Source: Acidimicrobiales bacterium (GTDB lineage Bacteria; Actinomycetota; Acidimicrobiia; Acidimicrobiales; AC-14). Taken from it: 64,000 nucleotides of DNA. The position numbers and the translations under genes are program-made. The number at the start of each line of letters is the position of its first letter. The stretch's first letter is position 1. Location: positions 1-64,000 of the forward strand of contig JAODBK010000091.1 of NCBI GenBank assembly GCA_025463925.1, written 5' to 3'. Shown here one piece after another: positions 1 through 64,000 of the stretch. The notes beneath the pieces were generated by a model. That model saw nothing but the letters and a program-made list of their open reading frames with translations, had not been told where the DNA came from and searched no databases.

Positions 1-178
1 GCCTGACCGCGCCGCCCGGCCGCGCCAGGACGCCGTCGCCGTGGCCGTCGTTGTCGACCACCACCACGTCCCACGGGACGCCGGGGTCGCGTTGGTGCGC
101 GAGACCGGCAAGGGCCCGCGCCAGGGCCGCCGGCCGGCGGTACGTCGGCAGGACGACGGTCGCCGAGGCGGGGGCCAC
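1..178 (-). CDS. Family 2 glycosyltransferase, N-terminal fragment (runs off left edge)
   Basis: Reading the minus strand from a GTG at 178 gives VAPASATVVLPTYRRPAAL, then a later segment WDVVVVDNDG. This is the classic start of a GT-A fold family 2 glycosyltransferase: the first beta strand with its TYRRP nucleotide-binding turn, then the VVVDN strand. Only about 59 residues lie in the window, so the catalytic DxD region and the acceptor side are not visible. The gene is divergent from another GT2 gene starting at 208 or 235, so the two probably share a short promoter region. The product probably transfers a sugar to a cell-surface glycan, but the substrate cannot be told. Confidence 0.75.
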   Translation of the reverse strand, partial: MAPASATVVLPTYRRPAALARALAGLAHQRDPGVPWDVVVVDNDGHGDGVLARPGGAVR

Positions 179-207
179 CGCGCCAGGTTGCCCTACATTC
201 GCTGCCC

Positions 208-1050
208 TTGGGCGTACCGCGGCCTCCGCCGGACGTGACCGTCGTGGTGCCGGTGCGCGATGGCGCCGGCACGATCGGGGCGTGCCTGGACGCGCTCGCC
301 GGCCAGCGGGGCGAGCCAGCGTTCGACGTGGTCGTGGTGGACAACGGTTCGACCGACGCCACCGCGTCGATCGTCGCCGGGCACGCGATCGGGGCCCGGT
401 TGATCACCGAAGCGCGGCCCGGCTCGTACGCGGCCCGCAACGCCGGCATCGCCGCGGCCGCCGGCCGGGTGCTGGCGTTCACCGACGCCGACTGCCGCCC
501 GGCGCCCGATTGGCTCGCCGCCGGACTGCGCGCCCTCACCGACACGGGGGCGTCGCTGGCCGGTGGCGCGGTGGTGCTGGAGCCGGGTCGCGGCCGCTGG
601 GCCCGGTACGACCGCGCGATCTATCTCGACCAGCGGCACTTCGTGGAGTCCGACGGCTTCGCCGCCACCGCCAACCTGTTCGCCGAGGCGCGCGTCTTCG
701 ACGACGTCGGCCCGTTCGACGGCGGCCTGGTGTCGAGCGGCGACGTCGAGTTCTGCCGGCGCGCGACCTCGGCCGGCCATCGCCTCGTGTACGCGCCGGA
801 CGCGGTCGTGGTGCATCCGCCGCGAACCACGTTGATCGAGACGTGGCGCCTGCACCGCCGGCTCGGCGCCGGGTGGGCGCAGTTGGCCGCGCGCGGGGCC
901 GGCGGGTCGCGGTGGCGTGAGCCGGCATTGCGCATCGACCTCGGCTCACTCGCGGCGAGGAGCGACGGCGACCGTCGACGCGATCTCTTGCCGGCCCACG
1001 TCGTGGCGATGACCGCGCGCTGGTTGGGGCGTGTCACCGGTCGCCCCTGA
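208..1050 (+). CDS. Family 2 glycosyltransferase
   Basis: This 280-residue protein has the GT2 layout. VTVVVPVRDGAGTIGACLDA is the nucleotide-binding strand, VVVVDNGSTDATASIV follows, and FTDADCRPAPDWL carries the DxD-type metal/nucleotide site near residue 92. A later GDVEFCRRATSAG segment matches the ED-type catalytic region. It has no signal peptide and no convincing membrane helix, so it is probably cytoplasmic or peripheral. The open frame begins at TTG 208, but GTG 235 is equally plausible because the conserved strand follows it directly. It is divergent from a second GT2 gene and ends at a strong hairpin. Surface polysaccharide or glycolipid synthesis is inferred; donor and acceptor are unknown. 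Confidence 0.85.
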   Translation: MGVPRPPPDVTVVVPVRDGAGTIGACLDALAGQRGEPAFDVVVVDNGSTDATASIVAGHAIGARLITEARPGSYAARNAGIAAAAGRVLAFTDADCRPAPDWLAAGLRALTDTGASLAGGAVVLEPGRGRWARYDRAIYLDQRHFVESDGFAATANLFAEARVFDDVGPFDGGLVSSGDVEFCRRATSAGHRLVYAPDAVVVHPPRTTLIETWRLHRRLGAGWAQLAARGAGGSRWREPALRIDLGSLAARSDGDRRRDLLPAHVVAMTARWLGRVTGRP

Positions 1051-1053
1051 ACG

Positions 1054-1087
1054 CGACACGACCCGCCCCGGAGGGCGGGCCGTGTCG
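1054..1087. terminator. Strong inverted repeat between convergent genes, probable bidirectional terminator
   Basis: CGACACG and CCCGCCC on the left arm pair with GGGCGGG and CGTGTCG on the right, giving a stem of about 14 bp with one small bulge and a very short loop. It sits between the stop of the upstream glycosyltransferase and the stop of the convergent secreted-protein gene at 1107. No long U tract is present, as is common in high-GC actinobacteria. Confidence 0.7.
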
Positions 1088-1106
1088 TTCCCTCGATGTT
1101 GTTGAA

Positions 1107-1580
1107 CTACCCGGTGATCGTGACGAGGATTGCGTCACTCGTGCTGCTGCCGCAGCCGGGCCCGCCGATGTGGCAGCCGGTCGCGGCGTCAACCGCCGAG
1201 ACGCCGCCGGCGATTGCATTTCCGGGGGTGTAGTCCTCGGCGTACAGCTGGGCGCCGCTCGCCGCGCTGCCGCCGAAGCTCACCCGGCCGACACCGTTGT
1301 CCTCGGTGCCGATCGCAACGGCGACGTGGCCTGCCTGTGACTGTGCGCTGCCGTCCTGGCCCACGAACACCGGGCCGGCCGGGAGCAGGTTGGCATCAGC
1401 GGCCGACGGGTCGGCCGGCGTCGCGCACGGAGGCGTCTCGCCGGTCGCGCACGGCCGGGCACCCGGGCCGGTCTCGTACGTGCCGATCCCTCCCGGGAGC
1501 GGCGCGGGCGTGGCGAAGGCCGCCGCACCCATCCCAACCACGCCCACCCCGACGACAATCGCCGTGATCAGTTTCCTCAA
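1107..1580 (-). CDS. Secreted protein of unknown function
   Basis: The start is TTG 1580, because GGGGAG (1587-1592) lies six bases upstream and the protein then begins LRKLITAIVVGVGVVGMGAA, a signal peptide with a likely cut after AAAFA. The mature part of about 130 residues is rich in Gly, Ala and Pro. It has two Cys pairs, ARPCATGETPPCATP near the N-terminus and GCHIGGPGCGSST near the end, which could form disulfides outside the cell. No known domain is recognised. The open frame extends further upstream, but without signal-peptide or ribosome-site support. Confidence 0.65.
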   Translation of the reverse strand: MRKLITAIVVGVGVVGMGAAAFATPAPLPGGIGTYETGPGARPCATGETPPCATPADPSAADANLLPAGPVFVGQDGSAQSQAGHVAVAIGTEDNGVGRVSFGGSAASGAQLYAEDYTPGNAIAGGVSAVDAATGCHIGGPGCGSSTSDAILVTITG

Positions 1581-1754
1581 GTTGATCTCCCCAGAACGAG
1601 GCGACTCGCCAGCCGCCACGAGCAACGGGTTCCCTTGCCTGCCGGGCTGCGTCTGCCCGGGAGACGTCACTCGGTGGTGGAACGACGAGCTGGCGCGGCA
1701 CCGCGACGCCGCACCATTTCGTGAATATGTCGGAGGTTCCTGCCAATTCGTCCC

Positions 1755-2618
1755 TTAAAACACGAAATCGAGGGGTTTGTCGGATTGTTTCAGTTGAAAG
1801 TGCGCGTGGGCGACGCGGGCGGTCGCCGGGAAGCGCCAGACGCACGTGACCTGCCGGGTCCCGACGAAGGCCCGCCCGGACCACGGGACCGTCCGGCCGT
1901 CAGCCGCGGTGAGTTCGGCCCCGGCCCCGTCGAACGAGACGTCGGTCGCCGACGTGGTCTGCGTGATCGCCCACGTCGCGGTGCCCGCGGTCAGCAGTGC
2001 GGTGAGTTGCATCGTGACGTCTCCGGCGGCCCGCTCGGCGCCGATGGCCGACCACCCGATGAGCGCGCCGTCGATCTTGAACCCGACCAGCGTCCAGTCG
2101 GCCCCGACACGGTCGAGCACCGGCTCGCCGATCTGGACGGTGCGGGTGAACTGATCGGACCGGTCGGTGAATGCCAGGTCGGCGTTCAAGCTCGCGCGCG
2201 ATCCCGACTGGGACCGCAGCGACCCGCCGGTCAGCCGGCCCGAGTAGGAGTGCGGGTGCCCGGCGGCGGCATCCGACTGCGCCACCACCCGAGTCACCGC
2301 GGTCCATCCGTTGGCGCCGTCGCGGCTCGCGACCGACGCGCCGGCGAGATCACCACTCGCCAGTGCCCGGGCCCAGCGCTCCCATGCAGCGCGGACCGGC
2401 GCGACGTCGACCGTCGTGGTGGGCCCGCCCGCGCCCACACCGACCGGCCCGGTCGTCGCGGTGACGTCGGTGAGGAGCGTCGTCGTCGTCGCTCCCGCCG
2501 GAGCGGTGGTCGGAGCCGCCGACCGGTCGGCGGCCGCGGGCCCGCCGCCACTCCCACCACCGCTGCACCCGGCCGCGAACAGCGCGCAGAGCCCGACGAG
2601 CGCGACCGATCCCCTCAT
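1755..2618 (-). CDS. Lipoprotein of unknown function
   Basis: From ATG 2618 the protein starts MRGSVALVGLCALFAAGC, a lipoprotein signal peptide with lipobox AAGC, followed by a Gly/Ser and Thr/Pro-rich linker of about 60 residues. The rest (about 200 residues) looks like a compact extracytoplasmic domain, with an AAWERWARALASGDLAGA helix reminiscent of SnoaL/NTF2-like or DUF4440-type accessory folds, then beta-rich sequence. It would be anchored to the outer face of the membrane. It is divergent from a sigma-factor gene at 2741 with only about 120 bp between them, so it may be a target or sensor partner of that sigma factor. This link is inferred from position only. Confidence 0.7.
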   Translation of the reverse strand: MRGSVALVGLCALFAAGCSGGGSGGGPAAADRSAAPTTAPAGATTTTLLTDVTATTGPVGVGAGGPTTTVDVAPVRAAWERWARALASGDLAGASVASRDGANGWTAVTRVVAQSDAAAGHPHSYSGRLTGGSLRSQSGSRASLNADLAFTDRSDQFTRTVQIGEPVLDRVGADWTLVGFKIDGALIGWSAIGAERAAGDVTMQLTALLTAGTATWAITQTTSATDVSFDGAGAELTAADGRTVPWSGRAFVGTRQVTCVWRFPATARVAHAHFQLKQSDKPLDFVF

Positions 2619-2740
2619 TCCGGGACGGTTCGACACCGGCGGCCCGTCCCCTGGCGGAGAGGAGATCAGGCGACGGACGTCGAACTGCCTGGATGGGCTA
2701 GGGGAGTCCTGCGGGGGTGGACCAAGCCGGGGGAGCGGAA

Positions 2741-3934
2741 GTGGCTTTGTCACCCGAGGAAGTCGAGAGCGACGCGCAGCTCGTCCTGGCGATCCAGGCG
2801 GGCGACACCGCCGCGTTCGCCGAGCTCTTCCAGCGGCACTACCCGAGCGTCCGGCGCCTCTGCCTCCGGCAGCTCATGGACATGACCGAGGCCGACGAGG
2901 TCGCCCAGGCCACGTTCGTCCGGGCCTTCGAGCGGATCGACCGCTGCACCGGGCCGCGCAACTTCGGCGGCTGGGTGCACGTCATCGCGCAGCGGCTCTG
3001 CGTCGATGCCGTGCGGGTCCGCCGCCGGGTGAGGCCCGAGGAGCTCCCGCTCGGCGCCGACCATGAGGCGCCCGGCAGCCAGAGCCCGGAGGACGTCGTC
3101 ATCCGGCAGGAGCGCGTCGTCCAGCTCCGCGCCGCGCTCGCCGCGCTCCCCGATCGTCAGCGCGACGTCGTGGTGGCCCGCGACGTCCACGACCGCCGGC
3201 CGGCCGAGATCGCGGCTGCCCTCGGCATCACCATCGGCGCCGTCGACTCGGTGCTGCTGCGCGGCCGCCGCCGGCTCGCGCTGGTCTACAACCAACTGGC
3301 CAGCGAGCGCGGCGCGACTGCGACCACGACGTCGGCGGCCTCGCTGGCGAGCGGCAGCGTGGTGCTGCAGCCGGGCGGCTTCTCGAACGCGATGGGCTCG
3401 CTCATGCACGCGCTGGCCGCGGTGGCCCGCGCCGCCGAGACCGCGGCGGTCCAGGTCGGCTCGGCGGCCGGCTTCCTCCCCCAGCGGATCGCGGTCGGCC
3501 GCAAGATCGCGGCCGCGGTCGTCGGCATCGCGCTGACCGTCGTCCCGATGGCGCAGTCGCCCCGTCCGGACCACCACTCCGTGCGCACCGCGGCTCCCGT
3601 TCCCGCGAGCCCGGCGATCCCGCAGCCGACGGTGACGACGCTGCCCGATGCACCGGCGGCTCCGGCGGCGCCGGGCGCGCCGGCCGAGCCGGGACTTCCG
3701 CCGGCCGTCGTGCCGGAGGTGCCCGCGCTGTCGTCGCTCGTCGGCGGGATGCCGGCGCCGAACGGTGCCGCGCCCGTCGACCAGGCGCCGGCGCCCGACC
3801 GGCGACCGTCGACCGGCGACATCATCGAGGCGATCCAGCGCGTGCTCGGCACCTTGCCGGCCGCGCCGGCGCCGCCACCGTCGCACGCCGCCCCGCAACC
3901 GCCGTCACAACCGCCGTCGACGACGCAGCCCTAG
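2741..3934 (+). CDS. ECF-type sigma factor with C-terminal membrane helix and Pro/Ala-rich tail
   Basis: The first 165 residues or so are an ECF sigma factor. Region 2 includes FAELFQRHYPSVRRLCLRQL and the DEVAQATFVRAFERID core; region 4 includes ALPDRQRDVVVARDVHD and an EIAAALGITIGAVDSVLLRG helix-turn-helix. The protein then continues for over 200 residues: an Ala/Ser linker, one hydrophobic helix (IAAAVVGIALTVVPMA, about residues 257-272), and a long Pro/Ala/Val tail that would lie outside the cell. GTG 2741 is preferred because GGGGGAG sits just upstream; GTG 2717 is in frame. The layout suggests a sigma factor held at the membrane by its own tail, perhaps released or silenced by an outside signal. 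That role is inferred. Confidence 0.85.
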   Translation: MALSPEEVESDAQLVLAIQAGDTAAFAELFQRHYPSVRRLCLRQLMDMTEADEVAQATFVRAFERIDRCTGPRNFGGWVHVIAQRLCVDAVRVRRRVRPEELPLGADHEAPGSQSPEDVVIRQERVVQLRAALAALPDRQRDVVVARDVHDRRPAEIAAALGITIGAVDSVLLRGRRRLALVYNQLASERGATATTTSAASLASGSVVLQPGGFSNAMGSLMHALAAVARAAETAAVQVGSAAGFLPQRIAVGRKIAAAVVGIALTVVPMAQSPRPDHHSVRTAAPVPASPAIPQPTVTTLPDAPAAPAAPGAPAEPGLPPAVVPEVPALSSLVGGMPAPNGAAPVDQAPAPDRRPSTGDIIEAIQRVLGTLPAAPAPPPSHAAPQPPSQPPSTTQP

Positions 3935-3937
3935 TCT

Positions 3938-3953
3938 CGGGGTAGCGACCCCG
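3938..3953 (+). terminator. Small hairpin after sigma-factor gene
   Basis: CGGGGT pairs with ACCCCG around a four-base AGCG loop, directly after the sigma-factor stop and 20 bp before the purF start. The stem is short and has no U tract, so it could be a weak terminator or simply chance. Confidence 0.35.
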
Positions 3954-3972
3954 CCTGTGCGAAGATGGCGGT

Positions 3973-5433
3973 GTGGAACTGGCCCTCTGGGACGGCGACA
4001 CCCCCAAAGAAGCCTGCGGAGTCTTCGGCGTCTATGCCCCGGGCCACCCGGTTGCCCATCTGGCGTACGCCGGACTGCACGCGCTGCAACATCGGGGCCA
4101 GGAGTCGGCCGGCATGGCGGTCAGCGACGGCGACACCATCACCGTCGTCAAGGACATGGGCCTGGTCACCAACGTGTTCGACCAGCGGACGCTCGCGCCG
4201 CTCGTCGGGCACCTGGCCATCGGCCACACGCGGTACTCCACCACCGGCTCGAGCACCTGGCGCAACGCGCAGCCCATCTACCGCTCGGTCGGCGACGCCG
4301 GCTTCGCGCTGGGTCACAACGGCAACCTGACGAACACCACCGACCTGGTAGCGCGGACCGGCGTGCTCGACGGCACCGTCACCAGCGACAGCGACCTCAT
4401 CGCCGAGCTCTGCCAGGACGCGATCATCCGGGCCGGCGAGGGGCTGCGCAGCGACGGCCGCGACCTGGAGCGGGCGCTCGTCGAGGTGCTGCCGTTGCTC
4501 GATGGCGCGTTCTCCCTCGTCCTGATGGACGACTCCCATCTGATCGGCGTGCGCGACCCCAACGGGTTCCGCCCGCTCTGCCTGGGCCGGCTCGACAACG
4601 GGTGGGTGTTGGCCTCGGAGACCCCGGCGCTCGACATCGTCGGCGCCCACTTCGTGCGCGAGCTCGAGCCGGGCGAGATGGTCGTCATCGACGCCACCGG
4701 CGTGCGGAGCATCCACCCGTTCCCGCCCGATCGGATCAAGCCGAAGCTGTGCCTGTTCGAGTTCGTCTACTTCGCCCGCCCGGACAGCCAGCTGTACGGC
4801 CAGACCGTGCACACCGCGCGCCAGCGCATGGGCGAGCTGCTCGCCGAGCAGGCGCCGGTCGACGCCGAGATGGTGATGCCGGTGCCCGAGTCGGGCATCC
4901 CGGCGGCCGAGGGCTACGCCCGGCGCAGCGGCATCCCGTACGGGCACGGCCTGGTGAAGAACCGCTACATCGGGCGGACGTTCATCGCGCCGAGCCAGGA
5001 GATGCGCAACCTCGGCGTCCGCATGAAGCTCAACCCGATCAGGGAGAACATCGCCGGCAAGCGGCTGGTCGTCGTCGACGACTCCATCGTCCGCGGCACG
5101 ACGACGCGGGCGATGATCCGGATGCTGCGCGAGGCCGGCGCCGCCGAAATCCACCTGCGGGTGTCGTCGCCGCCGTACCGCTGGCCGTGCTACTTCGGCA
5201 TGGACACCGGCACCCGCGCCGAGCTGATCGCGGCCGATCTCACCGTGCCCGAGGTGTGCGAGTACGTCGGCGCCGACACACTGGCGTACCTCGAGCTCGA
5301 CCGTCTCGTCTCGGCCACCGGCGCCGCCGGCGCCGGCTTCTGCACCGCCTGCCTCACCGGCGAGTACCCCATCGAGATCGGCCCACCGCCGACCAAGGCC
5401 GCGCTCGACCCGGTCGCACCCGTCAGTGGGTGA
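3973..5433 (+). CDS. purF: Amidophosphoribosyltransferase, first step of purine synthesis
   Basis: PurF moves the amide nitrogen of glutamine to PRPP, giving 5-phosphoribosylamine. The 486-residue protein starts MELALWDGDTPKEACGVFGV, a short propeptide that must be clipped to expose catalytic Cys15. The glutaminase half shows HRGQESAGMA and GHTRYSTTG. The transferase half shows the PRPP loop VVVDDSIVRGTT. Cys residues in KLCLFEF, WPCYFGMD and FCTACLTGEYP sit where Bacillus-type PurF binds a [4Fe-4S] cluster, so this is probably the oxygen-sensitive, cluster-containing form. GTG 3973 is the start. The end overlaps purM by 8 bp, indicating translational coupling. Confidence 0.97.
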   Translation: MELALWDGDTPKEACGVFGVYAPGHPVAHLAYAGLHALQHRGQESAGMAVSDGDTITVVKDMGLVTNVFDQRTLAPLVGHLAIGHTRYSTTGSSTWRNAQPIYRSVGDAGFALGHNGNLTNTTDLVARTGVLDGTVTSDSDLIAELCQDAIIRAGEGLRSDGRDLERALVEVLPLLDGAFSLVLMDDSHLIGVRDPNGFRPLCLGRLDNGWVLASETPALDIVGAHFVRELEPGEMVVIDATGVRSIHPFPPDRIKPKLCLFEFVYFARPDSQLYGQTVHTARQRMGELLAEQAPVDAEMVMPVPESGIPAAEGYARRSGIPYGHGLVKNRYIGRTFIAPSQEMRNLGVRMKLNPIRENIAGKRLVVVDDSIVRGTTTRAMIRMLREAGAAEIHLRVSSPPYRWPCYFGMDTGTRAELIAADLTVPEVCEYVGADTLAYLELDRLVSATGAAGAGFCTACLTGEYPIEIGPPPTKAALDPVAPVSG

Positions 5434-6460
5434 GACGTACGAGGCCGCCGGCGTCAGCATCTCGGCCGGCGACGAGGCGGTGCAGCGCATCAAGGACCGG
5501 GTGCGGGCCACGTTCCGCCCGGAGGTCGTGGGCGACATCGGCGGGTTCGGCGGCCTGTTCGCGTTCGCCAAGGACCGCTACCGCGACCCGGTGCTCGTCA
5601 GCTCCACCGACGGCGTCGGCACCAAGGCGCTGGTCGCCCAGGCGGCCGGCCGCTTCACGACGATCGGGATCGACCTGGTCGCGATGTGCGTCGACGACAT
5701 CGCCGCGCAGGGCGCCGAGCCGCTCTTCTTCCTCGACTACATCGCGGTCGGCCGGCTCGACCCGGAGCACATCGAGCAGCTCGTGGAGGGGGTGGCCCAG
5801 GGGTGCCAGGCGGCCGGCTGCGCGCTCATCGGCGGCGAGATGGCCGAGCACCCGGGCGCGATGGAGCCGGGCGAGTTCGACCTGGTCGGCTTCGCGGTCG
5901 GTGCGGTCGAGCGGAGTCAGATCATCAACGGCGCGCGCGTCGCGGCGGGCGACCATCTGATCGGGCTGCCGTCGCCGGGCCTTCGCAGCAACGGCTACTC
6001 GCTGGCCCGGCGCATCTTCTTCGACCTCGCCGGCCGCCATCTCGACGATCCGGCCTGGCCGGGCGCCGACCACAAGCTGGTCGACGAGCTGCTCCGGCCG
6101 TCGGTCGTGTATTCGCCGGCGGTCAACGCGCTGGCCCGCGCGGTCGACGTCCGTGCGGTCGCGCACATCACCGGGGGCGGGATCCCTGGCAACCTGTCAC
6201 GCGTGCTCCCGAGACAGTGCGACGCGGTCGTGACGCGCCAGGCCTGGGACTCGCCGCCGATCTTCGGCGAGATCCAGCGGCTGGGCGAGGTCACCGACGC
6301 CGAGATGGCCAAGGTGTTCAACCTCGGCATCGGCATGATCGCAGTCGTTCCCGAGGGCGACGTCTTCCGTGCCCTCGACGTCCTGCGCTCCCGCGGCCAC
6401 GAGGCAGTCGACATCGGCGAGATCGTGACGGGCGACGGCGCCGTGCGCATGATTGGCTGA
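5426..6460 (+). CDS. purM: Phosphoribosylformylglycinamidine cyclo-ligase (AIR synthetase)
   Basis: PurM closes the imidazole ring, turning FGAM and ATP into AIR. The 344-residue length is normal. The N-terminus carries YEAAGVSISAGDEAV, followed by VSSTDGVGTKALVAQ, the glycine-rich ATP site, and the conserved GVDLV-like stretch GIDLVAMCVDDIAAQGAEPL. LIGGEMAEHPG and HITGGGIPGNLSRVLP are family signatures. GTG 5426 overlaps the end of purF by 8 bp, so the two purine genes form one transcription unit. A receiver-domain gene follows 4 bp downstream. Confidence 0.97.
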   Translation: MGETYEAAGVSISAGDEAVQRIKDRVRATFRPEVVGDIGGFGGLFAFAKDRYRDPVLVSSTDGVGTKALVAQAAGRFTTIGIDLVAMCVDDIAAQGAEPLFFLDYIAVGRLDPEHIEQLVEGVAQGCQAAGCALIGGEMAEHPGAMEPGEFDLVGFAVGAVERSQIINGARVAAGDHLIGLPSPGLRSNGYSLARRIFFDLAGRHLDDPAWPGADHKLVDELLRPSVVYSPAVNALARAVDVRAVAHITGGGIPGNLSRVLPRQCDAVVTRQAWDSPPIFGEIQRLGEVTDAEMAKVFNLGIGMIAVVPEGDVFRALDVLRSRGHEAVDIGEIVTGDGAVRMIG

Positions 6461-6464
6461 GGGC

Positions 6465-6881
6465 GTGGCCCGAGTCCTGATCGTCGACGACGAGCCCGAC
6501 ATCCTTCTCATGCTCCGGGTGAACCTGTCGGCCGAGGGTTACGACACGATCCTGGCGGCCGACGGCGAGAAGGCGCTCGAGCGGATCTCCGGTGACGACC
6601 CCGATCTGGTGCTCCTGGATGTGATGATGCCGGTGATGGACGGCTGGGGTGTGCTCAACGCGCTGAAGAACAACGGCCGGCACGCGCCGCCCGTGATCGT
6701 CGTGTCGGCGAAGTCGAGTGACCGCGACATCGCCGCCGCCCTCTCGCTGGGCGCGGTGGCGTTCATCACCAAGCCCTTCGACCCGCACAGCCTGATCGAC
6801 GAGGTCGACCGGGTGCTGTCGAGCACTCCCGAGGCGCTCGAGGCCGAACGGCTCGCGACGATCGCCCGATGCGGCGGATAG
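6465..6881 (+). CDS. Single-domain response regulator (CheY-like receiver)
   Basis: The protein is one receiver domain with no output domain. It has the acidic pair in VLIVDDEPD, the phospho-acceptor Asp in LVLLDVMMPVMDG, Ser in VIVVSAKSSD at the usual Thr/Ser switch position, and Lys in FITKPFDPHSL. All key residues are present, so it should be phosphorylatable. GTG 6465 is chosen because the domain begins at once (MARVLIVDD); TTG 6453 is possible. It follows purM by 4 bp. No histidine kinase is adjacent, so its partner is elsewhere. It may act in a phosphorelay or by protein contact. Confidence 0.88.
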   Translation: MARVLIVDDEPDILLMLRVNLSAEGYDTILAADGEKALERISGDDPDLVLLDVMMPVMDGWGVLNALKNNGRHAPPVIVVSAKSSDRDIAAALSLGAVAFITKPFDPHSLIDEVDRVLSSTPEALEAERLATIARCGG

Positions 6882-6982
6882 ACGTCGCCCGTCGAACCAG
6901 CGGATCGGCGGCGAGTTCCGCCGTTCCGTCGCGGCGGGACGGGACACGGACCGGAAGAGCCGGTCCTCGGCGCGCCCGCCGA

Positions 6983-7477
6983 ATGCTCGCCGCGATCTTC
7001 CTGCTCGGCTTGGTCAGCGCGGGTTGTTTCGAACATCCGCAGATGACCCGTGAAGACGCGCGGGCGTTCGCGAAGCGGGCGTTGACGAAGGTCGGGTTCC
7101 GGCAGGTCGTGGTGTCGACGAAGGTCGATGCGACGACGTACAAGTCCTCGGATCCTGGGTTCATCAAGGACACGCCGGTCGCGGTGTGGTCGACCACCAG
7201 CCAGGTCGAGGGCGGCACCGTCGTGCTCGACGTCCAGCGCCGCGGCCGGAGCGCGGTGTACGTGAAGGACACCCGCGCCGACGGGGCCGGGCCGTTGCTC
7301 GGCGACGCGCAGTTCGGGGAGCTGACCCGTTTCCGGTACGACCCGGCGGGCGATCGCAACCGCCGCGACGCCCGGCCGTGGGCGATCGCGGCGGTGGCGC
7401 TGATCGTCGTCGTCGGTGGCGGGCTCTTCGTCAGTGTGTTGTCCGGCAGCGTGCCGGGCGGGCGCCGGCTGTCGTGA
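6983..7477 (+). CDS. Lipoprotein with C-terminal membrane helix, unknown function
   Basis: Starting at ATG 6983 the protein begins MLAAIFLLGLVSAGC, a lipoprotein signal with lipobox VSAGC. A domain of about 105 residues follows, and then a second hydrophobic helix (WAIAAVALIVVVGGGLFVSV) near the C-terminus with a basic tail. The open frame also begins upstream at 6869, but that part is Arg/Ser-rich and adds nothing recognisable. The stop overlaps the pyrE start by four bases (GTGA), so it is translated together with pyrE. No known family is recognised, and there is no sign that it belongs to pyrimidine synthesis beyond position. Confidence 0.6.
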   Translation: MLAAIFLLGLVSAGCFEHPQMTREDARAFAKRALTKVGFRQVVVSTKVDATTYKSSDPGFIKDTPVAVWSTTSQVEGGTVVLDVQRRGRSAVYVKDTRADGAGPLLGDAQFGELTRFRYDPAGDRNRRDARPWAIAAVALIVVVGGGLFVSVLSGSVPGGRRLS

Positions 7478-8025
7478 GCTCGCGAACCGACGCGCTGGTC
7501 GCGCACCTCCGGGAGCACGCGGTGAAAACAGGGGACTTCACGTTGCGCTCCGGCAAGCGGAGCAACTGGTTCATCGACGCCAAGCAGACATCGTGCCGAC
7601 CGGAGGGCATGTTGCTGATCGCCGACGCGCTCCTCGACGTGCTGCCCGGCGACATCGACGCCATCGGTGGGCTGACGATGGGAGCCGACGCAGTCGCGTT
7701 CGGCGTTGCCGCCATCGCGGCGACCCGCAACCGGATGCTGCGCTCGTTCAGTGTGCGCAAGGACGTGAAGGACCACGGCGCCGGCGGCCTGATCGCGGGC
7801 GCGCTGGAACCCGGTGACCGCGTCGTGCTCACCGACGACGCCATCACGCGGGGCGTGGCGTTCCTCGAGGCGGCGAAGGCGGTCCGCGCCGCGGGAGCGG
7901 TGCCGGTGCTGGCCATCCCGGTCGTCGACCGCGGCGGCACCGCCGAGGCGCGCTGCCGGGCCGACGGCATCGACTTCCGGGCGCTCGTCACCGCGCCCGA
8001 CCTCGGCTTCCCCTACGAGGGCTGA
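7474..8025 (+). CDS. pyrE: Orotate phosphoribosyltransferase
   Basis: PyrE joins orotate to PRPP to give orotidine monophosphate in pyrimidine synthesis. The 183-residue protein is of normal length. It shows TGDFTLRSGKRSNWFIDAKQ at the N-terminus (family signature), FSVRKDVKDHGAGGLIAG with the catalytic Lys/His loop, and the PRPP-binding segment RVVLTDDAITRG, a variant of the usual VxEDxxTTG motif. GTG 7474 overlaps the stop of the upstream lipoprotein gene. The S15-type hydrolase follows 2 bp after the stop. Confidence 0.93.
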   Translation: MSSRTDALVAHLREHAVKTGDFTLRSGKRSNWFIDAKQTSCRPEGMLLIADALLDVLPGDIDAIGGLTMGADAVAFGVAAIAATRNRMLRSFSVRKDVKDHGAGGLIAGALEPGDRVVLTDDAITRGVAFLEAAKAVRAAGAVPVLAIPVVDRGGTAEARCRADGIDFRALVTAPDLGFPYEG

Positions 8026-8027
8026 CC

Positions 8028-9734
8028 GTGCGCCGTCTCGTCGTCCTCGGACTGGTGTTGCTCGTCGCGGCCGGATCGGCGGGCGCGGCCGGGGCCACGC
8101 CGGTCGACCTCCGGGCCCCGAAGATCACCGACCAGTTCGTCGACGTCGGTGGCGGCGTACGCCTCGACACCACGCTGATCGTGCCGGCGGGCGCCGACCC
8201 CACGCACCCTGTTCCGGCGGTCGTGCTGGCGCACGGCTGGAACCTCGTCAAGGGCGTGGAGATGGACGAGGGCAGGCAGCTCGCGGCCCACGGCTATCTC
8301 GTGCTGCTGTACTCCGCCCGGGGCCACGGGTCGTCGACCGGGGTGTCGACGTTCGACCGGCCCGACGCCGAGGGGGCCGACGTCCGGAAGCTGGTCGACT
8401 GGTTGGCAAGCCGGCCCGAGGTGCTCAAGGACGGTCCCGGTGACCCGCGCGTCGGGATCTCCGGCCAGTCGTACGGCGGGGCCATCGCGCTGATCGCCGC
8501 CGGCCTCGACACCCGCATCGACGCCGTCTTCGCCGAGATCACGTGGAGCGATCTCGATCACGCGTTCGCGCCGAACGACGACGAGGTGGCGCGCGCCCAG
8601 GGCGTCGGCGGCCCGCTCAAGCAGCAATACCTCGACTTCCTGTTCCCCACGTGCAAGCTGACGCCGGACATGTGTGCCGCGCTCAGCTCGGCCCACGCCG
8701 CCGGCCACGCCACGTCGGAGTTCCAAAAGGCGTTCGGGCCGTCGAGCCCGGTGACGCTCGCCGACCGCATCCGCGCGCCGGTGCTGCTGGTGCAGGGTGA
8801 ACGCGACACGCTCTTCGGGGTCGACGAGGCGGTGACGACGTTCAACCGCATCAAGGCGGAAGGGCGTTCCGAGGTCGCGATGATCTGGACGTCGGGCGGC
8901 CACGGCTATCCCGACCCGCCCGCGGAACGCGACGTCAAGACGCCGGACCCGAAGGACGTCGTCGCGTCGCGGCTGTACGTCTGGTTCGACCGCTACCTGA
9001 AGGTGATCCGCTCGGTCGCGCCCGGCGTCGAGTTCACGTGGTGGGATCGGAGCAGTGGCCGGTGGCGGACGTCGCCGTCGTACCCGATCCTCGGCGAGCA
9101 GACCATCGCGCTCCGGCCTACGGGCCCGATGACGATGACCAGCCCGGCCGGCGGGCAACCGGCGTCCTATCGCGAGTCGCCCGGCGCGATGGCCGACCCG
9201 GCCAACGCCGCCAAGCCGCCGACCGATCCGCCAGGCCAGGCGGTCGTCCTCGAATCGGCGCCGCTCGGGACCTCCGCCGACGTCGTGGGCCCGCCGCGGC
9301 TGAAGGTGACGCTGTCGTCGGCCACCGGCGAGATCGTCGTCTTTGCGACGCTGTTCGACGTCGCGCCCGACGGGACGGCGCGCATGATCCCGCGCGACGT
9401 TGCCGCGGTGCGGATCACCGGCGCGCCCGGCCAGGCCAGCGAGCGCACGATCGACCTGCGGGGCGTCACCGAGCCGGTCGCCGCCGGCCATCGACTGCGC
9501 GTCGTGCTGGCGTCCACCGACGCCGGGTACGGGGCCCGCGCCGCGGCCGACACCTACACCGTCAGCGGCCCGCTCGAGCTCACGTTGCCGGTGCTGCCCC
9601 ACGAGACGCACGCCGGCGGCCCGTTGGCCGTGGCGGGTGGCGTGGTCCTCGGGCTCCTTTTGTTGGCGTTCGCGCTGTTCCGCACCCGCCGGACTCGTGG
9701 AACGCGCCGGCCGGGGGAAGTACCCTCTGCGTGA
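8028..9734 (+). CDS. Secreted, membrane-anchored CocE/S15-type alpha/beta hydrolase
   Basis: The protein has a signal peptide (RRLVVLGLVLLVAAGSAGAA) and an alpha/beta hydrolase core. PAVVLAHGWN is the oxyanion region and VGISGQSYGGAIALIAAG contains the nucleophile Ser in a GxSxGG elbow. RAPVLLVQGERDTLFG is the acidic strand and WTSGGHGYP carries the probable catalytic His. The second half is a beta-rich domain like the C-terminal jelly roll of X-Pro dipeptidyl peptidase/CocE proteins. A final helix (AVAGGVVLGLLLLAFALF) followed by Arg residues would anchor it to the membrane. It is likely an extracellular esterase or peptidase; the substrate is unknown. It starts 2 bp after pyrE. Confidence 0.88.
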   Translation: MRRLVVLGLVLLVAAGSAGAAGATPVDLRAPKITDQFVDVGGGVRLDTTLIVPAGADPTHPVPAVVLAHGWNLVKGVEMDEGRQLAAHGYLVLLYSARGHGSSTGVSTFDRPDAEGADVRKLVDWLASRPEVLKDGPGDPRVGISGQSYGGAIALIAAGLDTRIDAVFAEITWSDLDHAFAPNDDEVARAQGVGGPLKQQYLDFLFPTCKLTPDMCAALSSAHAAGHATSEFQKAFGPSSPVTLADRIRAPVLLVQGERDTLFGVDEAVTTFNRIKAEGRSEVAMIWTSGGHGYPDPPAERDVKTPDPKDVVASRLYVWFDRYLKVIRSVAPGVEFTWWDRSSGRWRTSPSYPILGEQTIALRPTGPMTMTSPAGGQPASYRESPGAMADPANAAKPPTDPPGQAVVLESAPLGTSADVVGPPRLKVTLSSATGEIVVFATLFDVAPDGTARMIPRDVAAVRITGAPGQASERTIDLRGVTEPVAAGHRLRVVLASTDAGYGARAAADTYTVSGPLELTLPVLPHETHAGGPLAVAGGVVLGLLLLAFALFRTRRTRGTRRPGEVPSA

Positions 9735-9762
9735 ACCCGGGGGAATCGGGAGGGGGCGTGCA

Positions 9763-10023
9763 GTGAACCTGTCAGAGCGGCTCTCAGCGGCCAAACTCAG
9801 GCGCGAGGGATTCGAGGATGTGCCCGGCCCGGACGTCGACGTCGAATCGGCGGAGCCGGTCCACTCGCCTGGGTGGGGCAAGCCCGGCCCGTGCCCGCGC
9901 TGCACGACGATGGGCGAGGTCGACTTCATCGACCTGGTGCGCGCCATCACCAGCCAGCACTGCCCGAGCTGCGGATTCGAGTGGGTGCTCAGCCGGGCCG
10001 ATTTCGACGCGCTGACCAGCTGA
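9763..10023 (+). CDS. Small zinc-ribbon protein
   Basis: An 86-residue protein starts at GTG 9763, with GGGAGGGGG just upstream as ribosome site. The C-terminal half contains CPRC and, about 28 residues later, CPSCGFEW, a treble-clef or zinc-ribbon layout with four Cys ligands. The N-terminal half is charged and has no recognised fold. It could be a nucleic-acid-binding or partner-binding factor, but no specific function can be assigned. It is convergent with the E1 gene, only 23 bp away. Confidence 0.7.
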   Translation: MNLSERLSAAKLRREGFEDVPGPDVDVESAEPVHSPGWGKPGPCPRCTTMGEVDFIDLVRAITSQHCPSCGFEWVLSRADFDALTS

Positions 10024-10046
10024 TCAGCTGACCCGGCCGCGGCCCG

Positions 10047-12152
10047 TCACTCGGCGCACAGCGCCTTCGCGGCGCTGACGATCTCGGCCGCGCCGATCTG
10101 CACCGCGCCCTCCATCGGTCCGGCGAACGGCATGGCGGGCACGTCGGGCATGGCGAGGCGCCGCACCGGTGCATCGAGGTCGTAGAACGCCTCCTCGGCG
10201 ACGAGCGCCGCGACCTCGGCACCGACGCCGAAGCTGACGTTGTCCTCGTGCACCACCAGCACGCGACCGGTCTTCGCGACCGACGCCAGGATGGTGTCGC
10301 GGTCCAGTGGCGCGATCGTCCGCAGGTCGATCACCTCGATCGACGGCCCGCCGTCGGCCGCCAGCGCGTCGGCCGCCTCGACCGCGAGGTGACGGTGCAA
10401 CCCGTAGGTGACGATGGTCATGTCGTCGCCGGGCCGGGCGATGGCGGCCACGCCGATCGGCACCCGCCAGGTCGGATCGTCGGGCACCGGGCCCTTGATG
10501 AGCCGGTACGTCTTCTTGTGCTCGAGGAACAGCACCGGGTCGGGGTCGTAGACCGCCTCGCGCAGCAGACCGGCGATGTCGGCCGGCGTCGACGGTGCGA
10601 CGACCTTGAGCCCGGCGACGTGCGCGTAGAACGCCTCGATCGACTGCGAGTGGTACAGCGCGCCGTGCACGCCGCCGCCCCAGGGCGCGCGGACGACCAT
10701 CGGCACGCTGAAGTCGCCGTTGGAGCGGTAGTGGATCTTGGCGGCCTCGCTGACCAGCTGGTCGAAGGCCGAGTGGATGAAGTCGGCGAACTGGATCTCG
10801 GCGATCGGCAGCAGGCCGGCCAGCGCGTGGCCGATCGCCACGCCGACGATGCTCGACTCGGCCAGCGGGGTGTCGATGACGCGCTCGTCGCCGAACGCCG
10901 CGTGCAGGCCGTCGGTGGCGCGGAACACGCCGCCACGCGGCCCGACGTCCTCGCCCAGCACCACGACGCGTTCGTTGGCGGCCATGAGGTCGTGCAATGT
11001 CTGCCGCACGGCGTCGACGATCGTCCGCTCGGTCACCGCGTCGGGCATCGGCGGTTCGGGTGCGACGTCGACCGGCGCGTCGCCCATCCCCGCCGGCACC
11101 CGGGGGATCGGTCGCAGCGGCTTGGCGTAGACGCGCGTGAACGCGGTCTCGGGCGCCGCCGGGGCCGCCGCCTCGGCCCGCTTGGCGGCGTCGTCGACCT
11201 CGGCCCGCACCTCCTCCTCGAGCTGCTCCTCGCGCTGCTCGGAGAGCAGGCGTTGCTCGATGACGTACTGCTTCATCCGTTGCAGCGGGTCCTTCTTCCG
11301 CCACGCCTCCACCTCTTGTGGCGTGCGGTAGGTGCGGTCGTCGTCGTCGGAGGTGTGCGCGAGGTAGCGGTACGTCTTGCACTCGACCAGTGTCGGGCCC
11401 TCGCCCTTGCGGGCATGACGAACCGCCGCGTGCACCGCGCTGAACACGTCGAGGGGATCGTTGCCGTCGACGATCATGCCGGGCATGCCGTAAGAGTGCG
11501 CGTGCTGCGCGATGTTCTCGACCGCCGACTCCTTCGAGAGCGGCACCGAGATCGCGTAGCCGTTGTTCTCGCACACGAACACCAGCGGCAACTTGTGGAT
11601 GCCGGCGTAGTTCATGGCTTCGTGGAAGTCGCCCTTGGACGCGGCCCCGTCGCCGAAGTACGCGACCGCGACGCGGTCGGTGCCCTGCATCCGCAGCGCC
11701 TGGGCGATGCCGGCGGCGTGCGGCAGGTGGGTCGCGATCGGCGACGAGCCGGTGATGATGCCGAGCTCCGACGAGCCCCAGTGGTTCGGCATCTGCCGGC
11801 CGCCCGAGTTGGGGTCCTCGGGCCGGGCGAACACCGCGAGCATCACGTCGTACGCAGTCATGCCGAGCGTCAGCACGACCCCGAGGTCGCGGTAGTACGG
11901 CAGCACCACGTCGTGGCCCTTGCGGACGGCCCACGCCGACCCGACCTGCGCGCCCTCGTGCCCCTGGCCGCTGACGACGAACGCCGCCTTGCCCATGCGG
12001 TTCAGGCCCCAGATCTTCTGGTCGAGCAGGCGGGCGAGGAGGATGGTGCGGTAGATGCCGAGCAGGTCGGCCTCGGCGAGACCGAGGTCGGTGTGGCGGT
12101 CGTGCAGATGGAGCGCGGCGAGCTCGTCGGCATGGGTGACGCTGGCGGTCAT
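10047..12152 (-). CDS. Branched-chain-type 2-oxoacid dehydrogenase E1, alpha and beta subunits fused
   Basis: E1 decarboxylates branched-chain 2-oxoacids using thiamine diphosphate and passes the acyl group to the lipoyl E2. Residues 1-330 are the alpha part, with the thiamine motif from GDGAASKGDF (about residue 167) to ENNGYAIS. A charged linker follows, and from about residue 375 the beta part begins (RTIVDAVRQTLHDLMAANER, then VVVLGEDVG), containing APWGGGVHGALYHSQ. In most bacteria the two subunits are separate; here they form one 701-residue chain. ATG 12152 has GGGGGG upstream and overlaps the dehydrogenase stop by 4 bp. No E2 or E3 gene is near. Confidence 0.93.
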   Translation of the reverse strand: MTASVTHADELAALHLHDRHTDLGLAEADLLGIYRTILLARLLDQKIWGLNRMGKAAFVVSGQGHEGAQVGSAWAVRKGHDVVLPYYRDLGVVLTLGMTAYDVMLAVFARPEDPNSGGRQMPNHWGSSELGIITGSSPIATHLPHAAGIAQALRMQGTDRVAVAYFGDGAASKGDFHEAMNYAGIHKLPLVFVCENNGYAISVPLSKESAVENIAQHAHSYGMPGMIVDGNDPLDVFSAVHAAVRHARKGEGPTLVECKTYRYLAHTSDDDDRTYRTPQEVEAWRKKDPLQRMKQYVIEQRLLSEQREEQLEEEVRAEVDDAAKRAEAAAPAAPETAFTRVYAKPLRPIPRVPAGMGDAPVDVAPEPPMPDAVTERTIVDAVRQTLHDLMAANERVVVLGEDVGPRGGVFRATDGLHAAFGDERVIDTPLAESSIVGVAIGHALAGLLPIAEIQFADFIHSAFDQLVSEAAKIHYRSNGDFSVPMVVRAPWGGGVHGALYHSQSIEAFYAHVAGLKVVAPSTPADIAGLLREAVYDPDPVLFLEHKKTYRLIKGPVPDDPTWRVPIGVAAIARPGDDMTIVTYGLHRHLAVEAADALAADGGPSIEVIDLRTIAPLDRDTILASVAKTGRVLVVHEDNVSFGVGAEVAALVAEEAFYDLDAPVRRLAMPDVPAMPFAGPMEGAVQIGAAEIVSAAKALCAE

Positions 12153-13234
12153 GGACCCCCCCGGGACGTGCGGATCGAGTGGACGTGCGTCAGGTCGGCG
12201 ATGCGTCGCTCGGCCAGCCGTTCGGCCGCCTCCGCGGTGGTGATGCCGCCGGTCGCCGCGGTGGTGATGACCGCGAGCGTCGTGTCGAAGATCCGGCGGA
12301 CTGCGGCGTACGCCCGCTCGCGGTGGTACCCGCCGACGGAGAGCTCGTCGGCGATGTTGATGACGCCGCCGGCATTGACGACGAAGTCCGGTGCGTACAG
12401 CACACCGGCCTCGGCCAACCGGCGGGCGTCGTCCGGTTCGGCGAGCTGGTTGTTGGCTGACCCGACGACGGCGGCACTGCGCAGCTCGGGGATGGTTGCG
12501 GTGTTCAAGACGGCGCCGAGCGCGCACGGCGCGTAGATGTCGCACTCGACCGCGTGGACCTTCTCGACCGGCGCGGTGTCCACCGCGAAGTCGCGAGCGA
12601 CCCGTGCGACCGCGCTGGGATCGACGTCGGCGACGGTGACACGCGCCCGCTCCTCGACGAGGTGGCGCACGAGGTTGGAACCGACCTTGCCGACGCCGGC
12701 GATGACGACATGGCGGCCTTCGAGCGCGCTCTCGTCCCACAGGTGGCGGGCCACCGCCTTCATCCCGTGCAGCACGCCGTACGCAGTCGCGGCCGACGGG
12801 TCGCCGCTGCCGCCGAGGGCCCGGCTGACGCCGGTGACGTGCCGGGTCTCGCGCCGGATGAGGTCCATGTCGGCCTGCGTGGTGCCCACGTCCTCGGCGG
12901 TGATGTAGCGGCCGCCGAGCGAGTCGACGAACCGCGCGTAGGCGCGGAGGAGGGACTCCGACTTGTCCGTGGTGGGATCGCCGAGGATCACGGCCTTGCC
13001 GCCGCCGAGGTCGAGGCCGGCCGCGGCCGACTTGTACGTCATGCCGCGTGCCAGTCGGATCACGTCCTCGAGGGCGTCGTCCTCGTCGGCGTACGGATAG
13101 AAGCGGGTGCCGCCGAGGGCCGGGCCCAGACGGGTCGAATGAACGCACACGACGGCCCGAAGTCCCGTCGGGCGGTCGTGACAGAAGACGACCTGCTCGT
13201 AGTCGTCAGCGCCGATCCGGTCGAAGACCTTCAC
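12149..13234 (-). CDS. Leucine/valine dehydrogenase
   Basis: This enzyme reversibly deaminates branched-chain amino acids to 2-oxoacids with NAD. The 361-residue protein has LGGTRFYPYADEDDALEDV and MTYKSAAAGLDLGGGKAVI. Lys68 and Lys80 fall exactly at the substrate and catalytic Lys positions of Bacillus leucine dehydrogenase. The NAD fold follows with VVIAGVGKVGSNL and VTVADVD, and VVNAGGVINIADE is typical of the Val/Leu branch. It overlaps the fused E1 gene by 4 bp, so the pair performs two successive steps: amino acid to oxoacid, then oxidative decarboxylation. This fits branched-chain amino-acid use or supply of branched fatty-acid primers. Confidence 0.93.
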   Translation of the reverse strand: MKVFDRIGADDYEQVVFCHDRPTGLRAVVCVHSTRLGPALGGTRFYPYADEDDALEDVIRLARGMTYKSAAAGLDLGGGKAVILGDPTTDKSESLLRAYARFVDSLGGRYITAEDVGTTQADMDLIRRETRHVTGVSRALGGSGDPSAATAYGVLHGMKAVARHLWDESALEGRHVVIAGVGKVGSNLVRHLVEERARVTVADVDPSAVARVARDFAVDTAPVEKVHAVECDIYAPCALGAVLNTATIPELRSAAVVGSANNQLAEPDDARRLAEAGVLYAPDFVVNAGGVINIADELSVGGYHRERAYAAVRRIFDTTLAVITTAATGGITTAEAAERLAERRIADLTHVHSIRTSRGGP

Positions 13235-13325
13235 CCTCCGCCGAGCGTACCTCCCGCTCCTCGGCTACCTGCGGTTGCCCGGACTAGTCAATTCGGATGG
13301 TGCATTTTTGAGCACTTCGGGCTAT

Positions 13326-13347
13326 CGACCGACATACGGGTCGGTCG
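13326..13347. promoter_or_regulatory. Perfect inverted repeat upstream of bldC
   Basis: CGACCGAC, a six-base spacer (ATACGG), and GTCGGTCG form a perfect 8-bp inverted repeat 44 bp before the bldC start, in the gap shared with the divergent dehydrogenase operon. It could be an operator for either gene or a leader hairpin. Confidence 0.5.
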
Positions 13348-13390
13348 TAACTTCAAAGGAGCAATCGGACATTCATCGGAGAACGCACAC

Positions 13391-13588
13391 ATGGCCGACA
13401 ATGAAAACCGCGATCAGCTGCTCACGCCTTCCGAGGTTGCGCAGATGTTCCGGGTGAACCCGAAGACCGTGACCCGCTGGGCTCGTGCCGGCAAGATCAC
13501 GGCCATCCGCACGCTGGGCGGCCATCGTCGCTTCCGGGCGTCGGAGGTCGAGGCCTTTCTCGCACAGGCCGAACGGGCCGAGGCGTAA
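13391..13588 (+). CDS. bldC: BldC-family MerR-like DNA-binding regulator
   Basis: The 65-residue protein is a single winged helix-turn-helix: LLTPSEVAQMFRVNPKTV, then RWARAGKITAIRTLGGHRRF. These are nearly the same residues as Streptomyces BldC, including the TLGGHRR wing. In Streptomyces BldC delays sporulation and binds cooperatively to direct repeats; its role in other actinobacteria is less clear. ATG 13391 is used, with GGAG at 13377-13380. The gene is alone and preceded by an inverted repeat. It is divergent from the branched-chain amino-acid operon, which could be one of its targets. Confidence 0.93.
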   Translation: MADNENRDQLLTPSEVAQMFRVNPKTVTRWARAGKITAIRTLGGHRRFRASEVEAFLAQAERAEA

Positions 13589-13688
13589 CCAACAGTCCAA
13601 ACGAACGACCGGGCGGGCCCGGCCGGCTACCACGATCGCCGGCCGTGCCTTTCCGATCGAGTGGTGACTGGCGGGTACGGTCCTCGGC

Positions 13689-14417
13689 GTGATCGAGGCC
13701 GTCACCTTCGACTTCTGGAACACCCTCGTCTACGAGGAGCGCGGCCATCTCCGAGGCCGCCGGCTCGCCGCGTGGGCAGGGATCCTCGAGGACGCCGGCT
13801 TCGCGTGCGAACGGCAGCAGCTCGACGCCGCCTTCGACGATTCCTGGCAGGCGTACGTCCGGGCCTGGACGGCCAACCAGCAGTTCCTCGCGGTGCGGGG
13901 CGCCGAGCACTGCCTCGAAGCGCTCGGCCATGACGTCCCGCCCGACGTGCGCGAGACGCTGATCGAGGCGTTCACCACCGCGGGCGACGACGCCGAGCTG
14001 CACCTCACCGACGGCGTCGCCGAGTGCCTCCGGTCCCTCCGGGGGGCCGGCGTGCGACTCGGGATCGTGTGCGACGTCGGCATGACGCCGTCGCGGGCGC
14101 TGCGGGCGCACCTCCAGCGGAACGGCGTGCTCGACCTGTTCGACCACTGGTCGTTCTCCGACGAGGTCGGCTGGTACAAGCCGGCGCCCGAGATCTTCCG
14201 GCACGCGCTGGCCGGACTCGGCGGGATCGCGCCAGGCCGGGCGGCTCACGTGGGCGACATCCGGCGGACCGACGTGGCCGGCGCGCTCGGCATGGGGATG
14301 GTCGCGGTCCGCTATTCAGGCGTGAGCGACGACCAGACCGAGGATCAGCCCGAGGCGACGCACGTGGTGGCCGACCACCGCCGGCTGCCCGCCGTCCTGG
14401 GCGTCGCCGTCGCCTGA
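13689..14417 (+). CDS. HAD-superfamily hydrolase
   Basis: The 242-residue protein carries the four HAD motifs: VTFDFWNTLVYEE with the nucleophile Asp (Trp replaces the more common residue, so the motif is DFWNT), a Thr/Ser in LGIVCDVGMTPS, Lys in GWYKPAPEIF, and the acidic HVGDIRRTDVAGA. The cap looks like the helical subclass I type. It probably removes phosphate or a halide from a small metabolite; the substrate is unknown. GTG 13689 is preceded closely by a TACGGT box, suggesting a nearly leaderless message. Confidence 0.88.
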   Translation: MIEAVTFDFWNTLVYEERGHLRGRRLAAWAGILEDAGFACERQQLDAAFDDSWQAYVRAWTANQQFLAVRGAEHCLEALGHDVPPDVRETLIEAFTTAGDDAELHLTDGVAECLRSLRGAGVRLGIVCDVGMTPSRALRAHLQRNGVLDLFDHWSFSDEVGWYKPAPEIFRHALAGLGGIAPGRAAHVGDIRRTDVAGALGMGMVAVRYSGVSDDQTEDQPEATHVVADHRRLPAVLGVAVA

Positions 14418-14428
14418 CCCGCCCCAGA

Positions 14429-14514
14429 GTTCTTTGCACCGGCGACCACCGCGCGGGTGGGCAAACGTTCAAAGAACGGGACGAACCGCGCTCAGGCCGG
14501 GCCGGGTGCGTGCC
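14429..14514 (+). promoter_or_regulatory. Candidate GEMM-like (cyclic-di-GMP-I type) riboswitch leader, divergent
   Basis: The gap between the HAD stop and the NlpC/P60 start carries GGGCAAAC (14459-14466), then CGTTC-AAA-GAACG, then GGGACG (14478-14483), and later GCCGGGT with GTGCCGAAG. In cyclic-di-GMP-I riboswitches the order is GGCAAAC, a short hairpin, GGGACGCAAAGCC, and finally GCCGGGTTGCCG. The match is strong in the first half. It is weaker in the second: CAAAGCC reads AACCGCG, and GCG is inserted before TGCCG. An outer repeat, GTTCTTTG (14429-14436) with CAAAGAAC (14470-14477), can compete with the inner hairpin. The identity is a proposal from motif reading, not a covariance search. 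Confidence 0.45.
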
Positions 14515-15877
14515 GAAGTCCCGGAGGATGCGTGCACTCGCGGTGGCATTTGGGGTGATCGGGCTGTCGCTGGTGGCGACGGTTCCCCCGGCCGCGGCGA
14601 CAGTGCCGGCGCCGACGGTCGTCCGCCTCGCCGGCGGCACCGATGACGCCACCGCGGCTGCGGTCTCGTCGGCGACGTTCGCGCCCGGTGTCGAGGCGGC
14701 GTTCGTGGCCACGTCGGCCGTCTTTGCCGATGCGCTCTCCGGCGGCCCGGCGGCGGCTCGCTCCGGTGGCCCGATGCTGCTGACCGCGACCGACGCGTTG
14801 CCGGCTGCGACCACCGCCGAACTTCAGCGGCTGGCGCCGAAGAGGATCGTCGTGCTCGGCGGGCCGGCGGCGGTGTCGCCCGTCGTCGAGGGCGCGCTCG
14901 GCGCCATCGCCCCGGTGTCGCGCCTCGCCGGTGCCGACCGGTACGAGACCGCGGCCGCGGTGTCGGCGGCCACGTTCGCCGCGGGCGTCGGCACCGCCTA
15001 CGTCGCCACCGGCGAGAACTTCGCCGACGCGCTCTCGGGCGGCCCGGCGGCCGCGAAGACCGGGAGCCCGATGTTGCTGACCGCGACCGGGTCGGTGCCG
15101 GCGGCGACGACGACCGAGTTGCAGCGGCTGGCGCCGAAGAGGATCGTCGTGCTCGGCGGGACCTCGGCGGTGACCGCCGCCGTCGTCACCTCGCTCCAGT
15201 CGATCGCGCCGGTGACGCGCCTCGCCGGTGACACCCGGTACTCGACCGCGGCCGCGGTGTCGGCGGCCACGTTCGCGGCGGGCACCGCGACCGCGTACGT
15301 GGCGACCGGCGAGACCTTCGCCGACGCCCTCGTGGGTGGCCCGGCGGCAGCCCGCCAAGGCGGGCCGATGATCCTCACGCCGGCGTCGGGCCCTCCGGTC
15401 GCGGTGAAGCTGGAGATCAGCCGGCTGTTGCCGGCGCACGTCGTCGTGGTCGGCACGACGGCGTCGGTGCCCGCGGCCGCGATCGCGGCGGTCACCGAGG
15501 CGACCGGCGCCGGTCTGCCCGACCCGTCACCGAACGCGTCGATCGCGGTCGGCACCGCGAACGCGCAGCTCGGCAAGCCGTACCTCTACGGCGGGGCCGG
15601 GCCCGACAGCTTCGACTGCTCGGGGCTCGTGATGTTCGCGTGGAACGCCGCGGGCGTGACGTTGCCGCACTACACCGTCGCCCAGCAGGACCTCCTCCCG
15701 TTCGTGCCGGTGAGCCTGCTGGCGCCCGGTGACGCGGTGTTCTTCGGCGCGCCGGCGTACCACGTCGGCATCTACATCGGGAACGGCCAGATGATCGAGG
15801 CCCCGAAGACCGGCGTGCCGGTCCGCATCGCGTCGATCCAGCGCACCGACCTCGCAGGCGGCGGCCGCCCGACCTGA
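14510..15877 (+). CDS. Secreted cell-wall protein: three CWB2 repeats plus NlpC/P60 peptidase
   Basis: After a signal peptide (MRALAVAFGVIGLSLVATVP) come three cell-wall-binding type 2 repeats of about 95 residues. Each has a RLAG-x-RYxTAAAVSAATFA strand, FADAL-GGPAAA and RIVVLGG-type segment. The last 120 residues are an NlpC/P60 domain with catalytic Cys in FDCSGLVMFAW and His in YHVGIYIGNGQMIEAP, expected to cut peptidoglycan stem peptides. It would sit on the cell wall and remodel it. GTG 14510 gives a basic VPKSRR start before the hydrophobic core. ATG 14528 is possible, but GGAGG lies directly against it. The leader resembles a GEMM riboswitch. Confidence 0.92.
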   Translation: MPKSRRMRALAVAFGVIGLSLVATVPPAAATVPAPTVVRLAGGTDDATAAAVSSATFAPGVEAAFVATSAVFADALSGGPAAARSGGPMLLTATDALPAATTAELQRLAPKRIVVLGGPAAVSPVVEGALGAIAPVSRLAGADRYETAAAVSAATFAAGVGTAYVATGENFADALSGGPAAAKTGSPMLLTATGSVPAATTTELQRLAPKRIVVLGGTSAVTAAVVTSLQSIAPVTRLAGDTRYSTAAAVSAATFAAGTATAYVATGETFADALVGGPAAARQGGPMILTPASGPPVAVKLEISRLLPAHVVVVGTTASVPAAAIAAVTEATGAGLPDPSPNASIAVGTANAQLGKPYLYGGAGPDSFDCSGLVMFAWNAAGVTLPHYTVAQQDLLPFVPVSLLAPGDAVFFGAPAYHVGIYIGNGQMIEAPKTGVPVRIASIQRTDLAGGGRPT

Positions 15878-15884
15878 CCCAGAG

Positions 15885-15957
15885 TGGTCGGGCGCGGGAT
15901 CGATCCGCGGACCTCGCGCTTTTCAGGCGCGCGCTCTACCAACTGAGCTACCCGACC
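15885..15957 (-). tRNA. tRNA-Phe (GAA)
   Basis: The minus strand folds into a full cloverleaf: acceptor GGTCGGG paired with CCCGACC, D-arm AGCTCAGTTGGTAGAGC, anticodon loop CTGAAAA with anticodon GAA, and T-loop GGATCGATCCC. CCA is not encoded. It is the last of three tRNA genes read in the same direction. Confidence 0.95.
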
Positions 15958-15967
15958 GTGACTTGTG

Positions 15968-16042
15968 CGGTCCTGACGGGATTTGAACCCGCGACCTCCG
16001 GCTTGACAGGCCGGCGTGCACTCCAAACTGCACCACAGGACC
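15968..16042 (-). tRNA. tRNA-Asp (GTC)
   Basis: The acceptor stem GGTCCTG pairs with CAGGACC, the anticodon loop CTGTCAA sits on a GCCGG stem and gives anticodon GTC, and the T-arm reads GCGGGTTCAAATCCCG. It lies 10 bp from tRNA-Phe and 16 bp from tRNA-Glu, so the three are probably one transcript. Confidence 0.95.
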
Positions 16043-16058
16043 AAGCGTTGTTGTGGAG

Positions 16059-16131
16059 CACCCCCAACGGGATTCGAACCCGTGCTGCCGCCTTGAAAGG
16101 GCGGTGTCCTAGGCCGCTAGACGATGGGGGC
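16059..16131 (-). tRNA. tRNA-Glu (TTC)
   Basis: The acceptor GCCCCCA pairs with TGGGGGT (a G-U first pair), the anticodon loop CTTTCAA sits on a CCGCC stem and gives TTC, and the T-arm is ACGGGTTCGAATCCCGT. It is the first gene of the Glu-Asp-Phe cluster. Confidence 0.95.
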
Positions 16132-16152
16132 CTACGTCCGATTGAGGGCGCT

Positions 16153-17349
16153 TCACGATAGCAGTCCCCATGACGGGCCCCCCGGGCCGTCCATGACCTC
16201 GATCCCGGCCGCGAGCAGCCGGTCGCGGACCGCGTCGGCGTCGGCCCACCGGCGCTCGGCTCGCGCCTGCGCGCGCAGCGCGAGCAGCGCGTCCACGAAC
16301 GGCGCGATCGCCGGCCGCGGGTCGACGACGGCCTCACCGAGCCGCACCACCATGCCGCGGAGCGCCGCCCGCGCCCGGTCGTACTCGTCGGCCGAGAACG
16401 TCTCGCGCGACCACTCCACCAGCAGCTGGTCGAGCTCGAGGATCGCGGCCACCGCGTCGCCGCCGGCGAATTGCGCCTCCAGCCGGGCCACGTCGTCCAG
16501 CAACGGCGACGTCGCCGGGCTCTTCATGGGTCGAACCGGCGGATCACGCCGGTTCGACCGGGGAGAACCCGCAAGCTCGTCGATCGGCAGCGTGGTGCCC
16601 GACGCCAGCTCGGTGGACTGGCCCCCGGCGCGGACCGTGACGACGCCGAGCCCGGCGACCGTCATGGTGCCGGCGTCGAGGTCGAACAATGCCGCGGTGT
16701 GCTCGTCGACGCCGAGGACGAAGGCGCCCGCCGGGAGTTCGGCCTCGAGCAGGCGCAGCCGGCGCTCGCCGAGATAGCAGTAGCGGGTGTCGTGGTTGCC
16801 GCCCTCGGCGTTGTTGTAGTGCGGGATGACCGCGACCCGGAGCCCGGTGGCCGCCATCAGGTCGAGGCCGTCGAGCCAGTGCGGTGGCCGACCGACCTTG
16901 TAGATCTCGTAGACCGGGATCGCGACGAGCCCGAGCGTGACCGCGGCCGCCGACGCGAACGTCACCGCCCCGCCGTCGTGCAGCTTCTCGGCGAGCAGCT
17001 CGGGCACGCGCGAGCCGGACCACTGCTCGAGCGCGTAGCTCGGGCTCCCCGGCCCGGCGAACACGTACCGCGCGGCGCGCAGCCGGGTCAGCATCGTCTC
17101 GTACGTCACCTGGTCGTCGGCGGTCGACCGCCACGACGCGACCCCGATCTCGCGCTGCACGCTCTCGCGGAAGTACTCGACCGCCTTGGCCGAGATGTCG
17201 TCGGCGTTCTCCTGGAACCCGACGGGCGTGTCGAGCAGCACGGCCGGCACCGGCGCCGGCCCGAGGCGGTCGATGAGGGCGCGGTGCACCTTCGTCATCG
17301 TCGGGCTGGTCTCGCCCGATCCCATGATCGTCAGCAGACGCGGCGTCAC
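16153..17349 (-). CDS. S51/cyanophycinase-like protein fused to a CysRS-type helical (DALR) domain
   Basis: The first 260 or so residues look like a class I glutamine-amidotransferase-like hydrolase of the peptidase S51/cyanophycinase group: LLTIMGSGETSPTM, YVFAGPGSPSYALEQW, a candidate nucleophile Ser in VTFASAAAVTLG, and GVDEHTAALFD. The last 120 residues match the C-terminal helical domain of cysteinyl-tRNA synthetase, ending FVDALLALRAQARAERRWAD and, after a gap, GIEVMDGPGGPSW. No tRNA-synthetase catalytic motifs are present. GTG 17349 overlaps the DUF2017 stop by 4 bp. It is the last gene of clpS-DUF2017, so a link to protein turnover or amino-acid recycling is possible but not shown. 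Confidence 0.75.
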   Translation of the reverse strand: MTPRLLTIMGSGETSPTMTKVHRALIDRLGPAPVPAVLLDTPVGFQENADDISAKAVEYFRESVQREIGVASWRSTADDQVTYETMLTRLRAARYVFAGPGSPSYALEQWSGSRVPELLAEKLHDGGAVTFASAAAVTLGLVAIPVYEIYKVGRPPHWLDGLDLMAATGLRVAVIPHYNNAEGGNHDTRYCYLGERRLRLLEAELPAGAFVLGVDEHTAALFDLDAGTMTVAGLGVVTVRAGGQSTELASGTTLPIDELAGSPRSNRRDPPVRPMKSPATSPLLDDVARLEAQFAGGDAVAAILELDQLLVEWSRETFSADEYDRARAALRGMVVRLGEAVVDPRPAIAPFVDALLALRAQARAERRWADADAVRDRLLAAGIEVMDGPGGPSWGLLS

Positions 17350-17804
17350 GCCAGCGCGTCGACCAGTTGGTCCTGCAGGAACGCGAGGTAGTCGTACAGC
17401 GCGAACGACGCGCCGCGCGGGTCGTCGTCGGTGGTCGGCCGCTCGCTCCCGTCCTCGGTGACGTCGAGCCGCGTCCCGAGCAGCAGCCGCACCTGGTTGA
17501 GGGCGCGCAGCCAGGCGTTGGCCTGCTCGTCGTCGATCGACTCGGCGCCGGCGGTCTCCTCGAGGACGGCCAGCGCCGCCGCGTGGTGGTCGGACAGCTC
17601 GCTGCGGATCAGCGCCTTCCACTCGGCCTCGCGCTGCTCGTCCTTCGGGTACGCGACGGGGTAGAGGCGGTCGAGCGCGGGATCATCGCCGTCGGCCAGC
17701 ACCGCCCGCATCTCGCCGACGACCGACCGCAGCAGCTCGCGCTCCTCGGGCGGCAGGTCGACCTTGATCGCGCCCTTGCGGGTGCGGCGCAGCCGCTTAC
17801 TCAT
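17346..17804 (-). CDS. DUF2017 family protein
   Basis: This 152-residue helical, acidic protein starts with a basic stretch ([20 protein letters not shown]) and continues with [16 protein letters not shown] and a C-terminal [15 protein letters not shown]. Proteins of this kind are regularly found directly after clpS in actinobacteria and are annotated DUF2017; no activity is known. Here its start overlaps the clpS stop by 8 bp and its stop overlaps the next gene by 4 bp. A role next to the ClpS/Clp protease system is inferred from this conserved order. Confidence 0.85.
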
Positions 17805-18108
17805 CGTGTTGCATCGTCGCCCACAGGCCGTGCTCGTGCAGGCGGAACACGTCGAGCTCGGCCTTCTCCCGGGGCCCGTTCGACACGACGGCCTTGCCCT
17901 TCTGGTGGACGTCGAGCATCAGCTTCTCGGCCTTCGACTTGCTGTACCCGAACAGCTTCTGGAACACGAACGTCACGTAGGACATGAGGTTGATCGGATC
18001 GTTCCAGACGATGACCACCCACGGGCGGTCGGCGGCTACGAACTCGTCGGATGTGGGCTCGCGGACCTCGGTGGGGGCGAGGCCGACGGTCGGCTCGAGG
18101 CAGCCCAT
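17797..18108 (-). CDS. clpS: ClpS adaptor for Clp protease
   Basis: ClpS delivers proteins with destabilising N-terminal residues to ClpAP/ClpCP. The 103-residue protein has the family core: [20 protein letters not shown] with the N-end-rule pocket Asn-Asp, [20 protein letters not shown], and a C-terminal [18 protein letters not shown] strand. The first 27 residues are a variable tail. ATG 18108 lies inside the 3' end of ctaA, giving a 73-bp same-strand overlap. No later start preserves the core, so the overlap is probably real. Confidence 0.93.
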
Positions 18109-19013
18109 GCCTCCATTCTCGCCGGTTCGGCGAGGACCCGGGACAAGGCGAGCCGCAGGCGCAACACCGCCACCCAGACGGCGGCGGCGCCGGCGATGTG
18201 GATGCCGACGAGCACCACCGGGACGCCATTGAAGTACTGGATGTAGCCGACGGCTGCCTGGGCGATCAGCACCACGAGCAGCGCGCGCACCCGGCGCATC
18301 GGCTCGGCCGGCGCGCCGGCCCGCCGGAGCAGCCAGACCATCGTCAGCGTCATCGCCAGGAAGAGCATCACCGCGGCGCCGTGGAACTGCGCGACCCGGT
18401 GCAGCGGGATGTCGAGGCGTCTCACGTGCTCGTCGCCGCCGTGCGGACCGGCCGCGGTGACGACCGTGCCGAGGAAGACGACCAGCGCGGCGGCCGCGAC
18501 GAGCAGATCGCCCACCCGGCGGGTGTCCACGTCGACGACCGGGCGGACGGTGACCGGTGGGTCGGGCCGCCCGGCCCGCTCGTACAACACCACCGCGTCG
18601 GCCAGCAGCGCCATCGACAGCAGGAAGTGGCCCATCACCAGCGGCGGCGCCAGGTCGAACAGCACGGTGAGGCCGCCGAGGATGATCTGGCCGATCACGC
18701 CGCCGACCAGGCCGACCGACAGCCACACCAGGTCGCGCCGTCGCGGGCCGCGCCGCCGCAGCGAGCCCAGCACCGCCAGCGCGACCGCCACCGACACGAG
18801 CCCGGTGAAGGTGCGGTTGATCGACTCGATGGCCCGGTGGGCGCTGGTCGCCTGCACCAACGAGCCGCGACTGCAGGTCGGCCAGTCCGGGCAGCCGAGC
18901 CCCGATCCGGTGAGCCGGACGGCCCCGCCGGTGACGATGATGACCGCGACCGCGATCAACGCGAGGAGGGTGATCCGCCGGTAGGCGTCGGCAGAGAGGG
19001 CGAGCCGGCGCAT
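18036..19013 (-). CDS. ctaA: Haem A synthase
   Basis: CtaA oxidises the C8 methyl of haem O to give haem A for cytochrome c oxidase. The 325-residue protein has about eight membrane helices and the conserved His residues in [40 protein letters not shown] and [12 protein letters not shown]. It also has the extracellular Cys pair in [11 protein letters not shown] near the first loop, as in Gram-positive CtaA. ATG 19013 is used. It is divergent from ctaB, the enzyme that makes its haem O substrate, with 67 bp between. Confidence 0.93.
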
Positions 19014-19041
19014 CGCCGGAATCGTACGGCCAGCTCCTGCT

Positions 19042-19069
19042 TTGAGGCACACCACCCGCGGGGCATAAC
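19042..19069 (+). promoter_or_regulatory. Probable ctaB promoter
   Basis: TTGAGG (19042-19047) and CATAAC (19064-19069) are separated by 16 bp. Transcription would begin around 19076, five bases before the ctaB ATG, implying a leaderless or almost leaderless message. Confidence 0.5.
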
Positions 19070-19080
19070 CTCCACCGCAC

Positions 19081-19989
19081 ATGGCCCGGTCCGCGATGAC
19101 GCTGCCCCGCGCCGACACCCCGACTCGCAGCCGGGTCGCGGCGTTCGTCGCGCTCACCAAGCCGCGCATCATCGAGCTGCTGCTCGTGACGACGGTGCCG
19201 ACGATGATCGTCGCCCGCCGCGGCTGGCCGGCGACCTGGCTGGTGGTCGCCACCGTCGTGGGTGGCACGCTGGCGGCCGGCGGCGCCAACGCCATCAACA
19301 TGGTGATCGACCGCGACATCGACGCCGTCATGCACCGCACCCGCAACCGGCCGCTCGTCACCGGCGAGATCGAGCCCGGCGAGGCACTCATCTTCGCCAT
19401 CGCGCTGGAGGCCATCGCCTTCGTCGAGCTGGCCGTCATGGCCAACCTGTTGAGCGCGGTGCTCGCAGTGTCGGCGACGCTGTTCTACGTCTTCGTGTAC
19501 ACGCTCTGGCTCAAGCGGCGTTCCGTCGAGAACATCGTGATCGGCGGCGCCGCCGGCGCGGTGCCCGTGCTGGTGGGCTGGTCCGCGGTGACCGGGCGAC
19601 TGGACTGGGCGCCGGTGGTGCTGTTCGCCATCATCTTCTACTGGACGCCACCGCACTTCTGGGCACTCGCGGTGAAGTACCGCGACGACTACTCGGCCGC
19701 CGGCGTGCCGATGCTGCCGTCGGTGGCGAGCCTGGCGGTGACCGCCCGGCGCATCCTGCTGTACACCCTGCTGCTGTGGTCGGTGAGCCTGCTCTTCGTG
19801 CCGGTCGGGCACATGGGGATCGTCTACCTGGTCGCCGCGGTCGTGCTCGGCGGCGTGTTCACCGCGATGGCCGTGCACCTCGTCCGCGACACGACGACCG
19901 TGGTCGCGATGCGGCTGTTCAGTTGGTCGATCACGTACGTCGCGCTGCTCTTCGGGGCGATGGCCATCGACCAGCTGGTGAAGCTTTGA
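19081..19989 (+). CDS. ctaB: Protohaem IX farnesyltransferase (haem O synthase)
   Basis: CtaB attaches a farnesyl group to haem B, giving haem O. The 302-residue protein has around nine membrane helices and the polyprenyltransferase motif in [20 protein letters not shown], with Asp-rich metal site and RTRNRPL. The second Asp-type motif, [14 protein letters not shown], lies near residue 200. ATG 19081 follows a promoter-like sequence closely. It is the first gene of a long run of oxidase genes on the plus strand and divergent from ctaA. Confidence 0.95.
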
Positions 19990-20020
19990 GCCGGGTGAAG
20001 TCGAAGCCGCCGACGGCCGC

Positions 20021-20028
20021 TGTATAGA
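20021..20028 (+). promoter_or_regulatory. Probable extended -10 box before the subunit I-like gene
   Basis: TGTATAGA lies 12 bp upstream of ATG 20041 in the 51-bp gap after ctaB. No good -35 box is at the right distance, so this may be an extended -10 promoter giving a leaderless transcript. Confidence 0.4.
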
Positions 20029-20040
20029 GTCCGCAGCCGA

Positions 20041-21623
20041 TGTCCACCTGGCTGACCGCCACCGACCACAAGACCATCGGCAAGCTGCACCTGCTGGTCG
20101 GTGCGCTGTTCCTGGTCGCGGCCGGGGTGATCGGGGCGATCCTGCGCACGCAGCTCATCAGCCCGGCCGCCTCGGTGATCAACGCCAACAAGTTCGGCCA
20201 GTTGCTCACGCTCCACGGGCTGTTCGGCGTCTTCCTCTTCGCCATGCCGGTGTGGGCCGGGCTCGCCTTCGCGATGGTGCCGCTGCAGCTGGGCGCGCCC
20301 CGCCTGGCATTCCCACGGCTCGCGGCCCAGTCGCTGTGGCTCTTCCTCGGCGGTGGCGCGCTCCTGATCGCGGCCGCGCTCACGCCCAACTCCGGCGTGC
20401 CGGTCTACGGCTGGGCCCTCGACCCCGCGGTTGCCCAGTTGCGGGGCGCCGACGGCCGGGCCGCCGACCTCGTGGTGGTCGGGCTGTTCCTGGTGTGCCT
20501 GGCGATCCTGCTGGCGGCGTTGAACCTGGTGGCGACGATCATCACCATGCGGGTGCCGGGGCTCACGCTGCGGCGGCTCCCCATCTTCAGCTGGTCGGTG
20601 CTGGTGTCCGGGCTGATGCTGGTCCTCGCGGTCCCGGTGCTCGTCGCCGCGCTGGCGATGCTGTTCGTCGACCGGCACTACGGCGGCCACGTCTTCGACG
20701 CGACGGCCGGCGGCTCGCCCGAGTCGTGGGAGCGGCTCTTCTGGTTCTTCGCCACGCCGACGATGTGGGCGCTGCTGCTGCCGGGCCTCGGCGCGGCGAC
20801 GGAGATCGTCCCGGTGTTCGCCGGCCGGCCGCTGTTCCAACGGCAGGTGGCGGTCGGCGCCATTGCGGGCATCGGCGTGCTGGCGTTCTTCGGGTGGGGC
20901 AGCGAGCTCGTGCAGCCCGACACCGCGCACCGGGCCTTCTTCGGCGCCGCCGCGGTGATCGTGCTCGGGCCGGCCGCGGCGCTGCTGCTCACGTGGCTCG
21001 GCACGTTGAAGGAGGGCCGGCCGCGGCTGGCCTCCCCGATCGTCGCCAGCCTCGGGCTGCTGACGTTGGTGGGCGCCGGCCTCGCCGGGCGGCTCGTCAC
21101 CGCGGTCGCGCCCACGGGCAAGGTCGGCGTCGGGTCGGAGTGGGCCCAGGGCGCCCGCCACGAGCTGTTCTTCGCCGGCGCGCTGGTGGGGCTGGTCGCG
21201 GCGCTGGCCTACTGGGCGCCCAAGCTCTGGGGCCGCCGGCTGTCCGAGCCGGGCGCGATCCTCGGCACGGTGGCGTTGGTCGGGGGCCTGCACCTCACCT
21301 TCCTCCCGATGTACGTGCTCGGCGCGCAAGGCATGAAGACCCACGCGACCACCTACGCCGGCCACTCCAGTTGGCGGGCCGCCAACCTGGTGTCGACGCT
21401 CGGCGGCTACCTCGCGATCATCGGGGTCCTGCTCGTCACGCTGACGATCGTGCACGGCATCCTCGCCGGTGAGCCGGCGCCCGACGATCCGTGGGAGGGG
21501 GCGACGTTGGAGTGGGCGACCACGTCCCCGCCGCCGCCGCACAACTTCGACACCATTCCCGTCGTGCGATCGGACCGCCCGGTGGCCGACCTGCGTCTCG
21601 CCACCGTGGCCGGAGAGGCCTGA
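20041..21623 (+). CDS. Haem-copper oxidase subunit I-like protein without an oxygen-reducing site
   Basis: This 527-residue protein is a clear paralog of the genuine CtaD encoded at 24839: [60 protein letters not shown]. It keeps His59 and His374, where the two low-spin haem ligands belong. The CuB ligand and cross-linked Tyr of FGHPEVY read ATPTMW (Thr239, Trp243). The WAHHMF pair reads Val291-Gln292. The haem a3 His of AHFHY is Ala372. The D-channel Asp in GARDVAFPR is also gone (GAPRLAFPR). It cannot be a normal oxidase; a one-haem electron-transfer or assembly role is inferred. Reading frame and helices are intact, so it is not a decaying pseudogene. Confidence 0.88.
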
Positions 21624-21625
21624 CG

Positions 21626-22255
21626 ATGGCCGTCGCGACCCGCCCGCCCGCCGACGTCGCCCCGGGCGGCGCGCCGGCGCTGCCCGCGGCCGAAGGGCCG
21701 ATCGAGCTGCCCGACGGCAAGGGCGCGACCGCGCTCGCCGGACTGCTGTTCCTCGTCGCCGACACCATGGTGCTCGGCGGGCTGCTGGCGGTGTTCTTCG
21801 CGGTGCGCGGCCAAGCCCCCGCCTTCCCCCCGCGCGACACCCATCCCGGCGTCTACGTCCCGGTCGTCATCTGCTTCACCGCGTTCCTCGCGGCCATGTC
21901 GGCGCAGTGGGCGGTGGTCTCGGCGCGTCGCGACGATCGGCGCAACGGTCTGGTGAGCTTGGCGATGACGCTCGGGTTCATGCTGGCCATCGCCAACATC
22001 CAGACGTACGCCTACCGCAAGCTCGGGTTCTCGGTCACCAAGCACGCGTACGCGTCGCTGTACTACCTGCTCACCGGGTTCCACCTGGCGAACGTCGTGA
22101 TCGCGGCGGCGATGCTGGTGGTGGCGTTCGCCCGGGTGGCCGCCGGTCACGTCCATCCCGACGCCGACGGACCGGTGCGGGCCGCGGCCCGTTTCACGCA
22201 GTACGTGAACCTCGTCTACCTCGCGGTCTTCATCGCCATCTACGTGGTCGCCTGA
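21626..22255 (+). CDS. Cytochrome oxidase subunit III-like protein of the shadow set
   Basis: The 209-residue protein has about five membrane helices after a Pro/Ala-rich N-terminus. ALAGLLFLVADTMVLGGLLA matches the first helix of CtaE (KIAMWAFLASDCLLFGALIS), and ASLYYLLTGFHLANVVIAAA matches FGSSFFVLTGFHGTHVFIGV. It is a paralog of the genuine CtaE at 26830. It starts 2 bp after the subunit I-like gene and its stop overlaps the next start, so the three genes are co-translated. It is presumably a structural partner of the subunit I-like protein in the membrane. Confidence 0.82.
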   Translation: MAVATRPPADVAPGGAPALPAAEGPIELPDGKGATALAGLLFLVADTMVLGGLLAVFFAVRGQAPAFPPRDTHPGVYVPVVICFTAFLAAMSAQWAVVSARRDDRRNGLVSLAMTLGFMLAIANIQTYAYRKLGFSVTKHAYASLYYLLTGFHLANVVIAAAMLVVAFARVAAGHVHPDADGPVRAAARFTQYVNLVYLAVFIAIYVVA

Positions 22256-23217
22256 TGCTGCCCGAGTCCGCCAAGGTCAGCCTGCCGCTGTCGCTCCTGG
22301 GCCTGGCGGCCGCGTTCGTCTACGCCGTCCTCGGCGGCGACGACACCGGTCTCTGGCTCTTCGCCGCGCTCAGCACGGCCGCGGCCATCGCGACGGCGGT
22401 GCTGCTCCCGCCGCGCCCGGCGGACGCGGTCGTTGCCGCCGGTCCGGTACGCGTGCGCGAGGCAGTGGCCCCGAGGCCGGCGGGCCAGGGCGGGTGGCCG
22501 CTGCTGATCGGGCTGGGCGCGACGTTCTTCGCGGTGTCGTTCGTCTACGGCCACGGCTGGGGCGTCGCCGGTGTGCTGATCGCGGCGGCCGGCGGGATCG
22601 GATGGCTGGCGCAGGTCGCGGCCGACCTGCGGGGCGACACGGTGTACATCGCGCCGCTCTCGATCCCGGTGGTCGCGGCCGCCACCATCGGCTCGCTGAT
22701 GTACTTCATCTCGCGCGTGCTGCTCGCGGTCTCGCCGCACACGTCCACCGCGGTCGCAATCGCGGTGGCCGCCGGCCTGTTGCTCGTCGCGGTGCTGCTC
22801 GCGGTCCGCATCGACAGCCTCGGGTCGGGCGCGGTCATCCTGGTGCTCGCGCTGGGCGCGGCCGCGGTGATCGTCGCCGGGATCGGTGGCCTGACCGCCG
22901 GCCAGCGCGCCGAGGAGCACGCCGCCGGCGCCTCCCCGGGCCCGAACGTGGCGGTCGTCGCGAGGAACACCCAGTTCGACACCAAGACGCTGGATCTGCC
23001 GGCCCAGCAGTCCGAGGTGCTGAGGTTCGACAACCGTGACCCCGTGTTCCACAACATCGCGATCTACCGCGACAAGAACTTCACCCGGGCCCTCTTCAAC
23101 GGCACGCCGATCGAGAAGTCGTCGATCGAGTACAAGACACCGGAGCTGGCGGCCGGCACCTACTACTTCCACTGCGACTTCCACCCCGCCATGCAGGGCA
23201 CGGTCGACGTCAAGTAG
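22255..23217 (+). CDS. Polytopic membrane protein with C-terminal type-1 (blue) copper domain
   Basis: Residues 1-220 contain about seven hydrophobic helices with no recognised family. The last 85 residues form a cupredoxin domain with a mononuclear type-1 copper site: His266 in PVFHNIAIY, then Cys307, His310 and Met313 in FHCDFHPAMQG. This is not a CuA site, which needs two Cys in CxxxCxxxH as in ctaC nearby. The gene occupies the place where a subunit II would be expected, next to subunit I-like and III-like paralogs, and overlaps the latter (ATGA-type junction). The blue-copper domain would face outside and could take electrons from or give them to a soluble carrier. Confidence 0.82.
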   Translation: MLPESAKVSLPLSLLGLAAAFVYAVLGGDDTGLWLFAALSTAAAIATAVLLPPRPADAVVAAGPVRVREAVAPRPAGQGGWPLLIGLGATFFAVSFVYGHGWGVAGVLIAAAGGIGWLAQVAADLRGDTVYIAPLSIPVVAAATIGSLMYFISRVLLAVSPHTSTAVAIAVAAGLLLVAVLLAVRIDSLGSGAVILVLALGAAAVIVAGIGGLTAGQRAEEHAAGASPGPNVAVVARNTQFDTKTLDLPAQQSEVLRFDNRDPVFHNIAIYRDKNFTRALFNGTPIEKSSIEYKTPELAAGTYYFHCDFHPAMQGTVDVK

Positions 23218-23224
23218 AGGGGCG

Positions 23225-23716
23225 GTGTCGGCAGTCCTCGCGACGGCGATGCTCGCGGCGTGCGGTCACGGCAGCGGCGTGCCGCTGGGGCGCCCGTCGG
23301 ACCTCGGCCCGGCGCCGGCCATCGAGCTGCCCGCGGTGGCCGACGGCCAGCCGGCCGTGTCGCTCGCGGCCCGGCGGGGCACACCGGTGATCGTCAACTT
23401 CTGGTCGTCGTCGTGCGTGCCGTGCCGCACCGAGACACCGGCCCTCGAGGCGGCCCACCGGAAGACCGGCGGCCGGGTGGCGTTCGTCGGCGTCGACGAG
23501 GAGGACGTGAAGGCCGACGCGCAGGCCGCGCTGCGGGCGTGGGGCGCGACCTACCCCTCGGCCTACGACCGCGACGGCGTCCTCGCCGACGGCTACCGGC
23601 TCGTCGGGCTGCCCACGACGGTGCTGGTGGGCGCCGACGGCCGGATGCGCCTGCGCCACACCGGGCCGCTCGACGAGAAGGCCATCGCCGCCCTGGTGAA
23701 GCTGGCGGCGGCATGA
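23225..23716 (+). CDS. Thioredoxin-fold lipoprotein (TlpA/ResA type)
   Basis: A short lipoprotein signal (VSAVLATAMLAAC) is followed by a thioredoxin-like domain: VIVNFWSSSCVPCRTETPAL with active CVPC, VAFVGVDEEDVKADAQAAL, and GLPTTVLVGADG with the cis-Pro. It would act outside the membrane as a disulfide reductase, perhaps preparing the CuA Cys pair or the cytochrome c CxxCH of the following ctaC product. GTG 23225 has GAGGGG upstream. It lies between the shadow set and the genuine oxidase genes. Confidence 0.85.
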   Translation: MSAVLATAMLAACGHGSGVPLGRPSDLGPAPAIELPAVADGQPAVSLAARRGTPVIVNFWSSSCVPCRTETPALEAAHRKTGGRVAFVGVDEEDVKADAQAALRAWGATYPSAYDRDGVLADGYRLVGLPTTVLVGADGRMRLRHTGPLDEKAIAALVKLAAA

Positions 23717-23778
23717 TTGGACGGGCTTCGCCTCAGCGGCAAATCTACGACCGGATGATCCACCGGAGGGTTCCTCGC

Positions 23779-24828
23779 ATGGGTGTGTCGCGGCGTCGCG
23801 GCGCCGTCGCGCTGGCCGTCGGCATCGGCCTGCTGATGACCGCGTGCGCCAAGCACGCGCCCCAGGACACGCTCAAGCCCAACGGGCCGGCCGCCCGCAC
23901 GATCGACCACCTCTACGTTCCGGTGTTCTGGATCGCGGCCGTGATCTTCGTCCTGGTCCAGGGCCTGCTGCTCGTCTTCCTGTTCAAGTACCGCGACCGC
24001 GGCGAACGCGACGAGCGGCCGGAGCCGGTGCAGCTGCACGGCAACACCAAGCTCGAGTTCGGCTGGACGGTCGTGCCGGCGGTGCTGCTGGCGCTCGTCG
24101 CGGCGGCGACGCTGCCGACGATCTTCAAGCTGGCCAAGAAGCCGACGAACCCGATCAACGTCACGGTTGTCGGCCACCAGTTCTGGTGGGAGTACCGCTA
24201 CACCGATCCCGACATCGGCGTGGTGACGGCCAACGAGCTGCACATGCCGGTCGGCCGGGACGTGTACATCACCGAGGACGGCACGCTCCGCAAGCCCGAC
24301 GGCACGCTCGACGCCGACGTCATCCACTCGTTCTGGGTGCCGCGTCTCAACGGCAAGACCGACATGATCCCCGGCCGCGTCAACCACATGAAGCTCAAGG
24401 CGGACACGCCCGGGGTGTACTTGGGCCAGTGCACCGAGTTCTGCGGCCTGTCGCACGCCAACATGCGGTTGAAGGCGATCGCCGAGACGCCGGCCGAGTT
24501 CGACGCGTGGGTGCAGACGATGAAGAAGCCGGCGGCCACGCCCGTCGACGGCGACCCGGCGTTCGCCGGCTACCAGCTGTTCACCAGCCGGGGCTGCGCC
24601 GGCTGCCACACCGTCGACGGGTACACGGAGGGGCTGGTCGGCCCCAACCTCACGCACGTCTACAGCCGTACGTCGTTCGCCGGCGCGCTGTTCGACATGT
24701 CGCCGGCCAATCTGAGCAAGTGGCTGCGCAACCCACCGGGGGAGAAGCCGGGTTCGCGCATGCCGAACCTCAACCTCACGCCCGACGAGATCAGCAAGCT
24801 CGTCGCGTACCTCGAGACGCTCAAGTAA
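23779..24828 (+). CDS. ctaC: Cytochrome c oxidase subunit II with fused cytochrome c
   Basis: Subunit II receives electrons and passes them to subunit I. The 349-residue protein has a lipoprotein signal ending LLMTAC, two membrane helices, and a CuA domain with His in HSFWVPRLNGKTD and GQCTEFCGLSHANM (Cys-x3-Cys-x3-His-x2-Met). A C-terminal cytochrome c domain has SRGCAGCHTVDG and axial Met in RMPNLNLTP. This caa3-type fusion carries its own haem c. ATG 23779 is preferred, with GGAGGG eight bases upstream; ATG 23713, overlapping the previous stop, is possible. Confidence 0.95.
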   Translation: MGVSRRRGAVALAVGIGLLMTACAKHAPQDTLKPNGPAARTIDHLYVPVFWIAAVIFVLVQGLLLVFLFKYRDRGERDERPEPVQLHGNTKLEFGWTVVPAVLLALVAAATLPTIFKLAKKPTNPINVTVVGHQFWWEYRYTDPDIGVVTANELHMPVGRDVYITEDGTLRKPDGTLDADVIHSFWVPRLNGKTDMIPGRVNHMKLKADTPGVYLGQCTEFCGLSHANMRLKAIAETPAEFDAWVQTMKKPAATPVDGDPAFAGYQLFTSRGCAGCHTVDGYTEGLVGPNLTHVYSRTSFAGALFDMSPANLSKWLRNPPGEKPGSRMPNLNLTPDEISKLVAYLETLK

Positions 24829-24838
24829 GGCGGAGATC

Positions 24839-26830
24839 TTGGCCAGCGTGACCGAACCGATCGCCTACGGGCAGACGCCGCCACTGACGGCGCGCCGCAG
24901 CCTCCTGCGCCGGCCGACGTCGACTGCCGGCCTGTGGGGCTGGATCACGACCGTCGACCACAAGCGCATCGGCATCATGTACGGCGTCAGCGCGTTCGTG
25001 TTCTTCCTGCTGGGCGGGATCGAGGCACTGCTCCTGCGCCTGCAGCTCGGTGGTCCGAACCAGCACGTGCTGTCGGCCAGCGCGTACAACCAGGTGTTCA
25101 CGATGCACGGCACCACGATGATCTTCCTGGTCATCATGCCGATGGCCGCCGCCTTCGCGAACTACCTCGTGCCGATCATGATCGGGGCGCGCGACGTCGC
25201 CTTCCCGCGCCTCAACGCGTTCGGGTTCTGGACGTTCCTCGCCGGTGGGCTGTTCATGTACTCGAGCTTCCTGCTCGGCGGCGCGCCCAACGGCGGGTGG
25301 TTCGGCTACGTGCCCCAGACGCTGAAGGCCTACAGCCCGGGCCACAACATCGACTTCTGGGTGTTCGGCCTGCAGATCCTGGGCATCGCGTCGCTCACCG
25401 GCGCGATCAACCTGATCGTGACGATCATCAACATGCGCGCCCCCGGCATGAGCTTCATGCGCATGCCGATCTTCGTGTGGATGTCGCTCGTCGCGCAGTT
25501 CCTGCTGTTGTTCGCCCTGCCGGTCATCACGGTGGCGCTGTTCCTGCTGATGTTCGACCGGCAGTTCGGCGGGCACTTCTTCGACGCCCAGGCCGGCGCC
25601 GACCCGCTCCTCTGGCAGCACCTGTTCTGGATCTTCGGCCATCCGGAGGTCTACATCCTCATCCTCCCGGCGATGGGCATCGTCTCCGAGGTGCTGCCGG
25701 TGTACGCCCGCAAGCCGCTGTTCGGCTACGCCGTCAAGGTGTTCTCGGGCATCGCCATCGGCTTCATGGGTTGGGGCGTGTGGGCGCACCACATGTTCGC
25801 CACCGGACTCGGGCCGGTGGCCATCTCGGCGTTCGGCCTGTCGACGATGTTCATCGCGGTGCCCACCGGCGTGAAGATCTTCAACTGGCTCGGCACCCTG
25901 TGGGGCGGCAAGTTGCGCATCACGACGCCGTTCCTGTTCGCCGTCGGCTTCGTCGCCATGTTCACCATCGGCGGGCTGTCGGGCGTCACCCACGCGGTCG
26001 TGCCGGCCGACACCCAGCAGACGGACACCTACTACATCGTCGCCCACTTCCACTACGTCATGTTCGGCGGCTCGATCTTCGGCCTGTTCGCCGGCGTGTA
26101 CTACTGGGCGCCCAAGGTCACCGGCAAGATGCTGAGCGACTTCCTCGGCAAGATCCACTTCTGGCTCATGCTCGTCGGGTTCAACCTGACGTTCGGCCCG
26201 ATGCACATCCTCGGCCTCCAGGGCCAGCCCCGTCGCATCTACACGTACCCGGCCGGGCGCGGCTGGGAGTTCTGGAACCTGGTCTCGACGATCGGTGCCT
26301 TCACCATCGCGGCGTCGATCGTGGTGTTCATCGTGAACGTCATCCGGACCAAGATCAGCGACCAGCCCAACGTCGGCGCCGACCCGTGGGATGCCCGGAC
26401 GCTCGAGTGGACCATCCCCTCGCCACCGCCCGAGTACAACTTCGCCGAGGAGCCGCTGGTGACGGCGCGCGACGAGCTGTGGCACCGCAAGTACGACGAG
26501 GACGGAGACGGCCGCGCCATCCGGCGCGAGCTGGACTACCCGGTGGTGATGGACGAGGTGCCCGACGAAGTGCACGTGCACATGCCGTCGCCGTCGTACT
26601 GGCCGCTGGTGGCGTCGTTCACGTTGCCGGCGGTCGCGTACGGGATGATCTACCGGGCCTGGCCGGTGGCGATCGCCGCCGGCGTCGTCGAGATCACCGC
26701 GCTGTACTCGTGGGCGCTCGAGCCGTCGACCGCGCCCCCGGATCCCGACGAGGGGACCGAGGACCACGGGCCCGAGTTGGACAGTGGCGAACCGGCGGCG
26801 GCCGAGCTCGAAACGGCGGACGCGGACTGA
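24839..26830 (+). CDS. ctaD: Cytochrome c oxidase subunit I, with C-terminal extension
   Basis: This is the genuine catalytic subunit. All ligands are present: MHGTTMIF (low-spin haem), FGHPEVYILILP (CuB His and cross-linked Tyr), WAHHMF (CuB), and IVAHFHYVMFGG (haem a3 and low-spin haem). K-channel VPTGVKIFNWLG and D-channel GARDVAFPRLN are intact. The 663-residue chain is longer than usual because about 100 extra residues at the end add two helices (around YWPLVASFTLPAVAYG) and an acidic tail. TTG 24839 is close to GGCGGAG; GTG 24848 is an alternative. ctaE follows with a 1-bp overlap. Confidence 0.96.
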   Translation: MASVTEPIAYGQTPPLTARRSLLRRPTSTAGLWGWITTVDHKRIGIMYGVSAFVFFLLGGIEALLLRLQLGGPNQHVLSASAYNQVFTMHGTTMIFLVIMPMAAAFANYLVPIMIGARDVAFPRLNAFGFWTFLAGGLFMYSSFLLGGAPNGGWFGYVPQTLKAYSPGHNIDFWVFGLQILGIASLTGAINLIVTIINMRAPGMSFMRMPIFVWMSLVAQFLLLFALPVITVALFLLMFDRQFGGHFFDAQAGADPLLWQHLFWIFGHPEVYILILPAMGIVSEVLPVYARKPLFGYAVKVFSGIAIGFMGWGVWAHHMFATGLGPVAISAFGLSTMFIAVPTGVKIFNWLGTLWGGKLRITTPFLFAVGFVAMFTIGGLSGVTHAVVPADTQQTDTYYIVAHFHYVMFGGSIFGLFAGVYYWAPKVTGKMLSDFLGKIHFWLMLVGFNLTFGPMHILGLQGQPRRIYTYPAGRGWEFWNLVSTIGAFTIAASIVVFIVNVIRTKISDQPNVGADPWDARTLEWTIPSPPPEYNFAEEPLVTARDELWHRKYDEDGDGRAIRRELDYPVVMDEVPDEVHVHMPSPSYWPLVASFTLPAVAYGMIYRAWPVAIAAGVVEITALYSWALEPSTAPPDPDEGTEDHGPELDSGEPAAAELETADAD

Positions 26831-27444
26831 TGGCGGCCACCGTGCACGATCCGGTCGAGGCCGACGACGACGTCCTGCACCACAGCGCCACCGGCCTCAG
26901 CAACGAGAAGATCGCCATGTGGGCCTTCCTGGCGTCGGACTGCCTGCTGTTCGGCGCGCTGATCTCGACGTACATCCTGTACCGGGGCCGCAGCGTCGTC
27001 GGTCCGTACCCGCACGGCGTGTACGACATCCCGTACACGTCGGTCAGCTCGTTCGTGCTGCTCATGAGCTCGCTCACGATGGTGCTGGCGCTCTCAGCCA
27101 TCCAGCGCAACGACCAGCGGCGGCTGCGCATCTGGCTGCTCACCACCGCGCTCTTGGGCACGGTGTTCATCGGCGGCCAGGTCTACGAGTTCACATCGTT
27201 CGTGCGGATGGGGCTCAAGATCCACACCAACCTGTTCGGGTCGAGCTTCTTCGTGCTCACCGGGTTCCATGGCACCCACGTCTTCATCGGCGTGCTGATG
27301 CTCATGTCGTTGTTCAGCCTCTCGCTGAAGGGCAAGCTGCCCCAGGAGAAGGCCCAGACGGTCGAGCTCGTCGGCCTCTACTGGCACTTCGTCGACGTCA
27401 TCTGGATCCTGATCTTCACCCTCGTCTACCTGATCCCGTCCTGA
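26830..27444 (+). CDS. ctaE: Cytochrome c oxidase subunit III
   Basis: The 204-residue protein has five membrane helices with typical segments KIAMWAFLASDCLLFGALIS, FEFTSFVRMG-like VYEFTSFVRMG, FVLTGFHGTHVFIGVLML and VGLYWHFVDVIWILIFTLVY. The conserved Glu and His residues are present, as expected for a normal subunit III. ATG 26830 overlaps the ctaD stop by one base. It is part of ctaC-D-E-F-G. Confidence 0.95.
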   Translation: MAATVHDPVEADDDVLHHSATGLSNEKIAMWAFLASDCLLFGALISTYILYRGRSVVGPYPHGVYDIPYTSVSSFVLLMSSLTMVLALSAIQRNDQRRLRIWLLTTALLGTVFIGGQVYEFTSFVRMGLKIHTNLFGSSFFVLTGFHGTHVFIGVLMLMSLFSLSLKGKLPQEKAQTVELVGLYWHFVDVIWILIFTLVYLIPS

Positions 27445-27449
27445 GGCCC

Positions 27450-27791
27450 ATGACCGACACCGCAACGAGCCATGAGGTCGAGCCCCACACCCACGACGAG
27501 CGCGCCCATCCGAGCGACGCCCAGTACGTCGCCGTCGCGTTGGTGTTGGGGGCGATCACCGCCGTCGAGGTCGGGGTGTACTACATCACCGCGATACCGA
27601 AGCATCTCCTCACGACGATGCTGATCGTGATGTCGGCGGTGAAGTTCAGCGCCGTCGTGCTCTGGTTCATGCACCTGCGGTTCGACAGCCGCCTGTTCCG
27701 CCGGCTGTTCGTCACCGGTCTCGTGCTGGCATTCGCGGTGTTCCTGATCTTCCTGTCGAGCCTGCACTTCTACTCGCCCTCGCGGCACTGA
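27450..27791 (+). CDS. ctaF: Cytochrome c oxidase subunit IV (CyoD/COX4 prokaryotic type)
   Basis: This small 113-residue membrane protein has three hydrophobic helices (YVAVALVLGAITAVEVGVYY, TMLIVMSAVKFSAVVLWFMH, LFVTGLVLAFAVFLIFLSSL). The KFSAVVLWFMHLRFDSRLF pattern is typical of prokaryotic subunit IV. The N-terminus is His-rich (EVEPHTHDERAHP). It starts 5 bp after ctaE. Its role is in assembly or stability of the oxidase; it has no redox centre. Confidence 0.88.
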   Translation: MTDTATSHEVEPHTHDERAHPSDAQYVAVALVLGAITAVEVGVYYITAIPKHLLTTMLIVMSAVKFSAVVLWFMHLRFDSRLFRRLFVTGLVLAFAVFLIFLSSLHFYSPSRH

Positions 27792-27802
27792 GGAGCCGGG
27801 CG

Positions 27803-28702
27803 ATGGTGGGCACGGTCGAAGTCGCCACCAACCACTTCCCGGGGTTCCACGTCCATCCCGACGTGATCGCCTTGGTCGTCGTGCTCCAGGGTTGGTACGT
27901 CCTCGCGTTGCGGCGCGAGCGGGCTCGTCGGCGGGCGGCGGGCGACCCCGGGCCGGTGGCCACGCCGGGCCAGATCCGGGCCTGGTCGGCGGGGGTGTTC
28001 CTGGTGTTCGTGGCGGCGGGGTGGCCGCTCCACGACCTGGCCGAGGGCTACTTCTACAGCGCCCACATGGTGCAGCACATGTTGCTCACGCTCGCGGTGG
28101 CGCCGTTGCTGTTGATGGGCACGCCGACTTGGCTGGCTCGGCGCGCCGTGCCCGGCGACCGGGCGCGGGCGGTGCTCCGGCAGGTGTGCCGGCCGGGCGT
28201 CGGCGTCATCCAGTTCAACGCCATCCTCGTGCTGTCGCACTGGCCGACCGTCGTCGACCTGACGCTGCGCCACCACTTGCTCCATCTGGTCGCCCACGCG
28301 GTGTTGCTGCTGTCGGCGATGGCGATGTGGATGGTGGTCGTCAGCCCGTTGCCCGAGGTGCCGCGCGCCAAGCCGCCGACGCAGATGCTGTACCTGTTCC
28401 TCATGACGATCGTGCCGACGGTGCCGGCGTCGTTCCTCACGTTCAACTCCAAGCCGCTCTACCACTTCTACGAGCACGTGCCCCGGTTGTGGGGGTGGGC
28501 CGCGCTGTCGGACCAGCAGGTTGCCGGGCTGCTCATGAAGATCGTCGGCGGCTTCGACCTCTGGGTGGTGATCGCCGTCGTCTTCTTCCGGTGGCACCAA
28601 CGCGAGGAGCGCCTCGAGCGCGACGCCGCCAAGGGTGACGTGCTGCTGTGGGAGGACGTCGAACCCTTCGTCACCGAACCACAGGTGCGGCGACGAGTGT
28701 GA
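27803..28702 (+). CDS. ctaG: Cytochrome c oxidase assembly protein, CtaG/caa3 type
   Basis: The 299-residue protein has about seven membrane helices and the His-rich motifs of the caa3_CtaG family: AHMVQHMLLTLAVAPLLLMG, LSHWPTVVDLTLRHHLLH and NSKPLYHFYEHVPRLWG. Family members are needed for CuB/CuA insertion or late assembly of caa3 oxidase. ATG 27803 follows ctaF by 11 bp. The stop overlaps the next thioredoxin lipoprotein start by four bases, so copper delivery and disulfide reduction seem coupled. Confidence 0.9.
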   Translation: MVGTVEVATNHFPGFHVHPDVIALVVVLQGWYVLALRRERARRRAAGDPGPVATPGQIRAWSAGVFLVFVAAGWPLHDLAEGYFYSAHMVQHMLLTLAVAPLLLMGTPTWLARRAVPGDRARAVLRQVCRPGVGVIQFNAILVLSHWPTVVDLTLRHHLLHLVAHAVLLLSAMAMWMVVVSPLPEVPRAKPPTQMLYLFLMTIVPTVPASFLTFNSKPLYHFYEHVPRLWGWAALSDQQVAGLLMKIVGGFDLWVVIAVVFFRWHQREERLERDAAKGDVLLWEDVEPFVTEPQVRRRV

Positions 28703-29187
28703 GCTTCAGGCCGGTCCTGTGCGCTTTCGCGTTGATTGCGCTCGTCGGCTGTTCGTCGGGCTCGACGGCGCGTGCGATCGTCGGGCGGTCTGCTCCGATG
28801 ATCTCGGGCATGGCACTGGACGGGCGGGACGTTGCGTTGGCCGATGATCGCGGGCACCCGGTGCTGGTCAACTTCTGGGCGTCGTGGTGCATCCCGTGCC
28901 GTGACGAGTTCCCGGTGCTGCGGCAGGCATTGGTCGACCATCCGGGCCTGCGGGTGTTCGGGGTCGCGTTCCAGGACGCCGCGGGACCGGCGCGCCAGTT
29001 CGCCGATCACGCCGGCGCCACCTGGCCGTCGATCGTCGACCGCAAGGACCATCAGGCCGGCATCTGGTCGGTGCGCGCCCCGCCGGTGACGGTGCTCGTC
29101 GGGCCGGACGGCGCGGTCCGGGCCCGCCATGTCGGCCAACTGAGCCGCACCGAGATCGAGCGCATGTTGTCGGGCCTGCCGGCATGA
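28699..29187 (+). CDS. Second thioredoxin-fold lipoprotein (TlpA/ResA type)
   Basis: This 162-residue protein begins with a lipoprotein signal (CAFALIALVGC) and has the thioredoxin-like core VLVNFWASWCIPCRDEFPVL with active CIPC, LRVFGVAFQDAAG, and APPVTVLVGPDG with the cis-Pro region. It probably reduces outside disulfides during oxidase or cytochrome c maturation. GTG 28699 overlaps the ctaG stop, and its own stop overlaps the methyltransferase start. With the copy at 23225 it brackets the genuine oxidase operon. Confidence 0.87.
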   Translation: MSFRPVLCAFALIALVGCSSGSTARAIVGRSAPMISGMALDGRDVALADDRGHPVLVNFWASWCIPCRDEFPVLRQALVDHPGLRVFGVAFQDAAGPARQFADHAGATWPSIVDRKDHQAGIWSVRAPPVTVLVGPDGAVRARHVGQLSRTEIERMLSGLPA

Positions 29188-29984
29188 CCGAGGAGCTGCG
29201 CGAGTGGGTCGCGTCCCGGTCCTGGTATCACACCATGGAGATCGCGCCCGGGGTCCTGACGCCGGGATGGTTCGACCTGCGCTCGTTCGCCGGCGAGATC
29301 CCATGGGGCGACCTGACGGGCATGCGCTGCCTCGACGTCGGGACCTTCGACGGGTTCTGGGCGTTCGAGATGGAACGTCGCGGCGGAGCCGTCGTCGCGG
29401 TCGATGAGCTGGACCCGGACAAGTGGGACTGGCCGGCCGGGAGCCGGGCGGAGGCGGTCGCCGCCATCGCCGATCGGCACCGCCGCGGGGAGTCGTTCCC
29501 CCGGCTGAAGGAGCTGCTCGGCTCCGGCGTCGAGCGCCACCATTGCAACGTCTACGACTTGGACGCCGACCGGCTGGGCGGGCCCTTCGACGTGATCTAC
29601 GTCGGCAGCATCCTCCTGCACCTGCGCGACCCCGTCCGGGCGCTCGAGCGGGTCCGGGCGGTGGCGAAGCCGAGCGCGCGGGTGTTCGTCGTCGACGCCA
29701 TCGACATCGAGCTCACGCTGGCGTTCCCGTCGCGCCCCATGGCCGGGCTCGACGGCCTCGGCCGGCCGTGGTGGTGGAAGCCCAACCTGGCCGGGCTGGC
29801 CCGCATGGTGACGTCGGCCGGGTTCACCGTCGACCGCCCGCCCCGCCGGGTGTTCCTCCAGCCGGGCGCCGGCCAGCCGACGCCGTGGCCGCGGCCCGGT
29901 CATGCGCTCCGCCGCGACGGCCGCGAGATGGCGGTCTTCCGGCTGAAGGGCGACCCCCACGGCCTGGTCGTGGCCCGCCCCTGA
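29184..29984 (+). CDS. Class I SAM-dependent methyltransferase (DUF1698/CmoB-like)
   Basis: The 266-residue protein has WYHTMEIAPGVLTPGWFD at the N-terminus and the SAM-binding GMRCLDVGTFDGFWAFEMER motif. An acidic AVDELD follows at the end of the second strand, and FDVIYVGSILLHLRDPVRAL matches motif IV. This order resembles CmoB/DUF1698-type tRNA uridine modifying methyltransferases, but the carboxy-SAM residues cannot be confirmed, so only a methyltransferase role is claimed. It overlaps the thioredoxin gene by 4 bp. Confidence 0.8.
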   Translation: MTEELREWVASRSWYHTMEIAPGVLTPGWFDLRSFAGEIPWGDLTGMRCLDVGTFDGFWAFEMERRGGAVVAVDELDPDKWDWPAGSRAEAVAAIADRHRRGESFPRLKELLGSGVERHHCNVYDLDADRLGGPFDVIYVGSILLHLRDPVRALERVRAVAKPSARVFVVDAIDIELTLAFPSRPMAGLDGLGRPWWWKPNLAGLARMVTSAGFTVDRPPRRVFLQPGAGQPTPWPRPGHALRRDGREMAVFRLKGDPHGLVVARP

Positions 29985-30012
29985 TCGACAGGTCGGCTGT
30001 AGCTTCGGAGCG

Positions 30013-30273
30013 GTGGGTGTCGAACGCCTGAGGGAGCGCTTGGCCGACGCGCTCCGGCTGGTGCGAGCGGGCGGCAGCGCCACGCGCGTCAAGCGCAACG
30101 CCGAGATGGACTTTTGGCGGTCGGTCCAGGCCCGCGAAGGCGAACTCGGCAACAGCCACTACGAGTTCTTCTACACGACCGCTTTCGACCTCGACCGATC
30201 CTTCTACGCGGGCAAGCGGGTCCTCGACATCGGTTGCGGCCCGAGGGGCAGCCTCGAATGGGCCCACAAGTAG
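30013..30273 (+). pseudogene. Truncated SAM methyltransferase
   Basis: From GTG 30013 the protein reads through a normal methyltransferase beginning, including SHYEFFYTTAFDLDRSFYAG and then KRVLDIGCGPRGSLEWA, which is motif I of the SAM fold. It stops three codons later at HK-stop. Only 86 residues remain and the rest of the fold (motifs II-IV) is missing and not found downstream. The break lies at the left edge of the accessory stretch, so it was probably caused by insertion or deletion at about 30265. Confidence 0.75.
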
Positions 30274-30300
30274 AGACGAACGACAGCCAGAGGTGCGCCC

Positions 30301-31356
30301 GTGCACATTCGTCATGCCCTGAGCACGGCCGTTGTGGTGTTGTGCTGGACGACGGCGTGCGGCGGCAGCCATCACACCGCTCGTGCTGTGCCGTCGACCG
30401 CCGCGGCGACCACGCCGGCCGCCCCGACGACCACCACCACAGTTGCGGTCCAACTGCAGTGGTCCGCCCCGCAGAAGATCGACCCGGACCAGGGCTACGC
30501 CGACGTTTCGTGTGCCTCGCCGAGCTTCTGCGCGGCGGTGGTCGCAAGCAAGACCGCCGGGCGTGCGGTCGTCTGGAATGGCACCTCCTGGTCGGCCCCG
30601 AAGCTGCTCGCCCAACAGAACCTCAACCACGTGTCGTGCACCTCGGCCACCTTCTGCTTGGCCGGTGGTCCTAATGGTGCCGGGTACCTGTGGAACGGCA
30701 ATTCGTGGGCCACGGGCGCGCAGATCCGGTGGCCGAACCCCAACGACGGCATCACCAACGTGGCCTGCACATCGCCGACCTTCTGCGCCGCTCCCGACGA
30801 GGACAATGACGTACGCATCTGGAACGGCAGTTCCTGGTCCATCGAACACAAGGTCGGGAGCGACTCGATCTCCTGCCCCTCGCCCACGTTCTGCATGGTG
30901 GTCGACGAAGGGGGCAATGCAGCCGTGTGGAACGGCACCTTATTCTCCCCGCCCGCCAACATCGACGGTACCGAACACTTCGCCGCGGTCTCGTGCCCGT
31001 CAGCCAGCTTCTGCTTGGCGATCGACCAGAGCGGCAATTGGCTCGCCTGGAACGGCACGACGTGGTCCTCAGCCCAGAAGATGCAGCCCGCCAGCCACTG
31101 CTTCTCGAACTGCGGGCCGAGCGTCATCAACTGGGTGTCGTGTCCGACCTCGACCGACTGTGTCGCGGTGGGATCCGACGGCAGCGAGGCCGACTGGAAC
31201 GGCACGGTGTGGTCCTCGCCGCGGTCGATCGATCCGAGCCTGGCCAGTAGCAGAGGCGGGTCTCTCGGCATCGACGCGGTGTCCTGCCCGACGACGACCT
31301 TCTGTGTCGCCGTGTTCGCGGACGGCAACGCGGTGATCGGCCGGCGTGCCGGATGA
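30301..31356 (+). CDS. Lipoprotein with seven Cys-pair repeats, probable beta-propeller
   Basis: GTG 30301 gives a lipoprotein signal ending WTTAC and a Thr/Ala-rich linker. The rest is seven repeats of about 38-50 residues with the pattern VSC-x-S-x-x-FC-x-AV, then WNG-x-x-W-S-x-P. Each repeat holds two Cys six or seven residues apart, likely a disulfide. The W-x-G/aromatic spacing and the number seven suggest a seven-bladed beta-propeller on the outer surface. Similar VSCPSxxFCxAV repeat proteins are common in actinobacteria, with no known ligand. It begins 27 bp after the truncated methyltransferase. Confidence 0.8.
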   Translation: MHIRHALSTAVVVLCWTTACGGSHHTARAVPSTAAATTPAAPTTTTTVAVQLQWSAPQKIDPDQGYADVSCASPSFCAAVVASKTAGRAVVWNGTSWSAPKLLAQQNLNHVSCTSATFCLAGGPNGAGYLWNGNSWATGAQIRWPNPNDGITNVACTSPTFCAAPDEDNDVRIWNGSSWSIEHKVGSDSISCPSPTFCMVVDEGGNAAVWNGTLFSPPANIDGTEHFAAVSCPSASFCLAIDQSGNWLAWNGTTWSSAQKMQPASHCFSNCGPSVINWVSCPTSTDCVAVGSDGSEADWNGTVWSSPRSIDPSLASSRGGSLGIDAVSCPTTTFCVAVFADGNAVIGRRAG

Positions 31357-31926
31357 CCCGTCGTGCCTTCGCCGCGGTCACCTGGCTACGAATGACAGCC
31401 TGCGGTGGCACCAGCCAATGCGCAACAGCGGCCCGGTCAGCAGTCCGCCTAGCGCACCGGGGCACTTCTCGGATGGCTGCTGCCCGCTGGGGAACTCTCA
31501 GTTCGACTCCACCTGGACGTCGATCCCGGATGTCGATCTTCCGAACCCCTGTACGAACCGTCCGATGCACTCAAGTGGCTCGGAGAACTGGCGCTCGTCC
31601 CGCGCAGGCTCGTCGGTGCGTAGCGAACGGGTACGCCGAAGGTTCAGATCCAACACACAACCCGCTTCTCCCAAATATCACCTGACGCGTCAGGTTCAAC
31701 AGCTCGTCTCGTGGCGGGATCGGCCGCAGATCGGCCCCACGGTCTTCTCCGACGGAATGACTATGGACGCCGTCGTTGATCGAGGCATTTCAAGCCGCAT
31801 TGGGTTGTTCTGGAGCTTCAGACCTTGACGCCGCGCGCGGGGCAGTCCATCGTCGATGCCAGAGGGCAACCTACGGTTGCGGCGGCGCTCCGGCCCCTGG
31901 TGCGTCATTTGAGGGGGCGAGCGGTC
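31357..31926. other. Non-coding stretch between the two repeat proteins
   Basis: I see no convincing gene here. Base composition is less GC-rich than in the core regions, and open frames on both strands lack recognisable motifs. It holds a perfect 16-bp palindrome at 31680-31695 and the ribosome site of the next gene (GAGGGGG near 31910). Confidence 0.6.
31680..31695. repeat. Perfect 16-bp palindrome ACCTGACGCGTCAGGT
   Basis: The 16-bp sequence is its own reverse complement. Its 12-bp core CTGACGCGTCAG occurs again at 35755-35766. It may be a regulator site or a recombination mark. Confidence 0.6.
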
Positions 31927-33513
31927 ATGAGCGACAGCACGAGGTCAATTTGGCGTAGGTGCCGCGACGATCGTGTGCGAACGGCGATCCGCCGAACAAA
32001 GCTGCACCGCAGGCATCGCGCTTTAGCCCTTCGGAGTTTCGTCCTCACGCTGGCGGTCGTCGCTGGACTTTGCGTTGTAGGTGCGGGGTCCGCGTCGGCC
32101 AGCACCATCATTCAGCCGGTGCCGGGGACGGATAACCTCGTGGGCGTCGCCTGTCCCAGCGTCGCCACCTGCTATGCGGTAGGACGGAACTCTTCGGGCC
32201 AGGGCGTGGTTGTACCGATTACCAACGGAATCGCGGGCAGCGCCCTGGTCGTGTCAGGGACGACTGGCCTCTCCGGCATCACATGTCCGAACGTCACCAC
32301 GTGCTACGCCGTCGGTGGTCAGCCCGGGGATTCCCATCTAAACAACACTGGCGTGGTCGTGCCCATCACGGGGGGCGTCGCGGGCAGCCCCCAGGTGGCG
32401 TCGGGCACCTTGGATCTGTTTGGCATCGCCTGTTCAAGCGCCACCAGCTGCGAAGCCGTGGGCTTCAAGTATGTGGGCGCGCCCTTCTTCAATGAGGGCG
32501 TGGTCGTGCCCATCACCAACGGCAGTCCGGGAACCGCGCAGGCGATACCTGGGACCTATGAGGTCCTCGATGTTGCATGTTCAAGCGCCACGGCCTGTGA
32601 TGCCACCGGATTGAACTCCTCGACCGACGAGGGCGTGGTAGTGCCCATCACCGGCGGCACCGCGGGCAGCGCCCAGCCAGTCACAGGAACCTTCGTCCTC
32701 GAAGGCATCGCATGTACCAGCGCCACCACGTGCACGGCGGTCGGTCCGAACTCCTCGTTCACCGCAGGCGTGTTGGTGCCCATCACCGGAGGCACTCCCG
32801 GCAGCCCCCAAGCGGTGTCCGGGACAAACTTCCTCGGTGGCTTCACCTGTACCAGCGCCACAAGCTGTGTGGCGGTGGGAGAGAACCCGTCTTTTGAGGG
32901 CGCGGTGGTGCCGATCACAAATGGAGTTGCGGGGACCGTCCAAGCGGTGCCGGGGACTGGCGCCATCGATGCCGTGGCCTGTATGAGCGCCACCATCTGC
33001 GAGGCGGTGGGTTACAACTCTTCGTTCAGTGAGGGTGTCGTGGTTTCACTGGGCGCCAACCTGAACGGAGCGAACCTCACCGGCGCCAACCTGACTGGCG
33101 CCAACCTCACCGGCGCCAACCTGAACGGAGCGAACCTCGTCGTCGCCAACCTGACTGGCGCCAACCTCACCGGCGCCAACCTGAACGGAGCGAACCTCCT
33201 CGGCGCCAACCTGACTGGCGCCAACCTCATCGGCGCCAACCTGAACGGCGCGACCCTCAGCATCGCCAACCTCACCAGCGCCAACCTCAGCGGCGCCAAC
33301 CTCAGCGGCGCGAACCTCCTCGGCGCCAACCTGACTGGCGCCAACCTCATCGGCGCCAACCTGAGCAAGGCGGACCTCATCGGCGCCAACCTCACCGGTG
33401 CCACCACCACAGGCGCGAAATTCACCGGCGCTGTGTGGTTCAACACGACCTGTCCGAACGGCGTCAATAGCAACAGCTACTCACCTGATACCTGTGTCGG
33501 TCACGGCATCTGA
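31927..33513 (+). CDS. Secreted protein: seven Cys-pair repeats followed by a pentapeptide-repeat helix
   Basis: After a signal peptide (SFVLTLAVVAGLCVVGAGSA) the protein has seven repeats of about 45 residues. Each carries V-x-GT-x-x-L-x-GIAC-x-SAT-x-C-x-AVG then GVVVPITNG-x-x-GS, with one Cys pair per repeat, suggesting a seven-bladed propeller. From about residue 376 it changes into about 25 pentapeptides of the A-N-L-x-G type (GANLT, GANLI, GANLN), a right-handed square beta-helix of about six turns. It is capped by FTGAVWFNTTCPNGVNSNS and CVGHG with two Cys. ATG 31927 is chosen; TTG 31825 is an upstream in-frame start without signal-peptide sense. A surface or adhesive role is inferred. 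Confidence 0.82.
   Translation: MSDSTRSIWRRCRDDRVRTAIRRTKLHRRHRALALRSFVLTLAVVAGLCVVGAGSASASTIIQPVPGTDNLVGVACPSVATCYAVGRNSSGQGVVVPITNGIAGSALVVSGTTGLSGITCPNVTTCYAVGGQPGDSHLNNTGVVVPITGGVAGSPQVASGTLDLFGIACSSATSCEAVGFKYVGAPFFNEGVVVPITNGSPGTAQAIPGTYEVLDVACSSATACDATGLNSSTDEGVVVPITGGTAGSAQPVTGTFVLEGIACTSATTCTAVGPNSSFTAGVLVPITGGTPGSPQAVSGTNFLGGFTCTSATSCVAVGENPSFEGAVVPITNGVAGTVQAVPGTGAIDAVACMSATICEAVGYNSSFSEGVVVSLGANLNGANLTGANLTGANLTGANLNGANLVVANLTGANLTGANLNGANLLGANLTGANLIGANLNGATLSIANLTSANLSGANLSGANLLGANLTGANLIGANLSKADLIGANLTGATTTGAKFTGAVWFNTTCPNGVNSNSYSPDTCVGHGI
33052..33432 (+). repeat. 15-bp tandem DNA repeat encoding pentapeptides
   Basis: Units such as GGCGCCAACCTGACT and GGCGCCAACCTCATC are repeated about 25 times with small changes and stay in frame. 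Blocks of 60 bp are almost identical (33061-33120, 33121-33180 and 33181-33240), which suggests recent expansion by slippage or unequal recombination. Confidence 0.85.
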
Positions 33514-34088
33514 CCCTTCGATCCGATGGCTCGCGATGGCCCCCGGTTCCAGCCGCATCCTTCGCGTTCGGCGCCAACTCGCGGATTGCCCTCCCTGGCC
33601 GATCGCCACACCGAACTGGCGATCTGTCCTCGCGTCGGCGAGGTGCGACACGCATAATCGCGGCACATGCACCCGCATGATCACGGACCTCAAATCCGGC
33701 AGACGCACAAACGACTGCGCGCTAATGCCGGGACAGTCCCGGCATTAGCGCGTACTCGTTCGCGCGCTTCGTGCGAGCCGCGGGCGGTGATCATGCGGCG
33801 GGTGTTGCCCCGATTGTGCGTGCGTCGCTTTGGCGCCGTTCAGGGACCGATCGTCGACTCGGTCGGGTAGGCGAGATGGTCGGAGCAGACGCGAAGGCGG
33901 ACACCGCTCGCGAGAGTTGCTGCGCCCCGAAAAGGTAAAAGGGGTCGGCGCGTGTCCGATGGCATCGGCGGGGTCGTGGGAGGTCGGGGAGGGGTTGGTG
34001 GTGTTTGACGTCGTTTGCTCAACCGTCCTACGGCGTCGAGCTCACGGCGGAGCAGGCCGATGCGCGCCACGTTCTGGTCGCTGATCGT
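33514..34088. other. Non-coding stretch with a strong hairpin
   Basis: No supported gene lies here. The only clear structure is the 16-bp perfect inverted repeat at 33718-33752. The right end is the 3' flank of the tetR gene. Confidence 0.6.
33718..33752. repeat. Perfect 16-bp inverted repeat with 3-base loop
   Basis: CGCGCTAATGCCGGGA, loop CAG, TCCCGGCATTAGCGCG: sixteen paired bases without mismatch. It lies about 200 bp after the propeller-pentapeptide gene and about 340 bp past the tetR stop. A terminator is possible, though there is no U tract and it is far from both genes. A mobile-element end or dispersed palindrome is the alternative. Confidence 0.75.
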
Positions 34089-34727
34089 TCACTGTTGGAG
34101 TCCGGCAGTCAGCAGCGTTTGGGCGGCCCAGCTGGCGACGGCGATGGCTTCGTCAGGGTCAAGTCGGCAGACGTCGCGGAGGACGGTGAACGCCTCGCCG
34201 CCCATGACGAGGCAGAGCGCCGCTTCCAGTCGTCGCCGATCGGCATTCGAGACGGTGTTGCGGAGCGGCTCGAGGGCGGTCGAGATCCACTGGTGGCGAC
34301 GTCCTTGCCGGAGTTGGTTGTCGTGGCCTTCGCCGGCGCGCTCGGCGGCGAGCCACGTGTCGAGGTAGTGGCGTTGGGCGGTGCGGAACAGCGTCTCGTT
34401 GGCGGCGATGTAGCGGTTGAACTGATCGACGAGCTCGAGCACGCGGTCCTGTGGGGTGGTCCCATCGAGCGGTCGCGCCAGCAGGTCGTCGATCTCATCG
34501 ACGCTGACGGTGACCGATAACTCCAGCAGCAAGGACTCCTGGTTCGGGAAGTACCGGTAGACGGTGGTGCGCGTCACCAGCGCCTCCTCGGCGACCTGTG
34601 TCACCGTCGGGGTCTCGCCTCGATCGAGGATCGCTCGGGCCGCCGCGATGATCGCGGTACGGGTCCGGCGCTTTTGGTTCACCCGCCCCGCGGATTCGAA
34701 GGAAGGGTCTTGACTTTGCACGGCCAC
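34089..34727 (-). CDS. TetR-family transcriptional regulator
   Basis: The 212-residue protein has an N-terminal helix-turn-helix: RRTRTAIIAAARAILDRGET, then PTVTQVAEEALVTRTTVYRY and FPNQESLLLEL, the TetR signature. The C-terminal domain, rich in helices, would bind a small ligand and form the dimer. GTG 34727 is the start. It is divergent from the cupin/VOC genes, with a 14-bp palindrome in the gap, so it most likely represses itself and those genes until a ligand appears. Confidence 0.9.
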   Translation of the reverse strand: MAVQSQDPSFESAGRVNQKRRTRTAIIAAARAILDRGETPTVTQVAEEALVTRTTVYRYFPNQESLLLELSVTVSVDEIDDLLARPLDGTTPQDRVLELVDQFNRYIAANETLFRTAQRHYLDTWLAAERAGEGHDNQLRQGRRHQWISTALEPLRNTVSNADRRRLEAALCLVMGGEAFTVLRDVCRLDPDEAIAVASWAAQTLLTAGLQQ

Positions 34728-34735
34728 AGCGTCAT

Positions 34736-34749
34736 GTTACACGAGTAAC
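34736..34749. promoter_or_regulatory. Probable TetR operator
   Basis: GTTAC-ACGA-GTAAC is a perfect palindrome with a 4-bp centre, 9 bp upstream of the tetR start and about 50 bp before the cupin start. On the tetR strand GTAACAT looks like a -10 box, so binding would block tetR transcription. Confidence 0.6.
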
Positions 34750-34800
34750 GTAAACGAACAAGCGTCCTACGAACGTGGGGCGGGAGCGATCGGAGCACCC

Positions 34801-35249
34801 ATGCCCCATTCATTCGTCGTCTCACCCGACCAGCTGGCTGCGCCGCTCAAGATGGTCGGTGAGAGGTCACGGTCCTCGCGTCCGCCGAGCAGACCGGCAG
34901 CTACGAGATCTTCCGCCAGACCGGGCCCGAGGGCGCCGGCCCCCCGCCCCACAGTCATCCCTGGGACGAGGCCTTCTACGTGATCGACGGCCACGTCGTG
35001 TTCGGCGTCGACGACCAGCAGGACCTGGTCGCCGAGGCCGGCACGCTCGTGCACATTGCCGGCGGCTCGACGCACTGGTTCCGGTTCGGCCCCGGCGGCG
35101 GCGGGATGCTCTCGATGACGTCGCGGGCCGGCGCAGCCGCGTTCTTCACCCAGGTCGATCGCGAGGTCTCGCCGATCAACCCGGATCTCGGCGCGCTCGT
35201 CGGCATTGCCATCGCCCATGGGCTCGACGTGCCGATCCCGGCCGCCTGA
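34801..35249 (+). pseudogene. Cupin-domain protein gene with a frameshift
   Basis: ATG 34801 begins MPHSFVVSPDQLAAPLKMVG, a normal cupin-protein start. Around 34861-34866 the frame must move by one base to continue as VTVLASAEQTGSYEIFRQTG, GPPPHSHPWDEAFYVIDGHV and AGTLVHIAGGSTHWFRFG. The downstream frame holds both cupin motifs, with metal-binding His in PPHSHPWDE and in GSTHWF. One missing base explains everything, so this is either a fresh pseudogene or a sequencing error. A restart at GTG 34980 would lack the first metal motif. Confidence 0.75.
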
Positions 35250-35285
35250 GCACGCCACCAACCCGCATCGAACCGAGGAGCAACC

Positions 35286-35684
35286 ATGCCCGAGATCGCC
35301 ATGATCAACCACGTCGGGGTCACCGTGACCGACATCGAACGCAGCACACCCTGGTACAGCGAGGTGTTGGGGTTCACCAAGCTGATGGAGGCAACGCACC
35401 CCGACAGCAGCGGGTACGTCGTCGTCCTCGGCAAGCCCGACTGGTCGATGTGCATCGGGCTGCACACCCACCCCACCAACCAGGACGAACCGTTCTCCGA
35501 AACCCGCACCGGGCTCGACCACATCAGCTTCCTCGTGCCCAGCCGTGCCGAGCTCGACATCTGGGAGACGCGGCTCACCGACCTCGGTGTCGAGCACTCC
35601 CCGGTCGACGATCAGGGCGGCTACTCCGTCGTCGTGTTCCGAGACCCCGACAACATCCAGCTCGAGCTCATCTCCATGGGCTGA
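35286..35684 (+). CDS. VOC-family (glyoxalase/dioxygenase-like) protein
   Basis: The 132-residue protein has two beta-alpha-beta-beta-beta modules. The first begins INHVGVTVTDIERSTPWYSE with a His ligand, and the second GLDHISFLVPSRAELDIWE; FRDPDNIQLELISMG carries the usual C-terminal Glu ligand. It could be a glyoxalase, ring-cleaving dioxygenase or drug-binding protein; the substrate is unknown. ATG 35286 has GAGGAG upstream. It follows the cupin gene by 36 bp and is probably under the divergent TetR regulator. Confidence 0.88.
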   Translation: MPEIAMINHVGVTVTDIERSTPWYSEVLGFTKLMEATHPDSSGYVVVLGKPDWSMCIGLHTHPTNQDEPFSETRTGLDHISFLVPSRAELDIWETRLTDLGVEHSPVDDQGGYSVVVFRDPDNIQLELISMG

Positions 35685-35753
35685 GAACAGCCACGGGAGA
35701 GTGAGACACCGCGACGTCACGGATCGCCGGGTAGCCAGCGCGGTTGCGGTGGT

Positions 35754-35767
35754 CCTGACGCGTCAGC
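35754..35767. repeat. Second copy of the CTGACGCGTCAG palindrome
   Basis: CCTGACGCGTCAGC shares 13 contiguous bases with the palindrome at 31680-31695. It lies between the VOC gene and the acetyltransferase gene. Confidence 0.55.
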
Positions 35768-35908
35768 GCTTGTTGCTGTGAGCACGCGACGAGGCGACCG
35801 CACGCACATAACGACAAGCGGCCAACACGTGCTCGCGTTCAGTCCTGCAGCGCAGACGTGCTGATATTCGGTGGGGCGCGCTGCCTTCCACGGGCGATGC
35901 TCTGCGGG

Positions 35909-36406
35909 ATGAGGATAAGGAGCGTCCAGCGTTCCGAGGTCGCACGCCTCAGAGAGATACGCCTCCGCGCCCTACTCGATGCTCCCTCGGCATTCGGCAG
36001 CACCTACGACGAGGAGTCGGAACGAGCGCTGGAAGCGTGGCTCTCCTGGGTGGAGCCTGGCGTCACGGTCATCGTCGAAGACGACGCGGGATGGCACGGC
36101 TTGGCGGCGGCGAGACTGGACGCCGATGAGCAGGCGCTAGTTCACGTGTTCTCGATGTGGGTCGAATCCGAGCTGAGAGGGCAACGGCTCGGCGAACGCC
36201 TCCTTGGGGCACTCCTCGAGTGGGCCTGGCAATCCGGGGCCACCAAGGTGCGACTCGGCGTCGTGGACGGGAACGACGCGGCCATGACCCTCTACCGCCG
36301 AATGGGCTTCAGTCCAACCGGCAACCGAGAGCGATTGCGGTCGTACCCGAGCCAAGAGTGCGTCTTCATGGAGGTATCCCGGGGTGCAGACCTTGACCAT
36401 CCTTAA
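35909..36406 (+). CDS. GNAT-family N-acetyltransferase
   Basis: From ATG 35909 the 165-residue protein starts MRIRSVQRSEVARLREIRLR and includes LVHVFSMWVESELRGQRLGE, where RGQRLG is the acetyl-CoA binding loop. VRLGVVDGNDAAMTLYRRMG, then F and a GF-type end, is the usual motif B. The substrate may be an amino group on a small molecule or a protein; it cannot be told. The upstream in-frame ATG at 35858 is less likely because the extra residues are not part of the fold. No operon partner is seen. Confidence 0.87.
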   Translation: MRIRSVQRSEVARLREIRLRALLDAPSAFGSTYDEESERALEAWLSWVEPGVTVIVEDDAGWHGLAAARLDADEQALVHVFSMWVESELRGQRLGERLLGALLEWAWQSGATKVRLGVVDGNDAAMTLYRRMGFSPTGNRERLRSYPSQECVFMEVSRGADLDHP

Positions 36407-36807
36407 GGTGCCGCTCTGGATCGGAGGCGGCAATACAGTGCGCCCGTGTCTGAACGCCCTGAGGTACTTGCCCGTGTCCGGCTCGGGCCGCAGCACGTTG
36501 CCACGGGGGACACTCGCCACGTAATCGGCGGGCCCTGGGTCGCCCTATCAAGAGTCCGCCGCTCGCGCCGGTGCGGGGCCTGTTCAGCCAGACTCCCGCA
36601 CCCAACTCTCGGACCCGCTCGACTCCGGGGCCATGGTGGTTGAGTCCTCGTCGCGGGCCGTCTCTAGGGCGAGCAACGGAACAAGAATCGTCTTTCGGCC
36701 CGTCCAAACGGCGGACCGCGAACTCCCGGGATGCCTCTAGGAATCCGCCTGTTGGTGATGCCGCGGTGCGCTACTTCGGCGTCCGCCGCCAGGGACTCGA
36801 AGAATCG
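36407..36807. other. Non-coding stretch
   Basis: I see no supported gene, RNA or repeat in these 400 bp. Open frames on both strands are short and Arg/Pro-rich, as expected of chance frames in high-GC DNA. Confidence 0.55.
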
Positions 36808-37206
36808 CTAGGCGGACTGACCGCGCTCTCCGGCGAGATGGCGCAGCGCCCAGATGTCGGCGGCGATCAACGGCAGGGGAAGGCTGGCCGCGGTCGCGGC
36901 GCCGGCACCACCGAGCCGTTGGGCCATGGCCGCCGCGGCCACGACGTCCGCAACTTCGTTCGCCAGCCAGAGCCGAACCCACCGGCGCGTCTCCTCAGGT
37001 CCGTCGGCGTCCAAAGTGGAGAGGAGACAGCCGAGGCCGAACAACGCGTCCCGGATGCCGACCGTGCGTGCGAACAGGATGAAGGATCCGCTCGGCGTTT
37101 CATCGCGCAACGACGCTCGTAGAAGCGGTCCCGCGCCGAGGGCCAGGGCGGTCCCGATACCGATTCGGGCGATCGCCGCGACGCGAACGAGGCGCAAGGG
37201 GTTCAT
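36808..37206 (-). CDS. Small membrane protein, unknown function
   Basis: The 132-residue protein starting MNPLRLVRVAAIARIGIGTA has three or four hydrophobic helices (ALALGAGPLLRASL, LFARTVGIRDALFGLGCLLS, ANEVADVVAAAAMAQ, ASLPLPLIAADIWAL). The GIRDALFGLG segment resembles DUF4267-type membrane proteins, though I am not certain. It is divergent from the EXORDIUM-like gene, with 164 bp between. Confidence 0.6.
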   Translation of the reverse strand: MNPLRLVRVAAIARIGIGTALALGAGPLLRASLRDETPSGSFILFARTVGIRDALFGLGCLLSTLDADGPEETRRWVRLWLANEVADVVAAAAMAQRLGGAGAATAASLPLPLIAADIWALRHLAGERGQSA

Positions 37207-37370
37207 GCGCCATCGACCACAACCCTGCGCGTGACGTCGGGTGTCTCGCGGGAAGGACTCCATCGAGTAGTCAGTTCTCGTCATTGCTGAATTGGTCCTT
37301 GTTCCGATGTGGTGCGTATCGGACACTTTGCGTGCGTGGCACCAAAGCTGCCCATCGGAGGATCCAACCC

Positions 37371-38327
37371 ATGAGAGCAATGTCCGCCCGAGCGGCGGCG
37401 ACCGCTGTCGCGGCGACCATGGTGCTGGCGACCGCCGCGGTCATACCCGCTGGCGCCGCGGCGTCGGGACTGCCCATCGCCAGCGGCCACGCAGCCGGCC
37501 CGGCGATGGGGCTGGCCACCGCTCGTGACGCCAGTGCCAATGCCAATGCCAGCGCCAGGCGCGGGCGGGACCCGAACATGACCTACCACAACGGCAAGAT
37601 CATGACGACGGCCGTCGTCAAGTCCATCTTCTGGGGTACTTCGTGGGGCACCTACGGTGGCGACAAGATGACCGGGCTGGACGGCTTTTACGCTGGCCAC
37701 AGCAACTCCAATTACTCCCGGACCGTCGACGAATACACCGGATTGAACCTCCATGTCGGCGGCGCGACGACGAGCAACGGCCACGTCGTTGACGCCTCGA
37801 CCGCATCGAGCGGAGGTAGTACCTCGGTGATCCTGGCCGAGGTGGTCAAAGAGATCAACGCCGGCGCCGTCACCCTCGACACCGCCGGGAATGGGTACTA
37901 CCCGGTGTACACCGACGTCCCGCGAGGGAACGCCGGCTATTGCGCCTGGCACTCCTATGGGACCGTCACCTCCGCGGGGGTCAGCACAGTGGTCCAGTTC
38001 GCCTTCTTCTTCAAGCTGGACGGCGACCCGGGCTGTGATCCGCAGGACACCTCCGGGCTCCACAGTCAGGGCCTGGCCGCGTTGGCCAACGTCTCAGCCC
38101 ACGAGTTGAGCGAAGCCCGCAGCGATCCGGCCAGTCCGAGTGCCTGGTACGACGCGTCTGGAGCCGAGAACGGGGACAAGTGCGCCTGGACGTTCAACGT
38201 TCCTTTGGTGACGTTCTCCAACTCCTCCCGATGGAAGGTCCAGGGCGAGTGGAGCAACGCCGCCTATACCGCGGGCACCGGCTACCCGAATCGCTCCGGC
38301 CAGAACGGGTGCCTGGACGGCCACTGA
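37371..38327 (+). CDS. Secreted EXORDIUM/PHI-1-like protein with HELSE motif
   Basis: The 318-residue protein has a signal peptide ending near AGAAASG and an N-terminal linker. NMTYHNGKIMTTAVVKSIFW then starts a domain resembling the phosphate-induced protein 1 (EXORDIUM) family. The late part is the most telling: GYCAWHSYGTV, LANVSAHELSEARSDPASPS, then AWYDASGAENGDKCAWTF. The HELSE-type segment could be a metal site, and the paired Cys suggest disulfides. In plants EXORDIUM proteins are wall proteins tied to growth; bacterial functions are unknown. ATG 37371 has CGGAGGATCC upstream. The assignment is by motif memory, not by search. Confidence 0.65.
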   Translation: MRAMSARAAATAVAATMVLATAAVIPAGAAASGLPIASGHAAGPAMGLATARDASANANASARRGRDPNMTYHNGKIMTTAVVKSIFWGTSWGTYGGDKMTGLDGFYAGHSNSNYSRTVDEYTGLNLHVGGATTSNGHVVDASTASSGGSTSVILAEVVKEINAGAVTLDTAGNGYYPVYTDVPRGNAGYCAWHSYGTVTSAGVSTVVQFAFFFKLDGDPGCDPQDTSGLHSQGLAALANVSAHELSEARSDPASPSAWYDASGAENGDKCAWTFNVPLVTFSNSSRWKVQGEWSNAAYTAGTGYPNRSGQNGCLDGH

Positions 38328-38359
38328 TCGGCCGGCAGTCCCAGGTCGAGGTGGGTGGG

Positions 38360-39091
38360 TCATTCCCAGCGGAACGTGAACGCCGCGGCGAGCGGGGCGG
38401 CGACGGCCCACACCGCCAGCACGATCCAGTAGCCCGATCCGCCGACGTGCGCCCCGCCGAGGGCGGCGTGCAACGCGTCGGACAGCGCGCCCGCGGGCAG
38501 CGCCCGCGACAGCGCCTGCAGACCGCCCGGCAGCTTGGCGATGGGGACGACCATGCCGCCGAGCAGGAGGAGCACGAGATAGAGGCCGTTGGCTGCGGCC
38601 AGCACGACCTCGCCCCGCAGCGTCCCGGCCATCAAGAGCCCGAGCCCGGCGAAGGCGACGGTCGCCAACGCGATCGCGCCCAGGGCGGCAGCCGCCGACC
38701 ATCCGTGGGTCGCGTGCCAGCCGAGGAGGCGCGCCTCGACGACGAGCACCACGACTTGGAGCACCTCGACGGCGAGGATCCCGATCGTCTTGGCGGCGAG
38801 CAGCCGCGGGCGGCCGAGTGGCGTCGAACCCAGGCGCTTCAGCACGCCGTACTGACGCTCGAACCCGGTGCCGATCCCGAGCCCGACCATCGCGGTCGAC
38901 ATCACCGCCAGCGCGAGGATGCCGGGCGCGAGGAAGTCGACGGCGTCGCGGGCGTCGCCCTTCGGCAGGACGTCCACCGACGCGAAGAACGCGAGCAGCA
39001 GCACCGGGATGCCGAGGGCGAGGAGCACGGACTCGCCGCGACGCAACGTCAGCGTGAGCTCGACGCGCGTCTGCGCCAGCAACGCCCTCAC
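38360..39091 (-). CDS. ABC-2 type transporter permease
   Basis: The 243-residue protein has six membrane helices typical of ABC-2 exporters: LALGIPVLLLAFFASVDVLP, LAPGILALAVMSTAMVGLGI, VFAGLGLLMAG-like TVAFAGLGLLMAGTLRGEV and GLYLVLLLLGGMVVPIAKLP. GTG 39091 overlaps the ATPase stop by four bases. Together they would export a drug, lipid or polyketide; the substrate is not visible. Confidence 0.88.
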   Translation of the reverse strand: MRALLAQTRVELTLTLRRGESVLLALGIPVLLLAFFASVDVLPKGDARDAVDFLAPGILALAVMSTAMVGLGIGTGFERQYGVLKRLGSTPLGRPRLLAAKTIGILAVEVLQVVVLVVEARLLGWHATHGWSAAAALGAIALATVAFAGLGLLMAGTLRGEVVLAAANGLYLVLLLLGGMVVPIAKLPGGLQALSRALPAGALSDALHAALGGAHVGGSGYWIVLAVWAVAAPLAAAFTFRWE

Positions 39092-40002
39092 GACGGGCCA
39101 CCGTCCGACGTCAGCCGGAGGAACACGTCCTCGAGCGTCTGGCGGCCGGCCCGGAGGTCGGCGAGCGGCAGGTCGTGCTCGGCGAGCCACGCGGTCAACG
39201 CCGCGACCAGGGCCGGCCGCGGCGGCGCGCCGACGCGGTACTCGCCCGGCGTCACCTCGACCACGCCGGCGCCGAGGACGGCGGCGAGCGTGATCACGTC
39301 GATGCCGGGCGGGCCGCCGAAGAGCAGCTCGCCGGCGTCGCCACCGCTGGCCATCAGCTCGGCCGGCGTCCCCTCGGCCACCACCCGGCCGCGGTCGATG
39401 ATCACGATGCGGTCGGCCAGTCGCTCCGCCTCTTCGAGCTCGTGGGTCGTGAGCACCACGCACACGCCGTCGTCGCGCAGCTCGCGCACGATCGAGCGGA
39501 TCACCTGCCGCCCAGCCACGTCGACCCCCGCGGTCGGCTCGTCCAGGAACGCGACCTGCGGCCGCCCGACGAGCGCGAGGGCCAGGGACAGCCGCTGCTG
39601 CTCGCCGCCCGAGAGCCGGCGCCACGTCGACGACGCCCGGGCGCGCAACCCGACGCGGTCCAGCAGTGCATCGGGGTCGGCGGGGTCGTCGAAGAACGCC
39701 GCGAAGAGGGTGATCGCTTCGCGGACGCGGATGCCCGGGTACACGCCGCCCGACTGGAGCATCACGCCGATCCGGCGCGTGATCGCGGCGTGGTCGCGCT
39801 GCGGGTCGAGGCCCAGCACCCGCGTCCGGCCGTCGGCCGGCCGGCGGTAGCCCTCGAGCGTCTCGACCGTCGACGTCTTGCCGGCGCCGTTCGGGCCGAG
39901 CAGCGCGAGCACCTGTCCCGCCTCGGCGGAGAAGGTCACGCGGTCGACGGCGACGCGGTCGCCGTAGCGGACGACGAGCTCCGAAACGTCGACGGCCGCC
40001 AT
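39088..40002 (-). CDS. ABC transporter ATP-binding protein
   Basis: The ATPase has Walker A LLGPNGAGKTSTVETLEG, a Q-loop in RIGVMLQSGGVYPG, signature RRLSGGEQQRLSLALAL, Walker B VAFLDEPTAGVD and the switch His in VLTTHELEEAE. A C-terminal extension of about 80 residues is as found in DrrA-like exporters. The 304-residue length fits. ATG 40002 is divergent from serS with only 27 bp between. It pairs with the permease at 38360. Confidence 0.92.
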   Translation of the reverse strand: MAAVDVSELVVRYGDRVAVDRVTFSAEAGQVLALLGPNGAGKTSTVETLEGYRRPADGRTRVLGLDPQRDHAAITRRIGVMLQSGGVYPGIRVREAITLFAAFFDDPADPDALLDRVGLRARASSTWRRLSGGEQQRLSLALALVGRPQVAFLDEPTAGVDVAGRQVIRSIVRELRDDGVCVVLTTHELEEAERLADRIVIIDRGRVVAEGTPAELMASGGDAGELLFGGPPGIDVITLAAVLGAGVVEVTPGEYRVGAPPRPALVAALTAWLAEHDLPLADLRAGRQTLEDVFLRLTSDGGPS

Positions 40003-40029
40003 CGGTCGGCAAGCTACCGTTCCCTCCGC

Positions 40030-41313
40030 ATGATCGACATTCGCCTCGTGCGGACCGACCCGGACGCGGTGAAGGCGGCGCTGTCCCGCAAGAAGGTGGA
40101 TCCGGCCGAGGTCGACGCGCTCATCGATCGCGACGAGGCGCTGCGGCGCATCACCGCTGAGCGCGACGACTTGCGAGCCAAGGTCAAGGCGCTGTCCAAG
40201 GAAGTCGGTGCCGCCCGCAAGGCCGGTGACGCCGAGCGGGCCGAGTCGCTGGCCGCCGAGAGCCGGGCCCTCGGCGAAGACGCGAAAGTGCGGGAGCGAC
40301 AGGCGACCGCGCTCGAGCGCGAGGTGCGCGAGATGCTCCTGCTCATCCCGAACCTGCCGGCGCCCGAGGCGCCCGGCGGCGACGGGCCCGACGACAACCC
40401 GGTCGTCGCGCAGGGCGGGCCCGACGCGGCGAGCTACCCCGAGCACCAGCGGGTGCCGCACTGGGAGACCGCCGCCACGCTCGGCATCCTCGACAACGAG
40501 CGCGCCGTGAAGATCAGCGGCGCCATGTTCACGATGTTCCGCGGCCAAGGCGCGGCCCTCGCCCGCGCCCTGTGCCAACTGGCGCTCGACCGCAACGCCG
40601 ACGCCTACGAGGAGATCCGCCCACCCACCCTCGTGCTCAGCGACACCCTCACCGCGTCCGGACAGCTCCCGAAGTTCGCCGACGACGCGTACCACGTCGG
40701 CCGAGACGACCTCTGGGCGGTGCCGACCGCGGAGGTGCCGCTGACGTCGATCTACCGCGACGAGATCCTCGACGAGGCCGACCTGCCGAAACGGCTGATG
40801 GCCTACACGCCGTGCTACCGGCGGGAGGCCGGCGCGGCCGGGCGGGACACGCGCGGGCTGCTGCGCACCCATGAGTTCGACAAGGTCGAGATCCTCGCCC
40901 TCACCACCCCCGAGCAGGGGCCGGCCCTCCATCAGGAGCTGCGCGATCGAGCGCTCGGCTCCATCGAGGCCTTGGGCCTCACGTGGCGTTGGGTCGAGAT
41001 CTGCACCGGCGACCTCGGCCAGTCCCAGCACCGGCAGTTCGACCTCGAGGTCTACGCGCCGGGCGTGGCGATGTGGCTCGAGGTCAGCTCGGTGTCCTGG
41101 TTCACCGACTACCAGGCGCGGCGGGCCAACATCCGCTATCGGCCGGCGGGCGAGGCCAAGGGCACCGCGCTCGTCCACACCGTCAACGGATCGGCGCTGG
41201 CGGTGCCCCGGGTGTGGGCCGCGGTCGTCGAGAGCAACCGGCAGCCCGACGGATCGGTGGCCGTCCCGGAGGCGCTGTGGCCGTATATGCGTGGCGCGCG
41301 CGTGATCGCCTAA
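40030..41313 (+). CDS. serS: Seryl-tRNA synthetase
   Basis: SerS charges tRNA-Ser. The 427-residue protein has the N-terminal coiled-coil tRNA-binding arm (from RDEALRRITAERDDLRAKVK onward) and the class II catalytic core. Motif 2 reads YTPCYRREAGAAGRDTRGLL, then RTHEFDKVE; motif 3 reads GSALAVPRVWAAVVESNRQP. The Ser-binding TAEVPLT is present. ATG 40030 follows a TACCGT box by few bases, so the message may be leaderless. Confidence 0.97.
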   Translation: MIDIRLVRTDPDAVKAALSRKKVDPAEVDALIDRDEALRRITAERDDLRAKVKALSKEVGAARKAGDAERAESLAAESRALGEDAKVRERQATALEREVREMLLLIPNLPAPEAPGGDGPDDNPVVAQGGPDAASYPEHQRVPHWETAATLGILDNERAVKISGAMFTMFRGQGAALARALCQLALDRNADAYEEIRPPTLVLSDTLTASGQLPKFADDAYHVGRDDLWAVPTAEVPLTSIYRDEILDEADLPKRLMAYTPCYRREAGAAGRDTRGLLRTHEFDKVEILALTTPEQGPALHQELRDRALGSIEALGLTWRWVEICTGDLGQSQHRQFDLEVYAPGVAMWLEVSSVSWFTDYQARRANIRYRPAGEAKGTALVHTVNGSALAVPRVWAAVVESNRQPDGSVAVPEALWPYMRGARVIA

Positions 41314-41324
41314 CGTTCGCCGCC

Positions 41325-41462
41325 GTGCTGGCCCTCACCACCGCCCAGACGATCTTCTCGATCGCCCTCGGCGTCATGGCGGTGCTCATCACCGGTTTCG
41401 GGATCTACGTCGTCTCGTCCACCATGTGGGGCGACCGCTGGTACCCGAGGAACAAGCCATGA
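41325..41462 (+). CDS. Small single-helix membrane protein before sdhC
   Basis: A 45-residue protein starts at GTG 41325: one hydrophobic helix (TIFSIALGVMAVLITGFGIY) followed by a short charged tail (STMWGDRWYPRNKP). Its stop overlaps the sdhC start by four bases (ATGA), so it is translated with the succinate dehydrogenase anchors. It could be an accessory subunit of the complex. No family is recognised. Confidence 0.65.
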   Translation: MLALTTAQTIFSIALGVMAVLITGFGIYVVSSTMWGDRWYPRNKP

Positions 41463-41836
41463 GCCCGTCGACGGCGACCCGCCCGTACCGCGGCAAGTCC
41501 GGGCAGTGGGCCTTCGTCGGTCACCGCATCAGCGGGTTCCTCGTCTTCATGTTCCTGCTGCTGCACATCGTCGACGTCAGCTTGGTCTCGCACCCAAAGG
41601 CGTACAACGAGGTGCACCAGGTCTACGGCAACGTGCTGCTGCGGCTGTTCGAAGTCGGGCTCCTGTTCGCCTTGCTCTACCACTCGCTCAACGGGTTGCG
41701 GATCGTCCTCGTCGACTTCTTCCCCGAGGGCGTGCGGTGGCACAACGCGTTGCTGGACGGCGTGATCCTGCTGACCCTGGCCGCGGGCATCCCGGGCGGG
41801 TTCATCATCATGAAGCCCTGGTTGCTGGGCCACTGA
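41459..41836 (+). CDS. sdhC: Succinate dehydrogenase cytochrome b556 subunit
   Basis: The 125-residue protein has three membrane helices and the SdhC pattern SGQWAFVGHRISGFLVFMFL, then LLHIVDVSLVS with the His that can bind haem b, and LYHSLNGLRIVLVDF. It anchors succinate dehydrogenase and takes part in quinone binding. ATG 41459 overlaps the small upstream gene, and its stop overlaps sdhD by one base. Confidence 0.88.
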   Translation: MSPSTATRPYRGKSGQWAFVGHRISGFLVFMFLLLHIVDVSLVSHPKAYNEVHQVYGNVLLRLFEVGLLFALLYHSLNGLRIVLVDFFPEGVRWHNALLDGVILLTLAAGIPGGFIIMKPWLLGH

Positions 41837-42246
41837 TGGCCCTGCGCGCTCCTGAGCGGTCGGTCGGCGGCAGCGTGCCGGCTTCGGCGGCCCGCCGGCC
41901 GCGCCAGAACTTCGAGACGTGGTCGTGGTACTTCATGCGGATCTCGGGGTTGCTCCTGATCTTCCTCGCGCTCACGCACTTCGCCATCACCCACATCGTC
42001 CACGACGTCACCGACACGAAGGCCGACTTCGTCGCCAAGCGGTGGAACAACCCGCTGTGGCGTCTCTTCGACTGGTCGCTGTTGTTCCTCGCGCTGCTCC
42101 ACGGCCTCAACGGCCTGCGGTGGATCATCGACGACTACGTCCGCCGGCCCGGCCGGCGCGCCGCGGTGAAGGCCGTGCTCTACACCGCCACCGGCGCGCT
42201 GTTCGCGTACGGCACGCTGACGATCTTCACCTTCTCGTCGAAGTAG
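41836..42246 (+). CDS. sdhD: Succinate dehydrogenase hydrophobic anchor subunit
   Basis: The 136-residue protein has three helices, with WSWYFMRISGLLLIFLALTH, HFAITHIVHDV (candidate haem His) and LFLALLHGLNGLRWIIDDYV. It is the second anchor of the complex. No sdhA or sdhB follows; the next gene is a topoisomerase on the other strand, so the catalytic subunits must be encoded elsewhere. Confidence 0.85.
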   Translation: MALRAPERSVGGSVPASAARRPRQNFETWSWYFMRISGLLLIFLALTHFAITHIVHDVTDTKADFVAKRWNNPLWRLFDWSLLFLALLHGLNGLRWIIDDYVRRPGRRAAVKAVLYTATGALFAYGTLTIFTFSSK

Positions 42247-42256
42247 CCCGAGGCGG

Positions 42257-43273
42257 TCAGGCGGCGGTGTCCACCTCGACCTCGTCGGCGGACAGCAGGT
42301 CCACGACGGCCGCCTCCACGCGGTCGCGACCGCCGCCGACGTCGACCAGCGCAGCCGCGATCGTGCTACCGGCCATGTAGCTGTCGACCAACCGGCTGTC
42401 GACGTAGCTCGAGCGGCACACCGCCGGCGTGTTGCCGAGATAGTGCGCGACCTCGTCCATGGCGCGGGCGATGGCCCGCTTGCGGCCGCGCTCGCTGGGG
42501 ACCCAGTGCGAGACCGCCATCGCGACCGCGGCCAGCACGGTGGCGTGCCAGGTGCGGAAGTCCTTGGCCGAGATGTCCTCGCCGCTGATCGCCTTCAGGT
42601 ACGCGTTGATGTCGGCCGACTTCACGTCGCGCCACCGGCCGCCCTCGCGGTACGCGAGGAGCTCGGGCCCACCGCCCCGTCGGGCCTTCAATGCGGTCAC
42701 GACGTCGCGCACGTCGGGATCCACGACGGACTGGATGCGACGCTTGCCGCTCTTGGCGACGTAGTCGAACACCACCTCGTCGCCGTCGACGCGCACGTGC
42801 TTCTTGTGGATCGTCGCCAGCCCGAAGGTCTGGTTCTCCTCGGCGTACCCCTCGGTGCCGATGCGGAAGAAGCCGACGTCGAGCAGCCGGACCGCGCACG
42901 CCAGCGCTCGCTCGCGCGACATCTCGCCGGTCGCCAGGTGTTCATCCGTGGTGGCGCGGATGGTGGGCAGGGCCCGGGCGAACGTGATCATGTGGTCGAA
43001 CTTCTCGGCGTCGCGCCGGACGCGCCAGGCATCGTGGTACCGGTACTGGCGCCGGCCGCGGGCGTCGACTCCCGTCGCCTGGATGTGGCCGTTGGGCGTC
43101 GGGCAGATCCACACGTCGGTCCAGGCCGGCGGGATGGCCAGCGCGTTGATGCGGGCGAGCACCTCGGCGTCGCGGATCGTGGCGCGGTCGAGGTCGAGGT
43201 ACGCGAAGCCCTTGCCGCACCGGCGCCGGGCCAGCCCGGGACCCGAGCAGTCGACGCGGCGAAGGCGAGGCAT
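42257..43273 (-). CDS. DNA topoisomerase IB (poxvirus-type)
   Basis: TopIB relaxes DNA by cutting one strand through a 3'-phosphotyrosine. The 338-residue protein has IPPAWTDVWICPTPNGHIQA in the N-terminal domain, ERALACAVRLLDVGFFRIGT, DFRTWHATVLAA with catalytic Arg and His, and GNTPAVCRSSYVDSRLVDSY with the nucleophile Tyr. ATG 43273 is used; upstream residues in the same frame are not part of the fold. It may work in stress or desiccation, as in other bacteria, but that is inferred. Confidence 0.93.
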   Translation of the reverse strand: MPRLRRVDCSGPGLARRRCGKGFAYLDLDRATIRDAEVLARINALAIPPAWTDVWICPTPNGHIQATGVDARGRRQYRYHDAWRVRRDAEKFDHMITFARALPTIRATTDEHLATGEMSRERALACAVRLLDVGFFRIGTEGYAEENQTFGLATIHKKHVRVDGDEVVFDYVAKSGKRRIQSVVDPDVRDVVTALKARRGGGPELLAYREGGRWRDVKSADINAYLKAISGEDISAKDFRTWHATVLAAVAMAVSHWVPSERGRKRAIARAMDEVAHYLGNTPAVCRSSYVDSRLVDSYMAGSTIAAALVDVGGGRDRVEAAVVDLLSADEVEVDTAA

Positions 43274-43316
43274 GCGGCCGTGCGTACCCGAGGGCGCACA
43301 CGGCACACACGCGTCG

Positions 43317-43345
43317 GAGCCCCGGCGCATTCGCGTCCGGGGCTC
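43317..43345 (-). terminator. GC-rich hairpin after csbD
   Basis: GAGCCCCGG and CCGGGGCTC form a 9-bp perfect stem with an 11-base loop between the csbD stop and the topoisomerase start. It likely ends the csbD transcript; a U tract is absent. Confidence 0.6.
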
Positions 43346-43381
43346 CTCGCCATGCCGCCGGGCTGGCGGCGGTCGTGGGAC

Positions 43382-43594
43382 CTACTTCTTGGCGGACTCG
43401 GCGGCCCGCTGCTCGGCTTCCTTGGCCTTGGCCTTCGTCTCGTGGGCCTTCGCCTCGACCCGAGCCTCGGTGGCTTCACGCTCGGCCTTGCCCCGGTCCT
43501 TCTGGGCCTCGCCTTCACGCTCGAGGTCCGGGTTGTTGGTCAGGTCGCCGACCGCTTCCTTGACCTTGCCCTTGGCCTCTTCGAATGCACCCAT
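43382..43594 (-). CDS. CsbD-like stress protein
   Basis: The 70-residue protein starts MGAFEEAKGKVKEAVGDLTN, the CsbD signature, and goes on as a highly charged helix rich in Ala, Glu and Lys. Members are made under general stress or nutrient limitation and have no known activity. ATG 43594 is preceded by AGGAGTGAT on the minus strand, a good ribosome site. Confidence 0.9.
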   Translation of the reverse strand: MGAFEEAKGKVKEAVGDLTNNPDLEREGEAQKDRGKAEREATEARVEAKAHETKAKAKEAEQRAAESAKK

Positions 43595-43674
43595 GCGTCG
43601 ATCACTCCTTCGTGTCCGTGTCGTACCCGGGGTACCCGATCGACCGGTGTCGCAACCCGATCGCGATGTGACGA

Positions 43675-44877
43675 TCACCACTCGCGCGACCGACGGCGCT
43701 CGTAGAGGCGTTCGTCGGCGACCCGCAGCAATGCCTCGCCGCCATCGCCGTCGTCGGGATAGCCGGCCGCGCCCCAGCTGTGCGGCGGCGCGCCCAGCGC
43801 GGCGACGCGCGCCAGCAACGCGCCGGCGTCGCCGGGATCGGTCTCGGGCAGCAGCAGCGCGAACTCGTCACCGCCCACGCGGTACGCGTCGTCACCGGCG
43901 CGCAGTGAGTCGCACAGCGCACCGGCGAGCGATCGGAGCCACGTGTCGCCCGCATGGTGGCCCTCGGTGTCGTTGACGTGCTTGAGGCCGTCTACATCGA
44001 GCGCGACGACGGTGAGCTGGCGGCCATGGCGGCGGCAGCGCGCCAACTCGTGGTCGAGGTCACGTCCGAGGCTCCGCCGGTTTCGCAACCCGGTGAGCGA
44101 GTCGATGGCGGCCTCGTTCTCGAGCGACACCGCCGTGCGGTGCGCGGCCACGCCGACCGCCCGCTCGATCAGCATGCGGATCCGCTGCTCGGTCTCGCCC
44201 ATCTCGCCGTCGGGGATGTGGCCGCTCACCGTCCGGTGCAGCGCCTCGCCGAGGCAGACCAACTGGCCGATGGCGACGTCGATCGATCCCGTGACTGCGG
44301 CGAACTGCTCGGCGACGCGCTCGACGTCGGGGTCCGGCCCCCAGCCGATCGGCTGCGGCCGATCCATCGCGTCGATGACGATGCTCACGAAGGCCGGTGC
44401 CATCCGCGGCTCGCTGTCGGGCGGGAGCACCGGGTCCCAACGACACAGTGCGCGCCATTCGGCGACGACCTCTTCCTCCCGATCGAGGAGGACGTCGACC
44501 GCGCCGATCCGACCCTCGCGGGCCGGTGAGGCTCGGAGGTCCAGCACGTCGACCAGCGCTTCGACGTCGCCCTTGTCGACCCGGCGGAGCGCGGCGTCGG
44601 GGAGGGGGTCGTCGAGATCGGAGTGCACCACGACCTGGGCCGCCGGGCAGGCATCACGGAGGTCGATGAGCAACTCGAGGCCGTCGCCGTCGGGCAGCTC
44701 CCGATCGAGCACGACGCCCCGGATCTCCGGGACCATGGCGGCGCGGGCCTCGGCGAGGGAGGCGGCCTCGCGCACCTCGGCGCCGTCGAGCTCCAACCCG
44801 GTCCGGAGCAGCCGGCGCATGCCTGGGTCGTCGTCGACGACCAGCACGACCGGCAAACGGTACGACGACCCGGCCAC
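43675..44877 (-). CDS. Response regulator with GGDEF (diguanylate cyclase) domain
   Basis: Residues 1-115 are a receiver: VVLVVDDDPGMRRLLRTGLE, a phospho-acceptor Asp in GVVLDRELPDGDG and Lys in RRVDKGDVEAL. A middle helical part of about 125 residues has no known family. The C-terminal domain is a GGDEF cyclase: AAIDSLTGLRNRRSLGRDLD, then ALDVDGLKHVND and YRVGGDEFALLLPE with an intact GGDEF active site. It should make cyclic di-GMP from GTP when phosphorylated. No RxxD inhibitory site is obvious. This gives the organism at least one source for a second messenger that the GEMM-like leader at 14429 could sense. Confidence 0.92.
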   Translation of the reverse strand: MAGSSYRLPVVLVVDDDPGMRRLLRTGLELDGAEVREAASLAEARAAMVPEIRGVVLDRELPDGDGLELLIDLRDACPAAQVVVHSDLDDPLPDAALRRVDKGDVEALVDVLDLRASPAREGRIGAVDVLLDREEEVVAEWRALCRWDPVLPPDSEPRMAPAFVSIVIDAMDRPQPIGWGPDPDVERVAEQFAAVTGSIDVAIGQLVCLGEALHRTVSGHIPDGEMGETEQRIRMLIERAVGVAAHRTAVSLENEAAIDSLTGLRNRRSLGRDLDHELARCRRHGRQLTVVALDVDGLKHVNDTEGHHAGDTWLRSLAGALCDSLRAGDDAYRVGGDEFALLLPETDPGDAGALLARVAALGAPPHSWGAAGYPDDGDGGEALLRVADERLYERRRSREW

Positions 44878-45070
44878 GGTCTCTCCATTCCTGCACCGGG
44901 CAGCCCCAAAACTCCTTTGGATCCCCTGAACGCGCCACCGCCACCTGGAGGGGGGTGGGGACCTGGCGGCGATGGCGCGATCGTGGGATCCACCCGTGCT
45001 GCTCGCCAGGTCATGCCCACCGTTCGACCCGCTAAAACGTCATCATCCACCGCCCAAAGGAGGCGCAATC

Positions 45071-45475
45071 GTGCTGAAGGACTTCAAAGCGTTCATTCTG
45101 CGAGGCAACGTGGTCGACCTCGCGGTGGCCGTGGTCATCGGCGCGGCCTTCGGGGCGGTGGTGAAGTCGCTCGTCGAGGACCTCATCACGCCCTTGCTGT
45201 CGATACCGGGGAAGACCAACTTCGCGAGCCTGCACGTCAAGATCCGGCACAGCGTCTTCGCCTACGGCAACTTCCTGAACGCGCTCATCGCCTTCGTCAC
45301 GATCGCGGCGGCCGTCTTCTTCTTCGTCGTCACGCCGGTCAACACGCTGATGGCCCGGCGCAAGACGGAGCCCGACGTCGCGTCCGAGACCCGAGACTGC
45401 CCGGAGTGCCTCAGCGCCATCCCGCGCGCGGCGCGCCGCTGCGCGTTCTGCACCGCCGAGTCCGCGCCCGCGTAG
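45071..45475 (+). CDS. mscL: Large-conductance mechanosensitive channel with C-terminal Cys motif
   Basis: MscL opens under membrane tension to release solutes during osmotic downshock. The protein starts VLKDFKAFILRGNVVDLAVA, then VVIGAAFGAVVKSLVEDLIT for helix 1 and FLNALIAFVTIAAAVFFFVV for helix 2. The C-terminal 30 residues end in CPECLSAIPRAARRCAFC, a zinc-ribbon-like pair in place of the usual coiled coil. GTG 45071 has AAAGGAGG upstream. Confidence 0.92.
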   Translation: MLKDFKAFILRGNVVDLAVAVVIGAAFGAVVKSLVEDLITPLLSIPGKTNFASLHVKIRHSVFAYGNFLNALIAFVTIAAAVFFFVVTPVNTLMARRKTEPDVASETRDCPECLSAIPRAARRCAFCTAESAPA

Positions 45476-45505
45476 TCGCGGAGGTCTCGTCACTGGCGGG
45501 CGGGC

Positions 45506-45676
45506 CGCCAGCGCGTTGGTGGCGCCGCGGATCTTGAACGAGCCGGTCACCTGCTCGTGCTCGCACTTCGCGACGAGCCCGGTGTTTCCCAGGGGCTCGA
45601 GGTTGGTATGACGGATTCGTCCCTCGAGGCGGGCCGCGGCGGCATCGACGTCGGCAGCCGAGACGGCCAGGTCCAT
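45506..45676 (-). pseudogene. Remnant of a threonine dehydratase/serine racemase-like gene
   Basis: From ATG 45676 the sequence reads SAADVDAAAARLEGRIRHTN and then CEHEQVTGSFKIRGATNALA, which is the N-terminus of a fold type II PLP enzyme, with the PLP Lys in SFKIRGA. Between these parts the usual stretch of about 15 residues is missing, and after TNALAA the similarity ends. Only about 57 residues remain. The rest is gone, and mscL lies convergent next to it. Confidence 0.6.
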
Positions 45677-45701
45677 CGCCGCAGGACAGGACGACTGGAA
45701 T

Positions 45702-45723
45702 CCCTACCGACTGGTCGGTAGGG
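45702..45723. promoter_or_regulatory. Perfect 10-bp inverted repeat, probable operator of the desaturase gene
   Basis: CCCTACCGAC, two bases TG, GTCGGTAGGG: a perfect palindrome ending 7 bp before the desaturase ATG. The core ACCGAC-N2-GTCGGT is like many TetR-family operators. No regulator gene is adjacent. Confidence 0.7.
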
Positions 45724-45730
45724 TCGCGTC

Positions 45731-46606
45731 ATGCCCGTCGAAACGCTTCTCGCCGAGCTCACTCCCGTGGCCGAGTCGCTGCTGAATCGCCACATCGCGA
45801 GCGCCAAGGAATGGTTTCCCCATGAGCTCGTGCCGTGGTCGGCCTGGGCGGAGCCGCCGGCCGAGCTCGATGACGCCGTCCGCCGGGCGGTGCTCGTCAA
45901 CCTCCTGACCGAGGACAACCTGCCGTACTACTTCTGGTCCATCGACCGCCTCTTCGGAGGCGACGGCGTGTGGGGCGAATGGAGCCGGCGGTGGACGGCC
46001 GAGGAGGGGCGGCACTCGATCGTCATCCGCGACTGGGCGACGGTGACCCGCGTGCTCGACCCGACGGAGCTCGAGCGGGCGCGCATGAAGCAGGTCATGG
46101 CCGGTTTCGACCACCCGATCGACGGCCCGGCCGAGGGGTTCGTCTACGTCGCATTGCAGGAGTTGGCGACGCGCATCAGCCATCGCAACACCGGCAAGCT
46201 CCTCGATCGCGACGGGTACGAGGTCATGGCCAAGGTCGCGGCCGACGAGAACCGGCACTACCTCTTCTACCGTGACCTCGTCAGCGCGGCGCTCGACATC
46301 GACCCGTCGCGGATGATGCTGGCCATCGAACGGCAGGTGCGCGACTTCCAGATGCCGGGCACCGGCATCGAGGGATTCACCACCCACGCCCACGTGATCG
46401 CGCGCGCCGGCATCTACGACCTCTCGATCCATCACGACCAGATCCTCGTGCCGGTCGTGCTCCGCCACTGGCAGGTGGAGTCGCGCACCGGCCTCACCCC
46501 CGAGGCCGAGCGGGCGCGCGACAAGCTGCTCAGCCGGATCCGCCGCATCGAGCGGGTCGGGCGCCGGATGGCCCGCAATCGCGACGAGGTGGCTGCCGCC
46601 GGGTAG
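45731..46606 (+). CDS. desA: Acyl-ACP desaturase (ferritin-like di-iron type)
   Basis: This soluble enzyme class puts a double bond into fatty acyl chains on acyl-carrier protein. The 291-residue protein has the di-iron ligands in NLLTEDNLPYYFWSIDRLF (first Glu), WTAEEGRHSIVIRDW (EExxH) and KVAADENRHYLFYRDLV (second DExxH), with a further Glu in VALQELATRISH. ATG 45731 lies 7 bp after a palindromic operator, so the gene is tightly regulated, probably by fatty-acid state. It is a single gene; the rhomboid gene follows 27 bp later. Confidence 0.92.
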   Translation: MPVETLLAELTPVAESLLNRHIASAKEWFPHELVPWSAWAEPPAELDDAVRRAVLVNLLTEDNLPYYFWSIDRLFGGDGVWGEWSRRWTAEEGRHSIVIRDWATVTRVLDPTELERARMKQVMAGFDHPIDGPAEGFVYVALQELATRISHRNTGKLLDRDGYEVMAKVAADENRHYLFYRDLVSAALDIDPSRMMLAIERQVRDFQMPGTGIEGFTTHAHVIARAGIYDLSIHHDQILVPVVLRHWQVESRTGLTPEAERARDKLLSRIRRIERVGRRMARNRDEVAAAG

Positions 46607-46633
46607 GTCGCCGTCGCGTGCGACGATGCGCCG

Positions 46634-47506
46634 GTGCAGACCTGTTACCGGCATCCCGAGAGCGAGACCGGTGTCAGCTGCACCCGGTGCGGCAACCCGA
46701 TCTGCCCGGCCTGCATGCGGCCGGCCGCCGTCGGCTTCCAGTGCCCGTCGTGCGTCGCCGAGGGCAACAAGACGGTCCGCCCCGCCCGGACGTTCTTCGG
46801 CGCTCCGATGGGTGCCGAACCACGCGCCACGCAGGCGCTGCTCGCGATCAACGTCGTCGTCTTCCTGATCCAGCAGGTCAAGCCGAGCGTCACCACCGAC
46901 TTCGCGTTGATCCCGCCGTTCGTGGCGCAGGGCGAGTGGTACCGGCTCATCACGTCGGCCTTCCTCCACAACGATGTGATCCACATCGGGTTCAACATGG
47001 TGCTCCTCTGGCTCGTCGGCCATCAGCTCGAGCGGGCGCTCGGCTGGCCGCGCTTCGTTGCGATGTACTTCGTGGCCGGCTTCGGTGGGGGCGCGGCGTC
47101 GTACCTGATGAGCCCGCTCAACATCGCCGGCCTCGGCGCCTCGGGCGCGGTCTTCGGCTTGCTCGGCGGCTACTTCATGATCGGTCGCCGCGTCGGCGCC
47201 GACACGAGCCAGGTCACGATGCTCATCGTGCTGAACCTCCTGCTCGGCTTCGTCGTGCCGCACATCGACTACTGGGCGCACATCGGCGGTCTGGCGACCG
47301 GCGCCGCGGTGGCGGCGGCGTACGCGTACATCGGACCCGGCCGGGCCCAGCTGGCCCGTCAAGCCGCGGTGGTCGGCGTCGTGGTGCTGGCGCTGGTGTC
47401 GGTGGTCGGTCTGCGGACCGCGCAGATCAACCGCCAGGTGCGCTTCGTCGGCTCACCCGCGCCCGCGGTTCAGTCGCGCATCAGCGCGGCGCCACGGGCA
47501 AGCTGA
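46634..47506 (+). CDS. Rhomboid-family intramembrane protease with N-terminal zinc finger
   Basis: The first 50 residues hold four Cys pairs (TCYRHPESETGVSCTRCGNP, CPACMRPAAVGFQCPSC), a B-box-like zinc finger. Then come six or seven membrane helices with HNDVIHIGFNMVLLWLVGHQ, nucleophile Ser in LGASGAVFGLLGG and His in YWAHIGGLATG, the Ser-His dyad of rhomboids. It would cut membrane proteins within the bilayer. GTG 46634 is the start. Its 3' end overlaps the kdpD 3' end by 26 bp. Confidence 0.92.
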   Translation: MQTCYRHPESETGVSCTRCGNPICPACMRPAAVGFQCPSCVAEGNKTVRPARTFFGAPMGAEPRATQALLAINVVVFLIQQVKPSVTTDFALIPPFVAQGEWYRLITSAFLHNDVIHIGFNMVLLWLVGHQLERALGWPRFVAMYFVAGFGGGAASYLMSPLNIAGLGASGAVFGLLGGYFMIGRRVGADTSQVTMLIVLNLLLGFVVPHIDYWAHIGGLATGAAVAAAYAYIGPGRAQLARQAAVVGVVVLALVSVVGLRTAQINRQVRFVGSPAPAVQSRISAAPRAS

Positions 47507-49991
47507 CGACCATGGTGGTGCCGCCGCCCGGCGTGTCCTCCATGCCGAGTTCGCCGCCGGTCGCGTCGACGAAGCCCCGCGCCACGGCCAGGCCGAGGCC
47601 GACACCGGTGCCGTCGGGATTGTCCCCGAGTCGCTGGAACGGCCGGAACATCCGGTCGCGCTCGTGCTCGGGGATGCCCGGTCCGGTGTCGACGATGCGC
47701 AACACGACGCGGTCGCCGATGCCGCCCGCGGTCAATCGCACTGCGGTGTCGGGCGAGTAGCGCAGCGCGTTCTCGACGAGGTTCGCGATCGCCCGTTCGA
47801 GCAAGGCGGCGTCGACCTCGACCGCCGGGAGGGTCTCCGGCACGTCGACGTCGATGCGGCCACGCGTCGCCGGCAGGCTGGAGATGGCGGCGGCCACGAC
47901 CTCTTCGAGGCCGACCGGCTTCGGCTGGACGACGATGGCGCCGGCCCGGAGCCGGCTCATGTCGAGCAGGTTGCCGACGAGCGAGTTGAGGCGGTCGGCC
48001 TCGTCGTCGATGGTCTGCAGCAGATCCTTGGTGGTGGCGGCGTCGAAGGCGACGTCCTCGCCGAGGAGGCTCGTCGCCGACGCCTTGATCGACGCCAGTG
48101 GTGTCCGCAGGTCGTGGCTCACCGCGGCGAGGAGCGCGGTGCGCAGCTCGTTGGTCTTGGCCAGCGCGGTCGCCGACGAGGCTTCGGTCTGGAGGCGCCG
48201 GGCGTCGCGCGCCACCGCGAGCTGCGTCGCGAACGCGTGGAGGACGGCGCGGTCCTCGGCTCGCAGATCAGGGCCCCGGAGCACGAGCGTGGTGTCGGGG
48301 CTGAGTGGCACCGACACCGTCCCCTCGGAGGGAAGCACCGGCGCGCCGACTCCGGCGCGGGCTTCGACGGTGACGGCACCGTTGCCGTCCACCCGGATGA
48401 CCGCGGCGCCCTCCTGGCGGAACACCGCGACGAGGTCGTCGAGCAGGTGCGGGAGCGGGTCGGGCTCGCGCAGCACCGTCGACGCCATGCGGGCCAGGGC
48501 CTGCGCCTCGGTTCGGGCGCGGGACGCGTCCGCGGCGCGACGGGCCGCCAGGTTGACGAGCGCGCTGATCACGCCGGCGACGACGAGGAACGAGATCAGC
48601 GCGAGGACGTCGCGGCCGTTGCTGATCGTGAACGTGTGGATCGGTGGGGTGAAGAACCAGTTGAGGAGGAAGAAGCCGGCGATCGACGCGATGACGCCGG
48701 GCCAGACGCCGCCGACGGTCGAGACGGCGACGACGAGCAGCAGATAGCACAGCATCGCGTTCTGCAGGCCGACCGACGACCGGAGCTGCGCGAGCACCAG
48801 CGTCACCAACGGGAGGCCGACGACCGCCAGCGCCAGACCGGTGACGCGGCGGCTGCGGGAGAGCGGCGCCAACCGGAAGCGCGCCGGCGCGAGCAGCGAT
48901 CGCCCCGCGTCGTCGTCGAGCGTGGTCGAGATGACGTGGACGTCGATGGCACCGGATGCCTCGCGGATCACCCGGTTCACCACCGACCCGCGGCTCAGCT
49001 CGCGCCAGCGCGACTGATGGGTGGCGCCGAGCACCAGTTGGGTCGCGTTCTCGGCCCGGGCGAACTGCACCAGTGCAGTCGGGACGTCGACGCCGACGAC
49101 CTCGTGAAAGGTGCCGCCCAACTCCTGCAGCAACGCACGCCGTTGCTCGAGCACGCCGGCCGGCGGGGCGGTGAGGCCGTCGTCGGACTGCACGTGCACA
49201 CCGACCAGATCGGCGCGGATGCGGGCCGCGATCCGCGCCGCTCGGCGGATGAGATCGTCGCCGCCGGGTGCGCCGGTGAGCGCGACGACGACCCGCTCCT
49301 TCGTCTCCCAGGGGCCCTCGATGCCGTGCTGCTGGCGGTAGTCGATGAGGGCCTCGTCCACGCGGTCGGCGACCCAGAGCAGCGCCAGCTCGCGCAGGGC
49401 GGCCAGGTTGCCGACCCGGAAGTAGTTGCCGAGGGCGGCGTCGATCTTGTCGTGCCCGTAGATGTTGCCGTGGGCCATCCGGCGCCGGAGCGCCTCTGGC
49501 GTCATGTCGACGAGCTCGATCTGGTCGGCTGACCGCACGACCGCGTCGGGCACCGTCTCGCGCTGTCGGACACCGGTGATGCCCTCGACGACGTCGTTGA
49601 GCGATTCGAGGTGCTGGATGTTGACGGTGGAGATCACGTCGACCCCGGCGTCGAGCAGCTCGAGGACGTCCTGCCAGCGCTTCTCGTTGCGGCTGCCCGG
49701 CACATTGGTGTGGGCCAGCTCGTCGATCAGCACCTGCCGCGGCCGCCGGCTGAGCACCGCGTCGACGTCCATCTCCTCGAAGGTCTGGTCGCGGTACTCG
49801 ATCGTCCGGCGAGCCACGATCTCGAGGTCGCGGACCTGCTCGGCGGTGCTCGTGCGCCCGTGGGTTTCGACGTACCCCACGACGACGTCGGTGCCGCGCT
49901 CGTGCCGCCGCCACCCCTCGTTGAGCATGGCGTAGGTCTTGCCGACGCCGGGTGCCGCGCCCAGGTAGATGCGCAGCGTGCCCCTCGCCAT
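47481..49991 (-). CDS. kdpD: Potassium-sensing histidine kinase KdpD
   Basis: The 836-residue protein has the KdpD N-terminal domain (LGAAPGVGKTYAMLNEGWRR with Walker A, then DVVVGYVETHGR and VLIDELAHTNVPGS) and a universal-stress-type domain around residues 230-370. Four membrane helices (DUF4118) near 390-490 and a GAF-like region follow. The kinase has the phospho-His in AAVSHDLRTPLASIKAS and ATP site NLVENALRYSP. It senses low potassium or turgor. It directly follows kdpC, but no kdpE response regulator lies in the window, so its partner is encoded elsewhere. Confidence 0.96.
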   Translation of the reverse strand: MARGTLRIYLGAAPGVGKTYAMLNEGWRRHERGTDVVVGYVETHGRTSTAEQVRDLEIVARRTIEYRDQTFEEMDVDAVLSRRPRQVLIDELAHTNVPGSRNEKRWQDVLELLDAGVDVISTVNIQHLESLNDVVEGITGVRQRETVPDAVVRSADQIELVDMTPEALRRRMAHGNIYGHDKIDAALGNYFRVGNLAALRELALLWVADRVDEALIDYRQQHGIEGPWETKERVVVALTGAPGGDDLIRRAARIAARIRADLVGVHVQSDDGLTAPPAGVLEQRRALLQELGGTFHEVVGVDVPTALVQFARAENATQLVLGATHQSRWRELSRGSVVNRVIREASGAIDVHVISTTLDDDAGRSLLAPARFRLAPLSRSRRVTGLALAVVGLPLVTLVLAQLRSSVGLQNAMLCYLLLVVAVSTVGGVWPGVIASIAGFFLLNWFFTPPIHTFTISNGRDVLALISFLVVAGVISALVNLAARRAADASRARTEAQALARMASTVLREPDPLPHLLDDLVAVFRQEGAAVIRVDGNGAVTVEARAGVGAPVLPSEGTVSVPLSPDTTLVLRGPDLRAEDRAVLHAFATQLAVARDARRLQTEASSATALAKTNELRTALLAAVSHDLRTPLASIKASATSLLGEDVAFDAATTKDLLQTIDDEADRLNSLVGNLLDMSRLRAGAIVVQPKPVGLEEVVAAAISSLPATRGRIDVDVPETLPAVEVDAALLERAIANLVENALRYSPDTAVRLTAGGIGDRVVLRIVDTGPGIPEHERDRMFRPFQRLGDNPDGTGVGLGLAVARGFVDATGGELGMEDTPGGGTTMVVSLPVAPR

Positions 49992-50582
49992 CTATCCCTG
50001 TCGGTCGAGGTCGAGGTTGAGCTCCAACACGTTGACCACTTTCTCACCGAGGAAGCCCAGTTGGCGCCCTTGGGTATGGCGGTCGATGAGGGACAGCACG
50101 AGCGGAAGCGCGAGATGGCGGTTGTCGGCGACCCGCCGGGCCTGCAGCCGGGCGTTGGCGACGGTGATGTGTGGATCGAGGCCGGAGCCGGACGCGGTCA
50201 CCGCGTCGACCGGGACCGGAGTGCCGTCGCCCACGCCGTTGAACGCCCGATAGGCCTTCACCCGCTGGGCGACGGCGTCGAGCAGCTTGGGATTGGCCGG
50301 CCCCAGGTTCGACGCGCCGCTGGCCAACCCGTCGTACCCGGCGCCGGCGGCCGACGGCCTCGGCTGGAAGTACTGCGGCAACGGCTTGCCGGCCTGGTCG
50401 CTGAACGACTGTCCGAGCAGCGCCGAGCCGACGACGTGCCCGTGTGCCGACACCAGCGAGCCGGCAGCCCGCTCCTGGAACGCGACCGTGCCGATCACGG
50501 TCACGGCCAAGGGATAGAGGACGCCGGTGAGGATGATCAGCGCGATCGTCATTGCCAGCGCGGTTCGGATCTGGCGCCGCAT
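49992..50582 (-). CDS. kdpC: Potassium-transporting ATPase subunit C
   Basis: KdpC stabilises the KdpFABC complex and helps ATP binding. The 196-residue protein has one N-terminal helix (ALAMTIALIILTGVLYPLAV) and the family core LGQSFSDQAGKPLPQYFQPR, then DAVTASGSGLDPHI. ATG 50582 abuts the kdpB stop, and its stop abuts the kdpD start. Confidence 0.96.
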   Translation of the reverse strand: MRRQIRTALAMTIALIILTGVLYPLAVTVIGTVAFQERAAGSLVSAHGHVVGSALLGQSFSDQAGKPLPQYFQPRPSAAGAGYDGLASGASNLGPANPKLLDAVAQRVKAYRAFNGVGDGTPVPVDAVTASGSGLDPHITVANARLQARRVADNRHLALPLVLSLIDRHTQGRQLGFLGEKVVNVLELNLDLDRQG

Positions 50583-52664
50583 CTACTTGACTCCCATCGC
50601 GGCGATCACGAGGTCGATCGTCTTGATGCCGACGAACGGCGCGATCAGCCCGCCGAGGCCATAGATGCCGAGGTTGCGGCGGAGGATCGCGGCAGCACCG
50701 AGGGCCCGGTACTTCACGCCCCGCAACGCCAGCGGGATCAGGGCCACGATGATGAGCGCATTGAAGATGACCGCACTCAGGATCGCCGAGTGCGGGTTGT
50801 CGAGCTTCATGACGTTGAGGGTCTTCAGCTCCGGGAAGACGCCCTGGAACATCGCCGGGATGATGGCGAAGTACTTGGCGACGTCGTTGGCGATCGAGAA
50901 GGTCGTCAGCGAGCCGCGCGTGATCAGCAGCTGCTTGCCGATCTCGACGATCTCGATGAGCTTCGTCGGGTCGGAGTCGAGGTCGACCATGTTGCCGGCT
51001 TCTTTGGCTGCCTGCGTCCCGGTGTTCATGGCGACGCCGACGTCGGCCTGGGCCAGCGCCGGCGCGTCGTTGGTGCCGTCACCGGTCATCGCGACCAGCA
51101 GGCCGCCCTGCTGCTCGCGCTTGATCAGCGCCATCTTGTCCTCGGGCGTCGCCTCGGCGAGGAAGTCGTCGACGCCGGCCTCCTCGGCGATGGCCTTCGC
51201 GGTCAGCGGGTTGTCGCCGGTGATCATGACCGTGCGGATGCCCATCCGCCGCATCTCGTCGAAGCGCGCCCGCATGCCGTGCTTCACGGTGTCCTTGAGG
51301 TGGATCACCCCGAGCACCAGCGGGCCGTCGGCGACGGCCAGTGGGGTGCCGCCGTTGGCGGCGATGCCGTCGGAGATCACGGTGAGAGCCTCGGGCGAGT
51401 CGGCCCCGCCCTGCTCGCGCACCCAGCGACGCACCGAGTCGACCGCACCCTTGCGAATCATGCGGTGCTCGAAGTCGACCCCGCTCATGCGGGTCTGGGC
51501 GGTGAACGGCACCAGCTCGGCGCCGGGGAGATCCCGGGGCGCGGGCCCGAACTGCGCCTCGCACAGCTCGACGATCGACCGGCCCTCGGGAGTCTCGTCG
51601 GCCAGGCTCGACAACCGCGCGGCGTCGGCGAGTCGCTCCTCGGCGACGCCGGGCATCGGGATCAGCTCGGACGCCATGCGGTTGCCGTAGGTGATGGTGC
51701 CGGTCTTGTCGAGCAGGAGCGTGCTGCAATCGCCGGCGGCCTCCACGGCCCGGCCCGACATGGCGAGCACGTTCCGCTGCACCAGGCGGTCCATGCCGGC
51801 GATGCCGATGGCCGACAGGAGCGCGCCGATCGTCGTCGGAATGAGGCAGACGAGCAGCGCGACCAGCACGGTGATCGACTGCTCGGCCTTGGAGTAGATG
51901 GCGAACGGTTGGAGCGTCACCACGGCGAGCAGGAAGATGATCGTGAGTCCGGCCAGCAGGATGTTGAGCGCGATCTCGTTCGGCGTCTTCTGTCGGGAGG
52001 CGCCCTCGACGAGCGCGATCATCCGATCGAGGAACGTCTCGCCGGGCTTCGATGAGATGCGGACGACGATGTGGTCGCTGAGCACCCGGGTCCCGCCGGT
52101 GACCGCGCTCCGGTCGCCGCCCGACTCGCGGATGACGGGTGCCGACTCGCCGGTGATCGCCGACTCGTCCACCGACGCGATGCCCTCGACCACGTCGCCG
52201 TCGCCCGGGATCAGTTGGCCGGCCTCCACCACGCAGAGGTCGCCGATGGTGAGCTGCGTCGATGCGGTCTCGACGACCGTCCCGTCGGGCCGGCGCACGT
52301 GGGCCACCGTCTCGGACCGGGCTTTGCGGAGTGTGTCGGCCTGCGCCTTGCCGCGCCCTTCGGCCACCGCCTCGGCGAAGTTGGCGAACAGCACGGTGAA
52401 CCACAGCCAGACGGTGACCAGGGTGGCGAAGCCATCGAGATCGCGGATGGCGAGGATCGTCGTCATGACCGATCCGACTTCGACCACGAACATCACCGGG
52501 TTTCGCGCCATCGTCCGCGGGTTGAGCTTCGCGACGGCGTCGACGACCGCCCGCTTCAGGATCGCGGGCTCGAACATCGACGTCGACCGGCGCTTCGAGT
52601 GGTGCGGGTCGGGTTGCGGTGGGCGGGCCTCGAGCGTCTGGAGGCCTGAGCTGGTGTCGACCAT
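50583..52664 (-). CDS. kdpB: Potassium-transporting ATPase subunit B (P-type ATPase)
   Basis: KdpB hydrolyses ATP to drive potassium import. The 693-residue protein has the phosphorylation site [14 protein letters not shown], the actuator ITGESAPV, and the hinge [20 protein letters not shown] with further segments typical of KdpB ([18 protein letters not shown]). ATG 52664 follows kdpA by 7 bp. Confidence 0.97.
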
Positions 52665-52671
52665 GAAGCTC

Positions 52672-54387
52672 CTAGAAGTGGCCGGCGAGGTGCTCGACGA
52701 CGGGACCGAGCGAGACGACCGGGAAGTAGGTGAGGCCCACGACGATGAGCACGACCGACGTGAGCAGCGCGGTGAAGAGCGGCGTCGCCGTCGGGAACGT
52801 TCCGGCGGAGGCCGGAACCGCTTGCTTGCGCCCGAGCGAGCCGGCGATCGCCAGTACGGGGATCATGAGGAAGAAGCGCCCGACCAGCATGGCGACCGCG
52901 CCGGTGGTGTTGTACCAGAGCGTGTTGCCGCTGAGCCCGCCGAACGCCGAGCCGTTGTTGTTGGCCTGCGACGTGAACGCGTAGGTCACCTCGCTCAGGC
53001 CGTGCGGACCGGGATTGCCGAGGGAGCTCAGCGCGTGCTTCAGGAGCAGCGACGCGCCGGCGAACCCGAGGATCACGACCGGCACGAACAGGATGTAGAG
53101 CACCACGAGCTTCATCTCGGCCGACTGCACCTTCTTGCCGAGGTACTCCGGCGTGCGGCCGACCATCAGCCCGGCGATGAACACGCTCATCAGCGCGAAG
53201 ACCAACATGCCGTAGAGCCCGGAACCGGTGCCGCCCGGGCTGACCTCGCCGAGCATGATGTTGACGAGCGGCACTGCGCCGCCGAGCGGCGTCAGGCTGT
53301 CGTGCGCGCAGTTGACGGCGCCAGTGGACGTCCCGGTGGTGCTCGACGCGAACAGCCCGCAGCCCGCGGCGCCGAAGCGCGCCTCCTTCCCCTCCATGTT
53401 CCCGCCGGATTGGGTGGCCGTCACCTGCTGCGACGCGCCGAGCGCGCCGAGCTTGGGACTGCCCCTCGTCTCGAGCGGCATGATCAACGACGTCATCACC
53501 AGCCAGAGCACGAACATCGCCGCGAACACCGCCCAGCCCTGGCCCTGGTCCTTGGCCATCCGGCCGAACGCGAACGTCAGCGCGAAGGGGATGGCGAGCA
53601 GCAGCCAGATCTGCAGCACGTTCGTGATCGGGTTCGGGTTCTCGAACGGGTGGGCCGAGTTGGCGTTGTACGGTCCGCCGCCGTTCTGGCCGATCTCCTT
53701 GATGGCCTCCTGGCTGGCGATCGGTCCACCCGGGATCGACTGCTGGCTGCCGGCGACCGTGGCCACCGTGCGCGTCGCATGAACGTTCTGGATGACGCCC
53801 TGGCTCATCAGCACGAGCGCGAACGCGAACGACATTGGCAGGAGCACTCGGGTGCACGTCCGGGTGAGGTCGACCCAGAAGTTGCCGAGGGTGCCGGTCT
53901 TGTTCCGGACCAGACCCCGGATGAGTGCAACCGCGACCGCGGCGCCAGCCGCCGCGGACACGAAGTTGTGGAACGCCAGGCCGGTCATCTGGGTGAGGTG
54001 CGACATCGTCGACTCACCGCTGTAGTTCTGCCAGTTGGTGTTGGTGAGGAAGCTGACGGCGGTGTTGAACGACAGCGCCGGCGTGACGCCCTTCAGGTGG
54101 TCCGGGTTGAAGGGCAGGTGGCCCTGCAGCCGGATCTGGGCGTAGAGGACGAGCACGGAGACGAACGAGAACGCCAGCAACGACAACGCGTAGACGTCCC
54201 AGCGCTGCTCGCCCGTCTCGTTGACGCCGGTCGCCCGGTAGATGAGCCGTTCGACCGGCAGGAACACCCGGTCGCCCGGTGCGCGGTGGTCGCCGTAGAC
54301 CTTGGCGAGGTATGCGCCCAGGACCGGCGTCGACACGAGGATCAGGACGATGACGGCGGCGAACTGCGCCCAACCGGCCGCGGTCAC
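52672..54387 (-). CDS. kdpA: Potassium-transporting ATPase subunit A
   Basis: KdpA is the potassium-selective channel-like subunit. The 571-residue protein has ten membrane helices and filter-like segments such as [15 protein letters not shown] and [34 protein letters not shown] is typical. GTG 54387 overlaps the kdpF stop by four bases. Confidence 0.97.
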
Positions 54388-54485
54388 AGCTTCTCGGGGA
54401 AGATGAGGGCGTACCCGAGGTACGCGGTGATCAGCACCGAGATGATCAAGCCGACGATGTTGTCGCCTCTGATCGTGGCGATCAC
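54384..54485 (-). CDS. kdpF: Potassium-transporting ATPase subunit F
   Basis: A 33-residue protein from GTG 54485 consists of one helix ([20 protein letters not shown]) ending FPEKL, the typical KdpF form. KdpF sits between KdpA and KdpB and stabilises them. Both ends overlap neighbours by four bases. Confidence 0.93.
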
Positions 54486-54622
54486 GCGGCCTGCCGTTCC
54501 GGTTCGGCCGGCACCGGTTGCGTCACGTCCTGGTCGCCGATGACGGCGTCGCACGCCTTGACGAACAGGGCGCTGAGGGCGAAGAACCCCGCGAGCGCCA
54601 CCACCACGACGAGATCAGCCAT
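54482..54622 (-). CDS. 46-residue membrane protein upstream of kdpF
   Basis: From ATG 54622, with GAGAGG just upstream, the protein starts [20 protein letters not shown] and goes on with [15 protein letters not shown] and a short Pro/Glu tail. One helix then an acidic cytoplasmic or outside tail. Its stop overlaps the kdpF start by four bases, so it is made together with the pump. No named family is recalled; it may be a further small subunit. Confidence 0.75.
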
Positions 54623-54637
54623 TCGATCCTCTCGTGC

Positions 54638-55390
54638 TCAATGGACCGCGCCGCGCGCCGCCAGCGCGGCGCCGACGAGATCGGCCATCGCGACGGCCAC
54701 GATCCGGCGGACGAACGGGACGGGCTGGCCGGGCGTCGGCTCGAGCAGGTAGCGGCCCCACCGTCGACCGCCGCCGTCGACCTCCAGCTCGACGGTGCGG
54801 CCGGGCAGGCCCATCGAGTCCGATCCCCAGCGCAGCTGACCGACGACGACCTCGCCGTCGCGCTGGACCTTCGGCAGCGGTCGCTCCTCGGGGTCGCGGG
54901 CCGACATGTCGAACCGGATGTCCCGCAGGATGAGGAGTTCCCGCAGCTCGTCGGCCACCGCCAAGATCACGTACTCCAGCGGTTCGCCCGACGCCACGAG
55001 CTCGGCCACCGCATGCACCCGGGTGAGCTCGTCGGCGTGCCGGCTGGCCACTGCCTGGTGGCGCCGGCTGCGGGCCGCGAGCTCGCCGACGACCAGTCCG
55101 ACGACCAGCAGGAGGACGGCGGTGACGACGTCGCCGCGCGCCCGGATCGTGAACCGGTAGTGGGGCTGCGTGTGGAAGAAGTCGAACCACGCCGCGCTCG
55201 ACACCGCGGCGACGGACGCGGACAACCGCCGGCCCAGGATGGCGACCACGACCACGACGACCACCAACACCAGCGCGATGTTCGTGTTGTCGGTGTGGTC
55301 GCGGGCGGGGATCAGCGCCGCGGCAACCGCCACCGGCAAGGCGACGGCGAGACCCAGGGCGATCCATGTTCGCTGCTGCTCACGCGTCAT
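54638..55390 (-). CDS. DUF4118-domain membrane protein, KdpD-like without kinase
   Basis: The 250-residue protein begins with three or four helices (IALGLAVALPVAVAAALIP, NIALVLVVVVVVVAILGRRL, AWFDFFHTQPHYRFTI, VVTAVLLLVVGLVVGELAAR). The FDFFHTQPHYRFTI segment is typical of DUF4118, as in KdpD. A GAF-like cytosolic part of about 140 residues follows and the protein then ends; no HisKA or ATPase domain exists. It heads the kdp operon, so it may be a sensor or regulator of KdpD or of the pump. Confidence 0.8.
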   Translation of the reverse strand: MTREQQRTWIALGLAVALPVAVAAALIPARDHTDNTNIALVLVVVVVVVAILGRRLSASVAAVSSAAWFDFFHTQPHYRFTIRARGDVVTAVLLLVVGLVVGELAARSRRHQAVASRHADELTRVHAVAELVASGEPLEYVILAVADELRELLILRDIRFDMSARDPEERPLPKVQRDGEVVVGQLRWGSDSMGLPGRTVELEVDGGGRRWGRYLLEPTPGQPVPFVRRIVAVAMADLVGAALAARGAVH

Positions 55391-55603
55391 GTTCCCGTTG
55401 TACGACTCACGTCATCGCGGCAACAGTGGCCTCAACGCGATCGCAACGCGCCGCGGACGTTTCTTCACGCCGCGTTAGCGGCTTTGCCGGTGCATCGAAC
55501 ACACGTGCGGAGCACGTGGCACCGCGCGGAGAACTGCCATCGACGGCGTACGCATCAGCGAGCGGGAACTCAACGCGCACGGTGGGCCAAGTAGCGTGGA
55601 CTC

Positions 55604-55679
55604 GGGCCGCTAGCTCAATTGGCAGAGCAAGAACCTTTTAAGTTCGAGGCTGCGGGTTCGAGCCCCGCGCGGCCCACCA
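55604..55679 (+). tRNA. tRNA-Lys (TTT), CCA encoded
   Basis: Acceptor GGGCCGC pairs with GCGGCCC, D-arm GCTCAATTGGCAGAGC, anticodon loop CTTTTAA with anticodon TTT, and T-arm GCGGGTTCGAGCCCCGC. The 3' CCA is encoded at 55677-55679. The first anticodon-stem pair is an A-G mismatch. Accessory genes follow it, so it may have served as an integration site, but I found no repeat of its 3' end downstream. Confidence 0.93.
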
Positions 55680-55788
55680 ACCCTAGGGGTCATCGTACGA
55701 ACACCTTTCGGGGCAGGGCCGTCGCGGACGTCCGTGACCAACGAGCGGATTCGGCGATGCGGATCGGGATGCCATCCCGAGTGTCATC

Positions 55789-55839
55789 GGTCTGTGCCCT
55801 GGTCGACCGGCGCTCGATGGAACGAACGCCGAGCCGGCA
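55789..55839 (+). repeat. Imperfect inverted-repeat copy 1, with hairpin
   Basis: This 51-bp segment matches the reverse complement of 59873-59924 with five substitutions and one gap. It includes GGCGCTCGATGGAACGAACG, a hairpin with loop ATGGAA (arms slightly imperfect here). Confidence 0.7.
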
Positions 55840-55846
55840 ACACCGG

Positions 55847-56161
55847 ATGGTCAGCATCCGCGACAATCGCTGCGTGCGCGACCTCGATGACGGCAATACG
55901 CACGTCGTGTGGGGCTGTGGTCCTGGCTCCGGCTGGGGGCTGCGGCGTGAGGTCGCGAAGACGTGTGCTGACCTAGAGAAGCGCGGCTACACGGTCGTCC
56001 TGCGGGCCGTCGGGCGCAAATACAGGCTCGTCCGAGATGGCCTCCTCGATCCCGCCGATGGCGAGCAGGACTTGTTAGGCATGGCGGCGGTCGTGGTCGC
56101 TGAGCCGCCCAGTTCGCCCGAGCGTTCGGTGCCGAAGGAGTGCGATCCGAAATCGGACTAG
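55847..56161 (+). CDS. Hypothetical protein
   Basis: From ATG 55847 a 104-residue protein reads MVSIRDNRCVRDLDDGNTHV, then WGCGPGSGWGLRREVAKTCA and YTVVLRAVGRKYRLVRDGLL. The mix of charged and hydrophobic residues looks protein-like, but I recognise no domain. The frame is open further upstream, through the repeat, so the start is uncertain. It is convergent with the kinase-like gene, overlapping it by 4 bp at the 3' ends. Confidence 0.45.
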   Translation: MVSIRDNRCVRDLDDGNTHVVWGCGPGSGWGLRREVAKTCADLEKRGYTVVLRAVGRKYRLVRDGLLDPADGEQDLLGMAAVVVAEPPSSPERSVPKECDPKSD

Positions 56162-56721
56162 GCGTCGGCGCTCGCGGACCCACGTCCTGAGCCAGCGGCC
56201 GGTAGCAGCCCGGCGGTAAATGCCGAGAGCATTGCCGCGGCGACTGATTCGGGAGTGCCCGACGCATCGATCACGTTGGCCTCGTGATCACCGAGATCCG
56301 CGAATCGGGCGTGCTGACGCCCAAGCGACTCGGGGCTGGCGTCACCGGGGCGGCGCTGGGTGACCCGGGCAATGCACGTGGCGAGGTCGGTTCGGAGCAC
56401 GGCGTAGTGGAGCGGCACACCTCGGCTCGCGCACGCCTGCGCCAAGGCGCTGAGCCCATCGGGAAAGACGTGGCCGTCCATGACCACCGTGTATCCGCCT
56501 TGGGCGAAGTTCATGGCGGCGGCCGCGACCGCCCCGCCGAGCACGTGGTTCTGGAGTGCAGCCTCGGGCAGTGACGGCTCGATCCAGCCGTTCACGATGA
56601 ATGGCGTGAAGTCATCCATTCGGATGTGCACGCTCGGGTCAAACGCGGCGGCGACGAGCCGACCCACTGTCGTCTTGCCCGCCCCTGACGGTCCGGTGAC
56701 GACGAGGATCGGCGCGACCAT
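56158..56721 (-). CDS. P-loop NTPase, small-molecule kinase-like
   Basis: The 187-residue protein has Walker A in VTGPSGAGKTTVGRLVAAAF, HIRMDDFTPFIVNGW with an acidic metal/substrate residue, GGYTVVMDGHVFPDG resembling a Walker B-type strand, and CIARVTQRRPGDASPESLGR with lid-type Arg residues. This layout is like AAA-type kinases for sugars, shikimate or antibiotics. The substrate is unknown. It lies between the two inverted-repeat copies. Confidence 0.8.
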   Translation of the reverse strand: MVAPILVVTGPSGAGKTTVGRLVAAAFDPSVHIRMDDFTPFIVNGWIEPSLPEAALQNHVLGGAVAAAAMNFAQGGYTVVMDGHVFPDGLSALAQACASRGVPLHYAVLRTDLATCIARVTQRRPGDASPESLGRQHARFADLGDHEANVIDASGTPESVAAAMLSAFTAGLLPAAGSGRGSASADA

Positions 56722-56774
56722 GCGCTCACGCTACGGTGCGCTGCGGCCCGACCTGTATGTATCGCTTGCGATCG

Positions 56775-56927
56775 CTAGACGGAGTCTCCGCAGGCTTCGC
56801 AATCCGGGTTCTCGCAGATGAACCGCGTGTCGATGACGTGGGACGGTTCGGCCGGTAGCGCCGTCACACCGCAGTAAGGACAAATCGGAGCGCGGTCCAC
56901 GTCAGCGTCGTCGGAGTCGGTCGCCAC
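56775..56927 (-). CDS. Small zinc-ribbon protein
   Basis: A 50-residue protein from GTG 56927 contains CPYCGVTALP and, 23 residues later, CENPDCEACGDSV, a four- or five-Cys zinc ribbon. There is no strong ribosome site, so the start is uncertain. No function is known. Confidence 0.5.
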   Translation of the reverse strand: MATDSDDADVDRAPICPYCGVTALPAEPSHVIDTRFICENPDCEACGDSV

Positions 56928-57111
56928 GCTGTGATGTTCGCACCTTGCGGACCGATCGCAAGGTGCCGCCGTCGGGAGGTAGCCCGGACTCGTGTTCCGG
57001 CCGCGAGGCGGGCGGTATCGACGAACCCGGTGATAACCGATCGGTTCCGACAGTCTGGACTCCGTTCCCGGGCCGACCGACTGCGGCACATATCGGGTGG
57101 CCAGGAGCGAC

Positions 57112-59682
57112 TCACCCCGTTCGAAGGACTTGCGCCGCTGGAGTGCGTGCCGCGTTGCGACCGGGCAGCGCGGCAACCAAGTTCGCGAGAACGATCGCGC
57201 CGAGGGCGACGAGGACCACCTGCGTCACGGGGACGGTCGGCTGGGGCACGGCGTCGATGTTGTGGGCGAAGAGAATCCATAGTTGACGTCCGATGGCGAT
57301 GCCGAGCGGGACTCCAACCACGATCCCGATGACGGCCGCGATCGACGCTTGCCAGGCCACGGTGGCCGCGAGTTGTCGCTTTGTGAAGCCGAGCGTCTTG
57401 AGCAACGCGAGATCGTGTCTGCGTCGCCGCACCGAGGCGGTGAGGGTGAGACCGAGGGCGAGGATCGCGCCGGCGGCAAGCCCGGAGGCGAGAAGGGCCG
57501 GTGTCGCGCCCATGGTGCGGTAGTTCACGATCTCGGCAGGCCGCTGCACCGCCAACGCAGCGACGGTACTGCCCACGCCGCCCCCGTTGGGGACCGCCGC
57601 GAGGGCGCGGTTGGCGACATCGGCGATCCGCTGCATAACGGCCAGCCCGGCTGCGTGACTTATGCCATGACGAAGCCGTACGAAGACCAGGTTCGGGCCG
57701 TTGAGGGTGGGGTCGGGACTGAGCTGGGCCTGTTGGAACGCGGCGGACACGATAGCGAAGGAGACCAACGCGCCGGTCCCCATGGAGGTGTGATCCGAGA
57801 TGATGCTGGAGAACCCGACCGCGGGCATGGTGGCCGTTCCCACGATGGTGAGGCGGGTCGGCGTGACATAGAGGGCGTCTTGTGGCTTGCCGTAGGTCAC
57901 CACGACGGTGTCGCCGATGTGCTTGTGCAGTTGGGCGAGTGTGGCCGCGCCGAGGACGATCTGGTCCTTGTTGGCCAGGGCGTGACCGGCCAGGATCGGT
58001 GGGCCGATCTCGGGGTGAACGTGCTCGAACAAGAATGCGACCGTTTGGCCGTCGATTTCGGCATCGTTGTAGTCGTACCCGGTCCACCCGGCTACGTCGG
58101 GGTTGTGGTCCAGCAGCGCGAGGGCTTGCGGGGGCACGTTGCTGTTGCTGGGGTTGAGCATGTAGTCCCAGTTCCACCCGTAGAGCGCGGGATGCGACAC
58201 CAGCGATTGCAGACCGCTGCCGAAGGCGAGGGTCGCGGTCACCGTCATGACCGCCAGGGCGGCGCCCAGCAACGCCGAGCGCACTGGCACCGCGGCGCGG
58301 CCCCGGCCTGAGTCGAGCGCGAAGCGCACTCCGACGACGGCCGGCGCGGGCAGCCCCGTCGACGCGATCGCCTGCACCGGCTTGGAGGGACCCAGCGGAG
58401 CGAGTTGGGAACGTCGAGCGACCCGATGCGGTGCCGCGCGATACGCGAGACCGACTGCGATCGCAGCGAGACCCGCGATGAGCACCAGGAGCCCGATGCC
58501 GAGAACCGTCCAGTCAAAGGCTATTCCCGACCCTGGATAGACCCGACGAACGGGGCCCAGCGGCGACAGCGGCGACAGCGCGGCAGCCAGGGCGGCGGCG
58601 AGCACCGATCCGACCCCGATGGCGGCCAGGATGCCGATCAGACCCTCGGCGGCGATGGTCATCGGGCTGGCACCGAGGGCCCGCAGCACCTTCATGTCCT
58701 CATCGGCGTCGCGCAGTTGACGGGAGATGATCTGGACGCCGATCAGCAGCGCGGCAAGCGCGGCGATGGCTCCGAACACGCCGAGGGCGACGGCCAGGGG
58801 CTCGACCGTCCGATTGACCTTCGCCGTTACCGGCGAGGCGGTGTGGAAGGCGTAGGTCGTGCCCGGTGGCACCACGCCGGAGAACTCGCGCTCCACCGCG
58901 GCGACCCCGCCGTTGCCGTGATCGAGCTGGAGCCCATAGGTGATGGCGCCGGAAGTGCCCTGCCCGGAGTCGGCCAGCACCGCTTGGCCCAGTGCCGGGG
59001 TGAAGAAGACGAACCCCGGGAGGCGGTCGATGTCGTCCTGGACGATCTGGCTGCTGAACACGACCAGCCCGACCAGCTTGGTCTCGATGCGGCGGTGGGG
59101 TGCCACGCTCGGCGTGCCGATGCCCGGAAGCCTCGTTTGCTCGGTGGTGAAGATGCCGTAAGGGATGACCTGACCGACACGGAATCCGAGCAAGCGTGCC
59201 GCCGCCGCCGTCATCACGATTTCGTCGGACCGATCGGGGATGGCCATCCGGCCCCTTGTGACCGCCAGACGGTCTTGGTGAAAGAAGAGGCCGTTGTCGC
59301 TCGCGACCGGGATGGCCTCGTTGACGGTGTCGAGGCGGGGAGTTCCGTCCGGGCGCAACGGGGCGGCCGTCAGGGGAATCGCGCGCTCGACATGTTTCAC
59401 GCCGGGCAAGTGCGCGATGGCTTCCATCGCGGACGGGGAGTAGTCGATGCTCCCGCCCCCGCTGCCGGAGCCGCCAAAGATCGACACGCTCAGGTCCGAG
59501 GGGTTGGTGCTAGTCAAATAGGTGGAGAAGGACGACTGGGTGCGCCGGGCGGCGGACAGAGCGCCGATGGCGATGCCACCGGTCAGGCCGATGAGCAGGG
59601 CCAGCGCCAGATGGCCGCGCCACCGGCGGCCGAATGTGGTCTTGAACCGGTACCAGACGACGTGACGGAGATGGCGATTCAC
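57112..59682 (-). CDS. FtsX-like ABC transporter permease (double-module, MacB/LolC type)
   Basis: The 856-residue protein has one N-terminal helix, a large outside domain (about residues 55-300), a block of three helices (VALGVFGAIAALAALLIGVQ and following), a further helix pair, a second outside domain, and three helices at the end (LAAGAILALGLTLTASVRRR then LALLKTLGFTKRQLAATVAW). The DxxxLKxLGFxxxQL segment is the coupling helix that meets the ATPase. GTG 59682 has GGTGGGGG upstream. No ATP-binding gene is adjacent, which is unusual since MacB/LolD-type ATPases normally sit beside it. Confidence 0.85.
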   Translation of the reverse strand: MNRHLRHVVWYRFKTTFGRRWRGHLALALLIGLTGGIAIGALSAARRTQSSFSTYLTSTNPSDLSVSIFGGSGSGGGSIDYSPSAMEAIAHLPGVKHVERAIPLTAAPLRPDGTPRLDTVNEAIPVASDNGLFFHQDRLAVTRGRMAIPDRSDEIVMTAAAARLLGFRVGQVIPYGIFTTEQTRLPGIGTPSVAPHRRIETKLVGLVVFSSQIVQDDIDRLPGFVFFTPALGQAVLADSGQGTSGAITYGLQLDHGNGGVAAVEREFSGVVPPGTTYAFHTASPVTAKVNRTVEPLAVALGVFGAIAALAALLIGVQIISRQLRDADEDMKVLRALGASPMTIAAEGLIGILAAIGVGSVLAAALAAALSPLSPLGPVRRVYPGSGIAFDWTVLGIGLLVLIAGLAAIAVGLAYRAAPHRVARRSQLAPLGPSKPVQAIASTGLPAPAVVGVRFALDSGRGRAAVPVRSALLGAALAVMTVTATLAFGSGLQSLVSHPALYGWNWDYMLNPSNSNVPPQALALLDHNPDVAGWTGYDYNDAEIDGQTVAFLFEHVHPEIGPPILAGHALANKDQIVLGAATLAQLHKHIGDTVVVTYGKPQDALYVTPTRLTIVGTATMPAVGFSSIISDHTSMGTGALVSFAIVSAAFQQAQLSPDPTLNGPNLVFVRLRHGISHAAGLAVMQRIADVANRALAAVPNGGGVGSTVAALAVQRPAEIVNYRTMGATPALLASGLAAGAILALGLTLTASVRRRRHDLALLKTLGFTKRQLAATVAWQASIAAVIGIVVGVPLGIAIGRQLWILFAHNIDAVPQPTVPVTQVVLVALGAIVLANLVAALPGRNAARTPAAQVLRTG

Positions 59683-59872
59683 GGCGATGCCCCCACCACT
59701 CGCGGCCTCACGTCACCATCGACCTCCAAGGCGCGCGATGGCGCCAAGTCCCATTCGCAGTCTGGCGGACCCGCGGACGGCGACCAAGGAGGTCAGCCGG
59801 TCGGGAAGCGTAGTGCTACCACCAGGGGACTGATGGCACCGGTGCACCATCGGCATGGCCGGCCACGCATGG

Positions 59873-59924
59873 TGCCGGCTTTGCGCTCGTTCCATCGAGC
59901 GCCCGTCGACCCAGGGCACCGACC
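59873..59924 (-). repeat. Imperfect inverted-repeat copy 2, with perfect hairpin
   Basis: On the minus strand this matches 55789-55839. Here the hairpin arms are perfect: GCGCTCG-ATGGAA-CGAGCGC. The two copies point toward each other across 4 kb holding the kinase-like, zinc-ribbon and FtsX-like genes. Confidence 0.7.
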
Positions 59925-60080
59925 TGTATCACTCGGAAGGACATCGCGATGAACCGGCCGGTCACCGGCAGCCCACTCACTCCGCGGGCTACTGCCGACA
60001 GCTATCGGTCACCGTCACCGCTGCGAAGTGGTGTGTTCGTCGGCAACAGCGCGATCACCGGCCCAGCGACGATGCCATAG

Positions 60081-60104
60081 GGGGTGTTCGTACAATGACA
60101 CCCC
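60081..60104 (+). promoter_or_regulatory. -10 box embedded in an inverted repeat
   Basis: GGGGTGT (60081-60087) pairs with ACACCCC (60098-60104), and TACAAT (60091-60096) lies between them. A regulator bound to the repeat would cover the promoter of the methyltransferase gene. The -35 box is weak. Confidence 0.45.
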
Positions 60105-60214
60105 AGGATCACCGAAGGCTGAGGGCCAGACGAGCGCGATCGCCGACGGCGCAACGGGAGCGTCGACCGCCGTCCAGCAGACTCTTAAGCTGGAGCCGAC
60201 CACCGAGGAGGAGC

Positions 60215-61561
60215 ATGCCCAGGCCGCCGATGCCGAGCCATGACCACGCGGTCGACATGTCCGACAGCCACAGCAGCCGCGTCAACGTGATCGAGCTGGT
60301 GGGGTGGAAGCGGCGCGTCCTGGAGTTGGGCTGCGCCACCGGCCAGGTGTCGCAGGTGCTGCGGGAACGGGGATGTGAGGTCGTCGGGATCGAGGTCGAC
60401 CCTGAGGCGGCCAAGCTCGCCGCGGAAGCCTGCGATGCGGTGATCGTCGGCGACATCGAGCAGCTCGACCTCGGTGTCGAGCTCGGCGACCGGCAGTTCG
60501 ACGTGATTCTGGCCGCCGGCGTGCTCGAGCACCTCCGCGATCCGGCCGAAGTCCTGACCGGGCTCCGGCGGTTTCTCGCGCCGGACGGCTACATGGTCGT
60601 CTGCGCCCCGAACGTTGCTCACGGCAGCGTGCGTCTGGCACTGCTGCAGGGCTCCTTCCCGTACAGCGACGTGGATCGGTACGACGGCCAGCAGCTCCAT
60701 TTCTTCACCCGCAGCTCGCTGGTCGACATGCTCGAGCAGTCGGGCTTCGACGTGGCGCACATCGACGACGTCGTCGTCCCGTTGTCCGCCTCCGGCGTGC
60801 CGTTCGACGCCGGCGCGGTGCCGGCGGAGCTCTTGGCCGAGCTCGAGCAGGACCCGGACGCACGGGTCGCCCAGTTCGTCGCGGTGGCCTTCGTCGCGGT
60901 CACGCCACCAGCCGCCATCCCCCGCTTGTTGCAACGGCTGAGCCGTCGCCTCGCCGGGCTCGAGCGCAGCCACGGTGAGGCGGAGCAGCTTCGGGACCTC
61001 GCCGGCCAGGCGGAACAGCTGGCGCTTGCCAACGAGGAACTCCAGCTCCGCCTGTTCGATGCGCGTGACGCCCTCGTTCGCTCACAGCACGAGCACGAGA
61101 ACGTGCGGGTCCACCGCGACGCCATCGCCGAGGAGTCCGGCCGCCGGGCGCAGGTGATCCTCGACATCGAGGACCATGTCGCCGACCTCAGCGCCGAGGT
61201 CGAGTTCCAGCGCTCAGTGGCCAACGGGGCGCGGGCCCGGCTCGCGGCAGTGGAAGAGGACGCACGCGCAGCCCGGGCCGCGGTCCGAGCAGCCGAGGAG
61301 GACGCCCGCACGAGCCGCGCCGCGCTCGAAGCAGCCGAGGACGACGTCCGCGCCGTCCGCGCCGCCCTCGAAGCCGCCGAGGCCGACGCGCGGACGAGCC
61401 GGGGCGCGCTCGGCGACGCGGAGGCGCGGAACGCGTTGCACGCTCGCCAGCTGGAAGAGTCGGAGCGTCTCTTGCACGAGATCCATTCATCGAGGCTGTG
61501 GCGCGTCGCGACGCCGTACCGCCGCTTCGTCGAAGTTCTGCGAGTGGCGCGCGGTCGGTGA
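60215..61561 (+). CDS. SAM-dependent methyltransferase with C-terminal coiled coil
   Basis: Residues 1-230 form a class I methyltransferase: RRVLELGCATGQVSQVLRER (motif I), VVGIEVDPEAAKLA, VILAAGVLEHLRDPAEVLTG and HFFTRSSLVDMLEQSGFDV. The remaining 210 residues are an almost pure coiled coil of Ala, Arg and Glu heptads with repeated AAEEDAR-type units, ending in LWRVATPYRRF, a tail seen in polysaccharide glycosyltransferases. ATG 60215 has GAGGAGG upstream. The stop overlaps the next gene (GTGA). A role in capping or decorating a surface glycan, with chain length set by the coiled coil, is inferred. Confidence 0.85.
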   Translation: MPRPPMPSHDHAVDMSDSHSSRVNVIELVGWKRRVLELGCATGQVSQVLRERGCEVVGIEVDPEAAKLAAEACDAVIVGDIEQLDLGVELGDRQFDVILAAGVLEHLRDPAEVLTGLRRFLAPDGYMVVCAPNVAHGSVRLALLQGSFPYSDVDRYDGQQLHFFTRSSLVDMLEQSGFDVAHIDDVVVPLSASGVPFDAGAVPAELLAELEQDPDARVAQFVAVAFVAVTPPAAIPRLLQRLSRRLAGLERSHGEAEQLRDLAGQAEQLALANEELQLRLFDARDALVRSQHEHENVRVHRDAIAEESGRRAQVILDIEDHVADLSAEVEFQRSVANGARARLAAVEEDARAARAAVRAAEEDARTSRAALEAAEDDVRAVRAALEAAEADARTSRGALGDAEARNALHARQLEESERLLHEIHSSRLWRVATPYRRFVEVLRVARGR

Positions 61562-63123
61562 TATCGGTCGTCGCAGCGCTCGCCGATCCGGCGCCGACCG
61601 ACCTTCAGCGGTGTGTGGATTCGGTGCTTGCCCAGGAGGGGGCCGACTGGGAGCTGTGTCTCGTGCACGACGGCCCGCCCAGGCCCTCGGTGCGGTCCGT
61701 CCTCGACCGTTGCGCGGCCGCCGATCCGCGGGTCCGGGTTCATCACCGCGTCGAGCACGGCGGCCGGGCCGCGGCGGCGAACGACGGGATCGCCATGGCC
61801 GTGGGCGACTATGTCGCCTTCGTCGACGTCGACGGCGTGCTGGCACCCGGCGCGCTGCTCGAGGCGGCGCAGGTCATCGAAGCCAATCCGGACGTCGACC
61901 TCCTGTACACCGACGAGGCCGGGACAAGCGGCGACGACCTGACCCGCGCCACGTTCTACAAGCCGTCATGGTCGCCCGAGTATCTCCGGGGATGCATGTA
62001 TCTGGGCCACCTCTGCATCTACCGGCGGGCCGCGCTCGAAGAGGTGGGCGGCCTGCGATCCGAGCTCGAAGGCGCGCATGAGTGGGACCTGGCCCTTCGG
62101 GTGACGGAGCGTACGAACCGGGTCGTCCACGTGCCCGGAGTGCGGTATTGCAGTCGACAGCCGGCGGCGACGCCCGGCGCAGGATGGACCCGCGTACCGG
62201 GCGCGCTGAACAACGCTCGCCGGGCGATCGACGACCATCTGGCTCGGACGGGTGTCGCCGGGCACGGTGAGCCCACCGAGGTCGACGGCTGGTTCCGAGT
62301 GCGGCGCGAGATCTTGGGTGACCCGATGATCAGCGTCATCGTGCCCACCGCCGGTTGGAAGCGGATTGTGCGCGACCAGATGACCGACCTCGTCATCAAC
62401 TGCCTCACCAGCGTCCTGTCCCGCACGCGGTACGACCACTTCGAGGTGCTCTGTGTCGTGGAACAGGGCGACGACGAGACGGCGTCTCGCGTGTTGCGCC
62501 TGGGCGACGACCGCGTCAGGGTCGTCACGGCGGCCCCACCGTTCAACTTCTCGGCTCGGGTGAACACGGGCGTCGCTCACGCGACGGGCTCGCATGTCGT
62601 CCTGTTGAACGATGACACCGAAGTGTTGGCCGACGATTGGATGACGTTGATGCTCGAGCAGTCGCAGCAGCCGGATGTCGGTGCCGTCGGCGCAAAGCTG
62701 CGTTACGAGGACGGGCGGATTCAGCACGCCGGCGTGGTGGCAATCGATGGCCGGCCGACGCATGTTCTTCGTTCCTGCGACGGCCGTGGCTACTTCGGCA
62801 ACCTCCATCTGAACCGCGAGTACGCCGCGGTCACCGGTGCCTGCATGATGACGAGGCGGGATGTCTTCGAGGAGGTCGGAGGATTCAACCCCCGGCTGAC
62901 GCCCAACTACGACGACATCGACTACTGCTACAAGGTCTTCACGCGCGGCTATCGAATCGTCATGGCCATGGCGGCCGAGCTGTACCACTTCGAGTCGTCG
63001 ACGCGGGGTGACGTCGCCGGCAGCGTGGCCGAGCTCGAGGGATTTCTCGACTTGTGGGGCGGGGATTTCGTGCCCGACCCGTACTACAACCCGCAGTTCA
63101 AGACTCCGAACTGCGAGGTCTGA
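61558..63123 (+). CDS. Two-domain family 2 glycosyltransferase
   Basis: The 521-residue protein has two GT-A domains. The first begins VISVVAALADPAPTDLQRCV and has YVAFVDVDGVLAPGALL with a DxD-type site. The second starts MISVIVPTAGWKRIV, then VVLLNDDTEVLADDWMTLML and MMTRRDVFEEVGGFNP with YDDIDYCYKV. Such twin enzymes often add two sugars in turn during O-antigen or glycan synthesis. GTG 61558 overlaps the methyltransferase stop. GTG 61498 is an alternative start. Confidence 0.9.
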   Translation: MISVVAALADPAPTDLQRCVDSVLAQEGADWELCLVHDGPPRPSVRSVLDRCAAADPRVRVHHRVEHGGRAAAANDGIAMAVGDYVAFVDVDGVLAPGALLEAAQVIEANPDVDLLYTDEAGTSGDDLTRATFYKPSWSPEYLRGCMYLGHLCIYRRAALEEVGGLRSELEGAHEWDLALRVTERTNRVVHVPGVRYCSRQPAATPGAGWTRVPGALNNARRAIDDHLARTGVAGHGEPTEVDGWFRVRREILGDPMISVIVPTAGWKRIVRDQMTDLVINCLTSVLSRTRYDHFEVLCVVEQGDDETASRVLRLGDDRVRVVTAAPPFNFSARVNTGVAHATGSHVVLLNDDTEVLADDWMTLMLEQSQQPDVGAVGAKLRYEDGRIQHAGVVAIDGRPTHVLRSCDGRGYFGNLHLNREYAAVTGACMMTRRDVFEEVGGFNPRLTPNYDDIDYCYKVFTRGYRIVMAMAAELYHFESSTRGDVAGSVAELEGFLDLWGGDFVPDPYYNPQFKTPNCEV

Positions 63124-63138
63124 GACTCGGCGACCGCC

Positions 63139-64000
63139 TCACCATACGACTGACGAGTCGAAGTACGTCCCGTCGGTGACGGGTCGGTAGTCGAGCAGAT
63201 CGCGTGCCTTCGCGACGCTGACCAGGCTCTCGTTGCCGGCCGTGTGGTTGGGCACGTCGGGCCACGACGACGCCAGGTACTGCTGGACATCGACGATCTC
63301 CGAGTCGACGTGCGCGTCACAGAGGTTGAAGACCTCGCTGTCGAAGTCGGCGGTCGTCCGAAGGGCGCGAGTGAAGCCGTCGAGCAGGTTCTCGATCGAC
63401 GTGCTCACGTACAGGTTGTTCGGCGTACTGGAGCGGAAGGCTGGATACTCCAAGCGGAACGCCATGCTCTGCGTCCGGGCGGGTTGCGTGCGCGAGGCGG
63501 TGGTCATGTACTCCTCGAAGGCCTTCTTCAACGCTCCGTACGCCGTCTGGCCATCTTCGACGGTCGGGCAGTAGTTCGATTCGAGGATGGGAAACTCGTC
63601 GATTCGAAACGGGTCGTTGATCCGGTAGACCTGCGCCGACGAGGCGAACACGAACTTCGCCACGCCCGCGTCGCGCGCCGCCTCGAAGACATTGACCGCG
63701 CCGTCGTAGTTGATGCGTTGGAAATCCTGCGGGGCGGTACCTGGCGCATGGGGGTGGGCGATCCCGGCCAGATGGATGACGGCGTGACTGCCCCGGAACC
63801 GTTCCGCCAGCGCGGACCGGATGTCGAGGATGTCGTCCCACGTGGGGCGGAGGAGCCCGAGTCGGGTCAGTGCCGGCTCGATGCGGCGCTGGGCGGTGTG
63901 GATCCGTCGGGCGGCCGCGCTCGCGGTGGCCGATCGCGAGGTGCCGAGGTGCCGTCGACGCAGTGTGTTCACGACCCGTCCGCGCAGCCGATCGAAGACG
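63139..64000 (-). CDS. NAD-dependent epimerase/dehydratase (SDR), partial at right edge
   Basis: The protein has the extended SDR core: GSHAVIHLAGIAHPH, FVFASSAQVYRINDPFRIDE with the catalytic Ser region, and TAYGALKKAFEEYM with the YxxxK pair. The C-terminal part (FRLEYPAFRSSTPNNLYV) is the substrate side. The expected N-terminal GxxGxxG loop is not visible in the residues before VIHLAG; the frame is open to the window edge, so the N-terminus may lie beyond. It likely makes or changes a nucleotide sugar for the adjoining glycosyltransferase. Confidence 0.8.
   Translation of the reverse strand, partial: VFDRLRGRVVNTLRRRHLGTSRSATASAAARRIHTAQRRIEPALTRLGLLRPTWDDILDIRSALAERFRGSHAVIHLAGIAHPHAPGTAPQDFQRINYDGAVNVFEAARDAGVAKFVFASSAQVYRINDPFRIDEFPILESNYCPTVEDGQTAYGALKKAFEEYMTTASRTQPARTQSMAFRLEYPAFRSSTPNNLYVSTSIENLLDGFTRALRTTADFDSEVFNLCDAHVDSEIVDVQQYLASSWPDVPNHTAGNESLVSVAKARDLLDYRPVTDGTYFDSSVVW

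Follow-up and report, generated by a model that had tools for sequence, protein, structure and literature searches.

The locus studied here raises the question of what use a bacterium can have for a haem-copper oxidase subunit I that has lost its oxygen-reducing centre and is kept beside an intact copy of the same subunit. The window, meaning the whole stretch of DNA analysed (64,000 nucleotides of an Acidimicrobiales bacterium; assembly GCA_025463925.1, contig JAODBK010000091.1, positions 1 to 64,000, forward strand), carries the gene, here called SUI*, just ahead of a caa3-type oxidase. A sequence-only reading of the window had described SUI* as a paralog without the oxygen-reducing centre but with the low-spin haem ligands, and this description is confirmed by all ten genomes of the family to which the window belongs.

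The subunit I paralog and its lost residues

SUI* occupies positions 20040-21623 of the forward strand, starts with ATG and encodes 527 amino acids; the start first given, 20041, was one base too late. The Pfam domain COX1 (PF00115) matches the protein end to end (2-436/436) with 264 bits, and BLASTP against the window's CtaD gives 35% identity over 521 aligned positions (E=1e-101). The NCBIfam equivalog CtaD_CoxA gives SUI* 395 bits, below the cut-off of 670.75 that the window's CtaD passes with 723 bits, and both of the genome's other PF00115 proteins score higher than SUI*. The AlphaFold model (pLDDT 74.8, pTM 0.82) resembles CcO subunit I structures with a TM score of about 0.83. With its full-length COX1 domain and this predicted fold, SUI* belongs by homology to the haem-copper oxidase subunit I superfamily and, as judged from its sequence, is a full-length family-A paralog. 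It shares with CtaD/COX1 the fold, the whole-length domain match, the low-spin His pair and a C-terminal LEW...SPPP..NF motif; unlike CtaD/COX1, it falls under the equivalog cut-off and has no CuB ligands, cross-linked Tyr, haem a3 ligand or D- and K-channel residues.

The window's family (f1) comprises 10 genomes from six genera, and each of them has an SUI* ortholog that is free of stops and, by alignment, 44-51% identical to the window protein. The low-spin haem pair, H59 (codon 20214-20216) and H374 (21159-21161), is invariant in all ten, and the residues of the oxygen site (three CuB His, the haem a3 His and the cross-linked Tyr) are absent from all ten. The first CuB His is replaced by Tyr or Thr (T239 in the window, 20754-20756), the cross-linked Tyr always by Trp (W243, 20766-20768), the CuB His pair by Ser-Glu or, once, Ser-Gln, and the haem a3 His by Gln, Ala or Val (A372, 21153-21155). 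The residue numbers H59, T239, W243, A372 and H374 of the sequence-only reading were correct. Its placement of the CuB pair at V291-Q292 holds on an ungapped alignment anchored on the shared GWG, although MAFFT gives S288-E289 and gapped BLASTP a position near H297-R298. This ambiguity rescues no ligand, because the family has no conserved His there. Its only invariant histidines are H10, H59, H213, H374 and H501, and a displacement of the canonical ligands to shifted positions was rejected on this ground.

The proton channels are affected as well. D132 of the D-channel is Arg in 10/10 sequences of the family, as expected from the earlier remark that this Asp is missing, and N139, E286, T359 and K362 of the D- and K-channels are all replaced (all in what we take to be R. 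sphaeroides numbering). With the residues of both channels gone, a proton-pumping family A oxidase was rejected. The columns without variation in CtaD number 172, of which 48 are kept and 59 lost by every one of the ten SUI* proteins; the catalytic residues fall among the lost columns and both low-spin His among the kept ones. D132 itself lies outside the strict invariance filter, and a hypergeometric value calculated for ten residues was set aside on that account. At the level of sequence, this pattern of loss and retention is neither chance nor error. Quinol handling had also been proposed. The family alignment of SUI* has no Arg or Asp at the equivalents of R71 and D75 and no His at that of H98, and Q101 is partly kept (presumably CyoB numbering for the bo3-type quinol site). 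A bo3-type quinol oxidase was rejected since this site is absent, and quinol handling of the bo3 type is therefore unlikely for SUI*.

The gene had been thought to be under selection rather than decaying, and the comparisons within the family agree: the frames are open and dN/dS is 0.19-0.43 between pairs, by which a pseudogene was rejected. A sequencing or assembly error behind the losses was rejected since the same losses occur in 10 genomes, whose frames are undamaged.

One genome of the family (G009, contig C79; locus L194) also carries a second, separate subunit I without CuB, with ORFs at 1893-4283 and 3836-4888 on the reverse strand and at 16-1880 on the forward strand. This protein has Q at the first CuB His, QG at the His pair and R at the a3 His and keeps the low-spin pair. 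Next to it is a subunit II whose CuA motif looks intact, with genes for a Rieske protein and cytochrome b nearby. As the locus consists of one 6 kb contig only, it may be a contaminant.

The cassette and its neighbours across the order

The genes around SUI* form a cluster. The gene for haem A synthase, ctaA (18036-19013, reverse strand, start approximate; named from its sequence and position), is divergent from ctaB, which codes for a haem O synthase of the UbiA family (19081-19989, forward strand; PF01040) and lies directly upstream of SUI*. All the genes that follow are on the forward strand. SUIII* (21626-22255) encodes a COX3 (subunit III) paralog of 209 amino acids (PF00510, 57 bits) and adjoins SUI* in relatives too. 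CUP (22255-23217) codes for a protein with seven predicted transmembrane helices, as read from an AF2 model, and a C-terminal type-1 copper domain (PF13473). The next gene (23220-23716, start approximate) codes for a TlpA/redoxin-like thiol-disulfide protein (PF00578/PF08534), and a similar gene is present in a number of relatives. It is followed by the caa3-type subunit II gene ctaC (23713-24828), whose CuA and CxxCH (cytochrome c domain) motifs can be read directly, and by ctaD (24839-26830), identified by Pfam and the CtaD_CoxA equivalog, which encodes the intact caa3-type subunit I with a full ligand set and served as the comparison protein. The genes ctaE (26830-27444) for subunit III of the intact oxidase and ctaF (27450-27791) for the small subunit IV rest on ORFs with homologs in relatives, and ctaG (27803-28702; PF09678, 167 bits) codes for a caa3-type assembly factor. 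Further along the window, at 30301-33513, short units containing Cys (SCPSxTxC-like) recur in two ORFs, and the second ORF has pentapeptide repeats (ANLxGANL...) at its end.

The C-terminal domain of CUP resembles amicyanin by sequence and by fold. Its predicted copper ligands, H266, C307, H310 and M313 with an amicyanin-like C-x2-H-x2-M loop, make up the His, Cys, His, Met set of a type-1 site on a cupredoxin fold, and the HN and C-x2-H-x2/3-M motifs are conserved in the window's family. Two loci of one genus of this family (L047 and L048; genus g4) have two tandem type-1 copper domains in CUP.

Within the family the order ctaB, SUI*, SUIII*, CUP never varies, including in genomes that have ctaC-G on a different contig. 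Neighbourhoods across the order were found by a CUP profile search, whose 340/397 matches include cupredoxin-only ones and are not a count of modules. A subunit I paralog lies between ctaB and CUP at 69 distinct loci, of which the window is one. They come from 32 families of the order, apparently Acidimicrobiales; most of these genomes are drafts or metagenome assemblies. The same gene order recurs, usually followed by ctaC and ctaD. The gene ctaB lies directly upstream on the same strand at 65/65 loci where the contig shows it, ctaC lies downstream of the cassette at 63 loci, and ctaA homologs are found on the opposite strand near ctaB at 43. The sequence-only reading had proposed to look for the same losses in homologs beside ctaB, and they proved to be general: a complete oxygen site occurs at 0/69 loci, whereas no ligand is missing from the neighbouring CtaD proteins. 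The CuB His pair is absent at 69/69 loci and the first CuB His is kept only at one (L165). Many scaffold residues of SUI* are kept at more than 90% of the 69 loci.

Graded losses, copper and SURF1

In a tree of subunit I proteins, the SUI* sequences form one side of a branch with an SH-aLRT of 64, and they fall into three groups supported at 99-100. A single origin of SUI* is favoured by the tree and not proven, because the SH-aLRT is only 64. The first group is the window's family, with the low-spin His pair only. The second is an Arg-type clade (f8, f10, f11, f15, f16, f38 and f55), in which the first CuB His is Arg in 13/13 sequences, the His pair is mostly Ala-Gly, position E286 is Glu or Asp and position Y288 Tyr or Phe. 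The a3 His is kept in 9/13 and lost in 4/13, and both haem ligand sets are often kept together. Two members on long branches placed in this clade (f30 and f41) have lost the low-spin pair. The third group holds f14 and the remaining families; f14 keeps the low-spin pair and most of the others are without it. Ligand columns were assigned from aligned sequences that diverge widely, and the haem-less group is where the assignment is least secure. Most families outside that of the window have lost the haem ligands and the copper domain of CUP and kept the genes.

SUI* evolves faster than CtaD, and its dN/dS is 0.17-0.46 wherever synonymous sites are unsaturated. Outside the window's family the values are 0.26 in a haem-less pair (f20) and 0.43-0.46 in the pairs from f3 and f44; in the other haem-less pairs synonymous sites are saturated. 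The low-spin pair and the copper ligands of CUP tend to occur together: among the 69 loci, 24 have both, 34 neither, 9 the pair only (one of them cut by a contig end and one a duplicate record) and 2 the copper ligands only.

The presence of SURF1 (PF02104) follows a similar division. SURF1 was found in 41/41 cassette-bearing genomes with a CUP that no longer has the copper domain, and it was absent from 20/26 with a copper-bearing CUP, including 10/10 of the window's family; it is also missing from most of the Arg-type clade. The other six genomes have both SURF1 and a copper-bearing CUP. This pattern is a lead and not a proof, because the tree shows only about four changes between presence and absence of SURF1. 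The control search for SURF1 also misses well-known caa3 genomes such as Bacillus subtilis, which we take to have a caa3-type oxidase. The co-variation of haem pair, copper and SURF1 is phylogenetically clustered, with too few independent changes on the tree for independent-pair tests.

The cassette is further linked to the caa3 oxidase. A caa3-type CtaD is missing from 26/26 sampled genomes of the order in which CUP has no match or a weak one at most; their best CtaD match reaches at most 567 bits, versus more than 830 for nearly all caa3-type proteins. In other orders of the class, caa3-type CtaD occurs and the cassette does not. In other classes of the phylum (L175-L193), a shorter homolog of the C-terminal half of CUP, with about three transmembrane helices and the copper domain, lies directly after ctaG without SUI*, and it probably serves oxidase assembly or electron donation.

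Possible roles of the cassette

The sequence-only reading knew of no described function for such a protein. This holds for the cassette, since no published description of the order ctaB, SUI*, SUIII*, CUP was found in the open-access literature, but it does not hold for dead COX1 paralogs in general. Acetobacter is reported to have a COX1-like protein without any metal ligands that is clustered with ctaB and for which a structural role, stabilising CtaB, was proposed (PMC10715153, citing Matsutani et al. 2014). Both are catalytically dead COX1 paralogs kept in a ctaB cluster. Unlike the Acetobacter protein, SUI* keeps the low-spin His in f14, in the Arg-type clade and in the family of the window, and it is accompanied by a cupredoxin and a COX3 paralog with an intact caa3 oxidase next door. 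A dead COX1-like protein beside ctaB is already known, and the present cassette is new as a variant. In an Actinomycetes assembly (L012), a degenerate COX1-like protein on a very long branch (633-2360, forward strand) lies next to ctaB (2197-3606) and is possibly an independent case.

Other parts of the cassette have parallels as well. COX systems of iron oxidisers have been drawn with membrane-bound cupredoxins and TlpA (PMC8239418), and AcoP is a cupredoxin of Acidithiobacillus (PMC4059628). As in the cassette, a cupredoxin and a TlpA-like protein there go with an aa3 or caa3 oxidase (PMC8239418, PMC4059628). CUP differs from these cupredoxins in its seven predicted transmembrane helices and its tie to a dead subunit I, and it is likened to AcoP by the association with an oxidase. 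The haem A insertion factor SURF1 is comparable to CUP and SUI* in its proposed holding of haem during oxidase assembly and in a distribution largely complementary to that of copper-bearing CUP. However, no sequence relation was seen between SURF1 and the cassette proteins, and the functional overlap is a suggestion from their distribution.

The reading that we lean towards, at a little short of an even chance, is that the cassette encodes a pseudo-oxidase helper module for the biogenesis or stability of the caa3 oxidase. SUI* would be a subunit I paralog that lost oxygen reduction and proton pumping, probably in the ancestor of the order, and was retained with SUIII* and CUP as a helper of the adjacent oxidase. 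In the window's family, SUI* would hold one haem, supplied by the adjacent CtaB and CtaA, at its bis-His low-spin site, and CUP would hold one type-1 copper. These cofactors would help to load or stabilise CtaD and CtaC and might partly cover for SURF1, which is missing in these genomes. Haem binding, copper binding, the physical association and the helper role itself are what we infer from these comparisons. In favour of the helper role are the losses and retained His shared by all ten genomes of the family, purifying selection on SUI*, the constant place of the cassette beside ctaB, its co-occurrence with caa3-type CtaD, the CUP homolog that follows the assembly gene ctaG in other classes, the SURF1 pattern and the match of the predicted fold to CcO subunit I. 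The genes persist after the loss of all haem ligands, always by ctaB and usually ahead of ctaC and ctaD; the role common to all cassettes is therefore probably non-redox. Several points tell against the helper reading. The SURF1 and copper patterns are concentrated in a few clades, and SURF1 occurs together with a copper-bearing CUP in six genomes. Not every caa3-bearing bacterium has SURF1, so a genome that lacks it may need no substitute. The co-loss with caa3 CtaD may merely reflect a shared gene cluster, and a purely structural role leaves unexplained why the window's family conserves its haem and copper ligands so strictly.

The main rival to the helper role is an electron relay, in which the type-1 copper of CUP stands in for CuA and passes electrons to or from the low-spin haem of SUI*; the three proteins would form a membrane cupredoxin:haem complex that supplies the caa3 oxidase or a periplasmic carrier. 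SUI*, SUIII* and a cupredoxin would mimic the core of subunits I, III and II, the haem and copper ligands are both conserved in the window's family and tend to co-occur among the 69 loci, and cupredoxins are tied to aa3 oxidases in other bacteria (AcoP of Acidithiobacillus). We nevertheless regard a relay as unlikely. The one haem would lie near the outer face with no obvious acceptor or transmembrane path, the residues of a bo3-type quinol site are missing, the co-occurrence comes from clustered lineages with too few independent pairs, and the genes persist in many relatives that have none of the cofactor ligands. One-haem electron transfer, as put forward in the sequence-only reading, cannot be the function common to all, since most relatives outside the window's family have no low-spin ligands.

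A stronger form of the helper reading appears more doubtful than the relay. According to it, a pseudo-oxidase complex of dead SUI* with one haem, SUIII* and CUP would be a cofactor-loading station for the caa3 oxidase that replaces SURF1 in part of the order, its evolutionary stages (two haem sites, one and none) being preserved in living families.

It is less probable again that SUI* is a structural partner of CtaB only, stabilising haem O synthase, with the haem site as a product contact or a relic. Such a partnership would fit the position of ctaB, which is immediately upstream at all testable loci, also in genomes with ctaC-G elsewhere, as well as the published Acetobacter precedent (PMC10715153) and the other degenerate COX1-like protein adjoining ctaB in L012; yet genomes of the order without the cassette still have CtaB, and a partnership with CtaB does not account for SUIII*, CUP or the link to caa3 CtaD.

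A vestigial oxidase that decays slowly and is kept by its position inside an essential gene cluster is quite improbable. It would account for the graded loss of ligands and for evolution faster than that of CtaD, but the frames are open with dN/dS well under 1, the scaffold residues are widely kept, both low-spin His are strictly conserved in the window's family and the cassette is retained over dozens of families. Hardly credible is an altered enzyme in which the haem site of the Arg-type clade, with a distal Arg for CuB, handles peroxide, NO or O2 and the window protein is a further derivative: the Arg, acidic and aromatic residues and frequent a3 His of that clade speak for it, but some of its members have lost the a3 His, and SUI* of the window's family is without a second haem ligand, so that this cannot be its present function.

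Few enzymes have been studied as thoroughly as the haem-copper oxidases, and it is normally the active site that defines their subunit I. Here one order keeps a dead copy of subunit I beside the working enzyme in dozens of families, with anything from two haem ligand sets to none. The graded losses of SUI* provide nature's own series for examining the use of the scaffold in the absence of catalysis. With it one can test whether pseudo-oxidases contribute to the assembly or stability of respiratory complexes or take the place of known assembly factors such as SURF1.
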